DNA of 64,000 nucleotides. Origin: Oceanobacillus oncorhynchi. GTDB lineage: Bacteria; Bacillota; Bacilli; Bacillales; Amphibacillaceae. The number at the start of each line of letters is the position of its first letter. Positions within the stretch are counted from its first letter, which is position 1. The notes below the pieces were generated by a model that made no database searches, was not told the origin of the DNA, and worked only from the letters and a program-made list of their open reading frames with translations. The DNA is taken from contig NZ_CDGG01000001.1 of the NCBI RefSeq assembly GCF_000821065.1, positions 186,001-250,000 on the forward strand, written 5' to 3'. The translations under genes were made by a program, and so were the position numbers. Below, piece after piece: positions 1 to 64,000 of the stretch.

Positions 1-951
1 GGAATAGTAAGTCATCTGAAAATGGCTGTTAATCGATTATTGTTTCATTTGCCAATCAAACATCCGTTTTTAGATGATGTGAAGAAGCATTTTCCTATTT
101 CCTTTGAAGAAGCAATTTATATTAAAGACAGACTCGAAAAAGCCTTTCAGATTTCAGTTCCTGACGATGAAGTTGCTTTTTTAGCGGTGCATATTCAGGC
201 ATATAAAGAACGGATAGAAGAGTTATCTGAAGACAAGTTAAAGGTGTTGATTGTGTGTAACAGTGGAAAAGGAACGTCACAGCTATTGGCGGCAAGAATG
301 AGGAAAAATTTCTCTCAATTAGAGGTTTCCAGGATTTTATCTGTACAACAGCTATTTCACACGGAAGTAATAGAAGACTTGATTTTAAGTACGGTGAACC
401 TAGAAATTGAAAATAGAAAGGTATTAGTAATTTCACCATTGCTAGACATTCATGATCAAGCAAGGATCCAAGAGGAAATTCATGAAAAACAGAAATCAAA
501 TGATAAGCAAGAGGAAGCATTCGCAAAGTTAATATCGTCAAATACACTGTTTTTAGATAAGGATTTACGCTCGGTGGATGATGTTCTCACCTATCTCGTT
601 GATGAATTAGCTCAAAGGGATATCGTACAACCAGAGATAATAGAATCAGTGAAAAACAGAGAAAATTTATCTTTCACATCGTTTGGAAGGTTTGCAACAC
701 CTCATGGGGACCCTAAATATGTGAACCAATCGAAAATAGCCTTTTTACGTTTAGCTAATCCAATCAATTGGGGCACAACACAAGTGAAATTTGTATTTTT
801 TATTTGTATCAAGGATGAATCACCTCAACAGCTGGAGCAAATATATGATGCTTTATTAGAAATTATTGATCATCCCGTTCAACAGAAATTGACTAAGGGC
901 GATTATCAACAAGTATGGACATATTTGAAAGGAAGAAAAAGATGGATGTAG
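1..951 (+). CDS. PRD-containing PTS-linked transcriptional regulator (5' end missing)
   Basis: The reading frame is open to the left edge, so the N-terminal HTH domains and first PRD lie outside the window. Visible in order: the end of a PRD (about residues 1-70), an EIIB-like Rossmann domain with the phosphocysteine loop VCNSGKGTSQ, and a C-terminal EIIA domain of fructose/mannitol type with the ATPHGDP active-site histidine. This is the layout of MtlR/LicR-like activators, whose activity is set by phosphorylation of PRD, EIIB and EIIA sites. It overlaps the start of the downstream EIIA gene and most likely controls the EIIA-EIIB-EIIC-mannosidase operon (inference from position). E. coli mng uses a GntR-type repressor instead, so the control here is different. 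Confidence 0.88.
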   Translation, partial: GIVSHLKMAVNRLLFHLPIKHPFLDDVKKHFPISFEEAIYIKDRLEKAFQISVPDDEVAFLAVHIQAYKERIEELSEDKLKVLIVCNSGKGTSQLLAARMRKNFSQLEVSRILSVQQLFHTEVIEDLILSTVNLEIENRKVLVISPLLDIHDQARIQEEIHEKQKSNDKQEEAFAKLISSNTLFLDKDLRSVDDVLTYLVDELAQRDIVQPEIIESVKNRENLSFTSFGRFATPHGDPKYVNQSKIAFLRLANPINWGTTQVKFVFFICIKDESPQQLEQIYDALLEIIDHPVQQKLTKGDYQQVWTYLKGRKRWM

Positions 952-1388
952 CGACAATTTTAAATGTACAGCAAGTAGAAATAGATATGGAAGCTCAAAC
1001 ACAGGAGGAAGTAATTAGAAAGTTAAGTGAGAAAATTAATGAAAAACAAGTTTTAACAAATAAAGATGCATACATCGGTTCCGTTTTAGAAAGAGAATCA
1101 CAATCGACTACAGGGGTCGGAGGGGGCATTGCTATTCCTCACGGTAAATCAAAGGGAGTGTTGGAAGCAGCTATTGCTGTGGGAAAATTAAAAACTCCGG
1201 TAGAATGGAAATCTTTAGATGATCAACCTGTTTCTGTTGTTATTATGTTCGCTATTCCGGAGAAAGACAGGAAGGATACACATTTAAAATTACTATCGCA
1301 GATCTCAATGAAATTAATGGACGATGATGTGGTAGAGGAATTAAAAAAGGAAACGGATAAACAAAAAATCGTAAATATATTAAGTTAA
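942..1388 (+). CDS. PTS EIIA component, fructose family
   Basis: A single-domain EIIA of 148 residues. The phospho-accepting histidine is in the motif GGGIAIPHGKS. It takes phosphate from HPr and passes it to the EIIB encoded next. An ATG at 915 is possible, but the ATG at 942 has AAAGGAAG six bases upstream and gives MDVATIL, so 942 is chosen. It lies in a tight operon, overlapping the regulator's 3' end and ending 15 bases before the EIIB start. The IIA, IIB and IIC domains, fused in E. coli MngA, are separate genes here. Confidence 0.9.
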   Translation: MDVATILNVQQVEIDMEAQTQEEVIRKLSEKINEKQVLTNKDAYIGSVLERESQSTTGVGGGIAIPHGKSKGVLEAAIAVGKLKTPVEWKSLDDQPVSVVIMFAIPEKDRKDTHLKLLSQISMKLMDDDVVEELKKETDKQKIVNILS

Positions 1389-1403
1389 TTGGAGGAATTG
1401 ATT

Positions 1404-1724
1404 ATGAAGAGAAAAATTATCGCAGTAACAGCGTGTGCTACAGGTGTTGCACATACATATATGGCAGCAAAAGCGTTAAAAAAAGCAGCAAAATCTATGG
1501 GGCATTTACTAAAAGTAGAAACCCAAGGAGCAACAGGGATTGAAAATGAACTGACCGAAAAGGATGTCAATATTGGTGAAGTAGTCATTTTTGCAGTAGA
1601 TACAAAAGTAAGAGATAAAGAACGTTTTGATCACAAGAGAATTTTACATGTACCTGTGGCAGCACCAATCAAAGATGCTGAGAAAGTCATTAGTGATGCT
1701 CTTGCACTAGTGGACAATCAGTAA
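1404..1724 (+). CDS. PTS EIIB component, fructose family
   Basis: A cytoplasmic EIIB of 106 residues. The active-site cysteine lies in VTACATGVAHTYMAA close to the N-terminus, which is diagnostic of the fructose-family IIB fold. The ATG at 1404 follows GGAGG (1391-1395); an earlier TTG at 1389 is unlikely. It receives phosphate from the preceding EIIA and donates it to sugar bound by the EIIC encoded 17 bases downstream. Confidence 0.92.
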   Translation: MKRKIIAVTACATGVAHTYMAAKALKKAAKSMGHLLKVETQGATGIENELTEKDVNIGEVVIFAVDTKVRDKERFDHKRILHVPVAAPIKDAEKVISDALALVDNQ

Positions 1725-1741
1725 AGAAAGAGGGGATAGAG

Positions 1742-2857
1742 ATGAGAAATGTTGCAAGAGACATAAAAAATCATGTATTGACCGGGATATCATATATGAT
1801 ACCTTTAGTTATTGCAGGAGCAGTTATTATGGCTATTTCACGTGTTGGAGGTTCTATGTTTGGAATCCAAGACATCTGGGATGAATCTTATGCTGAAAGC
1901 GGAAATGTTATCATCCGCCTTTTACATGATATTGATGGGTTTGGTGGTATTGCATTAGATTTAATGTTTCCAGTTATCGCTGCTTTTATAGCATATTCTA
2001 TATCCGATAAATTAGGTATTGCAGCAGGGTTAGTTGGTGGGATGCTGGTAAAGGATATTGAGGCAGGTTTCCTGGGAGCTTTAGCAGCTGGTTTGATCGC
2101 TGGATATGTATGTTTATGGATTAAAAATAATGTGCGGCTACCGAAATCTATGTCTTCGATTGTTCCTGTCTTTTTAGTTCCGGTTTTCGGCACCTTGATA
2201 ACATTATTAGCTATTCAATATATTATCGGTGTGCCTTTTGCCTCCTTAAATACGGGGTTAGAGAACTGGCTAAATGGTTTGAGCGGCGGGAATCAAATTA
2301 TTATGGCGGCAATTGTTGGAGCAATGGTAGGTTTTGACCTTGGCGGGCCGGTAAATAAAGCAGCTGTTACGACGGCAATGGCATTATTAACAAGTGGTAT
2401 TTATGGTCCGAATACGGCTGCACAGGTTGCCATTATTATTCCGCCAATTGGATTGGGTCTGGCAACCTTTATAGCAAAGCGAAAATATAATAGAGAGTTA
2501 AGAGAAGCCGGTAAATCTTCTGTTGTCATGGGGCTTGTCGGTGTGAGTGAAGGAGCTATTCCCTTTGCAGTGGAGAGCCCTATAAAGGTCATATCGTGCA
2601 CGGTAATTGGCTCTGCTATTGGCTCATCCATGGCTATTGGTCTGGGAGCAGTTAACCAAGCTCCAATTAGCGGGTTCTATGGTTGGTTTACGGTAGATAA
2701 ATGGCCAGTCTATATTTTATCAATTGCTGTAGGTTCTCTGTTTGTAGCGATTGCTACGGTACTATTGCGTAAAGAACCGGAATTAGCTGAAGCAAATCAA
2801 TTAGAGGATGAGGATGATTTTGATGAAGAAGAATGGGAAAAAGAGTGGGAAAGCTAA
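1742..2857 (+). CDS. PTS EIIC component, fructose family (mannosylglycerate-type)
   Basis: A membrane permease of 371 residues with about nine hydrophobic segments. It opens with a typical fructose-IIC N-terminus (HVLTGISYMIPLVIAGA) and carries the conserved GGPVNKAA and GVSEGAIPFA loops involved in sugar binding. The C-terminus is very acidic (many D/E residues). The stop shares one base with the ATG of the GH38 gene, so the two are translationally coupled. The mannosidase partner suggests 2-O-alpha-mannosyl-D-glycerate or a related mannoside as substrate; this is inferred from the E. coli mngAB pairing. Confidence 0.9.
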   Translation: MRNVARDIKNHVLTGISYMIPLVIAGAVIMAISRVGGSMFGIQDIWDESYAESGNVIIRLLHDIDGFGGIALDLMFPVIAAFIAYSISDKLGIAAGLVGGMLVKDIEAGFLGALAAGLIAGYVCLWIKNNVRLPKSMSSIVPVFLVPVFGTLITLLAIQYIIGVPFASLNTGLENWLNGLSGGNQIIMAAIVGAMVGFDLGGPVNKAAVTTAMALLTSGIYGPNTAAQVAIIIPPIGLGLATFIAKRKYNRELREAGKSSVVMGLVGVSEGAIPFAVESPIKVISCTVIGSAIGSSMAIGLGAVNQAPISGFYGWFTVDKWPVYILSIAVGSLFVAIATVLLRKEPELAEANQLEDEDDFDEEEWEKEWES

Positions 2858-5481
2858 TGACAAATGTACACATTGTTAATCATACACATTGGGATAGAGA
2901 ATGGTATTTTACGTCGATGGATGCTTTAGTTTTGAGCGATCAATTATTTTCAGATGCTATTGATGAATTATTAAGTAATCCGCAGGCCAGCTTTGTTTTG
3001 GATGGTCAGCTTTCTATACTTGATGAATACGTTGAATTATATCCAGAAAGATTAACAGATATTAAACGATTGATTGAGCAAAAACAATTATTCATTGGTC
3101 CATGGTATACGCAGACAGATGCTTTTTTTACTTCTGGTGAATCGATATTACGCAATGCAATGATTGGTGTTTTTGAAAGTAAGAAGTATGGAGATTATAT
3201 GCCAATTGGCTATTTACCGGATACTTTTGGGTTTAATGCACAAATTCCGGTCATCTTGAAGGAAGCTGGTTTAGATAATGTGGTTTTATGGAGAGGTGTT
3301 CATTTAGGCAAGCACGTTCAATCACCTTATTTTAAATGGCGTGGATTAGGTAATCATCAAGAAATTTATGCTTTGAATCTGCCTCAGGGTTATGGAACAG
3401 GAATGCTTCTTGAACCAACCACTGAGTACGTAGACGGACGTTTAGATCCTGCAGTTGATTTTATCAAAAAGTTTACTGACACAGAAGATATACTAATTCC
3501 CTCAGGTAATGACCAGCTTGCGATTATTACAAATTTTAATGGGAAGGTGAAAAGCATCAACCAATTAGGAAGATATCATTATCAAGTCAGCAGTTATCAG
3601 GATTTTTTGGAAAAGATAAAACAAAAAGACTTAGAAACGTATGTTGGAGAATTCCGTTCTCCTGTGCTGGCACGAGTTCATAAAACAATTGGCAGTGTTC
3701 GAATGGATATCAAGCAATCAATCTATCAATTAGAACAGAAGCTAATAAAAAGAATAGAGCCAATATTGGTAATTGCCAATCAGTTAGGTATTCGTTTTAG
3801 TAATCGTTTATTATTAAAAGCATGGAAAAAGCTGCTCGAATCACAAGCGCATGATAGCTTGGCCGGCTGTGTTTCTGATTCTGTTGCTGAAGATATTCGG
3901 CATCGATTAAAGGAAGCCAATGAAATTAGCGATAGTATGGAAAACACAATTATGAAACAAATGGCAGAAGCTTTAAAACTAAAAAATGAAGACATTCTTC
4001 TATTGAATACGGAGCCTCATAAGTTCCGGGGTTATAAAACCATTCAAGTACTAACAAAAAGGAAAGATATTCATTTTTATGATAGAGATTTTACTATTGA
4101 GAAAGTAGATTATGTAGACAGCAGAGAGAATATACTTGAAGAGACACCAGCGGGTAATCGATATATTACTGAACCTGGATATTATATTCTGACTATACGC
4201 TTAGCGTGTGAATTACCAGGTTTAGGATACCGTGTGTTATCTTTTGGTTATTCTGAGTATTCGGCACAAGAATTGGTAAGAACAGAAATAAAAGAAATAG
4301 CTAATTCACATATGACGCTCTCCTTTAAAGAAAATGAGTTGGTGTTGGAGAGGAATGAAGCTATAATCACGGATTTTATCTCTATTTATGATGAAGGCAA
4401 TGCCGGCGATACGTATGATTATTCTCCAATTTATGGAGACGAGTCTATTAGACTTGATTACAAAAATGCAGAGGTATACAAAGCAGATGGTATGCAGCAA
4501 ATGAAAGTCTTTGGAGAAATACAGCTGCCTCATAATATGGAGGATAGATTAGCTGGAGCAAAAACCGTCAAATTTCCGTTTCTTATCACTTTCACACTTG
4601 CTGAAGATGATTGTATCCGAGGAAACTTGAATTTTATAAATACGGTATTGAATCATAGAATGAGATTAAAGATAAATACAGGTAGCCGGATTCGTAAAGC
4701 AACTGCTGCGTTACCATTTGGCTATATACGTAGAACAAATCAAAGCCAAAAAGGTTGGGAAAATACCTATTCTGAAAAACCTGTAAATGTAGAGCCATTT
4801 GATGGCATCGTTTCCGTTGAAACCGTAAATAATACCATTACGTTTCATACAAAGGATACAAAAGAATATGAATACAAAGAAAATGATTTATATATTACTT
4901 TATTTGCAACCACAGATAGCTTAGGTAAGCCAGATTTAGCTTATCGACCTGGCAGAGCTTCAGGGGATACTACAAAAAGAGGGCATATAATGATGGAAAC
5001 CCCATCAGCCCAACTATTAAATAAGAATATGCAATATAATTTTGCAATTAATATAGGGAATGAAGCCTTCTCGGAAGAGGCTGTTACTGAATGGAGGCGT
5101 TATGAAGAATCTCCGTCGATTTATTATCAATTACAGGACTTTAATTACTTTATTAATCGAATTGATAATAAAATTCAACCAAAGAGGCAGGAGCTTACAT
5201 TGACGGAGACTAGATTTAGTCTGCTGGAAATAGATAATCAGTATTTTGTAAGCAGCTGTTATAATTCTTACTATTACCCTGAGAAGTTTATAATCCGATT
5301 GGAAAATCCGACTTATCAATCTGTGGCAATAAACGAATTGATGGATAAATTTAAAGATAGCAATATATCGAACGTAACGCCAATAAATGCAATGGAAGAG
5401 ACTGTCGATGCTTCTGAGGAAATAAAACCGTATTCAGTCGTTTCATTTTTAGTAGAATTAAAAGAAAAGAAAAAACGATAA
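2857..5481 (+). CDS. mngB: GH38 alpha-mannosidase, MngB-like
   Basis: An 874-residue enzyme, matching the length of E. coli MngB (mannosylglycerate hydrolase). The N-terminal catalytic barrel begins with HIVNHTHWDREWYFT (zinc-binding histidine and aspartate). GYLPDTFGFNAQ and the later SQAHDSLAGCVSDSV supply further family metal-site and active-site residues. The C-terminal half is beta-rich, as usual for GH38. The ATG at 2857 overlaps the EIIC stop; starting at 2833 would add eight unlikely residues. The predicted role is hydrolysis of 6-phospho-mannosyl-glycerate after PTS uptake. Other phospho-mannosides are possible substrates. Confidence 0.87.
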   Translation: MTNVHIVNHTHWDREWYFTSMDALVLSDQLFSDAIDELLSNPQASFVLDGQLSILDEYVELYPERLTDIKRLIEQKQLFIGPWYTQTDAFFTSGESILRNAMIGVFESKKYGDYMPIGYLPDTFGFNAQIPVILKEAGLDNVVLWRGVHLGKHVQSPYFKWRGLGNHQEIYALNLPQGYGTGMLLEPTTEYVDGRLDPAVDFIKKFTDTEDILIPSGNDQLAIITNFNGKVKSINQLGRYHYQVSSYQDFLEKIKQKDLETYVGEFRSPVLARVHKTIGSVRMDIKQSIYQLEQKLIKRIEPILVIANQLGIRFSNRLLLKAWKKLLESQAHDSLAGCVSDSVAEDIRHRLKEANEISDSMENTIMKQMAEALKLKNEDILLLNTEPHKFRGYKTIQVLTKRKDIHFYDRDFTIEKVDYVDSRENILEETPAGNRYITEPGYYILTIRLACELPGLGYRVLSFGYSEYSAQELVRTEIKEIANSHMTLSFKENELVLERNEAIITDFISIYDEGNAGDTYDYSPIYGDESIRLDYKNAEVYKADGMQQMKVFGEIQLPHNMEDRLAGAKTVKFPFLITFTLAEDDCIRGNLNFINTVLNHRMRLKINTGSRIRKATAALPFGYIRRTNQSQKGWENTYSEKPVNVEPFDGIVSVETVNNTITFHTKDTKEYEYKENDLYITLFATTDSLGKPDLAYRPGRASGDTTKRGHIMMETPSAQLLNKNMQYNFAINIGNEAFSEEAVTEWRRYEESPSIYYQLQDFNYFINRIDNKIQPKRQELTLTETRFSLLEIDNQYFVSSCYNSYYYPEKFIIRLENPTYQSVAINELMDKFKDSNISNVTPINAMEETVDASEEIKPYSVVSFLVELKEKKKR

Positions 5482-5500
5482 TTAGTGAACACTCATGTTT

Positions 5501-5550
5501 CCAGCCCAGACAGATTAGCTTGTTCTCCCTGTCTGGGCTGGAGATTTTTA
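5501..5550 (+). terminator. Intrinsic terminator after the mannoside operon
   Basis: A perfect 13-bp stem, CCAGCCCAGACAG paired with CTGTCTGGGCTGG (5501-5513 and 5529-5541), is followed by AGATTTTTA. It lies between convergent genes and may also stop transcription from the other strand, though that side has a weaker T run. Confidence 0.85.
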
Positions 5551-5608
5551 TATGAATATTATGCGATGAGTAATGCTTATCCTGAAAATAGCGTTTAGGT
5601 TCCATATT

Positions 5609-6217
5609 TTAACTATCCTTACCGCGCCATATAGCAAACTGTGCTTTACAATCATCCTTTTGTTTACTTGATAGTTTTCGCCAAAGATCAAATTCAAAAA
5701 TATGATGCATATAGATGCTGTGAACTCCTCCACTTGAAAGCAACGCGTCCATCATCCTTTTTTTAATATCTAATTGAGTTAAATAACAAAAAAACGCTAA
5801 GCAGTAACCAGCTTCCTCTAAATTGTGGATATTACAACGTCCTTTTGTATGTGGATCGAATAGTTTACTTTCCTTCGTGGCCCGACTGATGGCTTCGTGA
5901 TTAATTTCGTTTTCTTTTCCGTTGTATTCTATTGAGTAATAGTCAATTCGTTGATAACCTTCTAAATCCCCTCTATATACTAAAAGATTGTCATAATCCG
6001 TTCCTAATATTTTTGAAAGTATTATTAAATCAACTTTGTCAGGCAGAGACTTTCCACAATAATAATTAGAAATTGTTTTTTCATCTCTTTTTAATAATTT
6101 TGCTAATTCTGATTGTGATAAGCCTGCTTTCCGAGCTAAGAATTTTATTCTGTGTCCAGTTGCATTTGCCTCAATTTCATCTAAATATGTCGAGTCTTCG
6201 ATTTCATAACTAGTCAA
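5609..6217 (-). CDS. Helix-turn-helix (Xre-like) protein of unknown role
   Basis: 202 residues. The first quarter (about residues 20-75) is an Xre/Cro-type HTH, with GLSQSELAKLLKRDEKTISNY as the helix-turn-helix. The rest is a soluble domain I do not recognise, with several Cys/His and aromatic residues (RCNIHNLEEAGYCLAFF). It starts at a TTG preceded by AAGGAG ten bases upstream. The gene stands alone, convergent with the mannosidase operon and divergent from the chemoreceptor across a 739-bp gap. It could be a solitary regulator or a leftover of a mobile element. Confidence 0.7.
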   Translation of the reverse strand: MTSYEIEDSTYLDEIEANATGHRIKFLARKAGLSQSELAKLLKRDEKTISNYYCGKSLPDKVDLIILSKILGTDYDNLLVYRGDLEGYQRIDYYSIEYNGKENEINHEAISRATKESKLFDPHTKGRCNIHNLEEAGYCLAFFCYLTQLDIKKRMMDALLSSGGVHSIYMHHIFEFDLWRKLSSKQKDDCKAQFAIWRGKDS

Positions 6218-6706
6218 ATTAATTTGTCTCCTTAAAAATAGTTATCAATAGTATAGCTATTTTTAATTAGTTTAGGAAGTGGAAAAATTCTTTCGGGTGC
6301 TCGTATTAACTTTATTTCATAAGTGTGGCATCATCCTTTTACAATGCTAAGGTAAGCTATTGTATGTTATTTCATAGAAAATAGGGAATAGGAAAAGAAG
6401 TATTATCATTTATTTTAGATGCTATAATGGAGATGGTATATAGGGATAATGAATTTGTATTCTATCAATTATACGAAATTAGAACCTATATATATTCTTA
6501 ACTTAGGAAAGTACCTAAGTTTCATGCCAGAACTATCTGGGACGAGATGAATAACAGATGCATTTAACTCCACGAATTTTATAGATTAAAATAATGGTTT
6601 TTATTATAAGAATTTTGCTTTAAACCAAATTATTGTGAGCATCATGAGAAAACGGTTTAGTATTTATATCTGTATATTTATTCCAAAATTTATCAACTTC
6701 TCCCTT
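6218..6706. other. AT-rich intergenic region without a recognised gene
   Basis: No open frame with a ribosome site and no tRNA-like structure was seen. The left part should hold the promoter of the Xre-like gene on the minus strand. The rest is AT-rich and unremarkable up to the sigma-D-like element. Confidence 0.5.
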
Positions 6707-6731
6707 TAAAAATCCCCTGAAAAGCCGATAT
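6707..6731 (+). promoter_or_regulatory. Possible sigma-D promoter of the chemoreceptor gene
   Basis: GCCGATAT at 6724-6731 is an exact match to the B. subtilis sigma-D -10 box. TAAA at 6707-6710 could be the -35, but the 13-base spacer is shorter than the usual 14-16; TTAA with 14 bases is the alternative. Chemoreceptor genes are classic sigma-D targets. The element is 226 bases upstream of the MCP start, which implies a long leader. Confidence 0.5.
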
Positions 6732-6755
6732 AAAAAAAGGCACTATCACCTCTAT

Positions 6756-6864
6756 CGGTTAACGTACAGCCATAGTCCCCACGCTATAAACGTATAAAAC
6801 CGCACATCTTCGCACGAGACATATTATTAGGTTCTGACACAGCAATTTTAAACGTAAAATTGCT
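6756..6864 (+). other. Structured 5' leader of the chemoreceptor gene
   Basis: Three nested stems can form: CGGTT/AACCG (6756-6760 with 6798-6802), ACGT/ACGT (6762-6765 with 6790-6793) and ATAG/CTAT (6772-6775 with 6784-6787). Further on is a perfect 10-bp inverted repeat, AGCAATTTTA/TAAAATTGCT (6841-6850, 6855-6864), with a four-base loop and no T run. It matches no riboswitch class I can name. Confidence 0.35.
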
Positions 6865-6956
6865 ATTACCCTTCAGAAAAATAAATAGAATCTCCAGTGT
6901 ACAGCTTGAAGATAACTGCGTAGTGTTCCATTTTTTATATAAAGAAGGAGAAAACA

Positions 6957-8651
6957 ATGGAAAAGATATTTAATTTCAAAAGCATCAAAAGCAAAGTAAT
7001 AGCTGCATTTTCGGTGGTTATTTTATTAGTGATTATATTAGGTATATATAATTATACAGCTATTAAACAGGTCAATCAGGATACGACCAATATAATTGAA
7101 AACGATCTTCAGCAATTAATTGCAAACAAGGGCATGGAAACAACAATGGCCAACCTGATATCAACAGCCCGTGGTTATATATTAAGCGGAGACAGTACGA
7201 TGAAGGACCGCTTTGAAGAATATACGGAACAAGGAACCGAATTTGAAGAATTAGCAAGAAGTGTCGGTGTTACGGCAGAATTTGATGATTTGATTAACGA
7301 AACCGTCGAGTGGCGAACAGCAATTGCTGAAGATGTGTTTGCGGTATATGAAAGCGGCGATCAAGATACAGCCATAGAGAATCTCAATGAATTGACTCCA
7401 ATCGTCCGTGAAATTATGACTGGATATGAGGAACTGGCAGCGAATTCGGAAGAAGAGATAAATCAGCACGGGGAAGGGATTATTGATAATGGAGAGCAAA
7501 CATTAACCATTGTTATTATTGCTTCGATTTTGATTGTTATTCTCAGCATTGCATCAGCAATTATTACGGCAGGAGTCATTACAAAGCCGATTAAAACAGT
7601 AATGGAGCGAATGAAGCTTATTGCAGGTGGAGATTTAAGTCAGGAAGACCTACAAACCGATTCCAGAGATGAAGTTGGACAGCTGGTTAACGCCGCCAAC
7701 GAAATGGCAAACAACACACGTGACTTACTCACACAAATAAATGCTGTTTCCGAAACAGTTACCAATCAAAGTGAGGAATTAACGCAGGCGGCAAATGAAG
7801 TGAAATCTGGTTCGGATCAGGTGGCCATCACGATGCAGGAATTGGCAGCAGGTTCCGAAACACAGGCGAATAGTGCTAGTGACTTAGCGTCAATCATGGG
7901 TACCTTTTCTGCTAAAGTACAAGAAGTCAATGTTAATGGCGAACGCGTTCAAGAGTATTCAAATGAAGTGCTGGGAATGACAAATAAAGGCAGCGAGGCA
8001 ATGGCAGCTACCACAGATCAAATGTCTAAAATTGACCGGATTGTTCAAGGAACTGTTGCAAAGGTAGAAGGGCTGGATGAACAGTCCCAACAAATATCAA
8101 ATCTTGTTTCCATGATCAAAGATATTGCAGATCAGACGAATCTCCTTGCATTAAATGCAGCGATTGAAGCAGCAAGAGCAGGTGAGCATGGAAAAGGCTT
8201 TGCTGTTGTGGCTGATGAGGTTAAGAAGCTAGCGGAACAAGTGGCTGTTTCAGTTACAGATATTACAAATATCGTAATGAATATTCAGAGTGAAACAAGT
8301 GCTGTCGTCGAATCCTTAAAAGGTGGTTATACAGAAGTAGAGATGGGAACCAACCAAATCACGACGACTGGAAAAACCTTTAATGAAATCAACGAATCCA
8401 TATCAAAAATGGCAGAAAATATTAATCTGGTATCTGGTAATTTAGCTGATATTGCTGCGAATACCCAGGAAATGAATGACTCAATTGGAGAAATAGCGTC
8501 TATTTCCGAAGAAGCAGCTGCAGGTGTTGAGCAGACCTCTGCTTCTACGCAACAAACAAGCGGTGCAATGGATGAGGTAGCGGGAAGTTCCGAGCAATTA
8601 TCCCAGCTTGCTGAGGAATTAAATGGATTGGTAAGGCGATTTAAGCTTTAA
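6957..8651 (+). CDS. Methyl-accepting chemotaxis protein
   Basis: A 564-residue transmembrane receptor. Residues 13-33 form TM1. A roughly 150-residue extracellular helical sensor (four-helix-bundle type, rich in acidic residues) follows, then TM2 at about 184-207, a HAMP domain, and a long coiled-coil signalling domain with the hairpin tip [31 protein letters not shown] that contacts CheA/CheW. The ATG follows GAAGGAG at good spacing. The ligand cannot be predicted. It is monocistronic, with two hairpins downstream. Confidence 0.93.
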
Positions 8652-8703
8652 GTGATTGATTTGTAAGTATATCATTCACCTGAATGAGAAAATAAAATTT
8701 GTA

Positions 8704-8738
8704 GAGAAGCTGCTTATAAAGCTGATAAGCAGCTTCTC
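8704..8738 (+). repeat. Perfect 13-bp stem-loop after the chemoreceptor gene
   Basis: GAGAAGCTGCTTA (8704-8716) pairs perfectly with 8726-8738. No T run follows on the plus strand, so it is more likely an mRNA-protecting hairpin than a terminator by itself. It sits immediately before the terminator at 8745. Confidence 0.6.
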
Positions 8739-8744
8739 ATTAAA

Positions 8745-8791
8745 GGAATTACGGGGGAGTTAAGAGAGGCTTCTTCCCGTGATTCCTTTTT
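8745..8791 (+). terminator. Intrinsic terminator
   Basis: GGAATTACGGG (8745-8755) pairs with CCCGTGATTCC (8776-8786) with one G-T pair, followed by TTTTT. It separates the chemoreceptor gene from the LysR gene. Confidence 0.8.
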
Positions 8792-8916
8792 ATATTGTGA
8801 TCTAGCGTCTTATAAAATTTCCCAAGTCAGTTAGTTATTAACCTGGTTCCGTATAATAGTATGGATTCCTTAAAAAATGATATATTAATTATAGCTAAAA
8901 CAAAGAGGTGAACCCC

Positions 8917-9798
8917 ATGGAACTAAAACAACTACTCTACTTCAAAGAAATAGCAAACCAAAAAAGCATCACCAAAGCCGCCGAACAAATCCATATCTCT
9001 CAGCCGGCCCTAAGCAAGTCCATCAAATCCCTAGAAGAAGAACTAGGAACCCCGCTAATCATCCGGACAAATAAAACAATGGACTTAACCGACGCAGGCA
9101 AAACGGTATTGGAATACACACAAAAAATAACGAGCTTAGTGGATGAAATGAAATTAACAGTAAGTGATTTAACAAATTTATCAGTAGGAGAGCTGAATAT
9201 CGGTCTTCCACCATTTATCGGGAGCCTATTTTTCCCGGAAGTGATGAAGAATTTTCATCGCAGCTATCCGAATATCAAATTAGATATTACCGAATATGGC
9301 GGTGCCAGGGTTGTTAAAAGTGTGGAGGAGGGAGAGTTTGAGCTTGGTGTGGCGGTGCTTCCTTTAGATGAGCGCATTTTTAATGTTTATCCGATTGTGA
9401 AAGAGAAAATGAAGCTGATTGTTCAAAAGGATCATCCGCTGGCTTCCTATTCGAAAGTGAATGTAAAGGATTTAAGGGATGAAGAATTTATTTTTTATCA
9501 TGAAGATTTTGCTTTAAATCAAATTATCCGCAATCATTTCTTTACAATAGCGGGCTTTGAACCGAAAATTTTATTTAAGAGCATGCAATGGGATTTGATG
9601 TCGGAACTCGTTGCCGCTGATTTAGGAGTAACGATATTACCGGAGTCTATCTGTAATCGTCTGTTTACGAAGGATATTCAAATTATTGACCTGGAACCGA
9701 CGATTATGTGGAAGCTTGCGGTTATCACGAGGAAAGGGAAGTATATTTCCAATGCAGGAAGGAAGTTTATTGATTTTATTCTAACGGATCCATTATAA
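8917..9798 (+). CDS. cidR: LysR-family regulator, CidR-like
   Basis: 293 residues with an N-terminal winged HTH (about 1-60, SITKAAEQIHISQPALSKSIKSLE) and a substrate-binding effector domain from about residue 90. The start is ATG 8917, with AGAGGTG six bases upstream; GTG 8908 is part of that ribosome site. It is followed by the CidA/CidB pair, the B. subtilis ywbI-ywbH-ywbG order, so it probably activates cidAB in response to acetate or pyruvate overflow (family knowledge). The first ~200 bases use many CCC, GCC, TCC and CTA codons, unlike the rest of the gene. Confidence 0.85.
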   Translation: MELKQLLYFKEIANQKSITKAAEQIHISQPALSKSIKSLEEELGTPLIIRTNKTMDLTDAGKTVLEYTQKITSLVDEMKLTVSDLTNLSVGELNIGLPPFIGSLFFPEVMKNFHRSYPNIKLDITEYGGARVVKSVEEGEFELGVAVLPLDERIFNVYPIVKEKMKLIVQKDHPLASYSKVNVKDLRDEEFIFYHEDFALNQIIRNHFFTIAGFEPKILFKSMQWDLMSELVAADLGVTILPESICNRLFTKDIQIIDLEPTIMWKLAVITRKGKYISNAGRKFIDFILTDPL

Positions 9799-9904
9799 CT
9801 TTGATTCATGAAAATGATAATTAATATGTATTTTACGAATGGATTGGAGGGGCGTAATATAGATAGCAGATGTTTTATATTACGTATAGAAGAAGGGAAA
9901 GCCT

Positions 9905-10273
9905 GTGAAAGTCTTAAAGGTTATTTTACAAATTTGTTTTTTACATGTCTTTCTGCTCCTGGGAGCAGTGTTAAAATATTTCATTCCATTGCCTATTCCA
10001 GCGTCAATGTTTGGCTTATTTCTTTTGTTCGCAGCATTGTGCTGTGGTGTTATCAAGCTAGAGTGGGTCGATCAAGGTGCGAAATGGTTAATGGCAGAGC
10101 TGCTGCTGTTCTTTATTCCTTCTGCTGTGGGAATCATCAATTATGAAGAGATTTTCAGCATACAAGGGTTAGAGATTGTTGGCTTGATTGTCCTTAGTAC
10201 GATAATTGTTATGGGTCTGACTGCCTGGACGGCAGAAAAAGTATCTGCTGCGAAAAAGGGGGAATCGCATTGA
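9905..10273 (+). CDS. cidA: CidA/LrgA-family holin-like membrane protein
   Basis: 122 residues with four hydrophobic segments and the family motif IPASMFGLFLLF (residues about 30-42). It starts at GTG 9905 after a weak AGAAGGGAAAG site. CidA/LrgA proteins are small holin-like membrane proteins linked to control of murein hydrolases and overflow metabolism. The gene overlaps cidB by four bases (TTGA), so the two are translationally coupled. Confidence 0.88.
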   Translation: MKVLKVILQICFLHVFLLLGAVLKYFIPLPIPASMFGLFLLFAALCCGVIKLEWVDQGAKWLMAELLLFFIPSAVGIINYEEIFSIQGLEIVGLIVLSTIIVMGLTAWTAEKVSAAKKGESH

Positions 10274-10944
10274 TTATTGTGCTGTTTACGGTAATAACGT
10301 ATTTGGTTTATGTTGTTTCTAAAATGCTTTATAAAAAAATGAACCTTGCTCTTTTTCATCCGCTATTGTTAGCGCCGATTCTATTAATTGCGATTATTTC
10401 TATCATGCATGTGTCCGCCAATGATTATATGCAGGGCTCCAAATTCTTATCACATATGCTTGCACCGGCGACAGTGGCCTTTGCGGTGCCGATTTATAAG
10501 AACCTGCCGATTATAAAAAAATATATGAAAACCATTGTTATCAGTATTACCACGGGAACACTGATGGCCATGATTTCCACATTTTTATTATCCAAATTAA
10601 TTCATCTCAGTGATGATTTTATTGTGTCGATTCTTCCCCGGTCGATTACTACTCCGATTGCCATGGAGGTATCGAAAGAGATTGGCGGCTTGCCGACATT
10701 GACGACGGTTTTTGTGATTATCACAGGGATCGTGGGAGGAATCGTAGGTCCGAATGTGCTGAAATGGCTGTCTATCAAAACACCAATCGCCAAAGGGTTA
10801 GCCTTAGGGATGGGAGCGCATGGTGTCGGTACGAATAAAGCCTTGGAATATGGAAAACAGGAATCTGTCTTTTCCTCCTTAGCAATGATTTTTGCAGCTC
10901 TCTTTACACTCGTTTGGGGTTCTTTGATAAAGTCCTTTATTTAA
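10270..10944 (+). CDS. cidB: CidB/LrgB-family membrane protein
   Basis: 224 residues, almost entirely hydrophobic. It has the CidB/LrgB conserved stretch LPRSITTPIAMEVSKEIGG followed by GIVGGIVGPNVLKW and GMGAHGVGTNKALEYG. It begins at a TTG that overlaps the cidA stop, with AAGGGGGAA upstream. It is thought to act together with CidA, possibly in metabolite export. Confidence 0.88.
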   Translation: MIIVLFTVITYLVYVVSKMLYKKMNLALFHPLLLAPILLIAIISIMHVSANDYMQGSKFLSHMLAPATVAFAVPIYKNLPIIKKYMKTIVISITTGTLMAMISTFLLSKLIHLSDDFIVSILPRSITTPIAMEVSKEIGGLPTLTTVFVIITGIVGGIVGPNVLKWLSIKTPIAKGLALGMGAHGVGTNKALEYGKQESVFSSLAMIFAALFTLVWGSLIKSFI

Positions 10945-11037
10945 AGCTTGAAAGATGGCTCGTCATCCAAACTATTTTTACTTCCCCCTCCAAACCATGT
11001 ATAATAATTCGTATAAAGAGATGAGGGGGAAGATGAA

Positions 11038-11412
11038 ATGGTCCAATCAATCAATACAAAAGTAGATTTAGTTATTGATGGAACCTCACATGTATTAGTT
11101 TCAGAGTATGGTAAGATTATGATTGGCGATAAAGGATTTGAATTCTATAATAAACGGGATGCCCGTAAGTATATTCAAATTCCTTGGGAGGAAATAGATT
11201 ACGTGATTGCTTCCGTCATGTTCAAAGGGAAATGGATCCCGCGTTATGCCATTCAAACGAAGAAGAATGGAACATTTTCATTCTCATCGAAAGAGCCTAA
11301 AAAGGTGTTTCGGGCAATTCGTGAATATGTTGACCCTGATCGTATGGTTCGATCCTTAGGTGCTTTTGAAGTCATTAAACGCAATTTCAAGCGTAAGAAA
11401 TCAAAAAGTTAA
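11038..11412 (+). CDS. manO: DUF956 family protein, ManO-like
   Basis: A soluble basic protein of 124 residues that fits the DUF956/ManO family, found almost only beside mannose-family PTS operons; ManO is thought to modulate their expression. No enzyme motif is seen. The ATG follows GAGGGGGAAG. The manX-type gene starts 450 bases downstream. In other Firmicutes manO is usually the last gene of the operon, so its upstream position here is slightly unusual. Confidence 0.8.
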   Translation: MVQSINTKVDLVIDGTSHVLVSEYGKIMIGDKGFEFYNKRDARKYIQIPWEEIDYVIASVMFKGKWIPRYAIQTKKNGTFSFSSKEPKKVFRAIREYVDPDRMVRSLGAFEVIKRNFKRKKSKS

Positions 11413-11597
11413 TCGTTTTGAGTCCGGCGTGGATAGAGGTCTCTCGTTTTCCGGGGGGATATCGGGACAGGTTAACGAAGAAACAGTTACAGAAATGGCA
11501 CAAGAAAAAATCCCTCTTGAAAGGGGAAAAACAGGGTGCTATAATAAGGAAAGAAGCTCATTAAAGTAATTGGAAAGCTTTTTATTTAGATAGATGG

Positions 11598-11611
11598 TTA
11601 AAACGCTTTCG
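11598..11611 (-). promoter_or_regulatory. cre-like CcpA site upstream of the mannose PTS
   Basis: Read on the minus strand, CGAAAGCGTTTTAA matches the cre consensus TGWAANCGNTNWCA at 12 of 14 positions. It lies 250 bases before the EIIAB gene. Confidence 0.45.
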
Positions 11612-11772
11612 AACATAATATAAATTAAATAAACACTTGCAATTATATTTTACGTGTTACTGATTCGATCAGGCATGAGTGAAAGGTAGTTATTAAAGCG
11701 AAGAGGAAGGACATCTCTGTCTTTTTATCTTCATTTAACCTGCTTTTTTCTCATGTCTTTTTTCATTGGTGC

Positions 11773-11786
11773 TGAAAGCGTTTTAC
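11773..11786 (+). promoter_or_regulatory. Second cre-like CcpA site upstream of the mannose PTS
   Basis: TGAAAGCGTTTTAC keeps the whole TGAAANCGNTNW core and misses only the last two bases of the cre consensus. It is 79 bases before the EIIAB start, well placed for catabolite control. No convincing sigma-54 -24/-12 element and no LevR-type activator gene were found nearby. Confidence 0.5.
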
Positions 11787-11864
11787 AAAGCTTGCAAACA
11801 TACTGCTTTAAGAGCTTGCCATATCTATTGAAGCCTTAACAAACATAAAAAGGAGGTTAAAAAG

Positions 11865-12839
11865 ATGGTAGGAATTATCATTGCCAGCCATGGTGAATTT
11901 GCGACAGGTATCTTGCAGTCTGGAGCGATGATCTTTGGAGAGCAAGAGAATGTCAAGGCTGTTACGTTGATGCCGAGTGAAGGTCCGGATGACGTAAGAG
12001 CAAAAATGGAAGAGGCCATTGCTTCTTTCGACAATCAAGATGAAGTATTATTCTTAGTCGATCTTTGGGGTGGAACCCCCTTTAATCAGGCAAGCAGCTT
12101 GATGGAGGGACATGAAGATACATGGGCTATCGTTGCTGGGTTGAACTTAGCGATGGTAATCGAATCGTATGCATCGCGCTTTTCTATGAACACAGCGCAT
12201 GAAATAGCGGCTCATATTATTGATACGGCGAAGGATGCAGTGAAGGTAAAACCGGAGGAATTAGAGCCGGAAGAATCTGCTGAATCTGCTTCTGCGTCTT
12301 CTGGAGCCAGTGCAGGAGCTCCCGGGTCATTTGACTACGTGTTAGCGCGGATTGACTCCCGCCTATTGCACGGACAGGTGGCAACGTCGTGGACAAGAAG
12401 TACATCGCCCACGCGTATCATCGTTGTATCAGACACGGTAGCAAAGGATGAATTACGTAAAAAATTGATTCAACAGGCTGCCCCGTCAGGTATCAAGGCA
12501 CATACGGTTCCTATTCAGAAAATGGTGGAGCTCGCAAAGGATGATCAGCATTTTGGCGGACAGCGCGCATTGCTTCTATTCGAGAATCCTCAGGATGTAT
12601 TGAGAGCTATTGAAGGCGGCGTTCCGCTGGATACGATCAATGTCGGATCGATGTCCCATTCTACTGGGAAAGTGCAGCCAAATAAGGTACTTGCCTTTGA
12701 CCAGAATGATATCGATACGTTCAAAAAGTTGAAGGAATTAGGCGTGGATTTTGATGTGCGTAAGGTTCCAGCTGATTCATATGGGAATATGGATGAGATT
12801 TTGAGAAGAGCGCAAGCAGAATTAGACAGACAGAAATAA
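11865..12839 (+). CDS. manX: PTS EIIAB component, mannose family
   Basis: 324 residues. The EIIA domain (1-125) carries His9 in IIIASHGEF as phosphorylation site and the [12 protein letters not shown] motif. An Ala/Ser/Glu-rich flexible linker (about 130-155) leads to an EIIB domain whose site is His169 in [15 protein letters not shown]. It relays phosphate from HPr to sugar bound by the IIC-IID complex. AGGAGG lies at ideal distance from the ATG. Substrate is probably mannose or glucose, but fructose, sorbose or amino sugars cannot be excluded. Confidence 0.93.
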
Positions 12840-12875
12840 TCCTAAATCATTAGAGGAAAAGGAGGATTAATCATC

Positions 12876-13676
12876 ATGGATTTAACTATTATTCAAATAA
12901 TATTAATTATTATTATTGCATTTATAGCTGGTATTGAAGGAATCCTGGACGAATTCCAGTTTCACCAGCCCATTGTTGCTTGTACGTTAATCGGTCTGGT
13001 TAGCGGAGAATTGACCGCATGTCTTATTTTAGGCGGCTCGCTGCAGTTTATTGCTTTAGGCTGGGCAAATATTGGTGCTGCTGTTGCACCGGATACAGCT
13101 TTGGCCTCTGTTGCTTCGGCAATTATTCTTGTTTTAAGCGGACAGGGGACGGCGGGGGTAAACTCAGCTATGGCGATTGCTATTCCTTTAGCAGTTGCAG
13201 GTCTGTTATTAACTATCATCGTTCGGACGCTTGCTACAGGGATTGTCCATTTAATGGATGCAGCGGCCAAGGACGGCAACATTCGAAAAATTGAAATGTG
13301 GCATGTGGTTGCTATCTGCATGCAGGGTTTACGTATTGCTATTCCGGCTGCATTGATTGTAGCTATCGGTGCAACACCGGTTAGAGAGATGCTCCAATCG
13401 ATGCCTGACTGGTTAACAGAAGGCCTGGCAGTCGGAGGCGGAATGGTAGTAGCGGTTGGTTATGCCATGGTTATCAACATGATGGCTACCAAAGAAGTAT
13501 GGCCATTCTTTGCCATTGGTTTCGTACTGGCGACGATTCCGGATATTACGCTTGTAGGCTTTGGCGGTATTGGTGTAGCACTTGCACTTATTTATATAGC
13601 ACTTACGAAACAAGGCGGCTCCGGTGGCGGCGGAAACACTGGTGATCCTTTAGGCGATATTATTGATGACTATTAA
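12876..13676 (+). CDS. manY: PTS EIIC component, mannose family
   Basis: A 266-residue membrane protein with an extended run of hydrophobic helices and the mannose-IIC N-terminal signature (AGIEGILDEFQFHQPIVACTL). The C-terminus is Gly-rich and acidic. It pairs with the IID protein encoded next to form the translocation channel. It is preceded by AAAGGAGG, 37 bases after the EIIAB stop. Confidence 0.92.
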   Translation: MDLTIIQIILIIIIAFIAGIEGILDEFQFHQPIVACTLIGLVSGELTACLILGGSLQFIALGWANIGAAVAPDTALASVASAIILVLSGQGTAGVNSAMAIAIPLAVAGLLLTIIVRTLATGIVHLMDAAAKDGNIRKIEMWHVVAICMQGLRIAIPAALIVAIGATPVREMLQSMPDWLTEGLAVGGGMVVAVGYAMVINMMATKEVWPFFAIGFVLATIPDITLVGFGGIGVALALIYIALTKQGGSGGGGNTGDPLGDIIDDY

Positions 13677-13694
13677 AAAAAGGAGGACATGAAG

Positions 13695-14609
13695 ATGGCA
13701 CAAGAAGAAATCAAATTATCAAAAAGAGATCGTATTGCTATTTGGTGGCGCTCCACATTCCTTCAAGGTTCTTGGAACTACGAACGGATGCAAAATGGCG
13801 GCTGGGCATTTTCCATGATTCCCGCAATCAAAAGATTATATCAGACAAAAGAAGATCGTGCGGCTGCACTACAGCGTCACTTAGAGTTCTTTAATACACA
13901 CCCTTATGTTGCTTCTCCGATTATTGGTGTAACGTTGGCACTTGAAGAAGAACGTGCAAACGGTGCTCCGGTGGACAATAAGGCGATTCAAGGGGTTAAG
14001 GTCGGAATGATGGGGCCGTTAGCAGGTATCGGGGATCCTATTTTCTGGTTTACCCTCAGACCAATTCTTGGTTCATTGGCGGCTTCACTTGCAGTGACTG
14101 GTAATATCCTTGGACCAATCATTTTCTTCGTAGCATGGAACTTGATCCGGATGGGATTCCTATGGTATTCACAGGAACTTGGTTACAAAGCAGGGGAAAA
14201 AATCACTGATGACTTATCTGGCGGATTGCTCCAGGATATTACCAAGGGCGCATCAATACTCGGTATGTTTATTCTCGGGGCATTGGTAAACCGATGGGTG
14301 GATGTCTCCTTTACCCCGACCGTCGCAGAAGTTCAGCTCGATGAAGGTGCTTATATTGAATGGGATAGCTTGCCTGGAGGAGCGGAAGGAATTCAGTCCG
14401 CATTGTTACAACAGGAAGAGGGCAGGTCATTGACCCAAACAGATGTCACGACGCTGCAGGATAACTTAGACAGTTTGATTCCTGGTCTTGCCGGGCTGCT
14501 ACTGACACTCCTTTGTATGTGGCTGCTCCGGAAGAAAGTGTCACCAATCACGATGATTCTTGGATTGTTCGTAGTTGGTGTTGTATTCCATGCCATCAAC
14601 CTGATGTAA
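13695..14609 (+). CDS. manZ: PTS EIID component, mannose family
   Basis: 304 residues. The first half is cytoplasmic and amphipathic, with WWRSTFLQGSWNYERMQ and the KVGMMGPLAGIGDPIFW signature of mannose-IID proteins; one or more hydrophobic helices end the protein (LLLTLLCMWLL and MILGLFVVGVVF). Of two nearby ATGs, 13695 lies eight bases from AGGAGG (13681-13686) while 13689 lies two bases away, so 13695 is used. It is the last gene of the PTS operon. Confidence 0.92.
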   Translation: MAQEEIKLSKRDRIAIWWRSTFLQGSWNYERMQNGGWAFSMIPAIKRLYQTKEDRAAALQRHLEFFNTHPYVASPIIGVTLALEEERANGAPVDNKAIQGVKVGMMGPLAGIGDPIFWFTLRPILGSLAASLAVTGNILGPIIFFVAWNLIRMGFLWYSQELGYKAGEKITDDLSGGLLQDITKGASILGMFILGALVNRWVDVSFTPTVAEVQLDEGAYIEWDSLPGGAEGIQSALLQQEEGRSLTQTDVTTLQDNLDSLIPGLAGLLLTLLCMWLLRKKVSPITMILGLFVVGVVFHAINLM

Positions 14610-14658
14610 TAAATCTTTTTCAGATGATTTTTGACGATTAGATGTTATAAATAAAAAG

Positions 14659-14705
14659 GTGCCTCCTGGTATGATAAAACTATCAAATGAAGGAGGCGCT
14701 TTTTT
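14659..14705 (+). terminator. Intrinsic terminator of the mannose PTS operon
   Basis: GTGCCTCCT (14659-14667) pairs with AGGAGGCGC (14691-14699), followed by TTTTTT. Confidence 0.85.
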
Positions 14706-14777
14706 ATTCCATGCCAGAATCCAGAAGAAGACGTTAACGATATATAAATAAAGACAAATCTATTTTAGGAGGCCGCT

Positions 14778-15794
14778 ATGCTTACTATTGGTTATATTGG
14801 AAACGGGAAAAGCACGAACAGGTATCATCTGCCGTTCGTAATGCAAAGAGAACATATCAAAGTGAAAACCATTTACCGGAGAACCCCTGCGAACGATAGC
14901 TGGGATAAACATGCAGGAGTGCATTACACTTCAGATTTAGAGGAATTGTTACGTGATGAGGACATTCAGCTTATTGTGATTTGTACAAAACATGACAGCC
15001 ATTATGAATATGCAAAACAAGTATTAGAGCATAATAAGCACTGTTTAGTCGAAAAGCCTTTCATGGAAACCTCGGAGCAGGCAAAAGAAATTTTTGCATT
15101 GGCAAAGGAAAAAGAGTTGATTGTCCAGGCCTATCAAAACAGACGATTTGATAGTGATTTTTTAACTGTTCAAAAAGTGATAGAAGAAGGAAAGCTTGGG
15201 GACTTGCTGGAAGTGGAGATGCATTATGACTATTATCGTCCCGAAGTGCCGAAGTCTGCCGATACGTTTGACCCTAATGCATCATTTCTATATGGACATG
15301 GCTGCCATACCTTGGATCAGGTAATCAGCTATTTTGGCAAACCGGATAATATCCATTACGATGTGAAGCAATTATTAGGACAAGGAAGAATGAACGATTA
15401 TTTCGATTTAGATTTATATTATGGCGAATTAAAAGTATCGGTGAAATCCAGCTATTTCAGACTGAAAGAAAGACCAAGCTTTGTTGTGCATGGTAAAAAA
15501 GGATGCTTTATCAAAGAAACGAAAGATCGTCAGGAAGAGCATCTAAAGTTATTCTATATGCCGGATAACGAGGATTTCGGCATCGATACGCTGCGTCATT
15601 ATGGCGTACTGACGTATGTGGATGAAGAAGGAACGGTACATGAGGAAACAATGAAATCGGTAGATGGCGATTATGGGCGTGTATATGACGATTTATATGA
15701 AGCGGTTATCAATGGGCAAGATAAAACGATTACGGATGAGCAGACGTTGCTGCAGATGGAAATGTTGGAGACGGGGATTCAACATTTAAGGTAG
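14778..15794 (+). CDS. Gfo/Idh/MocA-family NAD(P)-dependent oxidoreductase
   Basis: 338 residues. The N-terminal Rossmann fold begins IGYIGNGKSTNRYHLPF, with a slightly unusual nucleotide loop. The family signature VEKPFMETSEQA (catalytic lysine of the EKP motif) is at about residue 98, and the C-terminal domain contains the conserved histidine of GHGCHTLDQVISYFG. Such enzymes oxidise or reduce sugars and inositols; the substrate cannot be named. It has its own AGGAGG site and is flanked by terminators, so it is transcribed alone. Confidence 0.88.
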   Translation: MLTIGYIGNGKSTNRYHLPFVMQREHIKVKTIYRRTPANDSWDKHAGVHYTSDLEELLRDEDIQLIVICTKHDSHYEYAKQVLEHNKHCLVEKPFMETSEQAKEIFALAKEKELIVQAYQNRRFDSDFLTVQKVIEEGKLGDLLEVEMHYDYYRPEVPKSADTFDPNASFLYGHGCHTLDQVISYFGKPDNIHYDVKQLLGQGRMNDYFDLDLYYGELKVSVKSSYFRLKERPSFVVHGKKGCFIKETKDRQEEHLKLFYMPDNEDFGIDTLRHYGVLTYVDEEGTVHEETMKSVDGDYGRVYDDLYEAVINGQDKTITDEQTLLQMEMLETGIQHLR

Positions 15795-15821
15795 CTGATG
15801 CTTTTGCATAAGTGCATAGAA

Positions 15822-15860
15822 CTTGGATGAACAAGCTGTCTTGTTTATCCAAGTTTTTTT
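15822..15860 (+). terminator. Intrinsic terminator of the oxidoreductase gene
   Basis: CTTGGATGAACAAG (15822-15835) pairs with CTTGTTTATCCAAG (15840-15853) around a four-base loop, followed by seven T. Confidence 0.92.
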
Positions 15861-16295
15861 GGTGTGGAGAGCAAATAGCAGTATTTTGTCTACATTAACC
15901 CCCAATAATAATTGTTCTCCCTTTTGACTTTTGATTTACTCCATTAGTATTATCCTCTCTTCTGAATCATGTCTAAAAGGTATCTTTGCTTTGTGAATAA
16001 TTTGTATCAAATTCCACTACATCACTTATATACTACACTATTTTTATAAAATAATAATGATGATTCTCTTATCTATATTAGTACGACAAACATGGCAATC
16101 AAGGAAGTAAATATTCCTTCAGAACGGATTGGAGGTAAGTATTTGAACGAAGGGCAGGAAAAAATGTTGAACCTTTTGGGTTAATAGGTTTTATATAGTT
16201 ATAATTTTTTGCACTGCTACAGGGAACCAAGTTTGTCTGTATGGCACAGATTTATAAATCTATAATGAAAGCAGGGATGGAAAAGGGTGAAAAGC
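15861..16295. other. Intergenic region before the PRD activator gene
   Basis: AT-rich. It must contain the promoter of the downstream regulator and operon, but no clear operator, cre site or ribonucleic antiterminator was recognised. A 30-codon ATG frame (16092-16184) has no ribosome site. Confidence 0.4.
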
Positions 16296-18152
16296 ATGTT
16301 AACAAATAGACAAAAAGAAATTGCATCTATGTTGTTGAATTGTGAAAAGCCGCTACTTTATCGAGAATTAGCTGATAAATGTTCTGTATCACTTAGAACC
16401 ATTAAATCAGATATGAAGGAAGTAAAGTATTGGTTTAAAAAGCACCAAGTAGATTTACAGTCACAACCGGTTAAAGGCCTTTGGATTACCAATTTAAATG
16501 AAAAAGAGAAAATGAAAATCTATCACAAACTCTTATTAGAGACAGTAGATGAAGAAATTTGGGGCGAAGAGGGACGCATACGCCGTATTGTCCTATTGCT
16601 AAGTTTACATCCCAGCAAGTATATTACGGCGGAATTCTTAGCTGATCAGTTACTTGTAAGCAAGCAAACGATTTATAAGGATATGAAAAAAGTTGAAAAA
16701 CACTTGGCTGAAAATAATATAACGTTAAAGATGCTTCCTAGAAAAGGATACACGATTGCAGGAGAAGAAGTTGATATACGGCAGCACGCGGAATATTTAC
16801 TAACATACAAAATTGTCATTGAGGAATCGTATAGACCAGAAATATATTTGAAATTTAAAGAAGAACTCACTTCCTTTTCACCAGATATGAAAAAGGTGGT
16901 TCTACTAATAGATGAAATACTGATGAAATCTATTAAACAATCATTGGTTGAATACCATCCTGCTTCTGTTAAGATTTTCACCCTATTTACAAGGTTAGTG
17001 ATTTCGGTTTGTCGAGTAACGAAAGAAAATGCTATTCAATTAGGAAGAAATAATGATGAGATAGATATGTCCATGTCAACATTCGCAATGTTCGTCTATG
17101 CTGTTGCAAATGATGTTTTTGAACATTTCAACCTAGAGATAACTAATGATGAATTCATTTACATTTATAGAAATGCCTTATTAAATAATCACAACGAAGA
17201 CCTGATCGAAATGACGAATAATATTATTCATTATGTGAGCAGAAGACTTTCCATTCCTTTTTATAACGATAGTACGTTACAAACAAACCTATTGTCCCAT
17301 TTCTCTAATAAATTTACTGAAGAAAATGCCATTTTATTAGAGAATAACCCGTTTATGGAAGATCTTAAAACAAAGCATGATTATCTTTATCATCCTGTTA
17401 AAACAGCGTGTGAAAAATATATCGAATCACATAATTTTACGTCTGAAATGATTAGTTCATTTGTTACATTGCATTTTCTTGTATCAATGGAAACAACTTT
17501 TGAAAACAAGAAACCTTTAAAAGCACTCTATGTTTGTGCAAGCGGCAGAGGAGTGGCACGTGTTATAAAAAATCGTGTGGAAAAAGAAGTGCCGCGGATT
17601 AGAATCATTCAATATTGTGGCTTAGATGATTTAGAAGAGATTATGGAAAAGGATACGTTTGACATCATCATTAGTGTATTTCCAATTGAAACCGCTATAC
17701 CAACGATATGGGTAGACCCGGTACCAAGCGAAAGTAATATTAAAGAGTTAAAGAACAAAGTAAGTGAATTAACTGGTGATAATCAAGTAATTGCACAGCA
17801 GATAATCAACAAAGGTGAAAGCAATATCGATGATCCAGAAGAATACTCCAGAGCAGTTATATTGGAAGCAATGGAACTATATTTGGGAATTAAGCAAGCT
17901 TTTAAAGGCAGAATCAAGCATAAAATGGAGGATGCTTTTCTAATGCATGTTTTCCTCATGGTTCATCGTATTAAATTCAGAATGGAATATGATCACCTTG
18001 TAAATACATCTTTTATAGAAACAGAAGATTATCGGAAAGTAGATGAAGTTTTTAAAAAACAAGGTCTGCAGGCCAATGCAGATGAGAAAAAAGCGATCCT
18101 ATTCTATATTGAAAAGGAGGAAGCAAGCTGTGGGAAAGGTTACCATTATTAA
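16296..18152 (+). CDS. PRD-containing (BglG/MtlR-type) transcriptional activator
   Basis: 618 residues: two N-terminal HTH domains (about 1-65 and 95-160, SLRTIKSDMKEV and VSKQTIYKDMKKV), two PRDs (about 200-300 and 305-402, with candidate phospho-histidines near 222, 335 and 393), an EIIB-like domain with Cys414 in LYVCASGRGVARVI, and a roughly 100-residue tail that shows no clear EIIA histidine motif. Such proteins activate a linked operon according to PTS phosphorylation. ATG 16296 lies six bases after AAAGGGTG; GTG 16287 is the alternative. Its 3' end overlaps the amidohydrolase gene by 23 bases, so it heads the operon. Confidence 0.88.
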   Translation: MLTNRQKEIASMLLNCEKPLLYRELADKCSVSLRTIKSDMKEVKYWFKKHQVDLQSQPVKGLWITNLNEKEKMKIYHKLLLETVDEEIWGEEGRIRRIVLLLSLHPSKYITAEFLADQLLVSKQTIYKDMKKVEKHLAENNITLKMLPRKGYTIAGEEVDIRQHAEYLLTYKIVIEESYRPEIYLKFKEELTSFSPDMKKVVLLIDEILMKSIKQSLVEYHPASVKIFTLFTRLVISVCRVTKENAIQLGRNNDEIDMSMSTFAMFVYAVANDVFEHFNLEITNDEFIYIYRNALLNNHNEDLIEMTNNIIHYVSRRLSIPFYNDSTLQTNLLSHFSNKFTEENAILLENNPFMEDLKTKHDYLYHPVKTACEKYIESHNFTSEMISSFVTLHFLVSMETTFENKKPLKALYVCASGRGVARVIKNRVEKEVPRIRIIQYCGLDDLEEIMEKDTFDIIISVFPIETAIPTIWVDPVPSESNIKELKNKVSELTGDNQVIAQQIINKGESNIDDPEEYSRAVILEAMELYLGIKQAFKGRIKHKMEDAFLMHVFLMVHRIKFRMEYDHLVNTSFIETEDYRKVDEVFKKQGLQANADEKKAILFYIEKEEASCGKGYHY

Positions 18153-19254
18153 AAATGGAATTGTATTTAACGCTGTTAATAAAGCGTTTACTAAAAAAGA
18201 TGTCTATGTGAAAGATGATGAAATAATAGCTGAAGAAGATATTGAGGAAACAGATTTGCTGACAGAATGGGATGCAAAGGGAAGCTATGTTGCCCCGGGG
18301 TTTATAGATATGCATGTACACGTATTTGAAAATTTTGCTCAAATTGGGATAAATGCTGACAAAATCGGTATTAATCAGGGGGTTACAACAGTTGTTGATG
18401 CAGGAAGTACAGGGTATAAAGATTATGCTCAATTTAAGGATAAAATTATCAATCAACATACGACAGAAATATTGTCGTTATTAAATGTATCCGCCACGGG
18501 CTTAGTAGAGGGATTGGATGAATTGTCTGCTCCTGAAAAATTAATGAGTGAACGTGCATGGGAAACGATAAAAGCTTCAGAACTGGCTATTGTTGGGTTG
18601 AAAGCCAGAATGAGTCAATCGGTGGTCGGGAATCAGGGTATTCGCCCTTTGGAACATGCCCGCAAATTAGCTGATCAGACGGATACGCCCATCATGGTGC
18701 ATATTGGCTCACCTCCTCCGCCATTAAATGAAATTCTGCCTTTATTAAAAAATGGTGATATTGTAACGCATGCTTTTCATGGCAAAAAAGGCGGGATTCT
18801 TGATGAAGATGGAGCTTTAATACCTGAAGCACATGAGGCGCTAGAGCGGGGAGTTAAATTTGACGTTGGTCATGGAACATCAAGCTTTTCATATCAAACA
18901 ATTAAACGATTTAAAGAGAATTATAGTTATCCATTTACGATCAGTACAGATGTTTATGAAAAGAATTTTGAACAGCCAGTTGGCAGTTTAATGGATACCA
19001 TATCGAAATTATTAGCAGTAGGATATGACTTAGAAGATTTAATCGAATCCGTTACAATTCTTCCGGCTAGAACGCTGTCTTTAATGAATTATGGATCATT
19101 GGAACCTGGAAAGAAAGCAGATATTACAATGTTTCATATTGAGAAAAAGGATAGAGAACTAATCGATTCACATGGTGAAGTGATGAAAGTAAATCAACGT
19201 TTAATTCCACAAACAACATGGAAAAACGGAAAGATTGTATATCAAAGGGGTTAA
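18130..19254 (+). CDS. Amidohydrolase/deacetylase-family metallohydrolase (EF_0837 type)
   Basis: 374 residues with the amidohydrolase TIM-barrel pattern: His62 and His64 in FIDMHVHVFE, further metal ligands in MVHIGSPP and THAFHG, and a C-terminal composite beta domain (LEPGKKADITMF). It fits the subfamily named after E. faecalis EF_0837, found beside DgaE-like lyases. The predicted role is removal of an N-acyl (probably acetyl) group from an amino-sugar acid before deamination; this is inferred from context. The start is GTG 18130, nine bases after AAAGGAGG, inside the end of the regulator gene. Confidence 0.85.
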   Translation: MGKVTIIKNGIVFNAVNKAFTKKDVYVKDDEIIAEEDIEETDLLTEWDAKGSYVAPGFIDMHVHVFENFAQIGINADKIGINQGVTTVVDAGSTGYKDYAQFKDKIINQHTTEILSLLNVSATGLVEGLDELSAPEKLMSERAWETIKASELAIVGLKARMSQSVVGNQGIRPLEHARKLADQTDTPIMVHIGSPPPPLNEILPLLKNGDIVTHAFHGKKGGILDEDGALIPEAHEALERGVKFDVGHGTSSFSYQTIKRFKENYSYPFTISTDVYEKNFEQPVGSLMDTISKLLAVGYDLEDLIESVTILPARTLSLMNYGSLEPGKKADITMFHIEKKDRELIDSHGEVMKVNQRLIPQTTWKNGKIVYQRG

Positions 19255-19258
19255 GAAT

Positions 19259-19597
19259 GTGGAAAAAAAAGATCTAACTAACTATTTCATGAATAGTCAA
19301 GATCCAGATGTTTGTGAAAGTATTTACAATGATGCAGTGAACTATATAGATAGTAATGGATATGAAATAAAAGATGATCAAAGAGAAGCCTTATTAAATC
19401 ACATATCTGAAATGGTGAAAAGAAATCAAAGAAAAGAAATAATGCAAGTAGAAGATAAAAAGTTATTTGAAGAAGTTTCGCAAGAGTCCATCAAACAAGC
19501 TAGAGAATTAGTAAAACAATTAGAACATATTTCAGATGATGAAACGTATTTATTATCGATTCATTTTGAAGTAGTTAAATATAATCAATCAAAATAA
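19259..19597 (+). CDS. Small stand-alone PRD protein (EF_0829 type)
   Basis: A soluble protein of 112 residues with the PRD fold pattern and a conserved histidine in YLLSIHFEVVKYN near the C-terminus. It has no HTH, so it is not a DNA-binding regulator. It fits the EF_0829 PRD family that occurs only in this gene cluster. It may be a phosphorylatable partner or sensor of the transporter (inference). It starts at GTG 19259, seven bases after AAAGGGG and four bases after the amidohydrolase stop. Confidence 0.8.
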   Translation: MEKKDLTNYFMNSQDPDVCESIYNDAVNYIDSNGYEIKDDQREALLNHISEMVKRNQRKEIMQVEDKKLFEEVSQESIKQARELVKQLEHISDDETYLLSIHFEVVKYNQSK

Positions 19598-19609
19598 GGA
19601 GTGAGTTAA

Positions 19610-19966
19610 ATGGTAAAAGTAGTTATTGCAGATAGACTTGGAAAAGGGCAAAACGTGGGAAAAGGTGTAGAAATTGCTGGAGGAGAAGCTATTGTAGTCC
19701 CGGGAATTGGAGCGGACATGAAGCTCGGCGATGAAATGAATAAAGTAGATGCGGATTTGGGAATTTCATTTTGCGGCAGTGGTGGAGCAGGAGCAATTAC
19801 AGCACAAACGAAATATGGATATAAAGCAAGACATGGCATGCGTTCTATTGAAGAAGGAGTAACTGCCATTCGTGAAGGCTATAAAGTATTAGGGTTCGGG
19901 TTCATGGATGTAGAAGACCTGGGCAAACGTATCGTGGAAGAATACAAGAAAATACAAGGGGAATGA
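19610..19966 (+). CDS. Glycine-rich SFCGS-family protein (EF_0830 type)
   Basis: A cytoplasmic protein of 118 residues, rich in glycine. Cys55 lies in the name-giving motif GISFCGSGGAGA, followed by KARHGMRSIEEG. The Cys in a glycine/serine loop after a beta strand resembles the phosphocysteine loop of PTS EIIB domains, but no biochemical role is established for the family. AAGGAG precedes the ATG, and the stop overlaps the next start region. Together with DUF4310-4312 it probably forms the soluble part of a transporter (inference). Confidence 0.85.
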   Translation: MVKVVIADRLGKGQNVGKGVEIAGGEAIVVPGIGADMKLGDEMNKVDADLGISFCGSGGAGAITAQTKYGYKARHGMRSIEEGVTAIREGYKVLGFGFMDVEDLGKRIVEEYKKIQGE

Positions 19967-19971
19967 ATCAC

Positions 19972-20325
19972 ATGATTGAAAACCAACATGTAACAATAAC
20001 CGTTTCTGGAAAGGGAAGTACACAAGATGAGGCAGTTAGTCGTGCTTTAAGTAAAATTCAGAAACAGATATTTTCTGAGATTAATCAGCTTGTTATTCGT
20101 GCGGAACCAGAAAACATAGAAGAAGTGGAGGCAACTATGGAAGAATATACAGAACGTTTTTTCTTCTTTTTTATGCCGCGTAAAAAATTGAGTTGTCATG
20201 TGACGTTAAAAGTAGATGTAAACTTAAAAACAATCGATTCTGCCAAATTTAATTGGCAGAAAAAAGGTAGTCACCATCCATTAAGGAGGGGTATACGTGG
20301 GCGGAATCGTAGTTATTCTAATTAA
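19972..20325 (+). CDS. DUF4312 family protein (EF_0831 type)
   Basis: About 117 residues, soluble alpha/beta with a basic C-terminus and a striking FFFFFM run near residue 60. It has no recognised catalytic motif; the family is known only by conservation next to SFCGS, DUF4311 and DUF4310 genes. ATG 19972 suits the AAGGGG site; ATG 19963, which overlaps the previous stop as ATGA, is the alternative. Its last 29 bases overlap the DUF4311 gene and contain that gene's start. Confidence 0.82.
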   Translation: MIENQHVTITVSGKGSTQDEAVSRALSKIQKQIFSEINQLVIRAEPENIEEVEATMEEYTERFFFFFMPRKKLSCHVTLKVDVNLKTIDSAKFNWQKKGSHHPLRRGIRGRNRSYSN

Positions 20326-21076
20326 ATCATTAATTATTGGAGCGATTGTCGGTTTTGGCGTAGGTGCTGGTGCAGCAAGGATGTTCCATGCACCGAAGTC
20401 TCAATCAATGGGAGCATTCAGAACGATTGGCGAGATGAATGCCTGTGCAGGTGACCGTGCATCCCATTTTTCATTTGGACTGGGCTTCTTCTTTAACGCT
20501 TGGGCATCAGCTGTTGGAGCTGGCGCGCTTACGCAGGATGTAGATCATAGAATTATTCCCAATTGGTCTGTCGCCGTGCTTTTAAGAAAAGGAAAAACAA
20601 TAGAAGAAACCATGCATAACCCTTTCAAAATGAGTATAGCGGGGGCGATCGTGGGAGCAATCGTTGTTGCTTTTTTAAGTACTACAACAGCATCTATTCC
20701 GGAGGGACTTAGAAATGTTGCGCTGGAAGTATTGGCTCCAGCGGCGGATTGGCTTATTAATATGGCTATGCCGGTCATATTTTGGTTAGCTGCATTAGAT
20801 GCCGGAAAACGTTCTGGTTTTTGGGGGACGATATTTGGCGGACTAGCTCATATTATTATGGGTAATGCTGTTCCTGGTGTTGTACTAGGTATATTGGTAG
20901 GTAAGGGTGTGGATGATTCTGGATGGAATAACATCACAAAAATATTAATGACAGCTATTATTGTGCTGTTCATCTTAAGCGCCTTCTTTAGGGGAATTGA
21001 TATAGAGCTGATTGAAAGTCTCAACCTTACTGTGCCAAATTGGTTACAAGGACTTCATAATTTAATAAACCCTTAG
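20297..21076 (+). CDS. DUF4311 family membrane protein (EF_0832 type)
   Basis: 259 residues with about six hydrophobic segments. A polar loop after the first helix carries a conserved-looking NACAGDRASHFSFG (Cys and His close together). It is the presumed first membrane subunit of the cluster's transporter. It starts at GTG 20297, five bases after AAGGAGGGG (20283-20291), inside the DUF4312 frame, so translation is coupled. The family has no known function. Small size and pairing with DUF4310 recall two-subunit permeases such as mannose-family IIC/IID (analogy only). Confidence 0.85.
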   Translation: MGGIVVILIKSLIIGAIVGFGVGAGAARMFHAPKSQSMGAFRTIGEMNACAGDRASHFSFGLGFFFNAWASAVGAGALTQDVDHRIIPNWSVAVLLRKGKTIEETMHNPFKMSIAGAIVGAIVVAFLSTTTASIPEGLRNVALEVLAPAADWLINMAMPVIFWLAALDAGKRSGFWGTIFGGLAHIIMGNAVPGVVLGILVGKGVDDSGWNNITKILMTAIIVLFILSAFFRGIDIELIESLNLTVPNWLQGLHNLINP

Positions 21077-21091
21077 TGAGGAGGAAATAAA

Positions 21092-21751
21092 ATGACTGAT
21101 GGTCAACTAAGTGATGCGATGTATAAAAAGAGTTTTTGGTTTGCAGATTGGTCGTTCCCAATTTTTGTAGCACTTCTGTCATCTGGTATTTTTGCAGGTA
21201 CGCATATGTATTACGTTTATAAAGTAGGTGCTTTTAATGAAGTAGCCATTGTAGCTTTGTTAGAAGCAGGTATGCAAGGATCTGGCTATGGTGCAGCGGC
21301 AGCATTTGGAGCTAGCTTTTTATTTGCACGTATACTTGAAGGCGGTTTAGTAGGAGTACTTGATATAGGTGGTTCGATACTAACTGGTGTAGGTATCGGA
21401 ATACCAGCACTGCTTTTAGGTGCAGGAATTGTTTTACCACTAGAAAACTTTTTTGTCTCTTTAATAACGGGCTTATTAATAGGCGTGGTAATAGGCTATG
21501 TTGTTATTGGCATTAAAAAGTTTACGGTCGGAAAGGCTAATTCTACATTTGGCAGTGATGTGATGATGGGTGCAGGTAACTCGTCTGGCAGATTTTTAGG
21601 ACCGTTAATTATTATTTCTGCTGCAACAGCATCCATCCCTGTAGGCTTGGGTTCTTTACTTGGAGGAGCATTCTTTTATTTATGGAATAAACCCGTTGCG
21701 GGCGGAGCAATCTTAGGTGCTATGGCAATCGGAGCATTTTTCCCAATTTAA
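21092..21751 (+). CDS. DUF4310 family membrane protein (EF_0833 type)
   Basis: 219 residues, very hydrophobic, with about five or six membrane segments, glycine-rich helices and a short polar loop KANSTFGSDVMMGAGNSSG. It is predicted to form the membrane channel with the DUF4311 protein. The ATG follows GAGGAGG; the gap to the previous gene is 15 bases. No known transporter motif was recognised. Confidence 0.85.
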   Translation: MTDGQLSDAMYKKSFWFADWSFPIFVALLSSGIFAGTHMYYVYKVGAFNEVAIVALLEAGMQGSGYGAAAAFGASFLFARILEGGLVGVLDIGGSILTGVGIGIPALLLGAGIVLPLENFFVSLITGLLIGVVIGYVVIGIKKFTVGKANSTFGSDVMMGAGNSSGRFLGPLIIISAATASIPVGLGSLLGGAFFYLWNKPVAGGAILGAMAIGAFFPI

Positions 21752-21801
21752 AATGAATAGCAGCAAAGTATTCCAGTAGATGTTCTATGTTATTGCAACC
21801 C

Positions 21802-21838
21802 CAATCAGTGGGGGTGAAAAGAAAACCCTCACTGATTG
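21802..21838 (+). repeat. Stem-loop between transporter and enzyme genes
   Basis: CAATCAGTG (21802-21810) pairs perfectly with CACTGATTG (21830-21838), and the inner GGGG/CCC part extends the stem to about 14 bp. No long T run follows, so it is more likely an mRNA-processing or partial attenuation element within the operon than a full terminator. Confidence 0.6.
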
Positions 21839-21898
21839 AAGTTTCACTTTATAGAAACCATGTTAGATATGTAATCATAACTGAAAGGTTGATTAATT

Positions 21899-23008
21899 AT
21901 GGATAATTCACTACATGACAGATATGGATTAAAACGTGTCATAAATGCAAGTGGCAGAATGAGTATTCTTGGCGTCTCTGCACCATCTGATACAGTGATG
22001 GATGCAATGAAAACAGGCGGACAAAATTATGTGGAAATTACTGATTTAGTGGATAAGTCAGGCGAATATATTGCGGATATGCTGGATTCAGAATCTGCTC
22101 TTATTGTAAATTCAGCATCAAGTGGAATTGTTTTATCTGTCGCTGGATTGGTCACTAAAGGAAATAGAAGGTTGAGTGAAAAGATACATCAAGAAAAAAT
22201 CATGAAAAATGAGATTATCATGTTGAAAGGGCAAAATGTTCATTACGGTGCTCCAATTGAATCAATGATCTATCTTGGTGGAGGCGAGCTAGTGGAGGCA
22301 GGATATGCAAATGAAGGAAAACAAGAACATATCTCCGATGCTGTAAACGAAAATACAGCGGCTATTTTGTATGTAAAATCTCATCATGCCGTACAAAAGA
22401 ATATGATTTCTGTTGAAGAAGCTGCAGAGGTTGCTAAAGAAAAGAATATCCCGTTTATTGTTGACGCAGCAGCGGAAGAAGATTTGGGAAAATATGTGAA
22501 AATTGCTGATCTGGCAATTTACAGCGGATCGAAAGCTATTGAAGGGCCAACATCGGGTATTGTGGCAGGGAAAAAAGATTATGTAGAGTGGGTCAAAACA
22601 CAGCTTCATTATATTGGAAGAAGTATGAAGGTAGGAAAGGAATCTACATTTGGCTTACTGCAGGCATTGGATGAGTATTTTGTAAAAAAAGATAATAGTG
22701 AAGCTGAAAAGGCGAGTTTAGAAGTACTGCAATCATTAAATACAATGGAAGGTGTCACTGCAACGATCGTTCAGGACGAAGCGGGACGCTCTATCTTCAG
22801 AGCACGTATCACCATTGATGAAGCTGTTACAGCTATATCAGCTAAGGAAGTAACGAATCAACTAAAACATGGCGAAATTGCTATTTATACTCGTGATTAT
22901 GGTGTGAGACAAGGATTCTTTGATATTGATCCACGACCGTTACAAGAAAATGATAGTCAAGTTATTTATAGTCGAATCGTTGACATTCTAGGAGGAAAAG
23001 AAGTATGA
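21899..23008 (+). CDS. DgaE-like PLP-dependent ammonia-lyase
   Basis: A 369-residue fold-type-I PLP enzyme of the SelA-like/DgaE group. Lys212 in YSGSKAIEGPTSG is the Schiff-base residue, and PFIVDAAAEED contributes the ring-nitrogen aspartate. DgaE of Salmonella converts D-glucosaminate 6-phosphate to 2-keto-3-deoxygluconate 6-phosphate with release of ammonia; the same type of reaction is expected here. Its ATG comes 148 bases after the DUF4310 gene and its end overlaps the aldolase gene by four bases (ATGA). Confidence 0.87.
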   Translation: MDNSLHDRYGLKRVINASGRMSILGVSAPSDTVMDAMKTGGQNYVEITDLVDKSGEYIADMLDSESALIVNSASSGIVLSVAGLVTKGNRRLSEKIHQEKIMKNEIIMLKGQNVHYGAPIESMIYLGGGELVEAGYANEGKQEHISDAVNENTAAILYVKSHHAVQKNMISVEEAAEVAKEKNIPFIVDAAAEEDLGKYVKIADLAIYSGSKAIEGPTSGIVAGKKDYVEWVKTQLHYIGRSMKVGKESTFGLLQALDEYFVKKDNSEAEKASLEVLQSLNTMEGVTATIVQDEAGRSIFRARITIDEAVTAISAKEVTNQLKHGEIAIYTRDYGVRQGFFDIDPRPLQENDSQVIYSRIVDILGGKEV

Positions 23009-23760
23009 AGAAGATAGATAAATTTTTTTATAAGGACCGTGTTGCTTTAAACGTTCTGGCGAATAGTATTGAAAATGCAAAGGAAGTATATGAAGCAGGA
23101 GAGGGAAAGGTACTAATCGGCGTACTATCGAAGAATTATGATACGGTGGAAGAAGCAGTAAGCGCAATGGGAAAATATGATGAAGCAATCCATGGGGCTG
23201 TATCCATTGGTTTGGGTGCAGGTGATAACAGACAGGCTGCAGTGGTTGAAAATATTGTGAAATCATATGAAGGGAGTCATATTAACCAAGTGTTTCCATC
23301 TGTCGGTGCAACCAGAGCGAATCTAGGAGAGAAAGAGAGCTGGATCAATGCTTTGGTATCTCCATCAGGAAAAGTTGGTTATGTAACTATTTCAACTGGC
23401 CCGTTAAGTTCCAATGTCGGAGAACAAGCTGTTGTTCCAATAGAATCAGCTATAGCGTTAATGAAAGATATGGGAGGACATGCATTAAAATTTTTCCCTA
23501 TGAAAGGTCTCGCTCACCAAGAAGAGTTCCGTGCTGTTGCTAAAGCTTGTGCAGAAGCCGACTTTGCTTTAGAACCAACTGGCGGCATTGACTTAAATAA
23601 CTTTGAAGAGATTTTGACCATTGCTCTTGAAGCCGGAGTACCAAAAGTCATCCCTCATGTTTATTCTTCTATTATTGATAAAGAAACGGGTAAAACCAAT
23701 ATAGAAGATGTAAAAAAACTATTAGATGTTACGAAACAGCTAGTGAGTAAATATGCATAA
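23005..23760 (+). CDS. KDGP aldolase family protein (EF_0839/DgaF type)
   Basis: A 251-residue TIM-barrel protein of the EF_0839 family, the partner of DgaE-like lyases. Typical stretches are HALKFFPMKGL with the candidate Schiff-base lysine and LEPTGGIDLNNFEEI near the C-terminus. The expected reaction is cleavage of 2-keto-3-deoxy-6-phosphogluconate to pyruvate and glyceraldehyde 3-phosphate. It is the last gene of the cluster, followed by a terminator. Confidence 0.87.
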   Translation: MKKIDKFFYKDRVALNVLANSIENAKEVYEAGEGKVLIGVLSKNYDTVEEAVSAMGKYDEAIHGAVSIGLGAGDNRQAAVVENIVKSYEGSHINQVFPSVGATRANLGEKESWINALVSPSGKVGYVTISTGPLSSNVGEQAVVPIESAIALMKDMGGHALKFFPMKGLAHQEEFRAVAKACAEADFALEPTGGIDLNNFEEILTIALEAGVPKVIPHVYSSIIDKETGKTNIEDVKKLLDVTKQLVSKYA

Positions 23761-23873
23761 TGGATGGCTTGTTATGTATTGATAACGATATTGTGCGTTT
23801 AAGTTGAAAAATATCCTATCTGCTAGATTATAACTTGAGGATATATTAAATTTATTTGATTAAAATCAGGAAT

Positions 23874-23916
23874 AAAGACACCAATCTTGTTAATTTAGCA
23901 AGTCTGGTGTCTTTTT
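23874..23916. terminator. Bidirectional intrinsic terminator
   Basis: AAAGACACCA (23874-23883) pairs with TGGTGTCTTT (23905-23914), with an inner CTTG/CAAG stem and T-rich flanks on both strands. It lies between the convergent aldolase and ROK repressor genes. Confidence 0.85.
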
Positions 23917-23928
23917 ATAATTCTTTAT

Positions 23929-25053
23929 TTATTTTATTAGTTCGTGCAATTTATCCAAGGCTATGGTCAAACTTCCTAGAGAAGCTGAATCATTCGTAAC
24001 TTTTGAAAACTCCAGTTGAAAATCGATTGGTGTTACTTGTTTGATGATTTGAAGCAATTCATTTCGTTTTGAATAAACGAGATGTGACAATTCTCCTCCA
24101 AGAATAAGTTTTTCAGGATTTAATAAGCTTATAATATTACCGATTGCAAAGCCTAGGTTGTTAATAATGGCTATGAGAATTTCTTGTTGGCTGGAGGAAA
24201 GTTGATTGTAAGATTGATGTTGGATAGAATATCTTAAGTCTTCTGGAAAAGCAAGAAGAGAAGCTTTATGGTCAAGTTCTCCAAATTCTCCATATTCATT
24301 TGGGGAGGTCAGCACATCATTTGGATATTTGAAGAAGCCAATTTCACCAGCTTTAAAATTTGCTCCCGTTATTAAGTGATTATTTGCTATAATTGCTGTA
24401 CCAATACCATAACCAACATAGAGATATACAAAATTTTTGAGGTTTTGATTATGTTCGTTCCACTTTTCCAACATAGCCAAGCAATTTACATTATTGTTTA
24501 TAAATACTTCACAATTGAAATGTTTAAGAATTAAATCCTTTAAGTTAATATTATTCCAATTTAATTCAGGGGCTTCGGAAACAATTCCATTCAAACTATC
24601 GACCATTCCAGGAACAGAACATCCGATTGCTAATAATTGACCTGAATCTAAATCATTTTCTTCTATCAGGGAATAAATAAAATTTATGATAATCGTGTCG
24701 TTGAATGGTTCTTCTACTTCTAGTTTTTTGCTTAACAGGATATCACCATTTAAATCAGTCAGACATCCATTAATAACGTTTTTTTTAAAACCCAGCCCAA
24801 CTATATAGCCGTAATTTGCATTAAATCCTAGTTGAACAGCTCTTCTTCCACCTTCTTTTGTTGAATTAGCATGACCTAATTCCTGAAGTATATTTTGATC
24901 TACCAAATCGTTTACAATAGATGATACTGTAGATTTACTGAGCGATAAGCTTTTAGCGATAGCACTTCTGCTAATTGGTTGAGAATCCCGTACGGTTTTA
25001 ATAATCAACTCTCGGTTCATTTTCTTAATTGTTTCAATATGGCCTTTTATCAT
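23929..25053 (-). CDS. ROK-family transcriptional repressor (XylR/NagC type)
   Basis: 374 residues: an N-terminal winged HTH (about 10-65, SRSAIAKSLSLSKSTVSSIVNDL) joined to a ROK sugar-kinase-like domain. The sequence aligned with the kinase catalytic ENDVN loop reads INNNVN, so the catalytic Asp is Asn, consistent with a sensor that binds sugar without phosphorylating it. The zinc motif typical of many ROK proteins is absent. The start is the ATG after AGGAGG, five codons inside the longest frame. It is divergent from a ROK kinase it probably controls through the operator at 25240-25264. Confidence 0.88.
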   Translation of the reverse strand: MIKGHIETIKKMNRELIIKTVRDSQPISRSAIAKSLSLSKSTVSSIVNDLVDQNILQELGHANSTKEGGRRAVQLGFNANYGYIVGLGFKKNVINGCLTDLNGDILLSKKLEVEEPFNDTIIINFIYSLIEENDLDSGQLLAIGCSVPGMVDSLNGIVSEAPELNWNNINLKDLILKHFNCEVFINNNVNCLAMLEKWNEHNQNLKNFVYLYVGYGIGTAIIANNHLITGANFKAGEIGFFKYPNDVLTSPNEYGEFGELDHKASLLAFPEDLRYSIQHQSYNQLSSSQQEILIAIINNLGFAIGNIISLLNPEKLILGGELSHLVYSKRNELLQIIKQVTPIDFQLEFSKVTNDSASLGSLTIALDKLHELIK

Positions 25054-25201
25054 TAGATACCTCCTCATAATATCTAGTATAAGCGAATTAACTTCTATTT
25101 ATCTATCCTATAATCATACGCTAATAGTGAATTTTATCCAATTAAAAAATAGTCATAATGCTAAGTATGATTATTTAAACTATATACCACCCAAAAAGGG
25201 T

Positions 25202-25231
25202 TTGACAATTTATAATATTATGTAGTATATT
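25202..25231 (+). promoter_or_regulatory. Sigma-A promoter of the ROK kinase operon
   Basis: A perfect -35 TTGACA (25202-25207) is followed after 18 bases by TATATT (25226-25231). Confidence 0.7.
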
Positions 25232-25239
25232 GTATTTAA

Positions 25240-25264
25240 TTAGTTTTAATCGAGAACAAACTAA
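25240..25264. promoter_or_regulatory. Probable ROK repressor operator
   Basis: An imperfect dyad has TTAGTTTT on the left and AACAAACTAA on the right of a short spacer. These are the half-sites expected for Firmicute XylR-type ROK repressors (TTAGTTTGTT). It begins nine bases after the -10 box, so binding would block initiation or early elongation. Confidence 0.65.
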
Positions 25265-25287
25265 CTAAGAGAAAGAGTTGAAAAGCT

Positions 25288-26205
25288 TTGGCACTATTTA
25301 CGACGACAGAGGAAAAAAGTTTAAATTTAGGAGTTGATATTGGCGGTACAAGTATATATCTTGTCTTAATGAATAAAAATGAAAACGTTATCTATGAAAA
25401 AAAAGTGAAAACTTCGCGTCAAATTAAGGAAATATTTAGAATTATAATCTGTTTTTTAGAAGAAGCGAATGCAGAGGTAGAACAATTAAAGTTCATCAGC
25501 TTTGGAGTCCCTGGTACTACAAATATGATGGATGGTGTTGTTATTGATGCACCAGCATTAGAATGGTCTAATCTTCCACTTAAAGAAGAAATGTCGAAAT
25601 ATTTTAATTGCCCAATATATGTAGAGAATGATGTTAACTGTGCTGCAATAGGAGAGCAGTGGAAGGGGCGAGCTATTGGATGTAAGGACTTTATATATCT
25701 TTCGATTGGCACTGGAGTTGGGAGTTCTATTTTTACAAATGGACAATTAGTACGGGGCAGTTCTTTTATGGCTGGAGAGATTGGTTACTTGCTATTTACC
25801 CCTGATGTGGAAAATAAAAAATATAATAAGACTGGACAATTTGGAATGTTGGAATCCAAGTTATCAGGAACAGCACTAGCTGAAAATGGTAATGATCCTA
25901 AACAATTATTTAAAGATTACTATGAAAATGTGGCAGAAGCAAAAGATGCTGTAAATACCTTTAAACAATTACTAGCGATAAGCATTGCCAATATAGTCAG
26001 TTTATTAAATCCGGAAAGAGTAGTAATAAGTGGTGGAGTAGCTCAATCTTTGGAGGGGCTAATCGATGATATCAATGAAATGGTGAAGGAATATACACCT
26101 ATCCCCAGTAAGATTTATTTATCTCCTCTCGGTGAAGCATCAGGGGCAATTGGAGCAGTGGCAGCAGGATTAAATAGAATTTCTGAAAAAGAATGGAGTG
26201 TATGA
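25288..26205 (+). CDS. ROK-family sugar kinase
   Basis: 305 residues: ATP-binding GVDIGGTSIYLVLM at the N-terminus, catalytic aspartate in YVENDVNCAAIGE, a phosphate loop SIGTGVGSS, and GEIGYLLF. The Cys/His zinc site of glucokinases and N-acetylmannosamine kinases is missing, replaced by a Lys/Tyr/Asn-rich loop. It starts at TTG 25288. It is clearly related to the adjacent repressor, with similar stretches such as SLLNPE and a GG-rich C-terminal helix. It probably phosphorylates an amino sugar or ketose that becomes the substrate of the next gene's product; the sugar is unknown. Confidence 0.82.
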   Translation: MALFTTTEEKSLNLGVDIGGTSIYLVLMNKNENVIYEKKVKTSRQIKEIFRIIICFLEEANAEVEQLKFISFGVPGTTNMMDGVVIDAPALEWSNLPLKEEMSKYFNCPIYVENDVNCAAIGEQWKGRAIGCKDFIYLSIGTGVGSSIFTNGQLVRGSSFMAGEIGYLLFTPDVENKKYNKTGQFGMLESKLSGTALAENGNDPKQLFKDYYENVAEAKDAVNTFKQLLAISIANIVSLLNPERVVISGGVAQSLEGLIDDINEMVKEYTPIPSKIYLSPLGEASGAIGAVAAGLNRISEKEWSV

Positions 26206-26206
26206 A

Positions 26207-26938
26207 ATGGCAAATATGACCATTGTTAATGATTATGAAGAATTATCAAAATTGACAGCTGAGAGATTGATTTCTTTTATTCAAGAAAAGAATGATGCTG
26301 TCGTTTGTTTAGCAGGTGGACAAACGCCATTGGGATTTTTTAAAGAATTTATTAAACAAGTAAATGAGTTTTCTGTGCTTTTGGACAAAGTAACATTCGT
26401 TGGATTAGATGAATGGGTTGGGGTAAATGGAGATACAGTAGGAAGTTGCCGTCATACATTGAATGAATATTTCTTCTATCCATTAGAGATAAAAGAAAAT
26501 CAGATTTTATTTTTTGATGGTACAGTAACACCGATTGAGAAGGAGAAAGAAAGAGTAAGAAAAGAACTTAATGCATTGAACGGTATTGATTTCATGGTAT
26601 TAGGTATTGGGAGAAATGGGCATTTAGGTTTCAATGAGCCGCATGTCTCTATGGAAGAAGAAGTTCAAATTGTTCCTTTAGAACAAAGTACAATTGAAGA
26701 TTCAGGAGGAAAAATTGAATATGATGGTAAGCTTTCAAGTGGAATAACCTTAGGAATGAGGGCTATTACTTCTGCAGATCAGTTAATAGCTATTGCCAGT
26801 GGAGAAAAAAAGGCTAGTATAATTAAAAAAGTAATAGAAGGAAATGTAACGGATGGTGTTCCGGCAAGTTTATTACAAAAATCTAAAAAAATGGAATTTA
26901 TTTTAGATAAATCTGCCAGCCAGGAATTAAATCAATAA
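26207..26938 (+). CDS. NagB-like glucosamine-6-phosphate isomerase/deaminase family protein
   Basis: 243 residues of the NagB/6-phosphogluconolactonase fold. Motifs: CLAGGQTPLGFF (phosphate loop), FVGLDEWVG with the catalytic Asp, and GIGRNGHLGFNEP with the catalytic His and Glu. ATG 26207 is used, one base after the kinase stop, with GGAGTG upstream. It deaminates and isomerises an amino-sugar 6-phosphate to a ketose phosphate, though relatives act on other sugar phosphates. An IS4-family element sits 28 bases after the stop. Confidence 0.85.
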   Translation: MANMTIVNDYEELSKLTAERLISFIQEKNDAVVCLAGGQTPLGFFKEFIKQVNEFSVLLDKVTFVGLDEWVGVNGDTVGSCRHTLNEYFFYPLEIKENQILFFDGTVTPIEKEKERVRKELNALNGIDFMVLGIGRNGHLGFNEPHVSMEEEVQIVPLEQSTIEDSGGKIEYDGKLSSGITLGMRAITSADQLIAIASGEKKASIIKKVIEGNVTDGVPASLLQKSKKMEFILDKSASQELNQ

Positions 26939-26957
26939 GTCAACTTATTATAAATGC

Positions 26958-26966
26958 ATATTTTTG
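26958..26966 (+). repeat. Target-site duplication, left copy (IS4-family element)
   Basis: ATATTTTTG occurs directly before the left inverted repeat and again at 28513-28521 directly after the right one. Confidence 0.85.
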
Positions 26967-28512
26967 CACTAGCGTTGCATAAAGTTTTTAACCAAAAGTC
27001 AAGAAAAACAATATATTGGAAAATTAGGAATAATGGGAGTTTTCAATACAAATATCCATAAAAAAACCTTATAATAAGGGAATGGTAGTCCTGTCCAAAT
27101 CCCAAATTATAAGGAGCTCGTATGGACAATCATACCATAAAAACAGTATTCAAGGAATACATTCATCCATTAGATTCAAAAGTGATTCAAAAAATGATCG
27201 ATAACGCGGAAATTGATAAGTATGTTAAAAAGTTTGATGCACTTACATTTATCAACGCATTTATTTATGCGCAGATGAAGCAGCTGGATAATCTACAGCG
27301 GATTAGTGATACGATTACACGCAAGAAAACTGTTCAAAGACTGGTAGGCATAGAAAGCATCAGTAAATCCCAGCTTTCTCGGAAGAATAGTGAGATGCCG
27401 CCTGCCATTTTCCAGGCTATTCTGCATCATTTGATTCAACAAATACACCAGCTGCTTGGGCCTCAAAAGGCAGATAAAGCACTTGGAGAACTGCATTTGA
27501 TTGATTCATCCACCATTTCTATGTGTTTGAGTCAATACGAATGGGCAGATTTTCGGGAGACCAAGTCGGGCGTGAAGATGCATACGTCCATTGTCTTTTG
27601 CGATGGCGTCTCCTATCCAAATGAAGTAATCGTTACCCCTGCAAGACCGGCAGACGAAACACAGCTGGATGCATTGATTGTACCGGATAAAAACGTGCTT
27701 CATGTATTTGACCGGGGCTATTTTAACTTTACAACGTTTGATGCCTATTGTGCAGAAGGCATTCGGTTTGTGACACGCATCAAAACCAATACGGTTGTTA
27801 AGGTTATAGAAGAATTATCTATTGACCCTTCTTCTCCAATTACCCGTCACGCCGTCGTAAACATTGGAAAGATGAAGCATCCAGTACAATTAGTAGAGAC
27901 GGTAGACAGTAAAGGAAATGAGATTCGAATCATTTGTAATGACGCCAAAGTGAATGCACAAGAAATCAGTGATCTTTATCGCAACAGGTGGCAGATCGAA
28001 TTATTTTTCAAGTGGGTTAAGCAGCATTTAGTAATCAAAAAGCTGTACGGAAAAAGTGAAAATGCCGTATATAATCAACTTTTTCTAGCAATGATCACTT
28101 TCTGCCTGACCCTGTTAATGAAAATCAACTTAGACTATCGAGGAACCCTGCTGGAAATGTTGAACTGGATTCGTGATTATTGGACAACATCCATGGAACA
28201 GTTTATTTCCGACATATTCAAGGGACCAGAACGTACATCCAAAGGGCGACGAAGGCTGGAGCATGAACGAATTTTTGAAGAAACTTTCAAACAATACGAA
28301 ACAGGAGAAGCTGGTCATTTAGATGATGTAACAATCAACTCAATCATTTAAAAAGTATATAAAATTCAGAAAATGGATGAAGGGCTACCTTGCATACCCA
28401 TTGTCTTTTTTTAAAATAAGACATTGTCTATATCTGAAAATTACAATAATAAATCAAAATTTACAAAGCATATTGCTTACTTTTGCATTTATTTTTTTAT
28501 GCAACGCTAGTG
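26967..28512 (+). mobile_element. Complete IS4-family insertion sequence, 1,546 bp
   Basis: The ends are a perfect 17-bp inverted repeat, CACTAGCGTTGCATAAA at 26967-26983 and its complement at 28496-28512. It is flanked by a 9-bp direct repeat and encodes one intact DDE transposase. Intact ends, gene and duplication indicate a fairly recent insertion. It splits the ROK/NagB genes from the PHP/ABC genes. Confidence 0.92.
27122..28351 (+). CDS. IS4-family DDE transposase
   Basis: 409 residues, intact. DDE motifs: Asp in LHLIDSSTIS, Asp in VFDRGYFN, and Glu in the IS4 YRNRWQIELFFKWVKQH signature. The ATG follows AAGGAGCTCG. It lies wholly inside the 1,546-bp element, 155 bases from the left end and 161 from the right. 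Confidence 0.93.
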   Translation: MDNHTIKTVFKEYIHPLDSKVIQKMIDNAEIDKYVKKFDALTFINAFIYAQMKQLDNLQRISDTITRKKTVQRLVGIESISKSQLSRKNSEMPPAIFQAILHHLIQQIHQLLGPQKADKALGELHLIDSSTISMCLSQYEWADFRETKSGVKMHTSIVFCDGVSYPNEVIVTPARPADETQLDALIVPDKNVLHVFDRGYFNFTTFDAYCAEGIRFVTRIKTNTVVKVIEELSIDPSSPITRHAVVNIGKMKHPVQLVETVDSKGNEIRIICNDAKVNAQEISDLYRNRWQIELFFKWVKQHLVIKKLYGKSENAVYNQLFLAMITFCLTLLMKINLDYRGTLLEMLNWIRDYWTTSMEQFISDIFKGPERTSKGRRRLEHERIFEETFKQYETGEAGHLDDVTINSII

Positions 28513-28521
28513 ATATTTTTG
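28513..28521 (+). repeat. Target-site duplication, right copy (IS4-family element)
   Basis: ATATTTTTG, identical to 26958-26966. Confidence 0.85.
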
Positions 28522-28561
28522 TTAATTAATAATTAAAAGTATGTAAAAAACAAAAAAGTTA

Positions 28562-28633
28562 TTGATTAAATAAAAGGTAATATTATATGATGTACACATA
28601 TTAGTTTATGCTTAGTACAAACAAACTTTGTTT
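28562..28633 (+). promoter_or_regulatory. Possible promoter and palindromic operator before the PHP/ABC genes
   Basis: TTGATT (28562-28567) and TATGAT (28586-28591) are 18 bases apart. Downstream, AAACAAACTTTGTTT (28619-28633) is a perfect 7-1-7 palindrome sharing the ACAAACT half-site with the ROK operator at 25240-25264; TTAGTTT also occurs at 28601-28607. This suggests common control by the ROK repressor. Confidence 0.45.
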
Positions 28634-28665
28634 AAAAATGTAAGGGATTTCAAAGGGGGATATAG

Positions 28666-29121
28666 ATGAAGCAAATTTATAACGTAAAGGGGACAGTAAC
28701 TCCTTCTTGTGCTAGTAGTCAAATTATTTATGCAATGTACATCTCGGAAGATTACGAAAGACTGCATTTTTATTTTAAATATACACCAAAGGATTTAGAA
28801 GATAAGAAGACTTCTGAGCTTCTTATTAAAGAAAGTTTATTGAAATATAGCATTATTCCTAATGTAACAGAGGAAGTGAACTGGGAAAAATATATGCCTT
28901 TAAAAAATCATTTGACATTATCCTTTGATGATTCTGAAAAATTCAGAGGAGCTACACATCGTCATGATTCAGAATTACATTTAGTTTTATCGGAAAATGA
29001 AGCATCTCCAGGATTGATTCCTGATAAAAATAAATCGGGACTATGGAAGATTACTATAAGTACACATGCAATCGTATCAGAAGAATGTTCATATCAATTA
29101 GAAGTCTTTGGGGAGGCTTAG
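28666..29121 (+). CDS. Hypothetical protein beside a PHP hydrolase
   Basis: 151 residues, soluble, no signal peptide, apparently beta-rich. I do not recognise the family. Notable are ATHRHDSELHLVLSE (His cluster) and a C-terminal WKITISTHAIVSEECSYQLEVFG, which reads like an immunoglobulin-like or jelly-roll edge. AAAGGGGG precedes the ATG by six bases. It ends five bases before the PHP gene start, so the two are cotranscribed and may act on the same substrate. A binding or accessory domain for the PHP enzyme is one possibility. Confidence 0.65.
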   Translation: MKQIYNVKGTVTPSCASSQIIYAMYISEDYERLHFYFKYTPKDLEDKKTSELLIKESLLKYSIIPNVTEEVNWEKYMPLKNHLTLSFDDSEKFRGATHRHDSELHLVLSENEASPGLIPDKNKSGLWKITISTHAIVSEECSYQLEVFGEA

Positions 29122-29125
29122 GAGT

Positions 29126-30139
29126 ATGAAAATTTGGAAGCCGTTTGAATTACACACACATACTTTTCATAGCGATGGAAAACATTCTCTGCTTGAAATG
29201 GTCAAAGAAGCTAAAATGCTTGGTTTACAGGGATTAGCCTTAACAGATCATAATACAATGTCAGGCTTGATTGGAAAAGAAGAAGTTGAATCTCAATTTG
29301 ATATTAACATCATAAGTGGTTTAGAATGGACTACTTTTTATGGACATATGAATATGCTTGGAGTATCTGAATATATTGATTGGCGTGAATTTACTCCTAA
29401 AAGTATTCATACAGGGATAAAAAAAGTTCATGATAAGAATGGAATTGTTGGAATCGTGCATCCATATCGAATCGGGTCTCCTATATGTACAGGTTGTTTC
29501 TGGGAATACCATGTGGAGGATTGGACAGATATCGACTATATTGAGGTTTGGTCAGGAACTTTACCATCAGTAAAAAAGGATAATAGGAGAGCTTTTCATT
29601 TATGGACTGAAAAGCTGAATGAAGGTTATCAAATCACAGCAGTAAATGGACGTGATTGGCACGAAACTACGGAATTAGATGATCCTATAGCGGCAACCTT
29701 TTTAAAGGTGGATAAGGTAGAAAAAAATGCAGACGGAGATCGAGCATTTATTAATGCGATTAAGCATGGGGAAGTCAGTGTATCTATGGGACCTCTGATA
29801 GATATGACTTTGGAATGGAATGAGCAAAAACATCCTATTGGCGGAGAGATTTTGATAGGTAGAAATGTAGATATGAAGGCGAAAGTTAACATTACCGTTG
29901 ATTATTCAGTTAGAGAAAGAAAATGGGAATTAGAAGATCAAAATCTTAAAATTTCTATTAATAGTAATAAAGGCATGTTAAATGAAAATGTACTTTTAAT
30001 GAATCAGGAACAGATCGTTAGTTCTGTGAACTTAGAAGAAATACGTTGGCTGCGCGCAGAATTATATGGTGTGTTTAACGGTGTGTATACAATGATAGCT
30101 TTTACTAATGCAATATATGTAATAAATACATCATTGTAA
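29126..30139 (+). CDS. PHP-domain metal-dependent hydrolase, CehA/McbA family
   Basis: 337 residues. The PHP motifs are ELHTHTFHSDGKHS (His-x-His and Asp), ALTDHNT, GIVHPYR and an NGRDWHE motif for further metal binding, placing it with CehA/McbA-like phosphoesterases and hydrolases. No signal peptide is seen, so it is cytoplasmic. The start is ATG 29126 after GGGGAGG. Linked to an ABC importer of the hexose-phosphate/phosphonate type, it could hydrolyse an imported phosphoester (inference). Confidence 0.82.
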   Translation: MKIWKPFELHTHTFHSDGKHSLLEMVKEAKMLGLQGLALTDHNTMSGLIGKEEVESQFDINIISGLEWTTFYGHMNMLGVSEYIDWREFTPKSIHTGIKKVHDKNGIVGIVHPYRIGSPICTGCFWEYHVEDWTDIDYIEVWSGTLPSVKKDNRRAFHLWTEKLNEGYQITAVNGRDWHETTELDDPIAATFLKVDKVEKNADGDRAFINAIKHGEVSVSMGPLIDMTLEWNEQKHPIGGEILIGRNVDMKAKVNITVDYSVRERKWELEDQNLKISINSNKGMLNENVLLMNQEQIVSSVNLEEIRWLRAELYGVFNGVYTMIAFTNAIYVINTSL

Positions 30140-30268
30140 TGATAATCGGAATAACGTAGAAGTTAGAAATATTTACAAAAGAATTTTTATAAATAAAATA
30201 TTCCTAATAATTAGATATAAAGTAAGCGATACATCAAATTATCTAAATAAACATTGGAGGGAAATGAG

Positions 30269-31270
30269 TTGAAGAAATTAGTATCTATAGGTTTATTTAT
30301 TGTAATGGTAATGCTTATGGCAGGATGTGGAAGCAGTTCTGATAGTGAAGCAGGTGGAGGGGATGATGGCAGCGGGTCATCTGACTTAGTTATCTATTCA
30401 GCGATGGGAAATGAAATCAGTGACCCTATCTTAGAACTGTTTCAGGAACAACATCCGGAAATAAATGTAGAAACAATCCATGCGGGAGCTGGAGAACTGT
30501 TAGCGAGAATTAAAGCGGAGACCGATAACCCTGCAGGAGACATTCTTTGGGGTGGTGAGACGACTACTTACGATTTAAATGAGGAATTATTTTCCAGTTA
30601 TGAATCGCCAAATGATAAAGAAATGATTGTTCAAGACCCAGAACATAAATGGCATGCTTTTTCTAATTTGCCTCAAGCAATCTTAGTAAATACAGATGAA
30701 TTACCAGATGAATCAACACATCCAACTTCGATAGAAGATTTAGCAGACCCAAATGCAGCATGGCTGGAACAAGGAAACTTTGCTTTGTCAGATCCGGGAA
30801 CATCTGGGACAGGAGTAAGTATCATTAAAGGAATGGCTTCTTTATATGATTGGGAATTTGTTGGAGATGCTTTGAAAAACGCTAGCATTGTTGATGGATC
30901 TTCAGCTATGTTTGATGGTGTAAAGGATGGAGAGTTTGCAGTAGGATTTATTAATGAAGATCTCGGTTCAAAATGGGAGAGTGCAGGTTTGCCAGTTCGG
31001 ATGATTTATCCAGAAGATGGTGTTACTAACCAAATTGATGCTGCAGGGATTATTCTAGATGGCCCAAATGAAGAAAGTGCACAAACTTTTATCGATTTTG
31101 TTACTTCAGAAGAAGTTCATATGATTGTTCGTGATGAAATCCTTAGACGTTCTGCAAGAGAAGATATAGATCCGCCAGAAGGATTTAAAGAATTAGACTC
31201 TACTAATTTAATTGAGAATAACCAATTAACAAATGAAGAAATAATGGAAGAATTTGAGAACTTAAGATAA
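30269..31270 (+). CDS. ABC transporter substrate-binding lipoprotein
   Basis: 333 residues. A lipoprotein signal peptide ends in the lipobox LMAGC, then a Gly/Ser/Asp-rich linker and a family-1 binding fold (DLVIYSAMGNEISDPILELF, GDILWGGET). The GDILWGG motif resembles the Fe3+/AfuA/PhnS group, members of which bind iron, sugar phosphates or aminoethylphosphonate. No iron-binding Tyr pair is evident, so an organophosphate ligand is the better guess. It starts at TTG 30269, seven bases after GGAGGG. Confidence 0.85.
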   Translation: MKKLVSIGLFIVMVMLMAGCGSSSDSEAGGGDDGSGSSDLVIYSAMGNEISDPILELFQEQHPEINVETIHAGAGELLARIKAETDNPAGDILWGGETTTYDLNEELFSSYESPNDKEMIVQDPEHKWHAFSNLPQAILVNTDELPDESTHPTSIEDLADPNAAWLEQGNFALSDPGTSGTGVSIIKGMASLYDWEFVGDALKNASIVDGSSAMFDGVKDGEFAVGFINEDLGSKWESAGLPVRMIYPEDGVTNQIDAAGIILDGPNEESAQTFIDFVTSEEVHMIVRDEILRRSAREDIDPPEGFKELDSTNLIENNQLTNEEIMEEFENLR

Positions 31271-31279
31271 AAAATGCTG

Positions 31280-31312
31280 TTCCGTGAAGAGGTTCAGGTT
31301 TTCTTCACGGAA
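31280..31312 (+). repeat. Stem-loop after the binding-protein gene
   Basis: TTCCGTGAAGA (31280-31290) pairs perfectly with TCTTCACGGAA (31302-31312), without a T run. Hairpins of this kind after a binding-protein gene often stabilise its mRNA relative to the permease genes. Confidence 0.6.
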
Positions 31313-31586
31313 TGAATTTACATGAGCGTATAATTTTATGATACGAATAATTGTAGTTTTATCTTGTGATAGAAGAACGAAAATTTTTGTAAATAAAATT
31401 CTATTTTATATTGCAATAAAAAGAAAAGGAAGTAGTCATTTTAAAATAATTACATATTATAGTAAATATATTTTATGTATGTAAGTATATTTGTGATTTT
31501 TAATTATCATCAGAAAAATATGGATAAAAATTTCATTTTATATATTCAGATTCGGTATTGAGATCTTAAAAAGGATGATTAAAAAT
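31313..31586. other. AT-rich spacer inside the ABC operon
   Basis: About 270 bases, very AT-rich, with no open frame having a ribosome site and no clear promoter. It separates the binding-protein gene from the permease gene, a longer gap than elsewhere in the operon. Confidence 0.4.
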
Positions 31587-33263
31587 ATGAAAAACAACAA
31601 ATTTATTAATTTATCAGAGATAAAGAATCCTTGGATGATATTCACATTAATCTTTGTAGCTATTTCAATTATTACTATAATTATTCCACAGATATGGATT
31701 TTTCTAGCTGCTTTTAGAGATAATTCATTGAATTTTACTTTGGATAATTTTATTCAGTTTTTTACACAAGAACGTTACTGGGTTGCATTGTTTAACAGTG
31801 CTAAAGTTACTGTGATTTCTACGTTCTTTGCAACTTTAATAGCGGTTCCTTTAGCATTTTTACTATCAAGATTTGAATTTAAAAATCGAAATATGGTGCT
31901 TACCCTAATTACTTTAGCTACTGCTTCTCCGCCTTTTTTAGGGGCATATGCGTGGTTAATATTATTTGGGAAATATGGAGTGGCAAATGACATAATTTTT
32001 AATTTAACAGGTTGGAAAATAGAAGCAAGTTTGTACGGTGAGATAGGCGTTATATGGGTAATTATTTGGCTCGTTTTCCCAATAATTTGTCTGCTGAGTT
32101 TTGATTCATTTACAGCACAAAATGTATCTCACCGTGAAGCTTCAATGAATTTAGGTGCAAATAAATTTAAAACTTTTATGAAAATAGAAGTGCCTTTAGC
32201 AGTTCCGGGAATTATTACAGGGATGTTTATGGCGGGAATGGCTGCTTTTTCAGATTTTGGTACACCAGCTGTCATTGGCGGATCATTTCAAGTATTGCCC
32301 ACATTAGTTTATAAGGAGTTTGTTAGTGAAGTCGGCAGCAATTTATCAATGGCATCAACAGCTGGCGTTGTAATGATTGTCATTTCGACATTGGCACTAA
32401 TTGGTCAAAGATATATTATTGCCAGAAAAACGTATTCATCTGTCACTTCTAAAAAAATTCCCTTAAGTAAGCCGGGGAAAGTTATGAAATTGAGTATGTC
32501 CTTATATATCGGAGCCATTTTATTTATTTCATTTTTGCCTCACTTGACACTTGTTGTCATTTCATTAATGGAGTGGCAATGGGGAGTATTAATGTATAAC
32601 TTCACATTTGAAAATTATATTAAATTAATTGATAGCGGTTTAAAACCGATATTAATTACATTTTTCTTAAGTTTTACGTCTATATTTCTAGCTGTCTTTT
32701 TTGGGATAGGTATCGCATATGTGATTGTAAGGAAACAATATAAGTTTTTCTCTAAATTTCTAAACTTTATTATCATGGTACCTTATATTATTCCGGGAGT
32801 AGTATTTGCAATAGGTTTGGTAATGATTTTCAATAAACCGCCAGTGATGATAACAGGTACTTGGATTATTCTTGTGTTAGCCTATTTCTTGAGAAAACTA
32901 GCATTTACTGTAAAGAGTGCAGAATCTTCCCTTTATAATATTCATCCTGCTTTAGAAGACGCTGCTTTGATTTGTGGAGCGAAGCCTATGAAGGCATTTA
33001 AGGATGTGACTTTCCGGTTGATGATTGGTGGAGTAGCATCTGGTGCAACAATAGCATTTCTAATGACCATGGCAGAACTTAGTACGACAATTATTCTTTA
33101 TCGGCCTCCTTGGGTGACGATGGTCATTGTAATTTTCCAAAATGCATTAACTTCGGGATCAGACTTCGGAATTGCCGCTGCAATGGGAGTTATATTGATG
33201 TTGTGCATTTATGTCCCTTTATTTATCATTACCAAGTTTTCAAGAGGGGTAAAGCCATACTGA
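31587..33263 (+). CDS. ABC transporter permease, two fused domains
   Basis: 558 residues with about twelve membrane segments. Two permease halves are fused, each with an EAA-type cytoplasmic loop: EASMNLGANKFKTFMKIEVPLAVPG, in the first, abbreviated here as EASMNLGANK, and EDAALICGAKPMKAF in the second. This architecture is typical of Fe3+-, sugar-phosphate- and aminoethylphosphonate-type systems. ATG 31587 is preferred over 31575 because AAAAAGG then lies at a workable distance. Confidence 0.87.
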   Translation: MKNNKFINLSEIKNPWMIFTLIFVAISIITIIIPQIWIFLAAFRDNSLNFTLDNFIQFFTQERYWVALFNSAKVTVISTFFATLIAVPLAFLLSRFEFKNRNMVLTLITLATASPPFLGAYAWLILFGKYGVANDIIFNLTGWKIEASLYGEIGVIWVIIWLVFPIICLLSFDSFTAQNVSHREASMNLGANKFKTFMKIEVPLAVPGIITGMFMAGMAAFSDFGTPAVIGGSFQVLPTLVYKEFVSEVGSNLSMASTAGVVMIVISTLALIGQRYIIARKTYSSVTSKKIPLSKPGKVMKLSMSLYIGAILFISFLPHLTLVVISLMEWQWGVLMYNFTFENYIKLIDSGLKPILITFFLSFTSIFLAVFFGIGIAYVIVRKQYKFFSKFLNFIIMVPYIIPGVVFAIGLVMIFNKPPVMITGTWIILVLAYFLRKLAFTVKSAESSLYNIHPALEDAALICGAKPMKAFKDVTFRLMIGGVASGATIAFLMTMAELSTTIILYRPPWVTMVIVIFQNALTSGSDFGIAAAMGVILMLCIYVPLFIITKFSRGVKPY

Positions 33264-33312
33264 TGAAGCAGTTTTAATTATTGCAAGTTAAAGAGAAGGG
33301 TGGATAAATGAT

Positions 33313-34365
33313 ATGAATAAAAATGAGAGTAACCTTTCAACAGAAGTAATTATTTCAAATTTATACAAGCAATTTGGCGATATAGAAGTATTAAAGGATA
33401 TTGATTTTACTATTAAAAAAGGAGAGTTTTTCACTTTACTTGGTCCATCAGGTTGCGGGAAAACGACGTTATTAAGATGTATTGCCGGCTTTGAGAAACC
33501 AACTAAGGGGAAAATATTTTTTGGTGATGACGATATTACAAAATTACAGCCTTGGGAAAAGAATATTGGATTCGTTTTTCAAAACTATGCTTTATGGCCA
33601 CATATGACAGTTTATGAGAATATTGCTTATGGGCTGAAAGTAAAAAAGATGAATAAAGCACAGATAGATAAACTGGTGGACTGGAGCCTCGATATTGTAA
33701 ACCTATCACAATTAAAAAAATCATACCCTACACAACTAAGTGGTGGCCAACAGCAGCGGGTATCTATTGCTAGAGTACTTGTTTTACAGCCGAAAGTACT
33801 TCTCTTTGATGAACCATTAAGTAATCTTGATGCAAAGCTGCGGGTGAAAATGAGAAAGGACATTAAAGAATTACAAGAGCGTCTCGGAATTTCAGCTATT
33901 TATGTAACACATGATCAAGAAGAAGCTTTAGAAATGTCAGATAGAATAGCTGTTTTTGATAAAGGAAGAGTTGCACAAATTGGAACACCGGAAGAGATTT
34001 ATGAGCAGCCTGACAGTACTGCAATCTCCAATTTTGTTGGGAAAAGTAATAATATACAAGGCACGATAAAATCTAGGAAGTTTTATGCTTTTGGTACAAA
34101 TTTTATTCCTTTACAGAGCTTGGAAGAGGAAGATGGAGATAGAACCTTAGTCTTTAGACCGGAGAAAATTACAATAGCTGATGCTCCTTCTGTGGACACT
34201 TTTGAAGTAATTGTTAAGGATGCAAGCTATCGAGGGAATTATGTACAAATAGAGGTTTCTTATAATGATGAGGTCTATTTTATTGTAGAAACTAGAGAAA
34301 AGTTTGAAGTGAATGAAAAAATTCATGTATGTGTGGAGAAGTATATTCTGTTTGAAAAAGAATGA
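33313..34365 (+). CDS. ABC transporter ATP-binding protein
   Basis: 350 residues. Walker A GPSGCGKTT, Q-loop VFQNYALWPHM, signature LSGGQQQR, Walker B VLLFDEPLSNLD, H-loop VTHDQ, then a C-terminal TOBE-like regulatory domain of about 110 residues. This is the FbpC/PotA/UgpC layout and completes the importer with the preceding binding protein and permease. The ATG follows AAGGGTGG by ten bases. Confidence 0.92.
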   Translation: MNKNESNLSTEVIISNLYKQFGDIEVLKDIDFTIKKGEFFTLLGPSGCGKTTLLRCIAGFEKPTKGKIFFGDDDITKLQPWEKNIGFVFQNYALWPHMTVYENIAYGLKVKKMNKAQIDKLVDWSLDIVNLSQLKKSYPTQLSGGQQQRVSIARVLVLQPKVLLFDEPLSNLDAKLRVKMRKDIKELQERLGISAIYVTHDQEEALEMSDRIAVFDKGRVAQIGTPEEIYEQPDSTAISNFVGKSNNIQGTIKSRKFYAFGTNFIPLQSLEEEDGDRTLVFRPEKITIADAPSVDTFEVIVKDASYRGNYVQIEVSYNDEVYFIVETREKFEVNEKIHVCVEKYILFEKE

Positions 34366-34493
34366 AAAAAAGCTTATGGCATAATGAAGACAGTCAGTGA
34401 AGAGGGTATTGTAGAACCTGCAGATTGTTGGATTTCCTAGTTTTTATAGTATGCATCGAGTTTCCAAATCATTTAAATGAAGGAGTTTTTACA

Positions 34494-35450
34494 TTGAAAT
34501 ATATTACACTTAAAGGAATAAAAGATAATAAATATATAGAAAAAAAGTGCTCTAGATTAATTATGGGATCGGGTCAATTTTATCAATACGAAAGTGAGGA
34601 GGATAATTTTAAAATATTGGATAACTTTATTGAAATGGGAGGTAACATGTTTGATACAGGTCATCAATATTTCAATAGCGAAGTAACACTTGGGAAGTGG
34701 ATAAAAGAAAGAGGCAATCGAGAAAAAATATATATTTTAACAAAAGGAGCACATCCTGACGATGGAGAACCTGGAAAAAGGGTTAACCCAGCTTCGATTA
34801 CAAAAGATGTCTTAGAAAGCTTAGAAAGATTGAATATAGGTTATATTGACTTTTATGCTCTTCATCGAGATGATCCTTCAAAGGAAGTTGGTCCGATAAT
34901 AGAAGTGTTAAACGAACATCTTGCTGCTGGCAGAATACATGCGATTGGAGCATCTAATTGGACATATGAACGTATCCAGGAAGCAAATGAATATGCATCT
35001 AAGCATGGGTTAATCGGATTTACATTTAATAGTCCCAGCCTTAGTTTAGCGAAATGCAATGAAGTTCCCTGGCCAGATAGTATTGTAGCTGATCAAGAGA
35101 TGATAGATTGGCATAAGGGGAATCAACTTCCACTCTTATCATGGTCTTCCCAGGCTATGGGGTTCTTCAGCGGTAAGTTTTCTCCAGAAGATAGAAGCAA
35201 TGAAGAATTAGTACGGGTTTATTATAACGATGAGAATTGGAAAAAATATGAAATAGCAAAAGAAATTGGCTCTCAAAAGAATATGTCAGCTATTCAAATA
35301 TCGCTTGCCTATGTACTTAATCAATCATTTCCAACTGCTGCAATTATTGGTCCAATGGAGGTTAGCGAATTGGCGTCTTCATTGGAAGGTTCCAAAATTA
35401 GACTGACAGCAGATGAGATCAAATGGCTTGATTTAACAGAAATAGAATAA
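34494..35450 (+). CDS. Aldo/keto reductase family oxidoreductase
   Basis: 318 residues. The tetrad is visible: Asp and Tyr in MFDTGHQYFNSE, Lys in ILTKGAH, His in FYALHRDD. The start is TTG 34494, eight bases after AAGGAG; the open frame upstream (from 34425) is not used. An NAD(P)-dependent reductase or dehydrogenase of sugars or aldehydes, cotranscribed with the ABC importer and the sugar isomerase that follows. The substrate is not known. Confidence 0.86.
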   Translation: MKYITLKGIKDNKYIEKKCSRLIMGSGQFYQYESEEDNFKILDNFIEMGGNMFDTGHQYFNSEVTLGKWIKERGNREKIYILTKGAHPDDGEPGKRVNPASITKDVLESLERLNIGYIDFYALHRDDPSKEVGPIIEVLNEHLAAGRIHAIGASNWTYERIQEANEYASKHGLIGFTFNSPSLSLAKCNEVPWPDSIVADQEMIDWHKGNQLPLLSWSSQAMGFFSGKFSPEDRSNEELVRVYYNDENWKKYEIAKEIGSQKNMSAIQISLAYVLNQSFPTAAIIGPMEVSELASSLEGSKIRLTADEIKWLDLTEIE

Positions 35451-35468
35451 CCGGAGGGGATGATTAGT

Positions 35469-36230
35469 ATGAAACATAAATTTGCTGCTCAATTATATAC
35501 GCTTAGAAATGAACTTGCTGAAGATTTTCCAGGCACATTAAGAGAATTGAAAAAAATGGGATGGGAAGCTATTCAAATAGATGGGTTATTTGATTATACT
35601 CCTGAAGAAATTGCAAGTGTTTTAAAAGAAACAGGCTTAAAAACAGCTGGTATGCATATTAGTCTTGATAGAATTAATCATGATTTAGAAATGGTATTAA
35701 AGGAAGCTGACCTATTTGAAACAAAAAATTTTTATTGTCATTATCTAGAGGATGATTTACAAAATGAAGAGGGGTATAGACAGGTGAAAAATGATCTTAT
35801 TGAAGCTCAAAAGAAAATAGCCTCTAAAGGATATAAAGTAGGCTATCATCATCATGATTTTGAATTTCAAACGATTGTTGACGGACAGGTAGCTTTAGAT
35901 TATTTATTTTCTCCTGATAGAGAAGGCAACATGATTATTCCAGAAATTGATACTTACTGGGTGAAAAAGGCCGGCCGTGATCCATTGTCTTACATCAAAT
36001 CTTTAAAAAGTACTATCCCTATCCTACATCTAAAAGATATGACAAATGATGCAGAGCAAACTTTTGCTGAAATTGGTGAAGGTTCTATTGACTTTTTGTC
36101 CATTTTAAGATGGGGAGAAGTTAATAATGTTGAATACTACGCTATTGAACAAGACTATTGTTTAGGTAGTCCGCTGGATAGTTTAGCGTTAAGTTTAAGT
36201 AATTTAATAAATATAACAGAAAAAGTATAG
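35469..36230 (+). CDS. Sugar phosphate isomerase/epimerase (xylose-isomerase-like barrel)
   Basis: 253 residues of the AP-endonuclease-2/xylose isomerase-like TIM barrel: AAQLYTLRNELAEDF at the N-terminus, metal-binding residues in VGYHHHDFEF, PEIDTYWVKKAG, ILHLKDM and YYAIEQDY. The start is ATG 35469, nine bases after GGAGGGG. It probably isomerises or dehydrates an inositol- or keto-sugar-like compound. It is the last gene of the catabolic locus. Confidence 0.85.
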   Translation: MKHKFAAQLYTLRNELAEDFPGTLRELKKMGWEAIQIDGLFDYTPEEIASVLKETGLKTAGMHISLDRINHDLEMVLKEADLFETKNFYCHYLEDDLQNEEGYRQVKNDLIEAQKKIASKGYKVGYHHHDFEFQTIVDGQVALDYLFSPDREGNMIIPEIDTYWVKKAGRDPLSYIKSLKSTIPILHLKDMTNDAEQTFAEIGEGSIDFLSILRWGEVNNVEYYAIEQDYCLGSPLDSLALSLSNLINITEKV

Positions 36231-36317
36231 AAAATAAATGGTATAGGCAAGGATTTTAATAACTCAAATTGTATCAAATAGGTTTGTGTCGAATAATATA
36301 AAAAGTTATATTCGTAT

Positions 36318-36345
36318 GATGGAATCCATTTTTATGGGTTCCATC
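36318..36345 (+). terminator. Weak terminator or stem-loop after the sugar isomerase gene
   Basis: GATGGAATCCAT (36318-36329) pairs with ATGGGTTCCATC (36334-36345), one wobble pair and a four-base loop. T-rich sequence follows only after a few bases, so termination is likely but not certain. Confidence 0.55.
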
Positions 36346-36508
36346 ATGTTTATATAGGGATTTTTTTAGAATATTATTTAGGGTTATAACGTATTTCTTT
36401 ATTTTCTAACCTAAGGAGAATTCCTCCTATAATAAAGATATTTGAAGATTATTTAGGCTTGGAAGGTATATATAAATTCATAATTGCATTTAGGAGCGTG
36501 TAATAAAT

Positions 36509-37192
36509 ATGGATATTAGCGTAAGCTTACTTAGAATGGGGGTAGCTGCTTTACTTGGGTTAATAATAGGTATAGAACGAAAATTAAAAAATAAACCATT
36601 AGGATTAAAAACATGTATTGTTATTTCTGTAACTAGTTGTCTATTAACGATTATTTCTATTGAAGCAGCAATTAGGTATGGTGAAGAAACTTTAACCATG
36701 CGAACAGATCCGATGCGATTGGCAGCACAAATCATCAGTGGCATAGGTTTTATAGGTGCAGGTGTAATTTTAAAGAGGGGCGACAATGTTATTTCTGGCA
36801 TTACTACAGCAGCAATTATATGGGCGGCGGCCGGATTGGGAATTGGTGCGGGTGCAGGTTTTTATTTTGAATCAATTATAGGAGCTCTTTTTATTTTGTT
36901 TAGTGTAGAAGGATTGCCATATTTATTGAAACGATTTGCTCCTAATAAATTTAGCCGTCAGGATTTAAAGGTAACGATATCTACCAATGAATATAATCTG
37001 TTTAGTAAGGTCAACGAGCAACTTACTTCCTACGATATAAGAATAAATAAAATAAAAATTAAAGATTTAGAGGATGATAAACAATTGTTGCAGATGAATA
37101 TAACACTCTATCGAGATATGAATGCAAGTAATGTTTATTCTATTATTAGAGAAGTATCGGTTATAAATAAAATAGAGGTGGAGACAATTTAA
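36509..37192 (+). CDS. MgtC/SapB-family membrane protein
   Basis: 227 residues with four or five membrane helices in the first 145 residues: LRMGVAALLGLIIGIERKLK and a TDPMRLAAQIISGIGFIGAGVI stretch, given here as TDPMRLAAQ and GIGFIGAG, typical of the family. A soluble ACT-like C-terminal domain of about 80 residues follows. MgtC proteins influence magnesium homeostasis and F-ATPase activity. TAGGAG lies upstream. It is transcribed alone, with a terminator behind it. Confidence 0.88.
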   Translation: MDISVSLLRMGVAALLGLIIGIERKLKNKPLGLKTCIVISVTSCLLTIISIEAAIRYGEETLTMRTDPMRLAAQIISGIGFIGAGVILKRGDNVISGITTAAIIWAAAGLGIGAGAGFYFESIIGALFILFSVEGLPYLLKRFAPNKFSRQDLKVTISTNEYNLFSKVNEQLTSYDIRINKIKIKDLEDDKQLLQMNITLYRDMNASNVYSIIREVSVINKIEVETI

Positions 37193-37226
37193 AGATCTTT
37201 CTTGTTGAAAGTATAGTGTGATAAAC

Positions 37227-37270
37227 AAAAGATATGGCTTTCTGTATCTAGTCAGAAATCATATCTTTTT
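37227..37270 (+). terminator. Intrinsic terminator of the mgtC-like gene
   Basis: AAAAGATATG and TTTCTG pair with CAGAAA and CATATCTTTT with one small bulge, followed by T. Confidence 0.8.
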
Positions 37271-37491
37271 CCTATTAATTCAGATATATTCCTCTTTACG
37301 ACTCTTTAAAATTCTATATAGACTTATTGAAAAAACAATATCATTAGAACAATAACTTCTTCTTTTAATTTAAAATTAGAAGTCAAATCAGTATATTTTG
37401 TTTAATCCCAAGAATTCCTGTTCAAGCATTTTTAAAAGAAATTTATAAATATAATACAGGAGAGTTAATCACAGATAGAATGATTGACCTG

Positions 37492-37620
37492 CTATAGTAT
37501 ACTCATTGCGGCTACGCTTCCCACTGCACTCATCAATATAGAGAATGGAAAATTAATTTTTGTGAGAAGAAAGGTGGCACCAGAGTTAATAAAATCGCAG
37601 CAACCAAAAAACAAAAAAGC
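37492..37620 (-). pseudogene. Possible 3' remnant of a membrane-protein gene
   Basis: A minus-strand frame is open for about 42 codons without a proper start. It ends in a hydrophobic, membrane-like sequence, FPFSILMSAVGSVAAMSIL, before TAG. Upstream it runs into a terminator. It may be what remains of a deleted gene, or chance. Confidence 0.25.
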
Positions 37621-37640
37621 CGCCTATAAAGATAGACGGC
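37606..37640 (-). terminator. Minus-strand intrinsic terminator separated from its operon by IS21
   Basis: On the minus strand GCCGTCTAT pairs with ATAGGCGGC (one mismatch) and is followed by TTTTTTGTTTTTT. The only minus-strand operon that could use it ends at 40280, on the other side of the IS21 element. Confidence 0.7.
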
Positions 37641-37670
37641 TAAATAACAAAAATCAACAGTAAAAACACC

Positions 37671-37675
37671 ACATG
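37671..37675 (+). repeat. Target-site duplication, left copy (IS21-family element)
   Basis: ACATG directly before the left end of the element; the second copy is at 40252-40256. Confidence 0.65.
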
Positions 37676-37742
37676 TGTAACTGCTAAACTAAAGTAGACC
37701 ATTATTGCTTGATAAGAATGAACACTTTTCTTGGGGGATAGG

Positions 37743-37787
37743 CATGTAACAGGCTGTTGCCCCGTAGGGGCGGCAGCCTGTTACATG
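37743..37787 (+). repeat. 21-bp stem-loop just inside the left end of the IS21 element
   Basis: The arms 37743-37763 and 37767-37787 pair along all 21 positions (two wobble pairs) around the three-base loop GTA. The stem is GC-rich inside (GCCCC/GGGGC). It lies upstream of istA, with no T run. Confidence 0.8.
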
Positions 37788-37885
37788 CTCGCCGTTCCGC
37801 TGGGTACCAACTAACAACTATTGCAATCTTTCATTTACTGTATAATACATGTTTGTACGATACAGAAATGGGAGGAGTAAGAAAG

Positions 37886-39448
37886 GTGGAAACATGGAAA
37901 GTGTATATGGAAATCTATCAACTAAAACAAGAAGGATTTAAAATACGAAGAATAGCTAGAAAACTAGGTATATCAAGGACAACGGTATATAAATACCTTG
38001 AAAAGTCTCCTCAGGAAATGGCGGAGTGGGTAGCTTCCACACAGACAAGAAAGAAGAAATTAGATGCCTATGAATTACTTATTCATACTTGGCTAACGGA
38101 ACATCCGGACCTTTCTAGTGCTCAAGTTCATGATTGGTTAAAAGAAAGGTTTCCAACTCTACGTGTTGGAGAAAGTACCGTTCGGAGTTATGTCAAAGCC
38201 CTCCGGGAAAAATATCATATTCCAAAGACAGAAATGAAGCGTGTCTATCAAGCTATTCCAGACCCACCAATGGGGCAGCAAGCCCAGGTAGATTTTGGCC
38301 AGACGATACAGAAAACATCCCAGGGAAAGGAGAAGAAATTATATTTTATTAGTTTCGTGCTTTCGCACTCACGTTACAAATATGTTGTGTGGCTCCCCCG
38401 TCCTTTTACAACAAAGGATATGATTCAAGCTCACGAAGATACTTTTCAGTATTTTGGAGGAATTCCACATGAGTTAGCTTATGATCAGGATTCCCTTATC
38501 GTAGTAAGTGAAAATGAAGGAGATCTCATTCTTACCAGTGAGTTTCAAGCATACAGGGAAGAGAGAAAATTAAAGCTCTTTGTATGTAGAAAAGCTGATC
38601 CAGAAAGTAAAGGGAAGATTGAAAATGTCGTAGGATTTGTGAAGAAGAATTTTGCGAAGAACCGCGTATTTCACCATATAGATAAATGGAATGAATCCTG
38701 TTTAGCATGGCTGATTCGAACCGGAAACGGAAAAGTGCATAATACAACAAAAAAAAGACCAGTCGAAGTGTTTGCCCTAGAAAAACAACACTTAAGACCA
38801 GTCAACAAAAAAATTTCAATTTCAAATATCGATAATAGTATAACAAGAAATGTTCGTAAGGACAATACTATTATCTACCAATCAAATCGTTATTCCGTAC
38901 CGCTTGGTACATACAAGAAAGATAAAACAGTTTTTATTGAAATAAATGAACAGAACGAATTAATCATACGGGAAAAATCGGATGGGGCGATGATTGCCAA
39001 ACACACGTTAAGCATAGAAAAAGGAAAACTTATTCAAGATTCCCAGCATACCAGGGATCGTTCTAAAGGAATAACCGCCTATATAGAAACGGTATCGACT
39101 TACTTTGATGATAAGGAAATGGCTTCTGATTTCCTTCAGGAAATTCATCTTAGATATCCTCGATACATACGGGATCAATTATCTCTTATTTTAAAGGTGT
39201 CCCAAACATTAGCAAGAGAAATAAGGAATCAAGCTTTAGAAGAGTGTGTAGCACGCAAAATATATAGTGCAACAGAGTTTAGAGATGTCGTAGAGTTTAT
39301 CCAAAGACAAGCTGTTTCTAATCAAAGACCACAGCAAGTAGAAGGTATCCAAACATTGCATGGTATGGACGATACGCTACTTCAAATCAAGCCAAAAACA
39401 AGAGAATTGGATACTTATATAGAGTTATTGAAAGGAGCACCGGTATGA
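37886..39448 (+). CDS. istA: IS21-family transposase IstA
   Basis: 520 residues: N-terminal HTH (IRRIARKLGISRTTVYKYL), then an rve-type DDE core with QAQVDFGQTIQ (first Asp), ELAYDQDSLIVV (second Asp) and ESKGKIENVVGFVKKNF (Glu), and a C-terminal DNA-binding tail. GTG 37886 is chosen, eight bases after GGAGGAG; the longer frame from 37757 would start inside the stem-loop. It overlaps istB by four bases (ATGA). Confidence 0.92.
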   Translation: METWKVYMEIYQLKQEGFKIRRIARKLGISRTTVYKYLEKSPQEMAEWVASTQTRKKKLDAYELLIHTWLTEHPDLSSAQVHDWLKERFPTLRVGESTVRSYVKALREKYHIPKTEMKRVYQAIPDPPMGQQAQVDFGQTIQKTSQGKEKKLYFISFVLSHSRYKYVVWLPRPFTTKDMIQAHEDTFQYFGGIPHELAYDQDSLIVVSENEGDLILTSEFQAYREERKLKLFVCRKADPESKGKIENVVGFVKKNFAKNRVFHHIDKWNESCLAWLIRTGNGKVHNTTKKRPVEVFALEKQHLRPVNKKISISNIDNSITRNVRKDNTIIYQSNRYSVPLGTYKKDKTVFIEINEQNELIIREKSDGAMIAKHTLSIEKGKLIQDSQHTRDRSKGITAYIETVSTYFDDKEMASDFLQEIHLRYPRYIRDQLSLILKVSQTLAREIRNQALEECVARKIYSATEFRDVVEFIQRQAVSNQRPQQVEGIQTLHGMDDTLLQIKPKTRELDTYIELLKGAPV

Positions 39449-40200
39449 GTCATTCGATAGAAGAAATACAACAGCAATTTCGATCGTTGAGACTCACAGA
39501 GACGGCAAATTATTTGCCCTCTCTGATTCAACAAGCAGAGTCAGAAGATTGGACGTATCAAGTACTTTTGAAACGATTATGCGGATATGAATTAAAACGG
39601 AGAGATGAAAAGTTAATCGAAAAACGATTAAAATGGGCTGCATTCCCTTCTTATAAGACATTAGATGAGTTTCATTTAGATGAGCAACAATCGCTCAGCA
39701 AAAGACAGGTAAATCAGTTAAAGGAGTTTACTTGGCTGGATCAACTTTATAATTTAATCGTTTTAGGGCCGCCAGGCGTGGGGAAAACGCATTTAGCCAC
39801 AGGGCTCGGAATAGAAGCTATACAAAAAGGATATAAAGTCTCTTTTGTTTCCATGGGGCAACTGATTCAAACATTAAAAACAGAAGAAGTTACCAGAAAA
39901 TCACAAACTAGAATGAAACGAATTCGTTCCTCTCATTTAGTGATTATTGATGATTTAATGTTTATGGCAATGGATACACGTGAAGCGAATTTATTTTTTC
40001 ATCTTATTAACGACCTTTATGATAAGGCTTCTATTATATTAACTTCTAATAAAGGCCCAAATGAATGGGGAGAATTACTAGGTGATCCAGGGATTACAAC
40101 TGCCATTCTAGATAGAATTTTACATCGAGCTGAAGTCATACATTTTCATGATGATGATAGTTACCGAATGAAACACCGTTCTTCCATTTTTATGGAATAA
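39445..40200 (+). CDS. istB: IS21 helper ATPase IstB
   Basis: A 251-residue AAA+ protein of the DnaC/IstB group. Walker A is LGPPGVGKTHLATGL; Walker B is LVIIDDLMFM; a sensor region LTSNKGPNEWGELLGD follows. It selects target DNA and activates IstA. It is intact, so the element could be mobile. Confidence 0.94.
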   Translation: MSHSIEEIQQQFRSLRLTETANYLPSLIQQAESEDWTYQVLLKRLCGYELKRRDEKLIEKRLKWAAFPSYKTLDEFHLDEQQSLSKRQVNQLKEFTWLDQLYNLIVLGPPGVGKTHLATGLGIEAIQKGYKVSFVSMGQLIQTLKTEEVTRKSQTRMKRIRSSHLVIIDDLMFMAMDTREANLFFHLINDLYDKASIILTSNKGPNEWGELLGDPGITTAILDRILHRAEVIHFHDDDSYRMKHRSSIFME

Positions 40201-40251
40201 AGTGTCCAAATTTAATTAGCAAAAAGTGTTCATTTCTACTTGACGCTCACA

Positions 40252-40256
40252 ACATG
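40252..40256 (+). repeat. Target-site duplication, right copy (IS21-family element)
   Basis: ACATG, identical to 37671-37675. Confidence 0.65.
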
Positions 40257-40279
40257 TTCCTGTATACCTACTTTTAGTT

Positions 40280-41335
40280 TTAAGAAATACGGGTATTCCC
40301 TCTCCGAAACCAAGCAATAATTGCTGCGATAATCAAAGCAAACCCTAAATACCCCATCGTAGAATATACTTTGCCGACAAGCGTTGTAAAACCGACTAAG
40401 CTAGCTGCAAAACCAATTAACCCAATAATCACAACGGCAGGCTTATAGGCTCTGCTATCAGGTGCGATAAATCGTACCGTAAAGGAGTAGAACATACCAA
40501 CTGCTGTATTATACATCATGCCAAGCAGTGCAATAGCCATCAGAATACCAATAAATGGATGGATTTGTTCTGCTAAGGCAAGTGTTGGCATGTCCATTCC
40601 TGCCACAACATCTACTTTCATGAACATCCCGATATGAATAAGAATAATCAATCCGCCAAGCATGATTCCTCCCAAAATACCTCCCCAGCCTGCAACTTTT
40701 CGGTCTTTCACGCCTCCGCTCATGACAATCAGTAATGCTGCTCCTGCTGCCAGATTATAAGATACATAGAGGAAGGCGCTTAACAACCAGTTAGGTGCGG
40801 CAGAAGCTTGTTCCTTGGCGATTGCATCTGCTTCAGCCAGAGATAAATCCGTGGTGAAAATGGAATAGACCAAGATGATAAAGATAATCGCAATCAAGTA
40901 AGGTGTAATTGCTGCAATGATTCCGATAATCTTTTGTGTATTTAATAGCAATGTCAGGATAGTTAAAGTTACCATAATAATGCTGCCTGCAATAGTATTG
41001 ATGCCAAACATCTGCTCAAAAGTAGAGCCGGAGCCTGCAAACATAACGACGGCTACTCCGAAAAGGAAGAAGGTAATTAAAATATCCAATATCGCCCCGA
41101 TATAACGTCCGCCGATATGGTAGATTACCCCTTTATGGGAAGCTGCCTGCAAGTCTGTTCCCAGCTGGGCAAAGTTGAATCCTAGAAAGATAAAGAGGAG
41201 GGTGGCGACAATCCCGCCAACTGTACCCCATATACCAAAGCTGGTGAAGTATTGCATGACTTCTTGTCCTGAAGCGAACCCGGCTCCAACAATAAGACCA
41301 ACAAAAGCACTTCCTATTTGAAAACTCTTTTTCAT
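40280..41335 (-). CDS. YkvI-family membrane transporter
   Basis: 351 residues with about ten membrane helices. The N-terminus SFQIGSAFVGLIVGAGFASGQEV resembles the first, substrate-contacting helix of amino-acid/sodium symporters of the LeuT/BCCT superfamily, to which YkvI proteins are distantly related. It is the last gene of the minus-strand amino-acid operon, so it may import or export a (D-)amino acid; the substrate is a guess. Its terminator is displaced by the IS21 insertion 29 bases after the stop codon. Confidence 0.78.
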   Translation of the reverse strand: MKKSFQIGSAFVGLIVGAGFASGQEVMQYFTSFGIWGTVGGIVATLLFIFLGFNFAQLGTDLQAASHKGVIYHIGGRYIGAILDILITFFLFGVAVVMFAGSGSTFEQMFGINTIAGSIIMVTLTILTLLLNTQKIIGIIAAITPYLIAIIFIILVYSIFTTDLSLAEADAIAKEQASAAPNWLLSAFLYVSYNLAAGAALLIVMSGGVKDRKVAGWGGILGGIMLGGLIILIHIGMFMKVDVVAGMDMPTLALAEQIHPFIGILMAIALLGMMYNTAVGMFYSFTVRFIAPDSRAYKPAVVIIGLIGFAASLVGFTTLVGKVYSTMGYLGFALIIAAIIAWFRRGNTRIS

Positions 41336-41348
41336 CTGATTATCTCCC

Positions 41349-42455
41349 TTACTTATAATCTTTCTTAACCACGGTATAAGCTTCTACAGCTTTCCGATCT
41401 ACTTCATAACCGATTCCAGCTTTTGTCGGGACGGTGATATATCCATTTTCTGCAACAACCTCCGGAGCAATGATATCTTTTTCCCAGTAGCGGCTGGAAC
41501 CAGCGGTATCCCCCGGTAAAATAAAGTTTGGCAGTGTTGTTAAAGCGATATTGTGAGAACGGCCAATTCCTGATTCCAGCATACCGCCGCACCAGACTGG
41601 AATATCATTTGCTGCGCAATAGTCATGGATTTTCTTCGCTTCGGTTAAGCCGCCGACACGGCCGATTTTGATATTAATAATTTTTGTACTTCCCAGTTCA
41701 ACTGCTTTTCGTGCATCTTCCAGTGAGTGGATGCTTTCGTCTAAGCAAATCGGTGTTTGGAGTTCCTTTTGTAATTTTGCATGATCGATAATATCGTCAG
41801 ATGCCAAGGGCTGTTCAATCATGGTCAGGTCAAAGGCATCTAACTGTTTTAATAGTTCGGTATCCTCTAAACGGTAGGCGGAGTTAGCATCTGCCATAAT
41901 TGCTGTGTCCGGGAATTTCTCGCGTAATGTACGGATCACATCGATGTCCCAGCCAGGCTTGATTTTTACTTTCATGCGTTTATAGCCTTCTTTGATATAG
42001 CCGTCTACTAAAGCGATAAGATCCTCAATGGATTTTTGGATGCCGATACTGATGCCGACTTCAATCTTTTCTTTTCTGCCACCCAGCGCTTCAGCAAGGG
42101 ATTGGTTGGTTTGTTGTGAGTAAATATCCCAGATAGCTCCTTCGAGGGTAGACTTTGCCATGTTGTTTTTTCGGATAGCAGCAAAGATTTCATTAACTTC
42201 ATCCGGGTGCTTTAATTCTTTATTTAGGATAAGCGGGATTAAAAAATCCTCCAGCATATGCCAGTTGGTCTGCAGGGTTTCTTCGTTATACCATGGGGCA
42301 TGGAATGCGACGGATTCTCCCCAGCCGACGGTTCCATCCGCATCCTTTGCTTCCAGTAATAAAAAATCTCGATTTGTAAATGTGCCAAAGCTGGTGGTGA
42401 AAGGAGCTTTTAGTTTCATTTGTAAATGACGAACAGTGACTTCTGTGATTTTCAT
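41349..42455 (-). CDS. N-succinylamino acid racemase / MenC-type enolase-superfamily enzyme
   Basis: 368 residues. The enolase-superfamily residues are in place: Lys164 and Lys166 in KVKIKPG, metal ligands Asp189 (MADAN), Glu214 (MIEQPL) and Asp239 (CLDES), and Lys263 in [10 protein letters not shown]. The Lys164/Lys263 pair matches the general acid/base pair of known NSARs. Such enzymes also show o-succinylbenzoate synthase activity, but there are no menaquinone genes here. The neighbouring acyltransferase and M20 hydrolase make racemisation of N-succinyl amino acids much more likely. Confidence 0.88.
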
Positions 42456-42457
42456 CG

Positions 42458-43270
42458 TTATTTTCCTCCAAGATCTAAAATATCTTTTTTTACAAAAATG
42501 TATTCCCCATAATTTTCATAGGGTGCTAACCGTATAGCTGCGTAACCTGCTTCAAAGAGATTTTGGAACAGCTCTCGTGTCTTTAGTCTCCAGTCCATGG
42601 CGAGCTCTTGACTTGCTGCTTTCAGTCCTTGAAAATCCTTTGGCACACGAACGGAATAGGAATATTCCGTCAATTCAAGCGGTTCCTTCTCTTTCGTGAA
42701 AACGGGCAAACCTTCCTGATTAAAGGGTAACGTGTTCAGAGCCGTTGCATTTTCTGTATTTACGGATTGCTGCTCCATCACGTGTGGACTTTTCAAATGC
42801 CAATGGATTTCAAAGCGGTCTGAAGGGAGCCCTTTATTAAAACCATCCTGCATATTGCCGTAACAATTCTCAATATAGGTGTTACACATGCCGTTTAGTT
42901 TTGTTAGATTAAGATAGGCATTACGTGTCTCCAAAGGATCATATGTCCATTTCATCATGTCATAGCCTTTACGGATAGCAATCTCCCGCTGTTTTTGTTT
43001 CAGCATTTTTCCAATGCCTTGAGAACGGTATGCTTGATCCATACCAAGCATATGAGAGCATAGATAGCTTTTGCCGTTATCGAAGCCTGCAAACCCATAG
43101 CTGAAGCCGACTAATTGATCGTCAGCATAAGCACCGACCATGATGCCGCCATTTTTGACTGCTGTAAGCGTCTGATGGGTGGGAATGGTAGCCATTCCCC
43201 AAATCCTTCCCTCCAGCTCCTGCATTTGTTCCATCTCGGCCATTGTTTTTAGTTCTTTACATTGAATCAT
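42458..43270 (-). CDS. GNAT-family acyltransferase (probable D-amino acid N-succinyltransferase)
   Basis: 270 residues. The N-terminal GNAT domain has the acyl-CoA loop [22 protein letters not shown], given here as [15 protein letters not shown]; a C-terminal extension of about 110 residues follows. The family is seen next to NSAR genes, where it succinylates D-amino acids from succinyl-CoA. ATG 43270 overlaps the M20 stop as ATGA; the longer frame upstream lies in the M20 gene. The assignment rests on context and on the pathway proposed for Geobacillus. Confidence 0.78.
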
Positions 43271-44418
43271 TTTGTATCGCTTCTTTCTGTTTGTTGTAGT
43301 GCTAGGACAAGCGCCTGTGTGATAATTTCTGCTCCGGTTGGCAGGTGCTTTTGATTGAATGTCATTTCTGGATGGTGGAGCCCCGGTGTGACGCCGCATC
43401 CGAGACCAAGCATCGTTGTCTGCAGCTCAGGCTTGGAATACGTATAAAAATGAAAATCCTCTCCGCCTGGTGTGATCGCATCAGGCGCACAATTTTCTTC
43501 TCCAGCTACATTGATAATAGCTTGCTCCAAAATGGATTTTGCTGTATCACTTACTTGAGCTGCGACGATATGGGCATCTACATTGTAATCAATGGAAACA
43601 TCGTATAGTGTACTTACCGCGCCTGCTGCTTTTTCAAATCCGGCTGTCAGAGCCTCCATGGTTTCGTTGGTTTGAGCACGGGCATCGATGCTAAAGGAAG
43701 CATTTCCTGGAATAATATTTGTTGAAGCACCGCCTCCCTGTATTTGAGTCATTTTAATGGAGGCTGATTCAGCAGGGCTAATCCAAATACGCTTGAGTCC
43801 ATCAATCAGCGCACCTGCTGCTTCAATCGCATTCGCTCCCTGTTCTGGTCTTGCACCGTGCGCTTCAACGCCATGAATTTCTCCTGTGAAAAGCTTCGCT
43901 GCTCCATGATATAGTGCTGGAGCGTAGGTGCCGTCCTCTAATTCAATCAGTGGCCGGACATGTGCTCCAAATAGAAATTGGAGCGGATCCACAACACCTT
44001 GATCCACAAAAGCTTTTGCACCCTGTGCTTTTTCTTCTGCCGGCTGAAAAAGGATACGAACCGCTCCGGATAATGTTGGCTCCAGCTCTTTTAATAAAAG
44101 AACGACACCGAGCGCTACAGTCATATGTCCATCATGGCCGCAGGAATGGTTCGCCTGGAATACTCCATTAACCTTTTGCCATAATGCATCTATATCCGTT
44201 CTGAATCCAACTGTGGGAGTTCCTTTTCCAATGTCTACATATAATCCGGTCATATCAGGAAACGTTTGCGGATCCAACCCCTCGCTGCGCAGAAAATCCA
44301 CAAGATATGCTGTGGTTTCTACTTCATTCCAGCTTATTTCAGGGTGCTTATGCAAATGTTCAAAAATCTGCTGTAAACGTTCAGCTAATTGTTGTTTTAT
44401 CAATTTTCTCAACTCCAT
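43267..44418 (-). CDS. M20-family metallo-amidohydrolase (probable N-succinyl-L-amino acid hydrolase)
   Basis: 383 residues of the M20D (hippurate hydrolase/AmhX-like) group: HSCGHDGHMTVALG with metal-binding residues, catalytic glutamates in FQPAEEKAQGA, ARPEQGANAIEAA in the dimerisation domain, and GGEDFHFYT near the end. It would release the L-amino acid from its N-succinyl derivative. ATG 44418 overlaps the RpiR gene; TTG 44403, with GGAG nine bases upstream, is an alternative start. Confidence 0.84.
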   Translation of the reverse strand: MELRKLIKQQLAERLQQIFEHLHKHPEISWNEVETTAYLVDFLRSEGLDPQTFPDMTGLYVDIGKGTPTVGFRTDIDALWQKVNGVFQANHSCGHDGHMTVALGVVLLLKELEPTLSGAVRILFQPAEEKAQGAKAFVDQGVVDPLQFLFGAHVRPLIELEDGTYAPALYHGAAKLFTGEIHGVEAHGARPEQGANAIEAAGALIDGLKRIWISPAESASIKMTQIQGGGASTNIIPGNASFSIDARAQTNETMEALTAGFEKAAGAVSTLYDVSIDYNVDAHIVAAQVSDTAKSILEQAIINVAGEENCAPDAITPGGEDFHFYTYSKPELQTTMLGLGCGVTPGLHHPEMTFNQKHLPTGAEIITQALVLALQQTERSDTK

Positions 44419-45278
44419 TTATCAGAAATAAAAGTATGATTAAAGTCATCATAATTGACGCGCTGCTTCTCATAATAATCCGGGTCAAATGTCATCATTC
44501 CAGTTACTACTAAGTTAAGGAAGGAAATAAGTGATGGCATCAGATCAATGGTTGATTTCTCTGTTTGCTCCAATACAAAAGCATAGGAGCAATGTTTTTG
44601 AATCGGCGCCAGCTTAGAATCGGTTATGGCAAGCACTGTTATTCCACGTTTATGAAGTGCTTCCGCAATATGAATGGGTTCTTTAAAGTAACGGTGTAAG
44701 GAGATTGTGATGACGACATCATCTTCATCTATTTCCTGCATTGTCCGGATAAGCTCTGGCGTTTCTGTATGAATAATGGATACATTTGGCCGTAAAATAT
44801 TTAAGGTGAAATGGAGCCAATGAGCGGGGAATTGTGATGCGCCAGCCCCGATAATATAGATATTTTTTGCTTCATGTAATTGTTGTGTTGCTTTATAAAA
44901 TAATTCTTTATCTATTTGTTCAGCAATTCTGTCAATTTGAGTGATATCTTTTTGCATCGCCTTCTCAATGAGATGCTGATCATTAAACAGCTTCTTTTTT
45001 GCTGAAAAATAATTCCCAAGTGTGCTGACTGTATTTTGATTAAAAACAAATAAGGTAATCTTTTTCTGCAGTTCGGCATAGCCTTCGAGTCCAAGCGCAT
45101 AGCAGAAGCGGATAACAGTTGTTTCACTTGTTTCAGCTTTCTTTCCAACTTCAGCTGCAGAATGTGTCCCGACAAAGGTTGGGTTATTTAACACGAAGTT
45201 TGCTACCTTCTGTTGTTTCTTTGATAAAGCATTAAAATGAGCCTCGATTAACTCTTTAATTGGCTGGATATCTTCCAA
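44409..45278 (-). CDS. RpiR/MurR-family regulator of the amino-acid operon
   Basis: 289 residues: N-terminal HTH_6 (KQQKVANFVLNNP, ETTVIRFCYALGLEGYAELQ) and a C-terminal SIS domain (IYIIGAGASQFPA). SIS domains usually bind phosphosugars; here the linked genes concern amino-acid derivatives, so the ligand is open. It is first gene of the minus-strand operon, overlapping the M20 gene. AGGGAGG lies before the ATG. Confidence 0.87.
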   Translation of the reverse strand: MEDIQPIKELIEAHFNALSKKQQKVANFVLNNPTFVGTHSAAEVGKKAETSETTVIRFCYALGLEGYAELQKKITLFVFNQNTVSTLGNYFSAKKKLFNDQHLIEKAMQKDITQIDRIAEQIDKELFYKATQQLHEAKNIYIIGAGASQFPAHWLHFTLNILRPNVSIIHTETPELIRTMQEIDEDDVVITISLHRYFKEPIHIAEALHKRGITVLAITDSKLAPIQKHCSYAFVLEQTEKSTIDLMPSLISFLNLVVTGMMTFDPDYYEKQRVNYDDFNHTFISDKWS

Positions 45279-45671
45279 AAAGAAGTCCCTCCTTCATTTT
45301 GAATAAAAAGAAGTTTAAACTTTTTAAAACCATATCATAAATAAGAAAGGATAACAAGTAATTTTCAGAAAAAATAATATAGAAACATTATTATGACAGT
45401 ATAGTTGCTTGGCAATGAAGCTGGAGAAAAAAGTGCAATACTTATCTGATAGAAAGAGAAACTGTTTTTTCGTGATTTTTAATACGTCGTTCATACTTTT
45501 AAAAAGTTGCATTTACTAAGAAATAATTCATACGTATTAACATTGTAGATAAAATCATAGAAGCGTCCTAATCATCTTATTTGATAAGCGGAGGGTTTAA
45601 ACATTTCATTTTTCGGCTAAAAGTACATAGATATGCAAAAAAAACAAAAAATAAATCGAGGTGAAACCAAC
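45279..45671. other. Divergent intergenic region
   Basis: 393 AT-rich bases between the divergent RpiR gene and the unknown membrane-protein gene. It must carry both promoters, but I could not pick a convincing operator or gene in it. Confidence 0.4.
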
Positions 45672-46880
45672 TTGAGTGAAACAACAAGATATATCGGTCT
45701 AATAACTGCACCAGGTTATCCAAATGAAATAGGGGCAAGACTGCGAGAGGAATTACCGTCTTTATTGGAGTATTACGTAAAAGAAGAAATCGATTGGAAA
45801 ATTGATTATATAGAAGATCCCTTGATTGGCGGTGGCGCCGAATCAAAGGAAATACTGGAAGCTACCAAGAAGAAGAAAGAAGAAAAGGAATGGGATTATG
45901 CTATTTGTTTAACTGACATTCCTTTGTTTATAGAAAAGCGTATGATTGTTGCAGAAGCAAATGAAGATGAAAATATTTCATTGATCAGCATGCCCAGCTT
46001 CGGTTCTACTTTAATGATCAGACGTTTGCGGGAATCTATCATGCAGCTGGTCAACGAAATGTATTATGGGAGCTCGGATGAGGCAAGAGAGCGTTCTGCA
46101 GAACGGATTGAATCAAAGCGCAGCAAGCACAAGGACGTAGATATAGATGACTCTAAAAACCTGATGACGAATAAATTTTTTGGTTGGCTATCCCCAATCA
46201 AGCGTGAAGCACCGGATGATAGGGAAGAAGATTATATGGATGTTCGTTTTACAGTAGGGCGTGGAGGCAGTATTTCTATCCGCTTAATGGGTGGAATGGT
46301 GCGCGCAAATCGTCCATGGAATATGTTTCCCGCATTTTTGAAAATCCTGACTATTGCTTTTGCCACGGGTTCTTATGCGTTGGTTTTTCCGACATTGTGG
46401 CTGTTAAGTGAGCATTATACGATTTTAAGGATGTGTCTGCTTACTATATTTTCTGTCATAGCGATGACGCTATGGATTATTTTGATTCACCGATTATGGG
46501 AGAGGAAGCGGGATCAGAGTAATGATTACACACGGAAGCTTTATAACGCAACAACGTTTTTAACGTTATTGATCACCGTTTGTATTTATTATGTCATGCT
46601 GTTCTGTTTATTCCTTGTCGGCGTATTTGTTTTTATTCCAATGGGAATGCTGGAGGAGCAGCTTACGAGTGACCCTGGCTTAATTAATTACTTCTATATT
46701 GCCTGGATTGCTGCCAGTGTATCCACGGTAATCGGGGCGCTTGGTACAGCGTTAGAGGATGAGGATGTTGTGCTGAATGCGACGTATGGCTATCGTCAGC
46801 GGCAGCGCCATGAACAGCTGAAGAAGAAAAAAGAGAACGAAGAGGATGAAGATAAAGAGAAGGAATCTCTGTCTAAATGA
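45672..46880 (+). CDS. Membrane protein of unknown function
   Basis: 402 residues. The first ~200 form a soluble domain (RYIGLITAPGYPNEIGARLREEL, shown as RYIGLITAPGYPNEIG; WDYAICLTDIPLFIEKR). Four membrane helices follow (about 230-250, 265-285, 305-335 and 345-370), then a charged Lys/Glu tail. No family was recognised. It starts at TTG 45672, nine bases after GAGGTG. It is transcribed alone. The soluble half looks nucleotide- or ligand-binding in style, but no motif supports that. Confidence 0.75.
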   Translation: MSETTRYIGLITAPGYPNEIGARLREELPSLLEYYVKEEIDWKIDYIEDPLIGGGAESKEILEATKKKKEEKEWDYAICLTDIPLFIEKRMIVAEANEDENISLISMPSFGSTLMIRRLRESIMQLVNEMYYGSSDEARERSAERIESKRSKHKDVDIDDSKNLMTNKFFGWLSPIKREAPDDREEDYMDVRFTVGRGGSISIRLMGGMVRANRPWNMFPAFLKILTIAFATGSYALVFPTLWLLSEHYTILRMCLLTIFSVIAMTLWIILIHRLWERKRDQSNDYTRKLYNATTFLTLLITVCIYYVMLFCLFLVGVFVFIPMGMLEEQLTSDPGLINYFYIAWIAASVSTVIGALGTALEDEDVVLNATYGYRQRQRHEQLKKKKENEEDEDKEKESLSK

Positions 46881-46926
46881 TATAAAAAAGAGACTGTTTT
46901 TTTCAAAGCAGGTCTTCTGTTTGATA

Positions 46927-46994
46927 ATCCCTATTCAAAACAGGAAAGAATGGTTATTATTTTTCTCCTGAGTATGAATAGGGATTTTATTTTA
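46927..46994 (+). terminator. Probable terminator with a long loop
   Basis: AATCCCTATTCA (46927-46938) pairs perfectly with TGAATAGGGATT (46976-46987), followed by a TTATTTT tract; the loop is 37 bases. The rest of the 316-base gap to the dehydrogenase gene shows nothing else recognisable. Confidence 0.6.
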
Positions 46995-47196
46995 ATATCA
47001 ATCGATTTGTTTACATTACTGTCTTTAGAAAAAACAGATAGCTGTTGTAATTGCTTTCATATTTTGAAATAATAGTTTCGAATTGAGCTGGTTCATTACA
47101 CTAGCTGGAAAAAAGCTTATAGAAATTCATTTTTTTAACTTGTATGTTCCACCTTAAAAATACGATGAGAATGAGAATCAAAAGGAGCGTGTATGT

Positions 47197-48192
47197 ATGA
47201 AAGCTTTGTTGTTGAAAGAAAAAGAGGATATGTCCATTCAAGAAACTGAAAAACCAGTGATTCAACCGGAAGAAGTATTGATTGAAGTAAAATATTGCGG
47301 TATCTGTGGAACGGATGTACATATTTTTCATGGGGAACCAGGTTCTGCTGAAGTTACACCTCCGATTGTCTTAGGGCATGAATTTTCTGGAGAAGTTGTT
47401 GAAATTGGTGCATCCGTCTCCCGCTTAAAACTGGGAGACCATGTTGCTGTGGATCCCAATATTTATTGTGGTAAATGTACGTATTGCCGCCAAGGGAGGG
47501 TACAGCTATGCGAAGACCTCTCTGCTGTTGGGGTAACGCGAAATGGCGGGATGGAACAATTTTGTGCTGTTCCAGAGACTGCTTGTCATCTTTTAGATAA
47601 AGAGCTGCCTTTGGAAGTTGGCGCTTTGGCAGAACCATTAAGCTGTGTACTTCATGGATTTCATCAAATCAGCGAGATTCAGGCGCGTACGAAGGTATTG
47701 ATTATTGGCGGAGGGTTTATTGGATCTTTATTTTTACAGACTGTCCAGCTAAAGAATCCTGCTAAAGTCGACGTCTGTGAAATTGATGTAAATAAACATG
47801 CGCAGCTGAGTGAGTTGGGTGCGGACCATCTATTTCAATCGACAGATGATGTAGCGGCAGAGTATGACCTCGTGATTGAATGTATCGGCAAAAAACAGAC
47901 CATAGAGGCAGGTATCCATAAAACTGGAAAAGGCGGTGAGGTACTTCTTTTTGGAGTGCCGTCACCAGAAACGCTTGTTGAGTTCCCTGCTTTTGATGTG
48001 TTCAGCAAAGAGTTAAAAATGGCCGGTTCCTTTATCAATCCTTTTACAGTAGAAGAAGCTGTTTCCTTGTTAAATCAACAAAAAGTGCAGGTTACACCGC
48101 TGATTTCACATACGCTGCGTTTAGAGGAAGTACCAGCTGTTTTAGAGAATTATGGGGATTACGGGATTACGAAGGCTATTGTAAAGCTGTAA
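47197..48192 (+). CDS. Zinc-dependent medium-chain alcohol/polyol dehydrogenase
   Basis: 331 residues. Catalytic zinc ligands are in YCGICGTDVH and LGHEFSGEVVEIG; the structural zinc cysteines are in CGKCTYCRQGRVQLC; the nucleotide loop is IIGGGFIGSLF. It resembles sorbitol, arabitol and threonine dehydrogenases. AAAAGGAG lies upstream of the ATG. It stands alone between terminators, so the substrate is not suggested by context. Confidence 0.88.
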   Translation: MKALLLKEKEDMSIQETEKPVIQPEEVLIEVKYCGICGTDVHIFHGEPGSAEVTPPIVLGHEFSGEVVEIGASVSRLKLGDHVAVDPNIYCGKCTYCRQGRVQLCEDLSAVGVTRNGGMEQFCAVPETACHLLDKELPLEVGALAEPLSCVLHGFHQISEIQARTKVLIIGGGFIGSLFLQTVQLKNPAKVDVCEIDVNKHAQLSELGADHLFQSTDDVAAEYDLVIECIGKKQTIEAGIHKTGKGGEVLLFGVPSPETLVEFPAFDVFSKELKMAGSFINPFTVEEAVSLLNQQKVQVTPLISHTLRLEEVPAVLENYGDYGITKAIVKL

Positions 48193-48229
48193 TCCATTTA
48201 TTACTTTAAAACTAATTCCTATTTATGAC

Positions 48230-48281
48230 AAAGCCTTTCATTTCCCCCTGAATTATTGAGGCAGCTGAGAGGCTTTTCTTT
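48230..48281. terminator. Terminator between convergent genes
   Basis: AAAGCCTTTC (48230-48239) pairs with GAGAGGCTTT (48267-48276) with one wobble, followed by a T-rich stretch. Confidence 0.6.
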
Positions 48282-48299
48282 GCGTTTTTTAATAACTGA

Positions 48300-49058
48300 T
48301 TATTCCTCTTGCTGCTCCATCTTCCACTCACTAAATTTCCGGACAATAATATCAAAAACAATATGAAAGGGCAGAAAGCTGGAGTTGTCTACCTTGTTAT
48401 ATAAATAAAACGGTGTACTGTTTACATAGATATTAAACATGGCATTTTGTGCCAGGAAATTATTTCGCAATGTCGTCACGCTGATATATTTAATATTTCT
48501 TGTTTTGAACATATGGATGATTTCGTCCAGATTTTTCGATTCTCCAGATAGAGAAATAATAAATATAAGGTCCTCTTCCCCAAATTCATCAATGCCATCT
48601 GTTAAGTCTCGTTCACTTCGCAATATGAGAGACTTCTTATGGAGAGACCATAACTGTCTTTGTACGTTATTGGCTATATCCTGCTGAGCCGTCCCCGTAC
48701 CATAAATATAAATAAAACTTGCTTCGTCGATCAACTCATTTAATTTGTGGAAATTTAACTGTTCCATATATTTCATGGTCTGTTGTATATCCTGGTTCAG
48801 CAATTCCATTAAATCCTTGGAAGTATCTTCAGTGTAAATATTTAATTTAATATACGCTTTCAAATCGCTGTAGCCGTCTAGACCAATTTTTCTAGCCAGC
48901 CGATGAATGGAAGAGATAGAGGTATGGGCATAATCTGCCAAGTCCTGAATTTTCATTGCTTTCATTTCATCAATATGGTTGTGAATGGTATTAATGATAT
49001 GCAAATCATTCTCATTCAAGTCCTCATAGTATTCATTCACCAATTTATCCAGAATCAT
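48300..49058 (-). CDS. RpiR-family regulator of the alpha-glucoside PTS (GlvR/MalR-like)
   Basis: 252 residues: N-terminal HTH_6 (KIQDLADYAHTSISSIHRLARKIGLDGYSDLK, shown as TSISSIHRLARKIGLDGYSD) and a C-terminal SIS domain with FIYIYGTGTAQQD. B. subtilis GlvR/MalR of this family activates maltose PTS genes; here the gene is divergent from the EIICB gene rather than inside the operon. ATG 49058 lies nine bases after AAGGAG; the first ATG (49067) directly abuts it. The palindromes at 49078-49102 are its likely binding sites. Confidence 0.85.
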   Translation of the reverse strand: MILDKLVNEYYEDLNENDLHIINTIHNHIDEMKAMKIQDLADYAHTSISSIHRLARKIGLDGYSDLKAYIKLNIYTEDTSKDLMELLNQDIQQTMKYMEQLNFHKLNELIDEASFIYIYGTGTAQQDIANNVQRQLWSLHKKSLILRSERDLTDGIDEFGEEDLIFIISLSGESKNLDEIIHMFKTRNIKYISVTTLRNNFLAQNAMFNIYVNSTPFYLYNKVDNSSFLPFHIVFDIIVRKFSEWKMEQQEE

Positions 49059-49077
49059 TTGATTCATCTCCTTGTAA

Positions 49078-49102
49078 TGAAAATGTTTTCATTCTATGAA
49101 AA
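49078..49102. promoter_or_regulatory. Probable RpiR-family operator
   Basis: TGAAAATGTTTTCA (49078-49091) is a perfect palindrome and overlaps a second dyad, TTTTCA-TTCTA-TGAAAA (49086-49102). It lies just upstream of the regulator's start and about 45 bases before the -35 of the PTS promoter, a fitting place for an activator. Confidence 0.55.
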
Positions 49103-49146
49103 TATAATCTAATGTTACTACGTTATTTCTGAATGCGTCAAACCTA

Positions 49147-49175
49147 TTGGAATTTGAAAGCGCTCCCTATATATT
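49147..49175 (+). promoter_or_regulatory. PTS promoter with overlapping cre site
   Basis: TTGGAA (49147-49152) and TATATT (49170-49175) are 17 bases apart. Between them TGAAAGCGCTCCCT (49155-49168) matches cre at 12 of 14 positions, predicting CcpA repression. TATTGGAATT occurs twice (49145-49154 and 49172-49181). Confidence 0.5.
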
Positions 49176-49209
49176 GGAATTAGAGATTAAAACAAAGGAG
49201 TTTTTGTTC

Positions 49210-50799
49210 ATGAATGCAATCAAGCGATTTGGCAGTGCAATGATTGTTCCCGTTCTTTTATTTGCGTTCTTCGGTATTGTTGTCGGACTGGCAACATTAT
49301 TTAAAAATCCCGCTATTATGGGAGGTATCGCTGAAGAAGGAACAATGTGGTATAACATCTGGACCATTATTGAAAGTGGCGGGTGGACGATTTTTGATCA
49401 CATGGAATTGGCTTTTGTGATTGGTTTGCCGATTTCACTTGCAAAGAAAGCGCAAGCACGTGCAACACTTGCGGCATTGATGGTTTATCTTGTTTTTAAT
49501 AATTATATCAATGCGATTCTGACACTTTGGCCATCAACGTTTGGTGTTGATTTATCCCAGGGCGTTGAAAATTTAACAGGTGTGAAAGAGATTGCTGGTA
49601 TCCCTACATTAGATACAAATATCATTGGAGCCATTGCCATATCTGGTATCGTGATTTGGATTCATAATCGTTTTTATGATAAGAAACTACCTGACATGCT
49701 GGGTATTTTCCAGGGACTTGTATTCGTTACCATTATTGGATTTTTCGTTATGATTCCGTTTGCTTTCCTTATTGCATTTGTATGGCCGTATGTTCAGCAG
49801 GGGATTGGTTCCTTACAGGGGTTCATTACACAGGCAGGCTATATCGGTGTTTGGCTGTTTCATTTCCTGGAACGTGTTTTAATTCCAACAGGGCTGCATC
49901 ATTTTATCTATACGCCGTTTGAATATGGGCCGGCAGCTGTCAATGAAGGGTTAAAACCATATTGGATTACGCATTTAAATGAGTTTGCCAATTCAACTGC
50001 AGCATTAAAGGATCTTTATCCATATGGATTCTTAATGCAAGGAAATATTAAGATGTTCGGCTGTCTGGGTATTGCGCTGGCAATGTACTATTCTACACCG
50101 AAAGCGAACCGAAAGAAGGTACTTGCGCTTGTATTGCCAGCCACATTAACAGCCGTATTTGCAGGTATTACTGAACCGCTTGAATTTACATTCCTGTTTA
50201 TCGCACCATACCTATTTGTGATTCATGCGCTTCTTGGAGCGACCATGGTTACGATTATGAACATGTTTGGTGTTGTTGGAATGATGGGTTCTGGATTTAT
50301 TGAGATAGCAGCATTGAACTGGATTCCGCTCTCTTCTAATCATGGAGGGATTTATATAGTCCAAGCGATTATCGGGTTGATCTTTGTAGCACTGTACTTT
50401 GTCCTATTCAGGTGGATTATTTTGAAGTTCGATATTGCCTTGCCAGGTCGGAAAACGGATGAGGAGGCTAAATTGTACACGAAACAGGATTATCAAAATG
50501 CTAAAAAAGAAGAAGAGACTGATAATCAAGAAATTGCAGCTGCAACATATGATTCTGAATATGAAGAGAAGGCGGTCTATTATTTAGAAGGACTTGGCGG
50601 TAAAGAAAATATTAAAGATGTCACCAATTGTGCAACACGTCTGCGTGTCACAGTAAAGGATCCTGACTTGGTCAAAGGAAATGATTACTTTACCAAAAAT
50701 CAGATGGCTCATGGAATAGCTCAAAGCGGCCAAAGTATACAGGTCATTGTAGGCTTGAGTGTACCGCAAGTGAGAGATTCCTTTGAAACAAAACTTTAA
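49210..50799 (+). CDS. glvC: PTS EIICB component, alpha-glucoside (maltose) type
   Basis: 529 residues. The IIC domain (1-430) has about ten membrane helices with GLHHFIYTPFEYGP and GITEPLEFTFLF, hallmarks of the glucose/glucoside superfamily. The IIB domain (about 460-529) has Cys474 in TNCATRLRVTV. There is no IIA domain, so a IIA such as that of the glucose PTS must serve it. ATG 49210 lies nine bases after AAAGGAG. It is the partner of the GH4 enzyme encoded next, matching GlvC/MalP of B. subtilis. Confidence 0.92.
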   Translation: MNAIKRFGSAMIVPVLLFAFFGIVVGLATLFKNPAIMGGIAEEGTMWYNIWTIIESGGWTIFDHMELAFVIGLPISLAKKAQARATLAALMVYLVFNNYINAILTLWPSTFGVDLSQGVENLTGVKEIAGIPTLDTNIIGAIAISGIVIWIHNRFYDKKLPDMLGIFQGLVFVTIIGFFVMIPFAFLIAFVWPYVQQGIGSLQGFITQAGYIGVWLFHFLERVLIPTGLHHFIYTPFEYGPAAVNEGLKPYWITHLNEFANSTAALKDLYPYGFLMQGNIKMFGCLGIALAMYYSTPKANRKKVLALVLPATLTAVFAGITEPLEFTFLFIAPYLFVIHALLGATMVTIMNMFGVVGMMGSGFIEIAALNWIPLSSNHGGIYIVQAIIGLIFVALYFVLFRWIILKFDIALPGRKTDEEAKLYTKQDYQNAKKEEETDNQEIAAATYDSEYEEKAVYYLEGLGGKENIKDVTNCATRLRVTVKDPDLVKGNDYFTKNQMAHGIAQSGQSIQVIVGLSVPQVRDSFETKL

Positions 50800-52149
<1,350 letters not shown>

Positions 52150-52160
52150 TTTCTGACATA

Positions 52161-52198
52161 CAGGCAATAGGAGTGGAGACGCTCCTATTGCTTGTTTT
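52161..52198 (+). terminator. Intrinsic terminator of the alpha-glucoside operon
   Basis: CAGGCAATAGGAG (52161-52173) pairs with CTCCTATTGCTTG (52182-52194), followed by TTTTA. Confidence 0.88.
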
Positions 52199-52384
52199 AT
52201 GTGGTATTGTCGGGCTTTTAAATTTTTTCGCCTGTACGCATTTTCATCATTGAAAAGTTACAATACACCAAAAAGTTGCTGCCCGAACGTATGTCTAGTT
52301 ATGGTAAAATAAAAGGTATTATTAAATAAAGCAGAATATTCAATTCAACCACAGTCAATATATCATATGGGGAGAGAAAAAGTA

Positions 52385-53308
52385 ATGCAGAGAAAATGTA
52401 TTATTCTAGGGCTTGCTATACTTATTTTTGGGCTGATTGGATGCAGCAGCAATAATAATCATGCCAGCAAGGAGACGCAGGAAGCTGCAGCGGATGATTC
52501 ACGTGAAACAGTGACGGAAAAAGAAGAAGTATCAAATGATGCAGACCAAAAAGCAGAAGAACCAGAGGGAAATAAAGCTGATGTTAAAAGCCAAGATGCA
52601 GACGAAGAATTAAAGGAAGACATGACAGATGAGAAAACGCTAGAAGCCGACATAGAGACGGGAATGGGTGAAGCTGAAACAAATGGTGAAGAACAGGAGG
52701 ATGCAGCATTTCTATCACCAACTTCCACAGAATACGATATAGAAAAGGTAGAAAAACATGGGGAGTGGGCTGAGATTTCTGCAGAATATCCCGTGTTTGG
52801 CACAGAAGAAGCAGATAAAGCGATTGAGATGGAAGCCAAGAAGCATTTTGAAGAATTTGAGACGGAATTTGAAGAAAACGAGAAGCTGCTTGCAGAAATT
52901 TCGTATGAAGGAGGAGAAAGTCTTTATTTTTGGGAACCGACTGTAACGGATGATTATATCTCCTTTATGTTTGGACATGTTATGGATTTTGGCGGGCCGC
53001 ATCCATATACGTATCAATATCCTTTTAATTATGATTTAAAGAACCAAAGGGAATTATCGATACAAGATTTTGTGAAAAATGAATCCCAGCTTAGTAATCT
53101 TGGTGATTTAATATATAATAAGCTGGAAAATGAGGGGCCGGAATTAGATATGCTGGAAGAGGCAACACAGCCGGAATGGGATAATTTTCAGCGCTTTATT
53201 CTAATGGAAGATTCGATTATTTTTCATTACGAGCACTATGAGCTTGGACCATATGCTTACGGAGTGTTTGATGTAGAGGTAACATTTGATGAACTGAATG
53301 AACTTTGA
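52385..53308 (+). CDS. Lipoprotein with a DUF3298/RsiV-like domain
   Basis: 307 residues. The signal peptide ends in lipobox LIGC, then an acidic Glu/Asp/Ala-rich linker of about 100 residues. The C-terminal domain has the DUF4163 + DUF3298 pattern (YPVFGTEEADKAIEMEAKKHF shown as YPVFGTEEADKAIE; HPYTYQYPFNYDL; ELGPYAYGVFDVEV). These domains occur in RsiV, a lysozyme-sensing anti-sigma factor, but here there is no cytoplasmic part. It is a cell-surface protein of unknown role. ATG 52385 follows GGGGAGAG. Confidence 0.8.
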   Translation: MQRKCIILGLAILIFGLIGCSSNNNHASKETQEAAADDSRETVTEKEEVSNDADQKAEEPEGNKADVKSQDADEELKEDMTDEKTLEADIETGMGEAETNGEEQEDAAFLSPTSTEYDIEKVEKHGEWAEISAEYPVFGTEEADKAIEMEAKKHFEEFETEFEENEKLLAEISYEGGESLYFWEPTVTDDYISFMFGHVMDFGGPHPYTYQYPFNYDLKNQRELSIQDFVKNESQLSNLGDLIYNKLENEGPELDMLEEATQPEWDNFQRFILMEDSIIFHYEHYELGPYAYGVFDVEVTFDELNEL

Positions 53309-53313
53309 TGAAA

Positions 53314-53351
53314 AACTGGCATTCTATTGGCTGGAGAATAGAATGCCAGTT
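53314..53351 (+). repeat. Perfect 15-bp stem-loop after the lipoprotein gene
   Basis: AACTGGCATTCTATT (53314-53328) pairs perfectly with 53337-53351 around an eight-base loop. Only a weak T-rich sequence follows, so its strength as terminator is uncertain. Confidence 0.65.
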
Positions 53352-53557
53352 AGCTTTGTTGGAGAGGTGAATTTGTTTGGTTCTCTTTTTGTATATCTTT
53401 CAAGAGAATTTATTTCTAAAGCAAGCATATCTATATACAACACAAACCATGCTGTATCTATTCCAGATTATAGCAGTCTTGACATCCTAACCCACCATGC
53501 TATGATTTTCTTTAAAGAGAGACATGAAATAGTGCATTGCAAAGGGGGATTTATTAA

Positions 53558-55957
53558 TTGGTGAAGAGAAAGAAAGTCTACGAAACATTACCTAAGAAAA
53601 AAAGATTCAGTAAAAAGAAAATATCAATCGGTATATTAGGATTTATTGTTGTCCTGGGTCTTGCTGTTACTTTGTTTGTAAACGGATACATAAATAAATC
53701 ACTGCCAACCACAGAGGGGACGGTGGAGCTTTCCATTCTTGAGAAGGAAGTAACGGTGATAACGGATGAAGACGGGGTTCCGCATATTCAAGCAGATAAC
53801 GCCCGTGATTTATATATTGCACAGGGCTATATTCAGGCAGATCGGCGAATGTTTCAAATGGAGCTCTCTCGAAGGCAGGCATCGGGGACGTTGAGTGAAG
53901 TCGTTGGGGAGGATGCGGTCAATCAGGATAAGTATTTCCGAACGCTGGGATTAAGAAGAGCAGCGGAGGAATCGTATGAAGTGTATGCGGATGAGTCAAT
54001 AGAAGTTTTGGAAGCCTTTGCCGATGGAGTAAATGCGTATATGGAAGAAGCGAAGGAAAGTAACAGCCTGCCGATTGAGTTCACATTAATGGACTTTGAA
54101 CCGGAAGAATGGACGCCGGTGGATTCGTTAACGATTGGAAAATTTATGGCGTTTGATCTTGGCGGACACTGGGAGCAGCAGGCTTTTAATTATTATTTGT
54201 TGAATAAATATGACGCGGAAAAGGCATATGAATTATTCCCTGCTTATCCGGAAAACAGGCCGACAATCATCCAAGAGGATGAACTGGATATTGCAGCGAG
54301 CTTTGAGAATGCGGTAATCCCCCATCCTTTTAATGGCAGTAATAACTGGGTGGTCAGCGGAGATAAAACAGCATCTGGCATGCCGCTATTGGCAGATGAT
54401 CCACATCTTGGGCTCGCTACTCCGTCGATTTGGCTGCAAATGCATTTAGAATCTCATGACGGGTTGAATGTGGGCGGTGTTATTTTTGCCGGGGTGCCGG
54501 GGATTATTCTTGGTCATAATGACCAGATAGCCTGGGGCGTGACCAATACAGGTCCAGATGTACAGCAGTTATATATTGAAAAGCGCAACCCTGATAATCC
54601 AAATGAATTTTTATACGAAGATGAATGGGAAGAAGCAGTAATGATTGAAGAGCCCATCAAAGTAAAAGACGCAGAAACCATTGCTTATGAAGTGACTGAA
54701 ACACGTCATGGTCCCATTGTTTCCGAATTTGCGGAAGATACCGGTGCGGAGACCGTGCTTTCTTTAAGATGGACGGCATTGGATCCAAGTACCGAATTAG
54801 AGGCAATTATGGAGATGAACCGTGCTGCCGATTGGGAGGAATTTGAAGAAGGGCTGGAGAAGTTTCTTGTTCCCGCACAGAATTTTGTGTTTGCATCGAA
54901 TGATGGCACGATTGCCTTTAAAGCAAATGGCAAAATCCCTGTTTATGAAGATGGGAAAGATGCTTTACTGCCGCTGAATGGCTGGGAAGCTGAGAATGAG
55001 TGGCAGGACTTTATTCCATTCGATGAATTGCCTTCGGTTGTTAATCCGGAGAAGGGTTTTATTGCAACGGCTAATAATAAGGTTGATCCAGATGATTATC
55101 CTTATCATATCAGTAACGTGTGGGCACAGCCTTATCGCTATGAGCGGATTGCGGAGGTACTGGAATCAGGGGATGATTTCACCATAGAAGAAATGCAGGA
55201 TTTGCAAATGGACCAGACTGACTTAAGAGCACGGGAATTTGTTCCTTTATTTCAAGACGTCCTAGCGGATGAAGCATTAACAGAGCAAGAGCAGGATGCG
55301 GTCCAATTATTGGCTGACTGGGATTTTGTTATGGATAAGGACGCACCGCAGCCGCTTATCTTTGAACGTTGGATGCGGGAAATTCAAAATCATATCTACC
55401 GTCAAGAAATACCAGGCACCATGCGGGGGTTATTCTCCACCCAATCCCAAGCAACGGAAAATCTGCTGCGCACAGCTTTTCATGGAGAGGATTCCATATG
55501 GATAGAAGAAAACGGCGGATTGGAAGAAGTGTTGGCCAATTCGCTGAAAACAACTGTAGAAAAACTGACGGAGGAACATGGAGAAGATATGTCTGCCTGG
55601 ACATGGGGTGATTATCATCAGGTGCAATTTAACCACCCATTATCAGGCATCAGCCCATTTTTAGCGTTTTTCTTTAATCGTGAAGATGCTCTGCCCGTTG
55701 GAGGAAGCGGCGTGACGCCCATGGCTGCCAGCTATCATTCCGAAACAGGCGAGGTCGACCACGGTGCTTCCTGGCGGTTTGTAATAGATACGAACGATAT
55801 GCATGCCGGGTATCATATTGTCGGTCCAGGTCAGGATGGTCATTTCAAGAGTGAATGGTATCAGAATCAAATGAGCGACTGGGTGGAAGGGAATTATCAT
55901 GAGACGAGGCTGGATGAGACTTCGGGTCTGGAGCTGACGTTGACTCCAGAGGAATGA
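53558..55957 (+). CDS. Penicillin acylase-family Ntn hydrolase
   Basis: 799 residues. An N-terminal hydrophobic anchor (about 23-43) puts the enzyme outside the membrane. An alpha-subunit region (60-250) and spacer lead to the autocatalytic Ser261 in NGSNNWVVSG, the new N-terminus of the beta subunit; LLADDPHLGL and AWGVTNTGPDVQQLY follow as in the family. It is strongly acidic, as in halotolerant bacteria. It starts at TTG 53558 after AAAGGGGG. Substrates could be N-acyl-homoserine lactones, penicillins or other N-acyl amides; none can be singled out. Confidence 0.9.
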   Translation: MVKRKKVYETLPKKKRFSKKKISIGILGFIVVLGLAVTLFVNGYINKSLPTTEGTVELSILEKEVTVITDEDGVPHIQADNARDLYIAQGYIQADRRMFQMELSRRQASGTLSEVVGEDAVNQDKYFRTLGLRRAAEESYEVYADESIEVLEAFADGVNAYMEEAKESNSLPIEFTLMDFEPEEWTPVDSLTIGKFMAFDLGGHWEQQAFNYYLLNKYDAEKAYELFPAYPENRPTIIQEDELDIAASFENAVIPHPFNGSNNWVVSGDKTASGMPLLADDPHLGLATPSIWLQMHLESHDGLNVGGVIFAGVPGIILGHNDQIAWGVTNTGPDVQQLYIEKRNPDNPNEFLYEDEWEEAVMIEEPIKVKDAETIAYEVTETRHGPIVSEFAEDTGAETVLSLRWTALDPSTELEAIMEMNRAADWEEFEEGLEKFLVPAQNFVFASNDGTIAFKANGKIPVYEDGKDALLPLNGWEAENEWQDFIPFDELPSVVNPEKGFIATANNKVDPDDYPYHISNVWAQPYRYERIAEVLESGDDFTIEEMQDLQMDQTDLRAREFVPLFQDVLADEALTEQEQDAVQLLADWDFVMDKDAPQPLIFERWMREIQNHIYRQEIPGTMRGLFSTQSQATENLLRTAFHGEDSIWIEENGGLEEVLANSLKTTVEKLTEEHGEDMSAWTWGDYHQVQFNHPLSGISPFLAFFFNREDALPVGGSGVTPMAASYHSETGEVDHGASWRFVIDTNDMHAGYHIVGPGQDGHFKSEWYQNQMSDWVEGNYHETRLDETSGLELTLTPEE

Positions 55958-55982
55958 AATAGAATGAGCGATTAGAATGAAA

Positions 55983-56033
55983 AATAATGATCCTCCGCTA
56001 GCTGTTTCTGTACGGAGGAGTCATTATTTTTTT
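55983..56033 (+). terminator. Intrinsic terminator of the acylase gene
   Basis: AATAATGATCCTCCG (55983-55997) pairs with 56013-56028 with one bulged G, followed by TTTTT. Confidence 0.88.
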
Positions 56034-56229
56034 GTTGATGGAAATCATCAAAAATAGATACATTACTAGGTTTAATCTCCTTGTGCTGTGGTTTTTTAAG
56101 ATCACAAAGGCTTTAATTATGAAAATAATGAAATAATTAATCTGTATTATAGTATAATTGTAGTAGGTTAATCGATGCAAATTATAAAAGTACTCCTCTC
56201 ATACTTATGCGAGGAGAAAGGAGAGAGCA

Positions 56230-56430
56230 ATGGATATTTGGCCAATCCTTTTGCTTACAGCAGGATTAATGGCATTCATCATCTATTTATCAGTCGTAGT
56301 CAGCAGGTTATTTTTTGTAAAAAAAGAGGCAATTACACCTGGCACAGCAAGTTTATTATTCATGCTTTATTTTAGTATCGAGCAGTTTTTATATGGTTTT
56401 GACAGAGAAAAACGGTATCCTTCCACTTAA
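56230..56430 (+). CDS. Small membrane protein of unknown function
   Basis: 66 residues, two hydrophobic segments (about 5-28 and 38-55) with a short basic loop FFVKKEAITPG between. A strong AAAGGAGAGAG ribosome site supports it. It is followed by another small gene whose start lies 50 bases downstream, so the two probably form an operon. No family recognised. Confidence 0.6.
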   Translation: MDIWPILLLTAGLMAFIIYLSVVVSRLFFVKKEAITPGTASLLFMLYFSIEQFLYGFDREKRYPST

Positions 56431-56479
56431 GAATATGACGTCGTCTATAGCAGAGCAGCGGAATGATGAGGGGGAGAAT

Positions 56480-56809
56480 ATGCAGCCGCTGAATCAGAAT
56501 AATAAAATGAAAACGGATTTATTAAATGCATGTCTACAGAGGGACGGTATAGATATGCTTTTTGAAGAAATTCCTTTTCAAGTTCTGGATGTTTCTCTGC
56601 TGGAGGAGGAATGGGGACAACAGGAGGAAACGCTATTTACAGAAACGAATATCGTCGCCAGATTTTCTATAGGGGATGATGATGTTATGTTAATAGAGGA
56701 TGCTGTTAAGGGAAGTTCTGAAAAAACGCTGATGGAGCAATTTGATTGGGAGAGTCTGGATAGGGATGTGCTGGATTCTTGTTTAGCTGAGATTGGAGAA
56801 TTAGAATAG
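56480..56809 (+). CDS. Small acidic protein of unknown function
   Basis: 109 residues, strongly acidic, no signal peptide or membrane helix. ATG 56480 is preceded by GAGGGGGAG; the longer frame from 56393 overlaps the upstream small gene and is not used. FEEIPFQVLDVSLLEEEWG and EQFDWESLDRDVLDSCL suggest amphipathic helices. Function unknown. Confidence 0.6.
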   Translation: MQPLNQNNKMKTDLLNACLQRDGIDMLFEEIPFQVLDVSLLEEEWGQQEETLFTETNIVARFSIGDDDVMLIEDAVKGSSEKTLMEQFDWESLDRDVLDSCLAEIGELE

Positions 56810-56820
56810 TAGTCAGGGGA

Positions 56821-56869
56821 AAAGCACCTATCAAATTGCATTTGGACGTTTCATGCTGATAGGTGCTTT
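56821..56869. terminator. Terminator between convergent genes
   Basis: AAAGCACCTATCA (56821-56833) pairs perfectly with TGATAGGTGCTTT (56857-56869). T-rich flanks are short on the plus strand and better on the minus strand. Confidence 0.75.
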
Positions 56870-56872
56870 CAG

Positions 56873-57637
56873 TTATTCCTTAGAAATAATCAACTCTGTC
56901 TTAACCTCGTCAAATCCCCTTATCACCTCTTCTCTCACTTTCTGATCCGTCACAACATAATCAACCTCATCCAGTCCGGCAATATTCACCGTTACATTCC
57001 TTCCAAATTTTGAACTGTCCGAAGCAACATAGACTTCATGAGAAATATCAATAATCTTTTTACGGGCAAGCGCTTCTTCCACATTGTAATCCGAAATTCC
57101 TTTTTCCATTGTAATGCCGCTTGCACAGATGAATGCTTTTTGTATGTTTAACTGATGAAAGTTAAATAAATAATCATAGGTGACAACAGAGCGTTCATTC
57201 TTTCTGACCTTTCCCCCAATAACGATGAGCTCGACATTGCTGTTCATTAATTCAAGTATGACAGGGACAGAGTTTGTAATGACAGTCAGGTTTCGTTTCT
57301 CTTTAATATATCTTGCAATTTGATACGTCGTCGAACCGCTGTCCAAATAAATACAGTCTCCATCCTCGATATGTTCATCGCATGTTTTTGCAATTGCTGT
57401 CTTTTCCTCTAGATGGCTGATCATGCGTTCTTCCATGGAAACTTCACCAAACTTTGGTTCTGCCAATTTGACGCCGCCGTATATTTTTTTGATTTTTCCC
57501 TGTTCGGCAAGCGCACTGATATCTCTTCGCAATGTATCAATAGAAATTCCCATTTCTTCCCGAAGCTCAGGCATTTTCAGTACTTTTTTAACTGTTAACA
57601 AATCAATTATTTTCTTTTGTCTCTCAACTGGAAGCAT
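56873..57637 (-). CDS. DeoR-family regulator of the phosphonate locus
   Basis: 254 residues: HTH_DeoR at about 1-57 (LKMPELREEMGISIDTLRRDI shown as ELREEMGISIDTLRRDI) and a DeoRC sugar-phosphate-binding-type sensor domain (CIYLDSGSTTYQIA, VITNSVPVILEL, IGGKVRKNERS). The ATG at 57637 follows AGGAGGATAAA; the longer frame upstream is not coding. It is divergent from the aminoethylphosphonate ABC operon and is its likely regulator through TTATGC repeats in the gap. Most known AEP regulators are LysR or GntR types, so a DeoR protein here is uncommon. Confidence 0.85.
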   Translation of the reverse strand: MLPVERQKKIIDLLTVKKVLKMPELREEMGISIDTLRRDISALAEQGKIKKIYGGVKLAEPKFGEVSMEERMISHLEEKTAIAKTCDEHIEDGDCIYLDSGSTTYQIARYIKEKRNLTVITNSVPVILELMNSNVELIVIGGKVRKNERSVVTYDYLFNFHQLNIQKAFICASGITMEKGISDYNVEEALARKKIIDISHEVYVASDSSKFGRNVTVNIAGLDEVDYVVTDQKVREEVIRGFDEVKTELIISKE

Positions 57638-57742
57638 TTTATCCTCCTCATGTAACGTTGTTATTAGTCTATTCTTTAAAGCTAGTTTACGGATAATTTG
57701 CAGGATAATCAATCGGTTTTTACAAAAAATTGAATGAAACAT

Positions 57743-57788
57743 GCATAAGTATAAAAGTATATAGTTATTAATTATGCACAAATTATGC
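57743..57788. promoter_or_regulatory. TTATGC repeats, probable DeoR-family operators
   Basis: TTATGC occurs at 57772-57777 and 57783-57788, exactly 11 bases (one helical turn) apart, and in inverted orientation as GCATAA at 57743-57748. All lie in the divergent region between the regulator and the ABC operon. Confidence 0.5.
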
Positions 57789-57881
57789 TTAATTTATATA
57801 TAATTTACATACTCTTAATAAAATAACTGATTTATCTTAATACTTATTTTATATGATAGGGGTAACTCAGAGGAGGTGGTC

Positions 57882-58637
57882 ATGTTGTTAGAATTACAGA
57901 ATATCAGCAAACAATTCGACCAGAAAGTCGTATTAGAAAATATCAACCTTACAATTAATAGCGGTGAAATTGTATCACTGCTTGGACCGAGTGGAAGCGG
58001 AAAGACAACTTTATTAAATATTATCTTGGGATTGACTAAGATTGAGCAGGGAAAAGTTATTTTTAATGACGAGGATGTAAGTCATGTAGCTATGAAAAAT
58101 CGCGGTTTTAATATTGTCTTTCAAGATTACGCGTTATTTCCACATTTAAACGCTTATGAAAATATCGTCTATGGATTACGCAATAAAAAAGAGGGTGCTT
58201 CAGCAGAGGACGTCAGGGAGTATATTGATTTCTTAGAGCTGAAGCCGCATTTGAAAAAGAGAATTGGCGAGCTGTCAGGCGGACAGAAGCAGCGGGTTGC
58301 CTTGGCAAGAACGCTTGTAACGAAGCCGAAGCTGCTGCTTTTGGATGAGCCGTTAAGTGCGTTAGATGGTGTAATTAAGGAATCAATTAAAGAAAGAATT
58401 AAGTCGATTGCCAAGGAATTTAACCTGACAACGATTATCGTGACGCATGACCCGGAGGAAGCTTTAACGATCTCCGATAAGATTTTGATTATAAATCAAG
58501 GAAATATCTCACAGTTTGGAACACCATTTGAAATTATTAACCAGCCGAAAAATGATTTTGTAAAGGAGTTTATCCTGAGACAGCTTCAAATTAAGCGGCA
58601 AAATATCTTTCATCTGTTTGGTGAAAAGTATGCGTAA
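57882..58637 (+). CDS. ABC transporter ATP-binding protein, 2-aminoethylphosphonate type
   Basis: 251 residues: Walker A GPSGSGKTT, Q-loop VFQDYALFPHL, signature LSGGQKQR, Walker B LLLLDEPLSALD, H-loop VTHDPEE. It is shorter than the ATPase at 33313, lacking a full TOBE domain. ATG 57882 follows AGGAGG. It is first gene of the phosphonate operon; its end overlaps the permease start by eight bases. The PhnT role is inferred from linkage to phnW and phnX. Confidence 0.9.
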   Translation: MLLELQNISKQFDQKVVLENINLTINSGEIVSLLGPSGSGKTTLLNIILGLTKIEQGKVIFNDEDVSHVAMKNRGFNIVFQDYALFPHLNAYENIVYGLRNKKEGASAEDVREYIDFLELKPHLKKRIGELSGGQKQRVALARTLVTKPKLLLLDEPLSALDGVIKESIKERIKSIAKEFNLTTIIVTHDPEEALTISDKILIINQGNISQFGTPFEIINQPKNDFVKEFILRQLQIKRQNIFHLFGEKYA

Positions 58638-60255
58638 TGCAAAACCAGAAATACGGATTATCTTTATCATCATCCTATTACTCTTTTTTGCTTTTCTGTT
58701 CATTCCATTGATTGTTTTATTTCTTCGTTCATTTATGATGGAAGACGGAGGGATAGGGCTTTCAAATTATATAGCATCTTTGACCAATGACGCCTTAATC
58801 CATGCAATAGGAAATAGTTTCAAGGTTTCCGGTGTTACAGCGATTATCACAACGACGCTGGCATTTGCTTTAGCATATGCAGTGAACTGTACGAAAATCT
58901 ATCAGCCTTTAAAGGGTGCTGTCAAAATCGGTATTCTTATTCCCATGCTGATTCCTACGATTACTTACGGGTTTGCTATTATGTACACCTTTGGAAATCA
59001 GGGGTTACTGACAAAGCTTTTTGGCAGAAATTTATTTGAAATCTATGGCTTCAATGGGCTGCTGATTGGATATGTTATCTATACATTGCCGGCGGCTTTT
59101 CTATTAATCCATAATTCGTTTAAATATATCGATAAGAAATTTATCATTGTGTCGAAGCTAATGGGCGACAGAACCTTAAGAAGCTTTTGGAACACCGTTA
59201 CCCGTCCATTGTTAGGTGCCTTGGGGGGAGCGTTTGTTTTATCGTTTATTCTCAGTTTCACAGACTTCGGCATCCCGGCGTCTTTAGGCGGTACGTATGA
59301 TGTTGTTGCCACACAGCTTTATCAAGCGATGCTTGGATCAATTCCTGACTTTAGTGAAGGTGCTGTGATTGCTGTACTGATGTTATTTCCTGCTGTCATC
59401 GGAATTTTTCTGCTGAACTATCTGGAGAGATTTAATTTTCATTATGATAAGTTCAGTGAAACAGAAATAACGTCAAGCAAATTTAGAGACAGCTTTTATG
59501 GCGTTATTTCTGCGATTATTTTGCTGGGGATGCTTTCTATATTTGCAGTCATGTTTATTACACCATTCGTGACGGCTTTCCCTTATGATTTAAGCTTTAC
59601 ATGGGAGCATATCGCTGGTGTTTTCCAGTCCAATGACCTCGTTTCGGTGTATAAAAATTCACTGATTGTTGCTGTTTTAACAGCTGTATTGGGAACGGTT
59701 ATCGCCTATGGGTCAGCGCTTCTTAATGCACGTACCAAAGTAAAAGGGAGGCAAACCGTCGATGTCTTTTCGATGATTACCAATACAGTGCCTGGTATGG
59801 TTCTTGGTTTATCCTATTTGCTGCTCTTTAATGGGAGCAGTTTAAAAGGAACCTTTCTGATTATTGTTTTATGTAATATCATGCATTACTTTACAACGCC
59901 CTATTTAATGGCGAAAAATGCCTTAACAAAAATGAATCCTGGCTGGGAGACCTCCGGAGAATTATTGGGGGACAGCTGGGTCAAAACGGTATATCGCGTT
60001 ATTCTGCCAAACTCCATATCTACCGTTTTAGAGATGTTCAGCTACTATTTTATGAATGCAATGGTTACAATCAGCGGTGTTATCTTTCTGGTATCCGCTC
60101 AGACAACGGTTGTCGCAAGTAAAATTAATGAACTGCAGCATTTTGCCCAGTTCAATGAAATATTCGTTTTATCGGTGCTTATATTCTTAACCAATTTATT
60201 AGTTAGATCGGTATGTGAAGTTCTTCAAAAAAAAGTAGAAATTTATAAGAAGTGA
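58630..60255 (+). CDS. ABC transporter permease, two fused domains, 2-aminoethylphosphonate type
   Basis: 541 residues with about twelve membrane helices and two permease halves, each with an EAA-like loop (SKLMGDRTLRSFWNTVTRP and GELLGDSWVKTVYRVILP). The fused form would replace separate PhnU and PhnV. ATG 58630 lies inside the end of the ATPase gene, so translation is coupled. It is similar in plan to the permease at 31587. Confidence 0.87.
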   Translation: MRNAKPEIRIIFIIILLLFFAFLFIPLIVLFLRSFMMEDGGIGLSNYIASLTNDALIHAIGNSFKVSGVTAIITTTLAFALAYAVNCTKIYQPLKGAVKIGILIPMLIPTITYGFAIMYTFGNQGLLTKLFGRNLFEIYGFNGLLIGYVIYTLPAAFLLIHNSFKYIDKKFIIVSKLMGDRTLRSFWNTVTRPLLGALGGAFVLSFILSFTDFGIPASLGGTYDVVATQLYQAMLGSIPDFSEGAVIAVLMLFPAVIGIFLLNYLERFNFHYDKFSETEITSSKFRDSFYGVISAIILLGMLSIFAVMFITPFVTAFPYDLSFTWEHIAGVFQSNDLVSVYKNSLIVAVLTAVLGTVIAYGSALLNARTKVKGRQTVDVFSMITNTVPGMVLGLSYLLLFNGSSLKGTFLIIVLCNIMHYFTTPYLMAKNALTKMNPGWETSGELLGDSWVKTVYRVILPNSISTVLEMFSYYFMNAMVTISGVIFLVSAQTTVVASKINELQHFAQFNEIFVLSVLIFLTNLLVRSVCEVLQKKVEIYKK

Positions 60256-60264
60256 GGGGAAAAC

Positions 60265-61248
60265 ATGTTGAACACCATGAAAAAATCGATCATCGGAGCA
60301 GGAATGGCTTTAGCGTTTACCTTAGCGGGATGTGGTGCGCAAGGAAGTGACGATGTTGTGATTTATACCAATGCAGATGAGGAAGCAACCGCATCAATGG
60401 AAACAGCATTGGACGCTGCAGGCTATGAAGGAGAATATATTTTGCAATCGCAAGGTACATCCGAACTGGGAGGTAAGCTGCTGGCAGAAGGAGATCAAAT
60501 AGAAGCAGATGTGGTTACCATGAGCTCTTATTTCCTGGACAGTGCCCAGGAACAGAATGAGATGTTTGCGGACTTAACCTTTGAAGCAGAGGCATTAGAA
60601 GAGCACCCGTCTTATTATACGCCGGTTTTAGGAAATACAGGTGCTATTTTTGTAAACACGGAAGTACTCAAACAGCATGGTTTGGAGTCTCCAGAAAGTA
60701 TTGCCGATTTAGCAAAGCCTGAATATGAAGGTCTTGTATCGATTCCGAACATTGAGGACTCTTCCACAGCATGGCTGATGGTACAGGCGGTAATCAGTGA
60801 ATATGGAGAAGAAGAGGGGAAAGCAATTCTCCAAGATTTAATCGCAAATGTAGGACCACATCTGGAAAGCTCTGGTTCAGGTCCAATCAGCAAAGTACAG
60901 GCAGGGGAAGTTGCTGCCGGGTTCGGACTGAGACATCAGGCAGTTGCAGCGAAGGAATCTGGAGCACCAATTGATTTTGTTGATCCGGCAGAAGGGAACT
61001 TTTCACTGACAGAAGCAGCAGCAGTTGTAAACAAGGAGGATGACGAAAAATCACAAAAAGCAATGGAAATGGCAGAGGTCATTTCAACAGATGCAAGAGA
61101 AGAGCTGTTAACTTATTATCCGGTAGCACTTTATAAAGGAGAAACGGTTGATGAAACGCATGAACCGGCGCATCCTAAAACATTTGACCAGCCATTAAAT
61201 GTAGAACTATTGGAGCAGCATCAAGCATTATTTAACTTTGCCAAGTAG
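60265..61248 (+). CDS. ABC transporter substrate-binding lipoprotein, 2-aminoethylphosphonate type
   Basis: 327 residues. The lipobox is LAGC, followed by a short linker and a family-1 binding fold (DVVIYTNADEEATASMETAL shown as DVVIYTNADEEA; ADVVTMSSYFLDSA; GNTGAIFVNTEVL). It is placed between the permease and phnW, as expected of a PhnS-like protein. The ATG follows GAGGGG by seven bases. Confidence 0.88.
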   Translation: MLNTMKKSIIGAGMALAFTLAGCGAQGSDDVVIYTNADEEATASMETALDAAGYEGEYILQSQGTSELGGKLLAEGDQIEADVVTMSSYFLDSAQEQNEMFADLTFEAEALEEHPSYYTPVLGNTGAIFVNTEVLKQHGLESPESIADLAKPEYEGLVSIPNIEDSSTAWLMVQAVISEYGEEEGKAILQDLIANVGPHLESSGSGPISKVQAGEVAAGFGLRHQAVAAKESGAPIDFVDPAEGNFSLTEAAAVVNKEDDEKSQKAMEMAEVISTDAREELLTYYPVALYKGETVDETHEPAHPKTFDQPLNVELLEQHQALFNFAK

Positions 61249-61332
61249 GGAATTGAATGAAGTTATTAAGAAAATCACAAAGGGATTACAAAGTTAAAGC
61301 CTTCCTAATCTGTGAACAAGGAGCGATGTATT

Positions 61333-62427
61333 TTGGAACAATATAAATTATTAACACCGGGTCCATTAACAACCACAAATACGGTGAAAGAGGAGATGCT
61401 CTTTGACCGCTGCACATGGGACCAGGACTACAAGGATATCACTCAGAAAATCCTTATGCAGCTGCTTCAGCTTGCGAAGGCTTCCCCAGAGGATTATACA
61501 ACGGTATTGATGCAGGGAAGCGGAACATTTACTGTGGAATCAGTGATGACCACAGCCATGAATAATCAGGATAAAGCATTGATTATCACGAATGGTACGT
61601 ATGGGGAAAGAATCGTGAAAATGGCAGATTATATCGGTTTACATTATAAGCATTACGATGTTGCTTACAATGCCTATCCCGATGAATTGGAGTTAAAGTA
61701 CATTTTAGAGAATGATGCTGCAATTACGCACGTGGTGATGGTGCATTGTGAAACAACAACCGGCATATTGAATCCATTGGAAAGGGTATCCAGACTTGCT
61801 AAAGCTTATCAGAAAACACTGATTGTTGATGCGATGAGCAGTTTCGGAGGTATTGAGATGGATATTCCGGCGTTAGGAATAGATTTTTTGATCAGCAGCG
61901 CAAATAAATGTATTCAGGGAGTGCCTGGATTTGGATTTGTTATTGCGAAATTGGATAAATTACAGGCCTGTGAAGGGAATGCAAACAGTCTATCCTTAGA
62001 TTTATATGATCAATGGAAGGAAATGAATAAGGACGGAAAATGGCGTTATACCTCGCCAACCCATGTAGTAGCAGCATTTTCTAAAGCCATCGACGAATTA
62101 ATGGCAGAGGGAGGAATACCGGCCAGGTTCCAGCGCTATCAGCGGAATAATCAGCTGCTGCGAGAAGGTTTAGAACAGCTTGGATTCCAACCGTATATCC
62201 CGGGGGAGAGACAGTCACCAATTATTACGACATTTCTATTTCCAAACGATACATTTGAATTTGCAGACTTTTATCATTATGTGAAGGAAAGAGGCTTTGT
62301 ACTTTATCCAGGCAAGTTGACAGAAATAAATACATTCCGAGTAGGCAATATCGGAGAAGTCTATGAAGAGGATATAAAAAGATTATGCAATGTCATCCAA
62401 CAATATATGGGAGCAGTGGTAAAATGA
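61333..62427 (+). CDS. phnW: 2-aminoethylphosphonate-pyruvate transaminase
   Basis: 364 residues. The start LLTPGPLTTT, catalytic Lys192 in SSANKCIQGVPGFG, and the aspartate in LIVDAMSSFGG are those of PhnW. It converts 2-aminoethylphosphonate and pyruvate to phosphonoacetaldehyde and alanine. TTG 61333 is chosen, nine bases after AAGGAG; the GTG at 61312 would overlap that site. The length fits the family (about 365). It overlaps phnX by four bases. Confidence 0.93.
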   Translation: MEQYKLLTPGPLTTTNTVKEEMLFDRCTWDQDYKDITQKILMQLLQLAKASPEDYTTVLMQGSGTFTVESVMTTAMNNQDKALIITNGTYGERIVKMADYIGLHYKHYDVAYNAYPDELELKYILENDAAITHVVMVHCETTTGILNPLERVSRLAKAYQKTLIVDAMSSFGGIEMDIPALGIDFLISSANKCIQGVPGFGFVIAKLDKLQACEGNANSLSLDLYDQWKEMNKDGKWRYTSPTHVVAAFSKAIDELMAEGGIPARFQRYQRNNQLLREGLEQLGFQPYIPGERQSPIITTFLFPNDTFEFADFYHYVKERGFVLYPGKLTEINTFRVGNIGEVYEEDIKRLCNVIQQYMGAVVK

Positions 62428-63218
62428 AAAAAGTAGAAGGCATTATATTTGATTGGGCAGGGACAACGATTGATTTTGGCTGTTTTGCACCGGTACACGC
62501 ATTTGTAACAGTTTTTGAAAATGCGGGCATTGAAGTTACCATAGAAGAGGCGAGAGAACCAATGGGATTAACAAAGATTGATCATATTCGGACGATGTTA
62601 TCTATGCCGAGAATTACAGCATTATGGAATGAAAAGTACGGCCAGGAATTCACCGAACAAGATGTAGAGAACTTATATGTTGGTTTTGAAGCTGCTCTCT
62701 TAGAAACATTAGCAATGTACACAGATCCGAAACCAGAGGTACTGGAAACGATAGAACAGTTAAGAAGTCAAGGCCTAAAAATCGGCTCTACCTCTGGCTA
62801 TACGCAAAAAATGATGGATATCGTTGCTCCAGAAGCAGAGAAAAAGGGATATCATCCAGACTTTTATATGACAGCAGACGGGACAAGCGGAATGGGAAGA
62901 CCATATCCATATATGATTTACCGAAATATGGAAGCATTGAAATTAACAGCAGCTGGTCATGTCGTCAAAGTGGGAGATACGATTCCGGATATCGATGAGG
63001 CGTTAAATGCTGGTGTTTGGGCTGTTGCGGTTGTTGTCGGCAGCTCAGAAATGGGACTAAGTGAAGAAGAATTTGACGCGTTATCTGAAGCGGAGCAGGA
63101 GGAATGGATTGCTCGGGTAGAGAATACCTTTATAGAGCGCGGGGCTGATTTTACGATCCGGACTATTGGTGAGCTGCCTGGGGTTATTGGGGAGATTGAA
63201 CGGCGGTTTATGGAATGA
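62424..63218 (+). CDS. phnX: Phosphonoacetaldehyde hydrolase (phosphonatase)
   Basis: 264 residues of the HAD superfamily. The nucleophile Asp10 is in IIFDWAGTTIDFG, the Schiff-base Lys51 in MGLTKIDHIR, motif 2 in GSTSGYT, and the acidic motif in VGDTIPDIDEALNAG. It splits phosphonoacetaldehyde into acetaldehyde and phosphate, completing use of aminoethylphosphonate. ATG 62424 overlaps the phnW stop (ATGA). Confidence 0.95.
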   Translation: MKKVEGIIFDWAGTTIDFGCFAPVHAFVTVFENAGIEVTIEEAREPMGLTKIDHIRTMLSMPRITALWNEKYGQEFTEQDVENLYVGFEAALLETLAMYTDPKPEVLETIEQLRSQGLKIGSTSGYTQKMMDIVAPEAEKKGYHPDFYMTADGTSGMGRPYPYMIYRNMEALKLTAAGHVVKVGDTIPDIDEALNAGVWAVAVVVGSSEMGLSEEEFDALSEAEQEEWIARVENTFIERGADFTIRTIGELPGVIGEIERRFME

Positions 63219-63262
63219 ATATGCTTTAGGTTTGTGATTTTTTTAAATAGAATATAAATTTT

Positions 63263-63312
63263 AAAATAGCTGTGTTTTACTTTTCTCAAAGTATGGAACA
63301 CGGCTATTTTTA
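63263..63312 (+). terminator. Intrinsic terminator of the phosphonate operon
   Basis: AAAATAGC, GTGTT and ACTTT pair with AAAGT, GAACAC and GCTATTTTT with small internal mismatches, followed by T. Confidence 0.8.
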
Positions 63313-63655
63313 TATCTCTTTTCAAAGGGACAACGGACTTTTTGCCCCGCTATTGATAATTATCATTTCAAGAAATAAATATAACTTATTTCATATTCGG
63401 CAAAAATAATTAAGAAGCTTTTACAACACGCTCCCATTCTCAGCCGTGTTATAATCAGACCAGCAAGGTGGGACTGTAACATGAATTTAGAAAAGCGGAT
63501 GAATGCGCGTTAACGTCGTTTATAAAAGCAAAATATTTATCAAATCTGATTAAACCGATATCAGAAGACGGAAGCAGTTAAAGATAATGGAGGGTGATGC
63601 TTTAGAATTGACGACCCGCATAAACCCAAAACAAAACACAGAAAGGACCTCTAAC
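63313..63655. other. Intergenic region upstream of cutC
   Basis: It holds the cutC promoter region. A short palindrome TGATAATTATCA (63354-63365) is visible. A ten-codon ATG frame at about 63480 is too short to support, and no other gene is seen. Confidence 0.4.
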
Positions 63656-64000
63656 ATGATAGAATGTATCGTTCAACATGCAGCAGATGCAAAAGAAGCT
63701 GAAAAGCTTGGTGTCACAAGATTAGAGCTGGTTTCGGCTATTGAATTAGGCGGCCTGACACCTTCTTATGGAACGGTCCACCACGTAATGAACAGCGTAG
63801 AAATACCTGTTCAAGTAATGATTAGACCGCATCCTTATGGATTTATGTATCGTGCAGAAGATAAATTGGCAATGAAAAAGGATATTTCTTTACTCTATGA
63901 GATGGGGTATAAGCGGATTGTAATTGGTGCGCTGACAGAACATAAAACAATAGATACTGTCTTTTTAGATGATTTATGCAGCCAATTCCCTGATTTGGAT
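63656..64000 (+). CDS. cutC: CutC-family protein (3' end outside window)
   Basis: 115 codons are visible and the frame is open at the right edge. The translation starts MIECIVQHAADAKEAEKLG, then TRLELVSAIELGGLTPSYG and VQVMIRPHPYGF, which are the conserved N-terminal stretches of the CutC TIM-barrel family. CutC was linked to copper homeostasis, though its catalytic role is uncertain. AAGGA lies eight bases before the ATG. Confidence 0.85.
   Translation, partial: MIECIVQHAADAKEAEKLGVTRLELVSAIELGGLTPSYGTVHHVMNSVEIPVQVMIRPHPYGFMYRAEDKLAMKKDISLLYEMGYKRIVIGALTEHKTIDTVFLDDLCSQFPDLD

Follow-up and report, generated by a model that had tools for sequence, protein, structure and literature searches.

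A conserved PTS-linked transport module in a predicted amino-sugar acid operon of Oceanobacillus oncorhynchi

Analysis of a 64,000-nucleotide stretch of the Oceanobacillus oncorhynchi genome (the window) revealed a nine-gene cluster containing a genuine PTS-linked transport module, without function assigned so far. The best explanation of the whole cluster, given a probability of roughly 0.53, is that its genes form an operon for breaking down an amino-sugar acid, in which a PTS-linked DUF4311/DUF4310 permease delivers a C6-phosphorylated substrate, with N-acetyl-D-glucosaminate or D-glucosaminate as the best guess for its identity. DUF4311 and DUF4310 would form the membrane part of this uncharacterized permease, DUF4312 and the Cys-loop SFCGS protein would be its cytosolic partners, and the small PRD protein would act as a phosphorylatable module linking permease and PTS to the Mga/PRD regulator. 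Uptake would most likely yield the C6-phosphorylated substrate with Enzyme I (EI) and HPr as phosphate source, after which the amidohydrolase would strip the N-acyl group, DgaE would eliminate ammonia to give KDGP, and DgaF would convert KDGP to pyruvate and glyceraldehyde-3-phosphate. The substrate and the functions of the individual parts are our inferences, the least secure being that uptake phosphorylates the substrate, which is the leading reading and not proven.

All nine open reading frames described in the earlier note were recovered on the forward strand (Table 1), packed or overlapping with the sole exception of a 147-nt gap 5' of dgaE, and the cluster was, as the note had recognized, the already catalogued EF_0829-EF_0839 set (family models TIGR03577-TIGR03583). 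Families were common to this cluster and the EF_0829-EF_0839/AHA_3910-3917 set, six of the seven TIGR models scoring above cut-off and the amidohydrolase falling below that of TIGR03583. These models are hypothetical equivalogs without function, and among the papers listed in literature searches none dealt with the function of the families of the cluster. Two starts were adjusted from ribosome-binding sites seen by eye, such that the amidohydrolase probably begins at GTG 18130 (mechanical ORF from 18043) and the small PRD protein probably at GTG 19259 (mechanical ORF from TTG 19235). The regulator scored below cut-off against the AcpB/EbpR/MafR models in the family scan, and its probable EIIB-like stretch (approximately residues 414-480) and C-terminal PRD-like stretch were recognized by eye only.

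Table 1. Features of the cluster, numbered from the first nucleotide of the window.
Feature	Position	Strand	Models or content
Regulator	16296..18152	+	HTH_11, Mga, PRD (Pfam) above cut-off
Amidohydrolase/deacetylase, EF_0837 type	18130..19254	+	PF01979, NF006689 above cut-off
Small single-PRD protein, EF_0829 type	19259..19597	+	TIGR03582 above cut-off
SFCGS protein, Gly-rich, EF_0830 type	19610..19966	+	PF14272, TIGR03577 above cut-off
DUF4312 protein, EF_0831 type, small soluble partner	19963..20325	+	PF14189, TIGR03578 above cut-off
DUF4311 membrane protein, EF_0832 type	20297..21076	+	PF14188, TIGR03580 above cut-off
DUF4310 membrane protein, EF_0833 type	21092..21751	+	PF14187, TIGR03579 above cut-off
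Intergenic gap, transporter/enzyme gene boundary	21752..21898	+	contains 14-bp hairpin
DgaE-family PLP ammonia-lyase	21899..23008	+	TIGR01437 above cut-off
DgaF-type KDGP aldolase	23005..23760	+	PF07071, NF047796, TIGR03581 above cut-off

Gene content, homologies and conservation were observed directly across 80 loci, which were the best 80 of at least 504 confirmed stretches (at least 596 candidates), so that distant members are under-sampled. L008, a DUF421-like false match by ORF reading, and L009, which overlaps L007, were left out; gene-order labels of ORFs were assigned mechanically, and L067 and L062 were situated at contig ends. Among these best 80 of at least 504, most loci repeated the gene order of the cluster, with the exact order found here (amidohydrolase second) in 23; the small PRD, SFCGS, DUF4312, DUF4311, and DUF4310 genes were collinear in 75 of the 77 loci carrying all five (broken in L025 and L089); and four loci had the module without the three enzymes in the examined flanks. 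Distance correlations over 35 thinned loci, given without significance test, were 0.45-0.77 among these five proteins and 0.71-0.85 among the amidohydrolase, DgaE, and DgaF, compared with 0.24-0.53 between the two blocks. The five proteins behave as a single unit separate from the enzymes, and the earlier proposal that the DUF proteins form one unit was borne out by collinearity, co-evolution apart from the enzymes, and the enzyme-free loci.

The neighborhood and co-occurrence of EI and HPr, likewise observed directly, upheld the suggested link to the PTS. Within the best 80 of at least 504 loci, all 10 from Paenibacillus carried an HPr paralogue immediately before EI or the regulator and seven additionally carried EI, an arrangement directly before the regulator that is new here; a ptsHI pair also adjoined the module in L085, and the totals beside the module were 11/80 for HPr and 8/80 for EI. 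The HPr GIHxRPA motif was intact in 11/11 and the EI GGxTSHxA motif in 8/8, and in L048 HPr lay next to the module with the three enzymes absent from the examined flanks. At genome level, EI was encoded in 39 of 40 module genomes. One phylum sample contained EI in 118/299 genomes versus 6/6 module genomes and 6/6 YhfT genomes (own genome in both; YhfT genomes being those above cut-off, with G142 below it left out), an enrichment of Fisher p 0.0035 (0.0088 without own genome) that ignores relatedness. The genes for HPr and EI beside the cluster make both the best explanation and a PTS-permease class likelier and a plain permease less likely. The one module genome of the 40 in which EI was not detected was G450 (locus L055), a fragmented assembly whose intact module keeps its His and Cys yet has no EI, HPr, or PEP-utilizer match, in a family where EI is absent from 8/18 genomes, G450 included.

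G450 counts against the best explanation and in favor of a non-phosphorylating permease, the foremost rival, in which a kinase mostly encoded elsewhere phosphorylates the sugar acid intracellularly, the SFCGS/YhfU protein assists as an RpiB-like subunit that binds a ligand or regulates, and EI, HPr, and the small PRD protein control the regulator only. We regard this as doubtful. It is favored by PfkB-type genes in five of the best 80 of at least 504 loci (L051, L063, L068, L069, and L081), which overturn the absence of a kinase as a general rule and weigh against the best explanation; two of these loci, L068 and L069, have HPr too. Family scans of the L051, L068, and L069 kinases showed PfkB by Pfam or a closest match to KDG kinases below NCBIfam cut-offs, and the assignment for L063 and L081 comes from clustering. 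However, the module is damaged in L051 (DUF4312 split) and L081 (small PRD and SFCGS lost, DUF4312 half deleted), so that the kinase there may accompany module loss. PfkB was also the sole sugar-kinase family recognized among the 25 largest neighbor families (clustering of genes within 4 kb on each side of labelled genes, with example sequences read for these 25), and the phosphate-binding arginines of DgaE were present in every ungapped row. Dedicated HPr and EI might serve the PRD regulator alone, although the Paenibacillus pair beside the cluster appears to exceed the need of a regulator. A plain permease would have a parallel in the GlcNAc1A route of Pseudoalteromonas, where an SSS symporter is combined with a late KDG kinase (available part of PMC9537276).

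The small PRD protein bears on the same choice. Its H56 was conserved in 78/78 rows and H110 in 77/78, the exception being the E. coli YhfY row, and with that row removed from the alignment its hhalign score against YhfY was 49.7 (E 1.5e-8), compared to 29.8, 27.9, and 16.4 against three regulator PRD-region profiles. TIGR03582 matched just 3/7 YhfY proteins, each time below cut-off, and in two of these three GlcT-type PRDs scored better. In L024 (one species) the small PRD is fused to the regulator, which suggests signaling; this weakened the earlier interpretation, supports the plain permease, and counts against the best explanation.

The delivery of a phosphorylated substrate agrees with the enzymes. 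DgaE scored 526.8 bits with TIGR01437 (cut-off 385.3), was identical to PDB 7lc0 at 156 of 358 aligned residues (43.6%), and keeps H162, H163, the active-site Lys (numbered 217 in PMC9529869 and 213 counted on the PDB sequence here), R301, R332, and R346. The three arginines form the docked phosphate cluster of Salmonella DGL in the available part of PMC9529869, R301 being Arg in 79/79 rows and R332 and R346 being Arg in 78 rows and gapped in one, and their retention supported the earlier view that the enzymes need a 6-phosphorylated substrate. The family model and the catalytic and phosphate-binding residues fit a predicted D-glucosaminate-6-P ammonia-lyase. The strict equivalog NF047797 gave 400 of 600 bits, below cut-off, and the exact DgaE substrate therefore remains a prediction; replacement of the DGL carboxylate residue R226 by Lys in this DgaE also counts against the best explanation. 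DgaE and DgaF are common to the Salmonella D-glucosaminate pathway and the cluster, whereas Salmonella has the DgaABCD mannose-family PTS (PMC9529869, available part) and the cluster, without a DgaABCD homologue, has five other proteins in place. The Pseudoalteromonas ong pathway for GlcNAc1A is similar in that an N-acetyl amino-sugar acid is deacetylated, deaminated, and ends at KDGP, but, in the available parts of its descriptions, differs in an SSS symporter, a D-aminoacylase-type deacetylase (subtype V), unphosphorylated intermediates, and a late KdgK (PMC9537276; PMC12017989).

The amidohydrolase has 2ics, 8wzy, 2ogj, and 8je0 as its nearest PDB sequences and a conserved pattern of HxH, Lys, His, His, and Asp (by eye). 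LPMO_10 was found in 8/20 Bacilli-type module genomes (assigned from organism names) versus 19/200 in the class sample, a modest enrichment of Fisher p 0.0007 (0.0023 without own genome) with relatedness ignored. LPMO_10 was absent from 23 of 40 module genomes and LPMO products were rejected as a general substrate source. The N-acetylated substrate of the earlier note was weakened, its support being the amidohydrolase and this enrichment. Another 2-amino sugar acid or a glycoside, with the amidohydrolase as an esterase or acting on another N-acyl group, would be compatible with either transport reading and is judged rather unlikely. The genomes lacking LPMO_10 and the subthreshold DgaE equivalog score count for it, as do MupG-type 6-phospho-N-acetylmuramidase-like genes in 5/80 loci (two members family-scanned) and a lactose/cellobiose-type EIIC in 6/80 (one member family-scanned), both among the best 80 of at least 504. 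The amidohydrolase relative 2ogj is part of a group that includes acetyl-mandelate esterases, a further point for another substrate. Set against it are the strong scores of the DgaE-family and DgaF models and the LPMO_10 enrichment.

The preferred PTS-linked permease would operate with no recognizable Enzyme II, and this counts against it. Homologous EIIA, EIIB, EIIC, or EIID domains were not found in the module by Pfam, by hhalign (against two single IIB sequences), or by Foldseek against PDB, and Pfam matches of DUF4310, DUF4311, DUF4312, and SFCGS up to E 10 included no PTS families. The AF2 model of DUF4311 was all-helical (pLDDT 84, pTM 0.67) and that of DUF4310 had pLDDT 74.5 and pTM 0.57. 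In the comparison with solved transporter folds proposed earlier, these models, as moderate-confidence single chains of a probable complex, gave no Foldseek match in PDB at E <= 0.001 (best E 0.94 for DUF4311 and 1.5 for DUF4310), and a BFVD search with DUF4311 gave none at that threshold. Conservation was strong in DUF4311 (R28, E46, D53, H57, D81, H84, R85, N190, K203, and R232 in 87/87 rows) and DUF4312 (P49, E64, F66, and R73 invariant in 48 rows).

We tentatively propose that the module may be a new class of PTS-dependent permease, perhaps together with E. coli YhfY-YhfU-YhfT, phosphorylating sugar acids without a known Enzyme II. It would use an RpiB-like Cys-loop protein for EIIB, a stand-alone PRD as link to regulator and PTS, HPr and EI dedicated in some lineages, and a membrane part with folds unlike those of solved transporters. 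Phosphorylation during uptake by the module, if true, would mean that group translocation, to our knowledge so far known through the PTS families, has a further, new origin in evolution. Were it no more than a plain permease, the module would still provide a function for five protein families spread over at least 504 confirmed genome stretches. With HPr and EI encoded in the operon itself, Paenibacillus opens the coupling to direct test, and the YhfU relationship extends part of the question to E. coli K-12.

The SFCGS protein, with Cys55 invariant in 85/85 rows of the alignment, is a relative of YhfU (DUF2620) by full-length profile similarity (hhalign E 9.5e-7 across 114 columns; 4.4e-5 with trimmed profiles, where 0/60 shuffles were as good). 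YhfU of this genome matched PF14272 at 1.4e-5 (25.6 bits; gathering 27.3) and a second YhfU at only 0.077. As in the module, the E. coli yhf operon and its relatives encode a stand-alone PRD (YhfY), the SFCGS-related Cys-loop protein YhfU, and a membrane protein (YhfT), adjacent and in the same order in 6/6 operons examined, one within this genome; in E. coli, yhfY and yhfU are separated by three enzyme genes. The yhf operons differ in having no DUF4312 and other enzymes, and YhfT is without similarity to DUF4311 or DUF4310, hhalign giving no signal for YhfT as a fusion of the two.

The CGSG loop had suggested a PTS IIB-like SFCGS protein, an assignment that gave way to YhfU and RpiB in the hhalign and Pfam comparisons. 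No PTS family occurred among the Pfam matches of 47 members up to E 1, and hhalign matched neither of two single IIB sequences from the window, weak negatives since they rest on single sequences. SFCGS and DUF4312 found nothing credible among PDB sequences. A relationship of SFCGS to RpiB is weakly indicated by PF02502 (RpiB/LacAB), which matched 21/47 members at E <= 1 (best 1.9e-4), against 19/47 (best 0.013) for the implausible Cecropin, and by an hhalign E of 0.0025 that 0/60 column shuffles reached. These matches would suit an ordinary RpiB-type sugar-acid isomerase or epimerase, with transport by the DUF4310-4312 proteins alone, but this is improbable given that the correlation of SFCGS with the membrane proteins (rho 0.64 and 0.68) exceeds that with the enzymes (0.39), that YhfU, to which it is related, occurs together with YhfT in operons whose enzymes are different, and that the DgaE to DgaF step requires no isomerization.

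A complete mannose-family PTS lies upstream of the cluster (11865-14609), and a ROK kinase gene downstream (25288-26205). The former was rejected as the real transporter of the cluster, being a separate gene group with DUF956; the mannose-PTS family was recognized nowhere among the 25 largest neighbor families (best 80 of at least 504 loci). No cre-like sites were present within 15700-24100. The hairpin in the gap before dgaE matched no Rfam family and had an RNA fold z-score of -4.6, with equal stability in 0/200 shuffles.

Family scans confirmed every member of the nine-gene cluster, bearing out both its observation in the earlier note and the family named there for each gene: a regulator, an amidohydrolase, a small PRD protein, SFCGS, DUF4312, DUF4311, and DUF4310 proteins, DgaE, and DgaF. 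The set appears in NCBIfam as EF_0829-EF_0839/AHA_3910-3917, hypothetical equivalogs without function whose model names give Aeromonas hydrophila as a carrier, and a full-text literature search, with most subscription journals outside its coverage, returned no functional paper on DUF4310-4312, SFCGS, or YhfT/YhfU. The nine genes make up a genuine uptake and catabolic system of unassigned function. A profile scan of a species-genome collection confirmed at least 504 stretches; the best 80 of these, selected by DUF4311, were analyzed and their hosts include Bacillus, Virgibacillus, Paenibacillus, Listeria, Enterococcus, Lactococcus, lactobacilli, Thermoanaerobacter, and the proteobacteria Providencia, Budvicia, Xenorhabdus, Chromobacterium, and others. 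The cluster exceeded the cut-off in 7 of 398 genomes of an even phylum sample.

Positions of the cluster and associated features in the window and in other loci (L numbers)
Sequence	Positions	Feature	Remark
Window	11038-14609	Complete mannose-family PTS with DUF956	Upstream of cluster
Window	16296-23760	Nine-gene cluster	All genes co-directional
Window	21752-21898	14-bp hairpin between the genes for transporter and enzymes	Fold z-score -4.6
Window	25288-26938	Genes for a ROK-family kinase and a glucosamine-6-P deaminase-like protein	Just downstream of cluster
L015	13296-13955	HAD-family gene	
L051 (Lactococcus)	9578-9942	DUF4312 split	PfkB-type gene kept
L078	1823-5528	Second SFCGS-DUF4312-DUF4311-DUF4310 copy with amidohydrolase	Adjoins full cluster
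L081 (Lactococcus)	8436-11537	Small PRD, SFCGS, and half of DUF4312 lost	PfkB-type gene kept
L146 (same genome as window)	7319-14049	yhf-type operon: PRD, YhfU, YhfT, Php, YhfS, YhfW, YhfX	

The five genes from the small PRD to DUF4310 form one unit (the module). Among the best 80 of the at least 504 loci, DUF4310 was present in 80, DUF4312 in 79, SFCGS in 78, and a separate small PRD in 77, the enzymes occurring in 75 (amidohydrolase), 75 (DgaE), and 70 (DgaF); the core order was collinear in 75 of the 77 loci having all five core genes. Regulator and module stood with the three enzymes absent within the flanks examined at L024, L027, L028, and L048, the last with an HPr gene. Over 35 thinned loci, pairwise distances correlated at 0.45-0.77 within the module and 0.71-0.85 within the enzyme block versus 0.24-0.53 between the two, and across loci SFCGS, DUF4311, and DUF4310 averaged 70-73% identity, the enzymes 45-53%, and the small PRD and DUF4312 33-38%. 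The hairpin between the two halves of the window's cluster matched no Rfam family and may set their ratio.

Two new results stand out as strongest: in Paenibacillus, genes for the general PTS proteins HPr and EI lie next to the cluster, and SFCGS is related to YhfU. An HPr-family gene lay upstream of the regulator and co-directional with it in all ten Paenibacillus loci, with an EI gene between them in seven, and ended 20-71 bases from the regulator at L048, L068, and L069. The five Paenibacillus HPr proteins scanned look like dedicated paralogues, since they passed the HPr family model and failed the housekeeping equivalogs; the neighboring HPr at L085 passed the housekeeping equivalog and, with its EI, is probably the housekeeping ptsHI pair. 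Active-site motifs were kept in 11/11 HPr and 8/8 EI proteins. EI was found in 39 of 40 module genomes and, in one phylum sample, in 6/6 genomes with the module and 6/6 with YhfT against 118 of 299 genomes overall, a comparison that ignores relatedness and counts the window's own genome in both sets. The link of the cluster to the PTS is firm. Lactose/cellobiose-type EIIC genes lie near the cluster at L019, L038, L051, L053, L063, and L081, and MupG-like 6-phospho-N-acetylmuramidase genes at all of these except L038.

Phosphorylating uptake, as the earlier note had proposed, leads over a plain permease and is unproven. Counted in its favor were the HPr/EI neighborhood, the family of DgaF (KDGP aldolase), and the conservation in DgaE of a His pair, the active-site Lys, and the three arginines to which phosphate binds in a docking model of Salmonella D-glucosaminate-6-P ammonia-lyase (PMC9529869). 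PfkB, the sole sugar-kinase family recognized among the 25 largest neighbor families, was also counted in favor, and its presence in 5 of the best 80 of at least 504 loci (L051, L063, L068, L069, and L081) was counted against as well; in Lactococcus the module is damaged, and the kinase, a lactose-type EIIC, and the enzymes remain. Also counted against was genome G450 (locus L055), which carries a module with conserved His and Cys and whose fragmented assembly gave no match to EI, HPr, or a PEP-utilizer; the contig bearing the module is similar in composition to the others of that assembly, and EI is absent from 8 of 18 genomes of its family, G450 included. A further opposing point was L024, whose regulator carries the small PRD as its C-terminal domain, an arrangement more in keeping with signaling than with phosphate carriage. 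The dedicated HPr and EI might likewise serve the PRD regulator alone.

The AlphaFold2 models of the two membrane proteins, DUF4311 (pLDDT 84, pTM 0.67) and DUF4310 (pLDDT 74.5, pTM 0.57), were all-helical and, as single chains of moderate confidence that exclude no fold with certainty, matched nothing in the PDB by Foldseek at E <= 0.001. Profile comparison indicates that SFCGS is akin to YhfU (hhalign E 9.5e-7 over 114 columns; E 4.4e-5 with trimmed alignments, score 32.5, with 60 column shuffles reaching at most 19.4), the score against RpiB being 23.9 versus at most 18.9 for shuffles. Independently of hhalign, the Pfam model for SFCGS matched YhfU of the window's own genome at 1.4e-5, just short of the gathering cut-off, and another YhfU at only 0.077. 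Weak matches of 47 SFCGS proteins to DUF2620 (22, best 0.0068) and LacAB_rpiB (21, best 1.9e-4) are noisy counts, because the implausible Cecropin also matched 19 (best 0.013). The small PRD scored 49.7 against YhfY versus 16-30 against regulator PRD regions, and NCBIfam places most YhfY proteins closer to GlcT-type PRDs than to EF_0829; judged from these scores, the two are certainly related PRDs, a special kinship being less than certain. Of 299 phylum genomes, six, the window's own among them, had YhfT over the cut-off, all with the order PRD, YhfU, YhfT, then other enzymes, whereas three enzyme genes separate yhfY from yhfU in E. coli. No sequence similarity joined YhfT to DUF4311 or DUF4310.

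The amidohydrolase, DgaE, and DgaF suit an N-acylated 2-amino sugar acid. Chitin LPMOs yield N-acetyl-D-glucosaminate as their C1-oxidized product, and another pathway for this acid has been described (PMC9537276, PMC12017989). LPMO_10 occurred in 17 of 40 module genomes, the window's own included, and by our own count in 8 of 20 Bacilli-type module genomes, compared with 19 of the 200 genomes of a class sample. An Aeromonas study reports LPMO, KdgK, and KdgA and no close OngB or OngC, leaving room for other deacetylases (PMC11653859). Downstream of the window's cluster, a ROK-family gene on the opposite strand adjoins the ROK-family kinase and deaminase-like genes, and a HAD-family gene, its family scanned at L015 only, recurs near the cluster in seven Bacillus-type loci.
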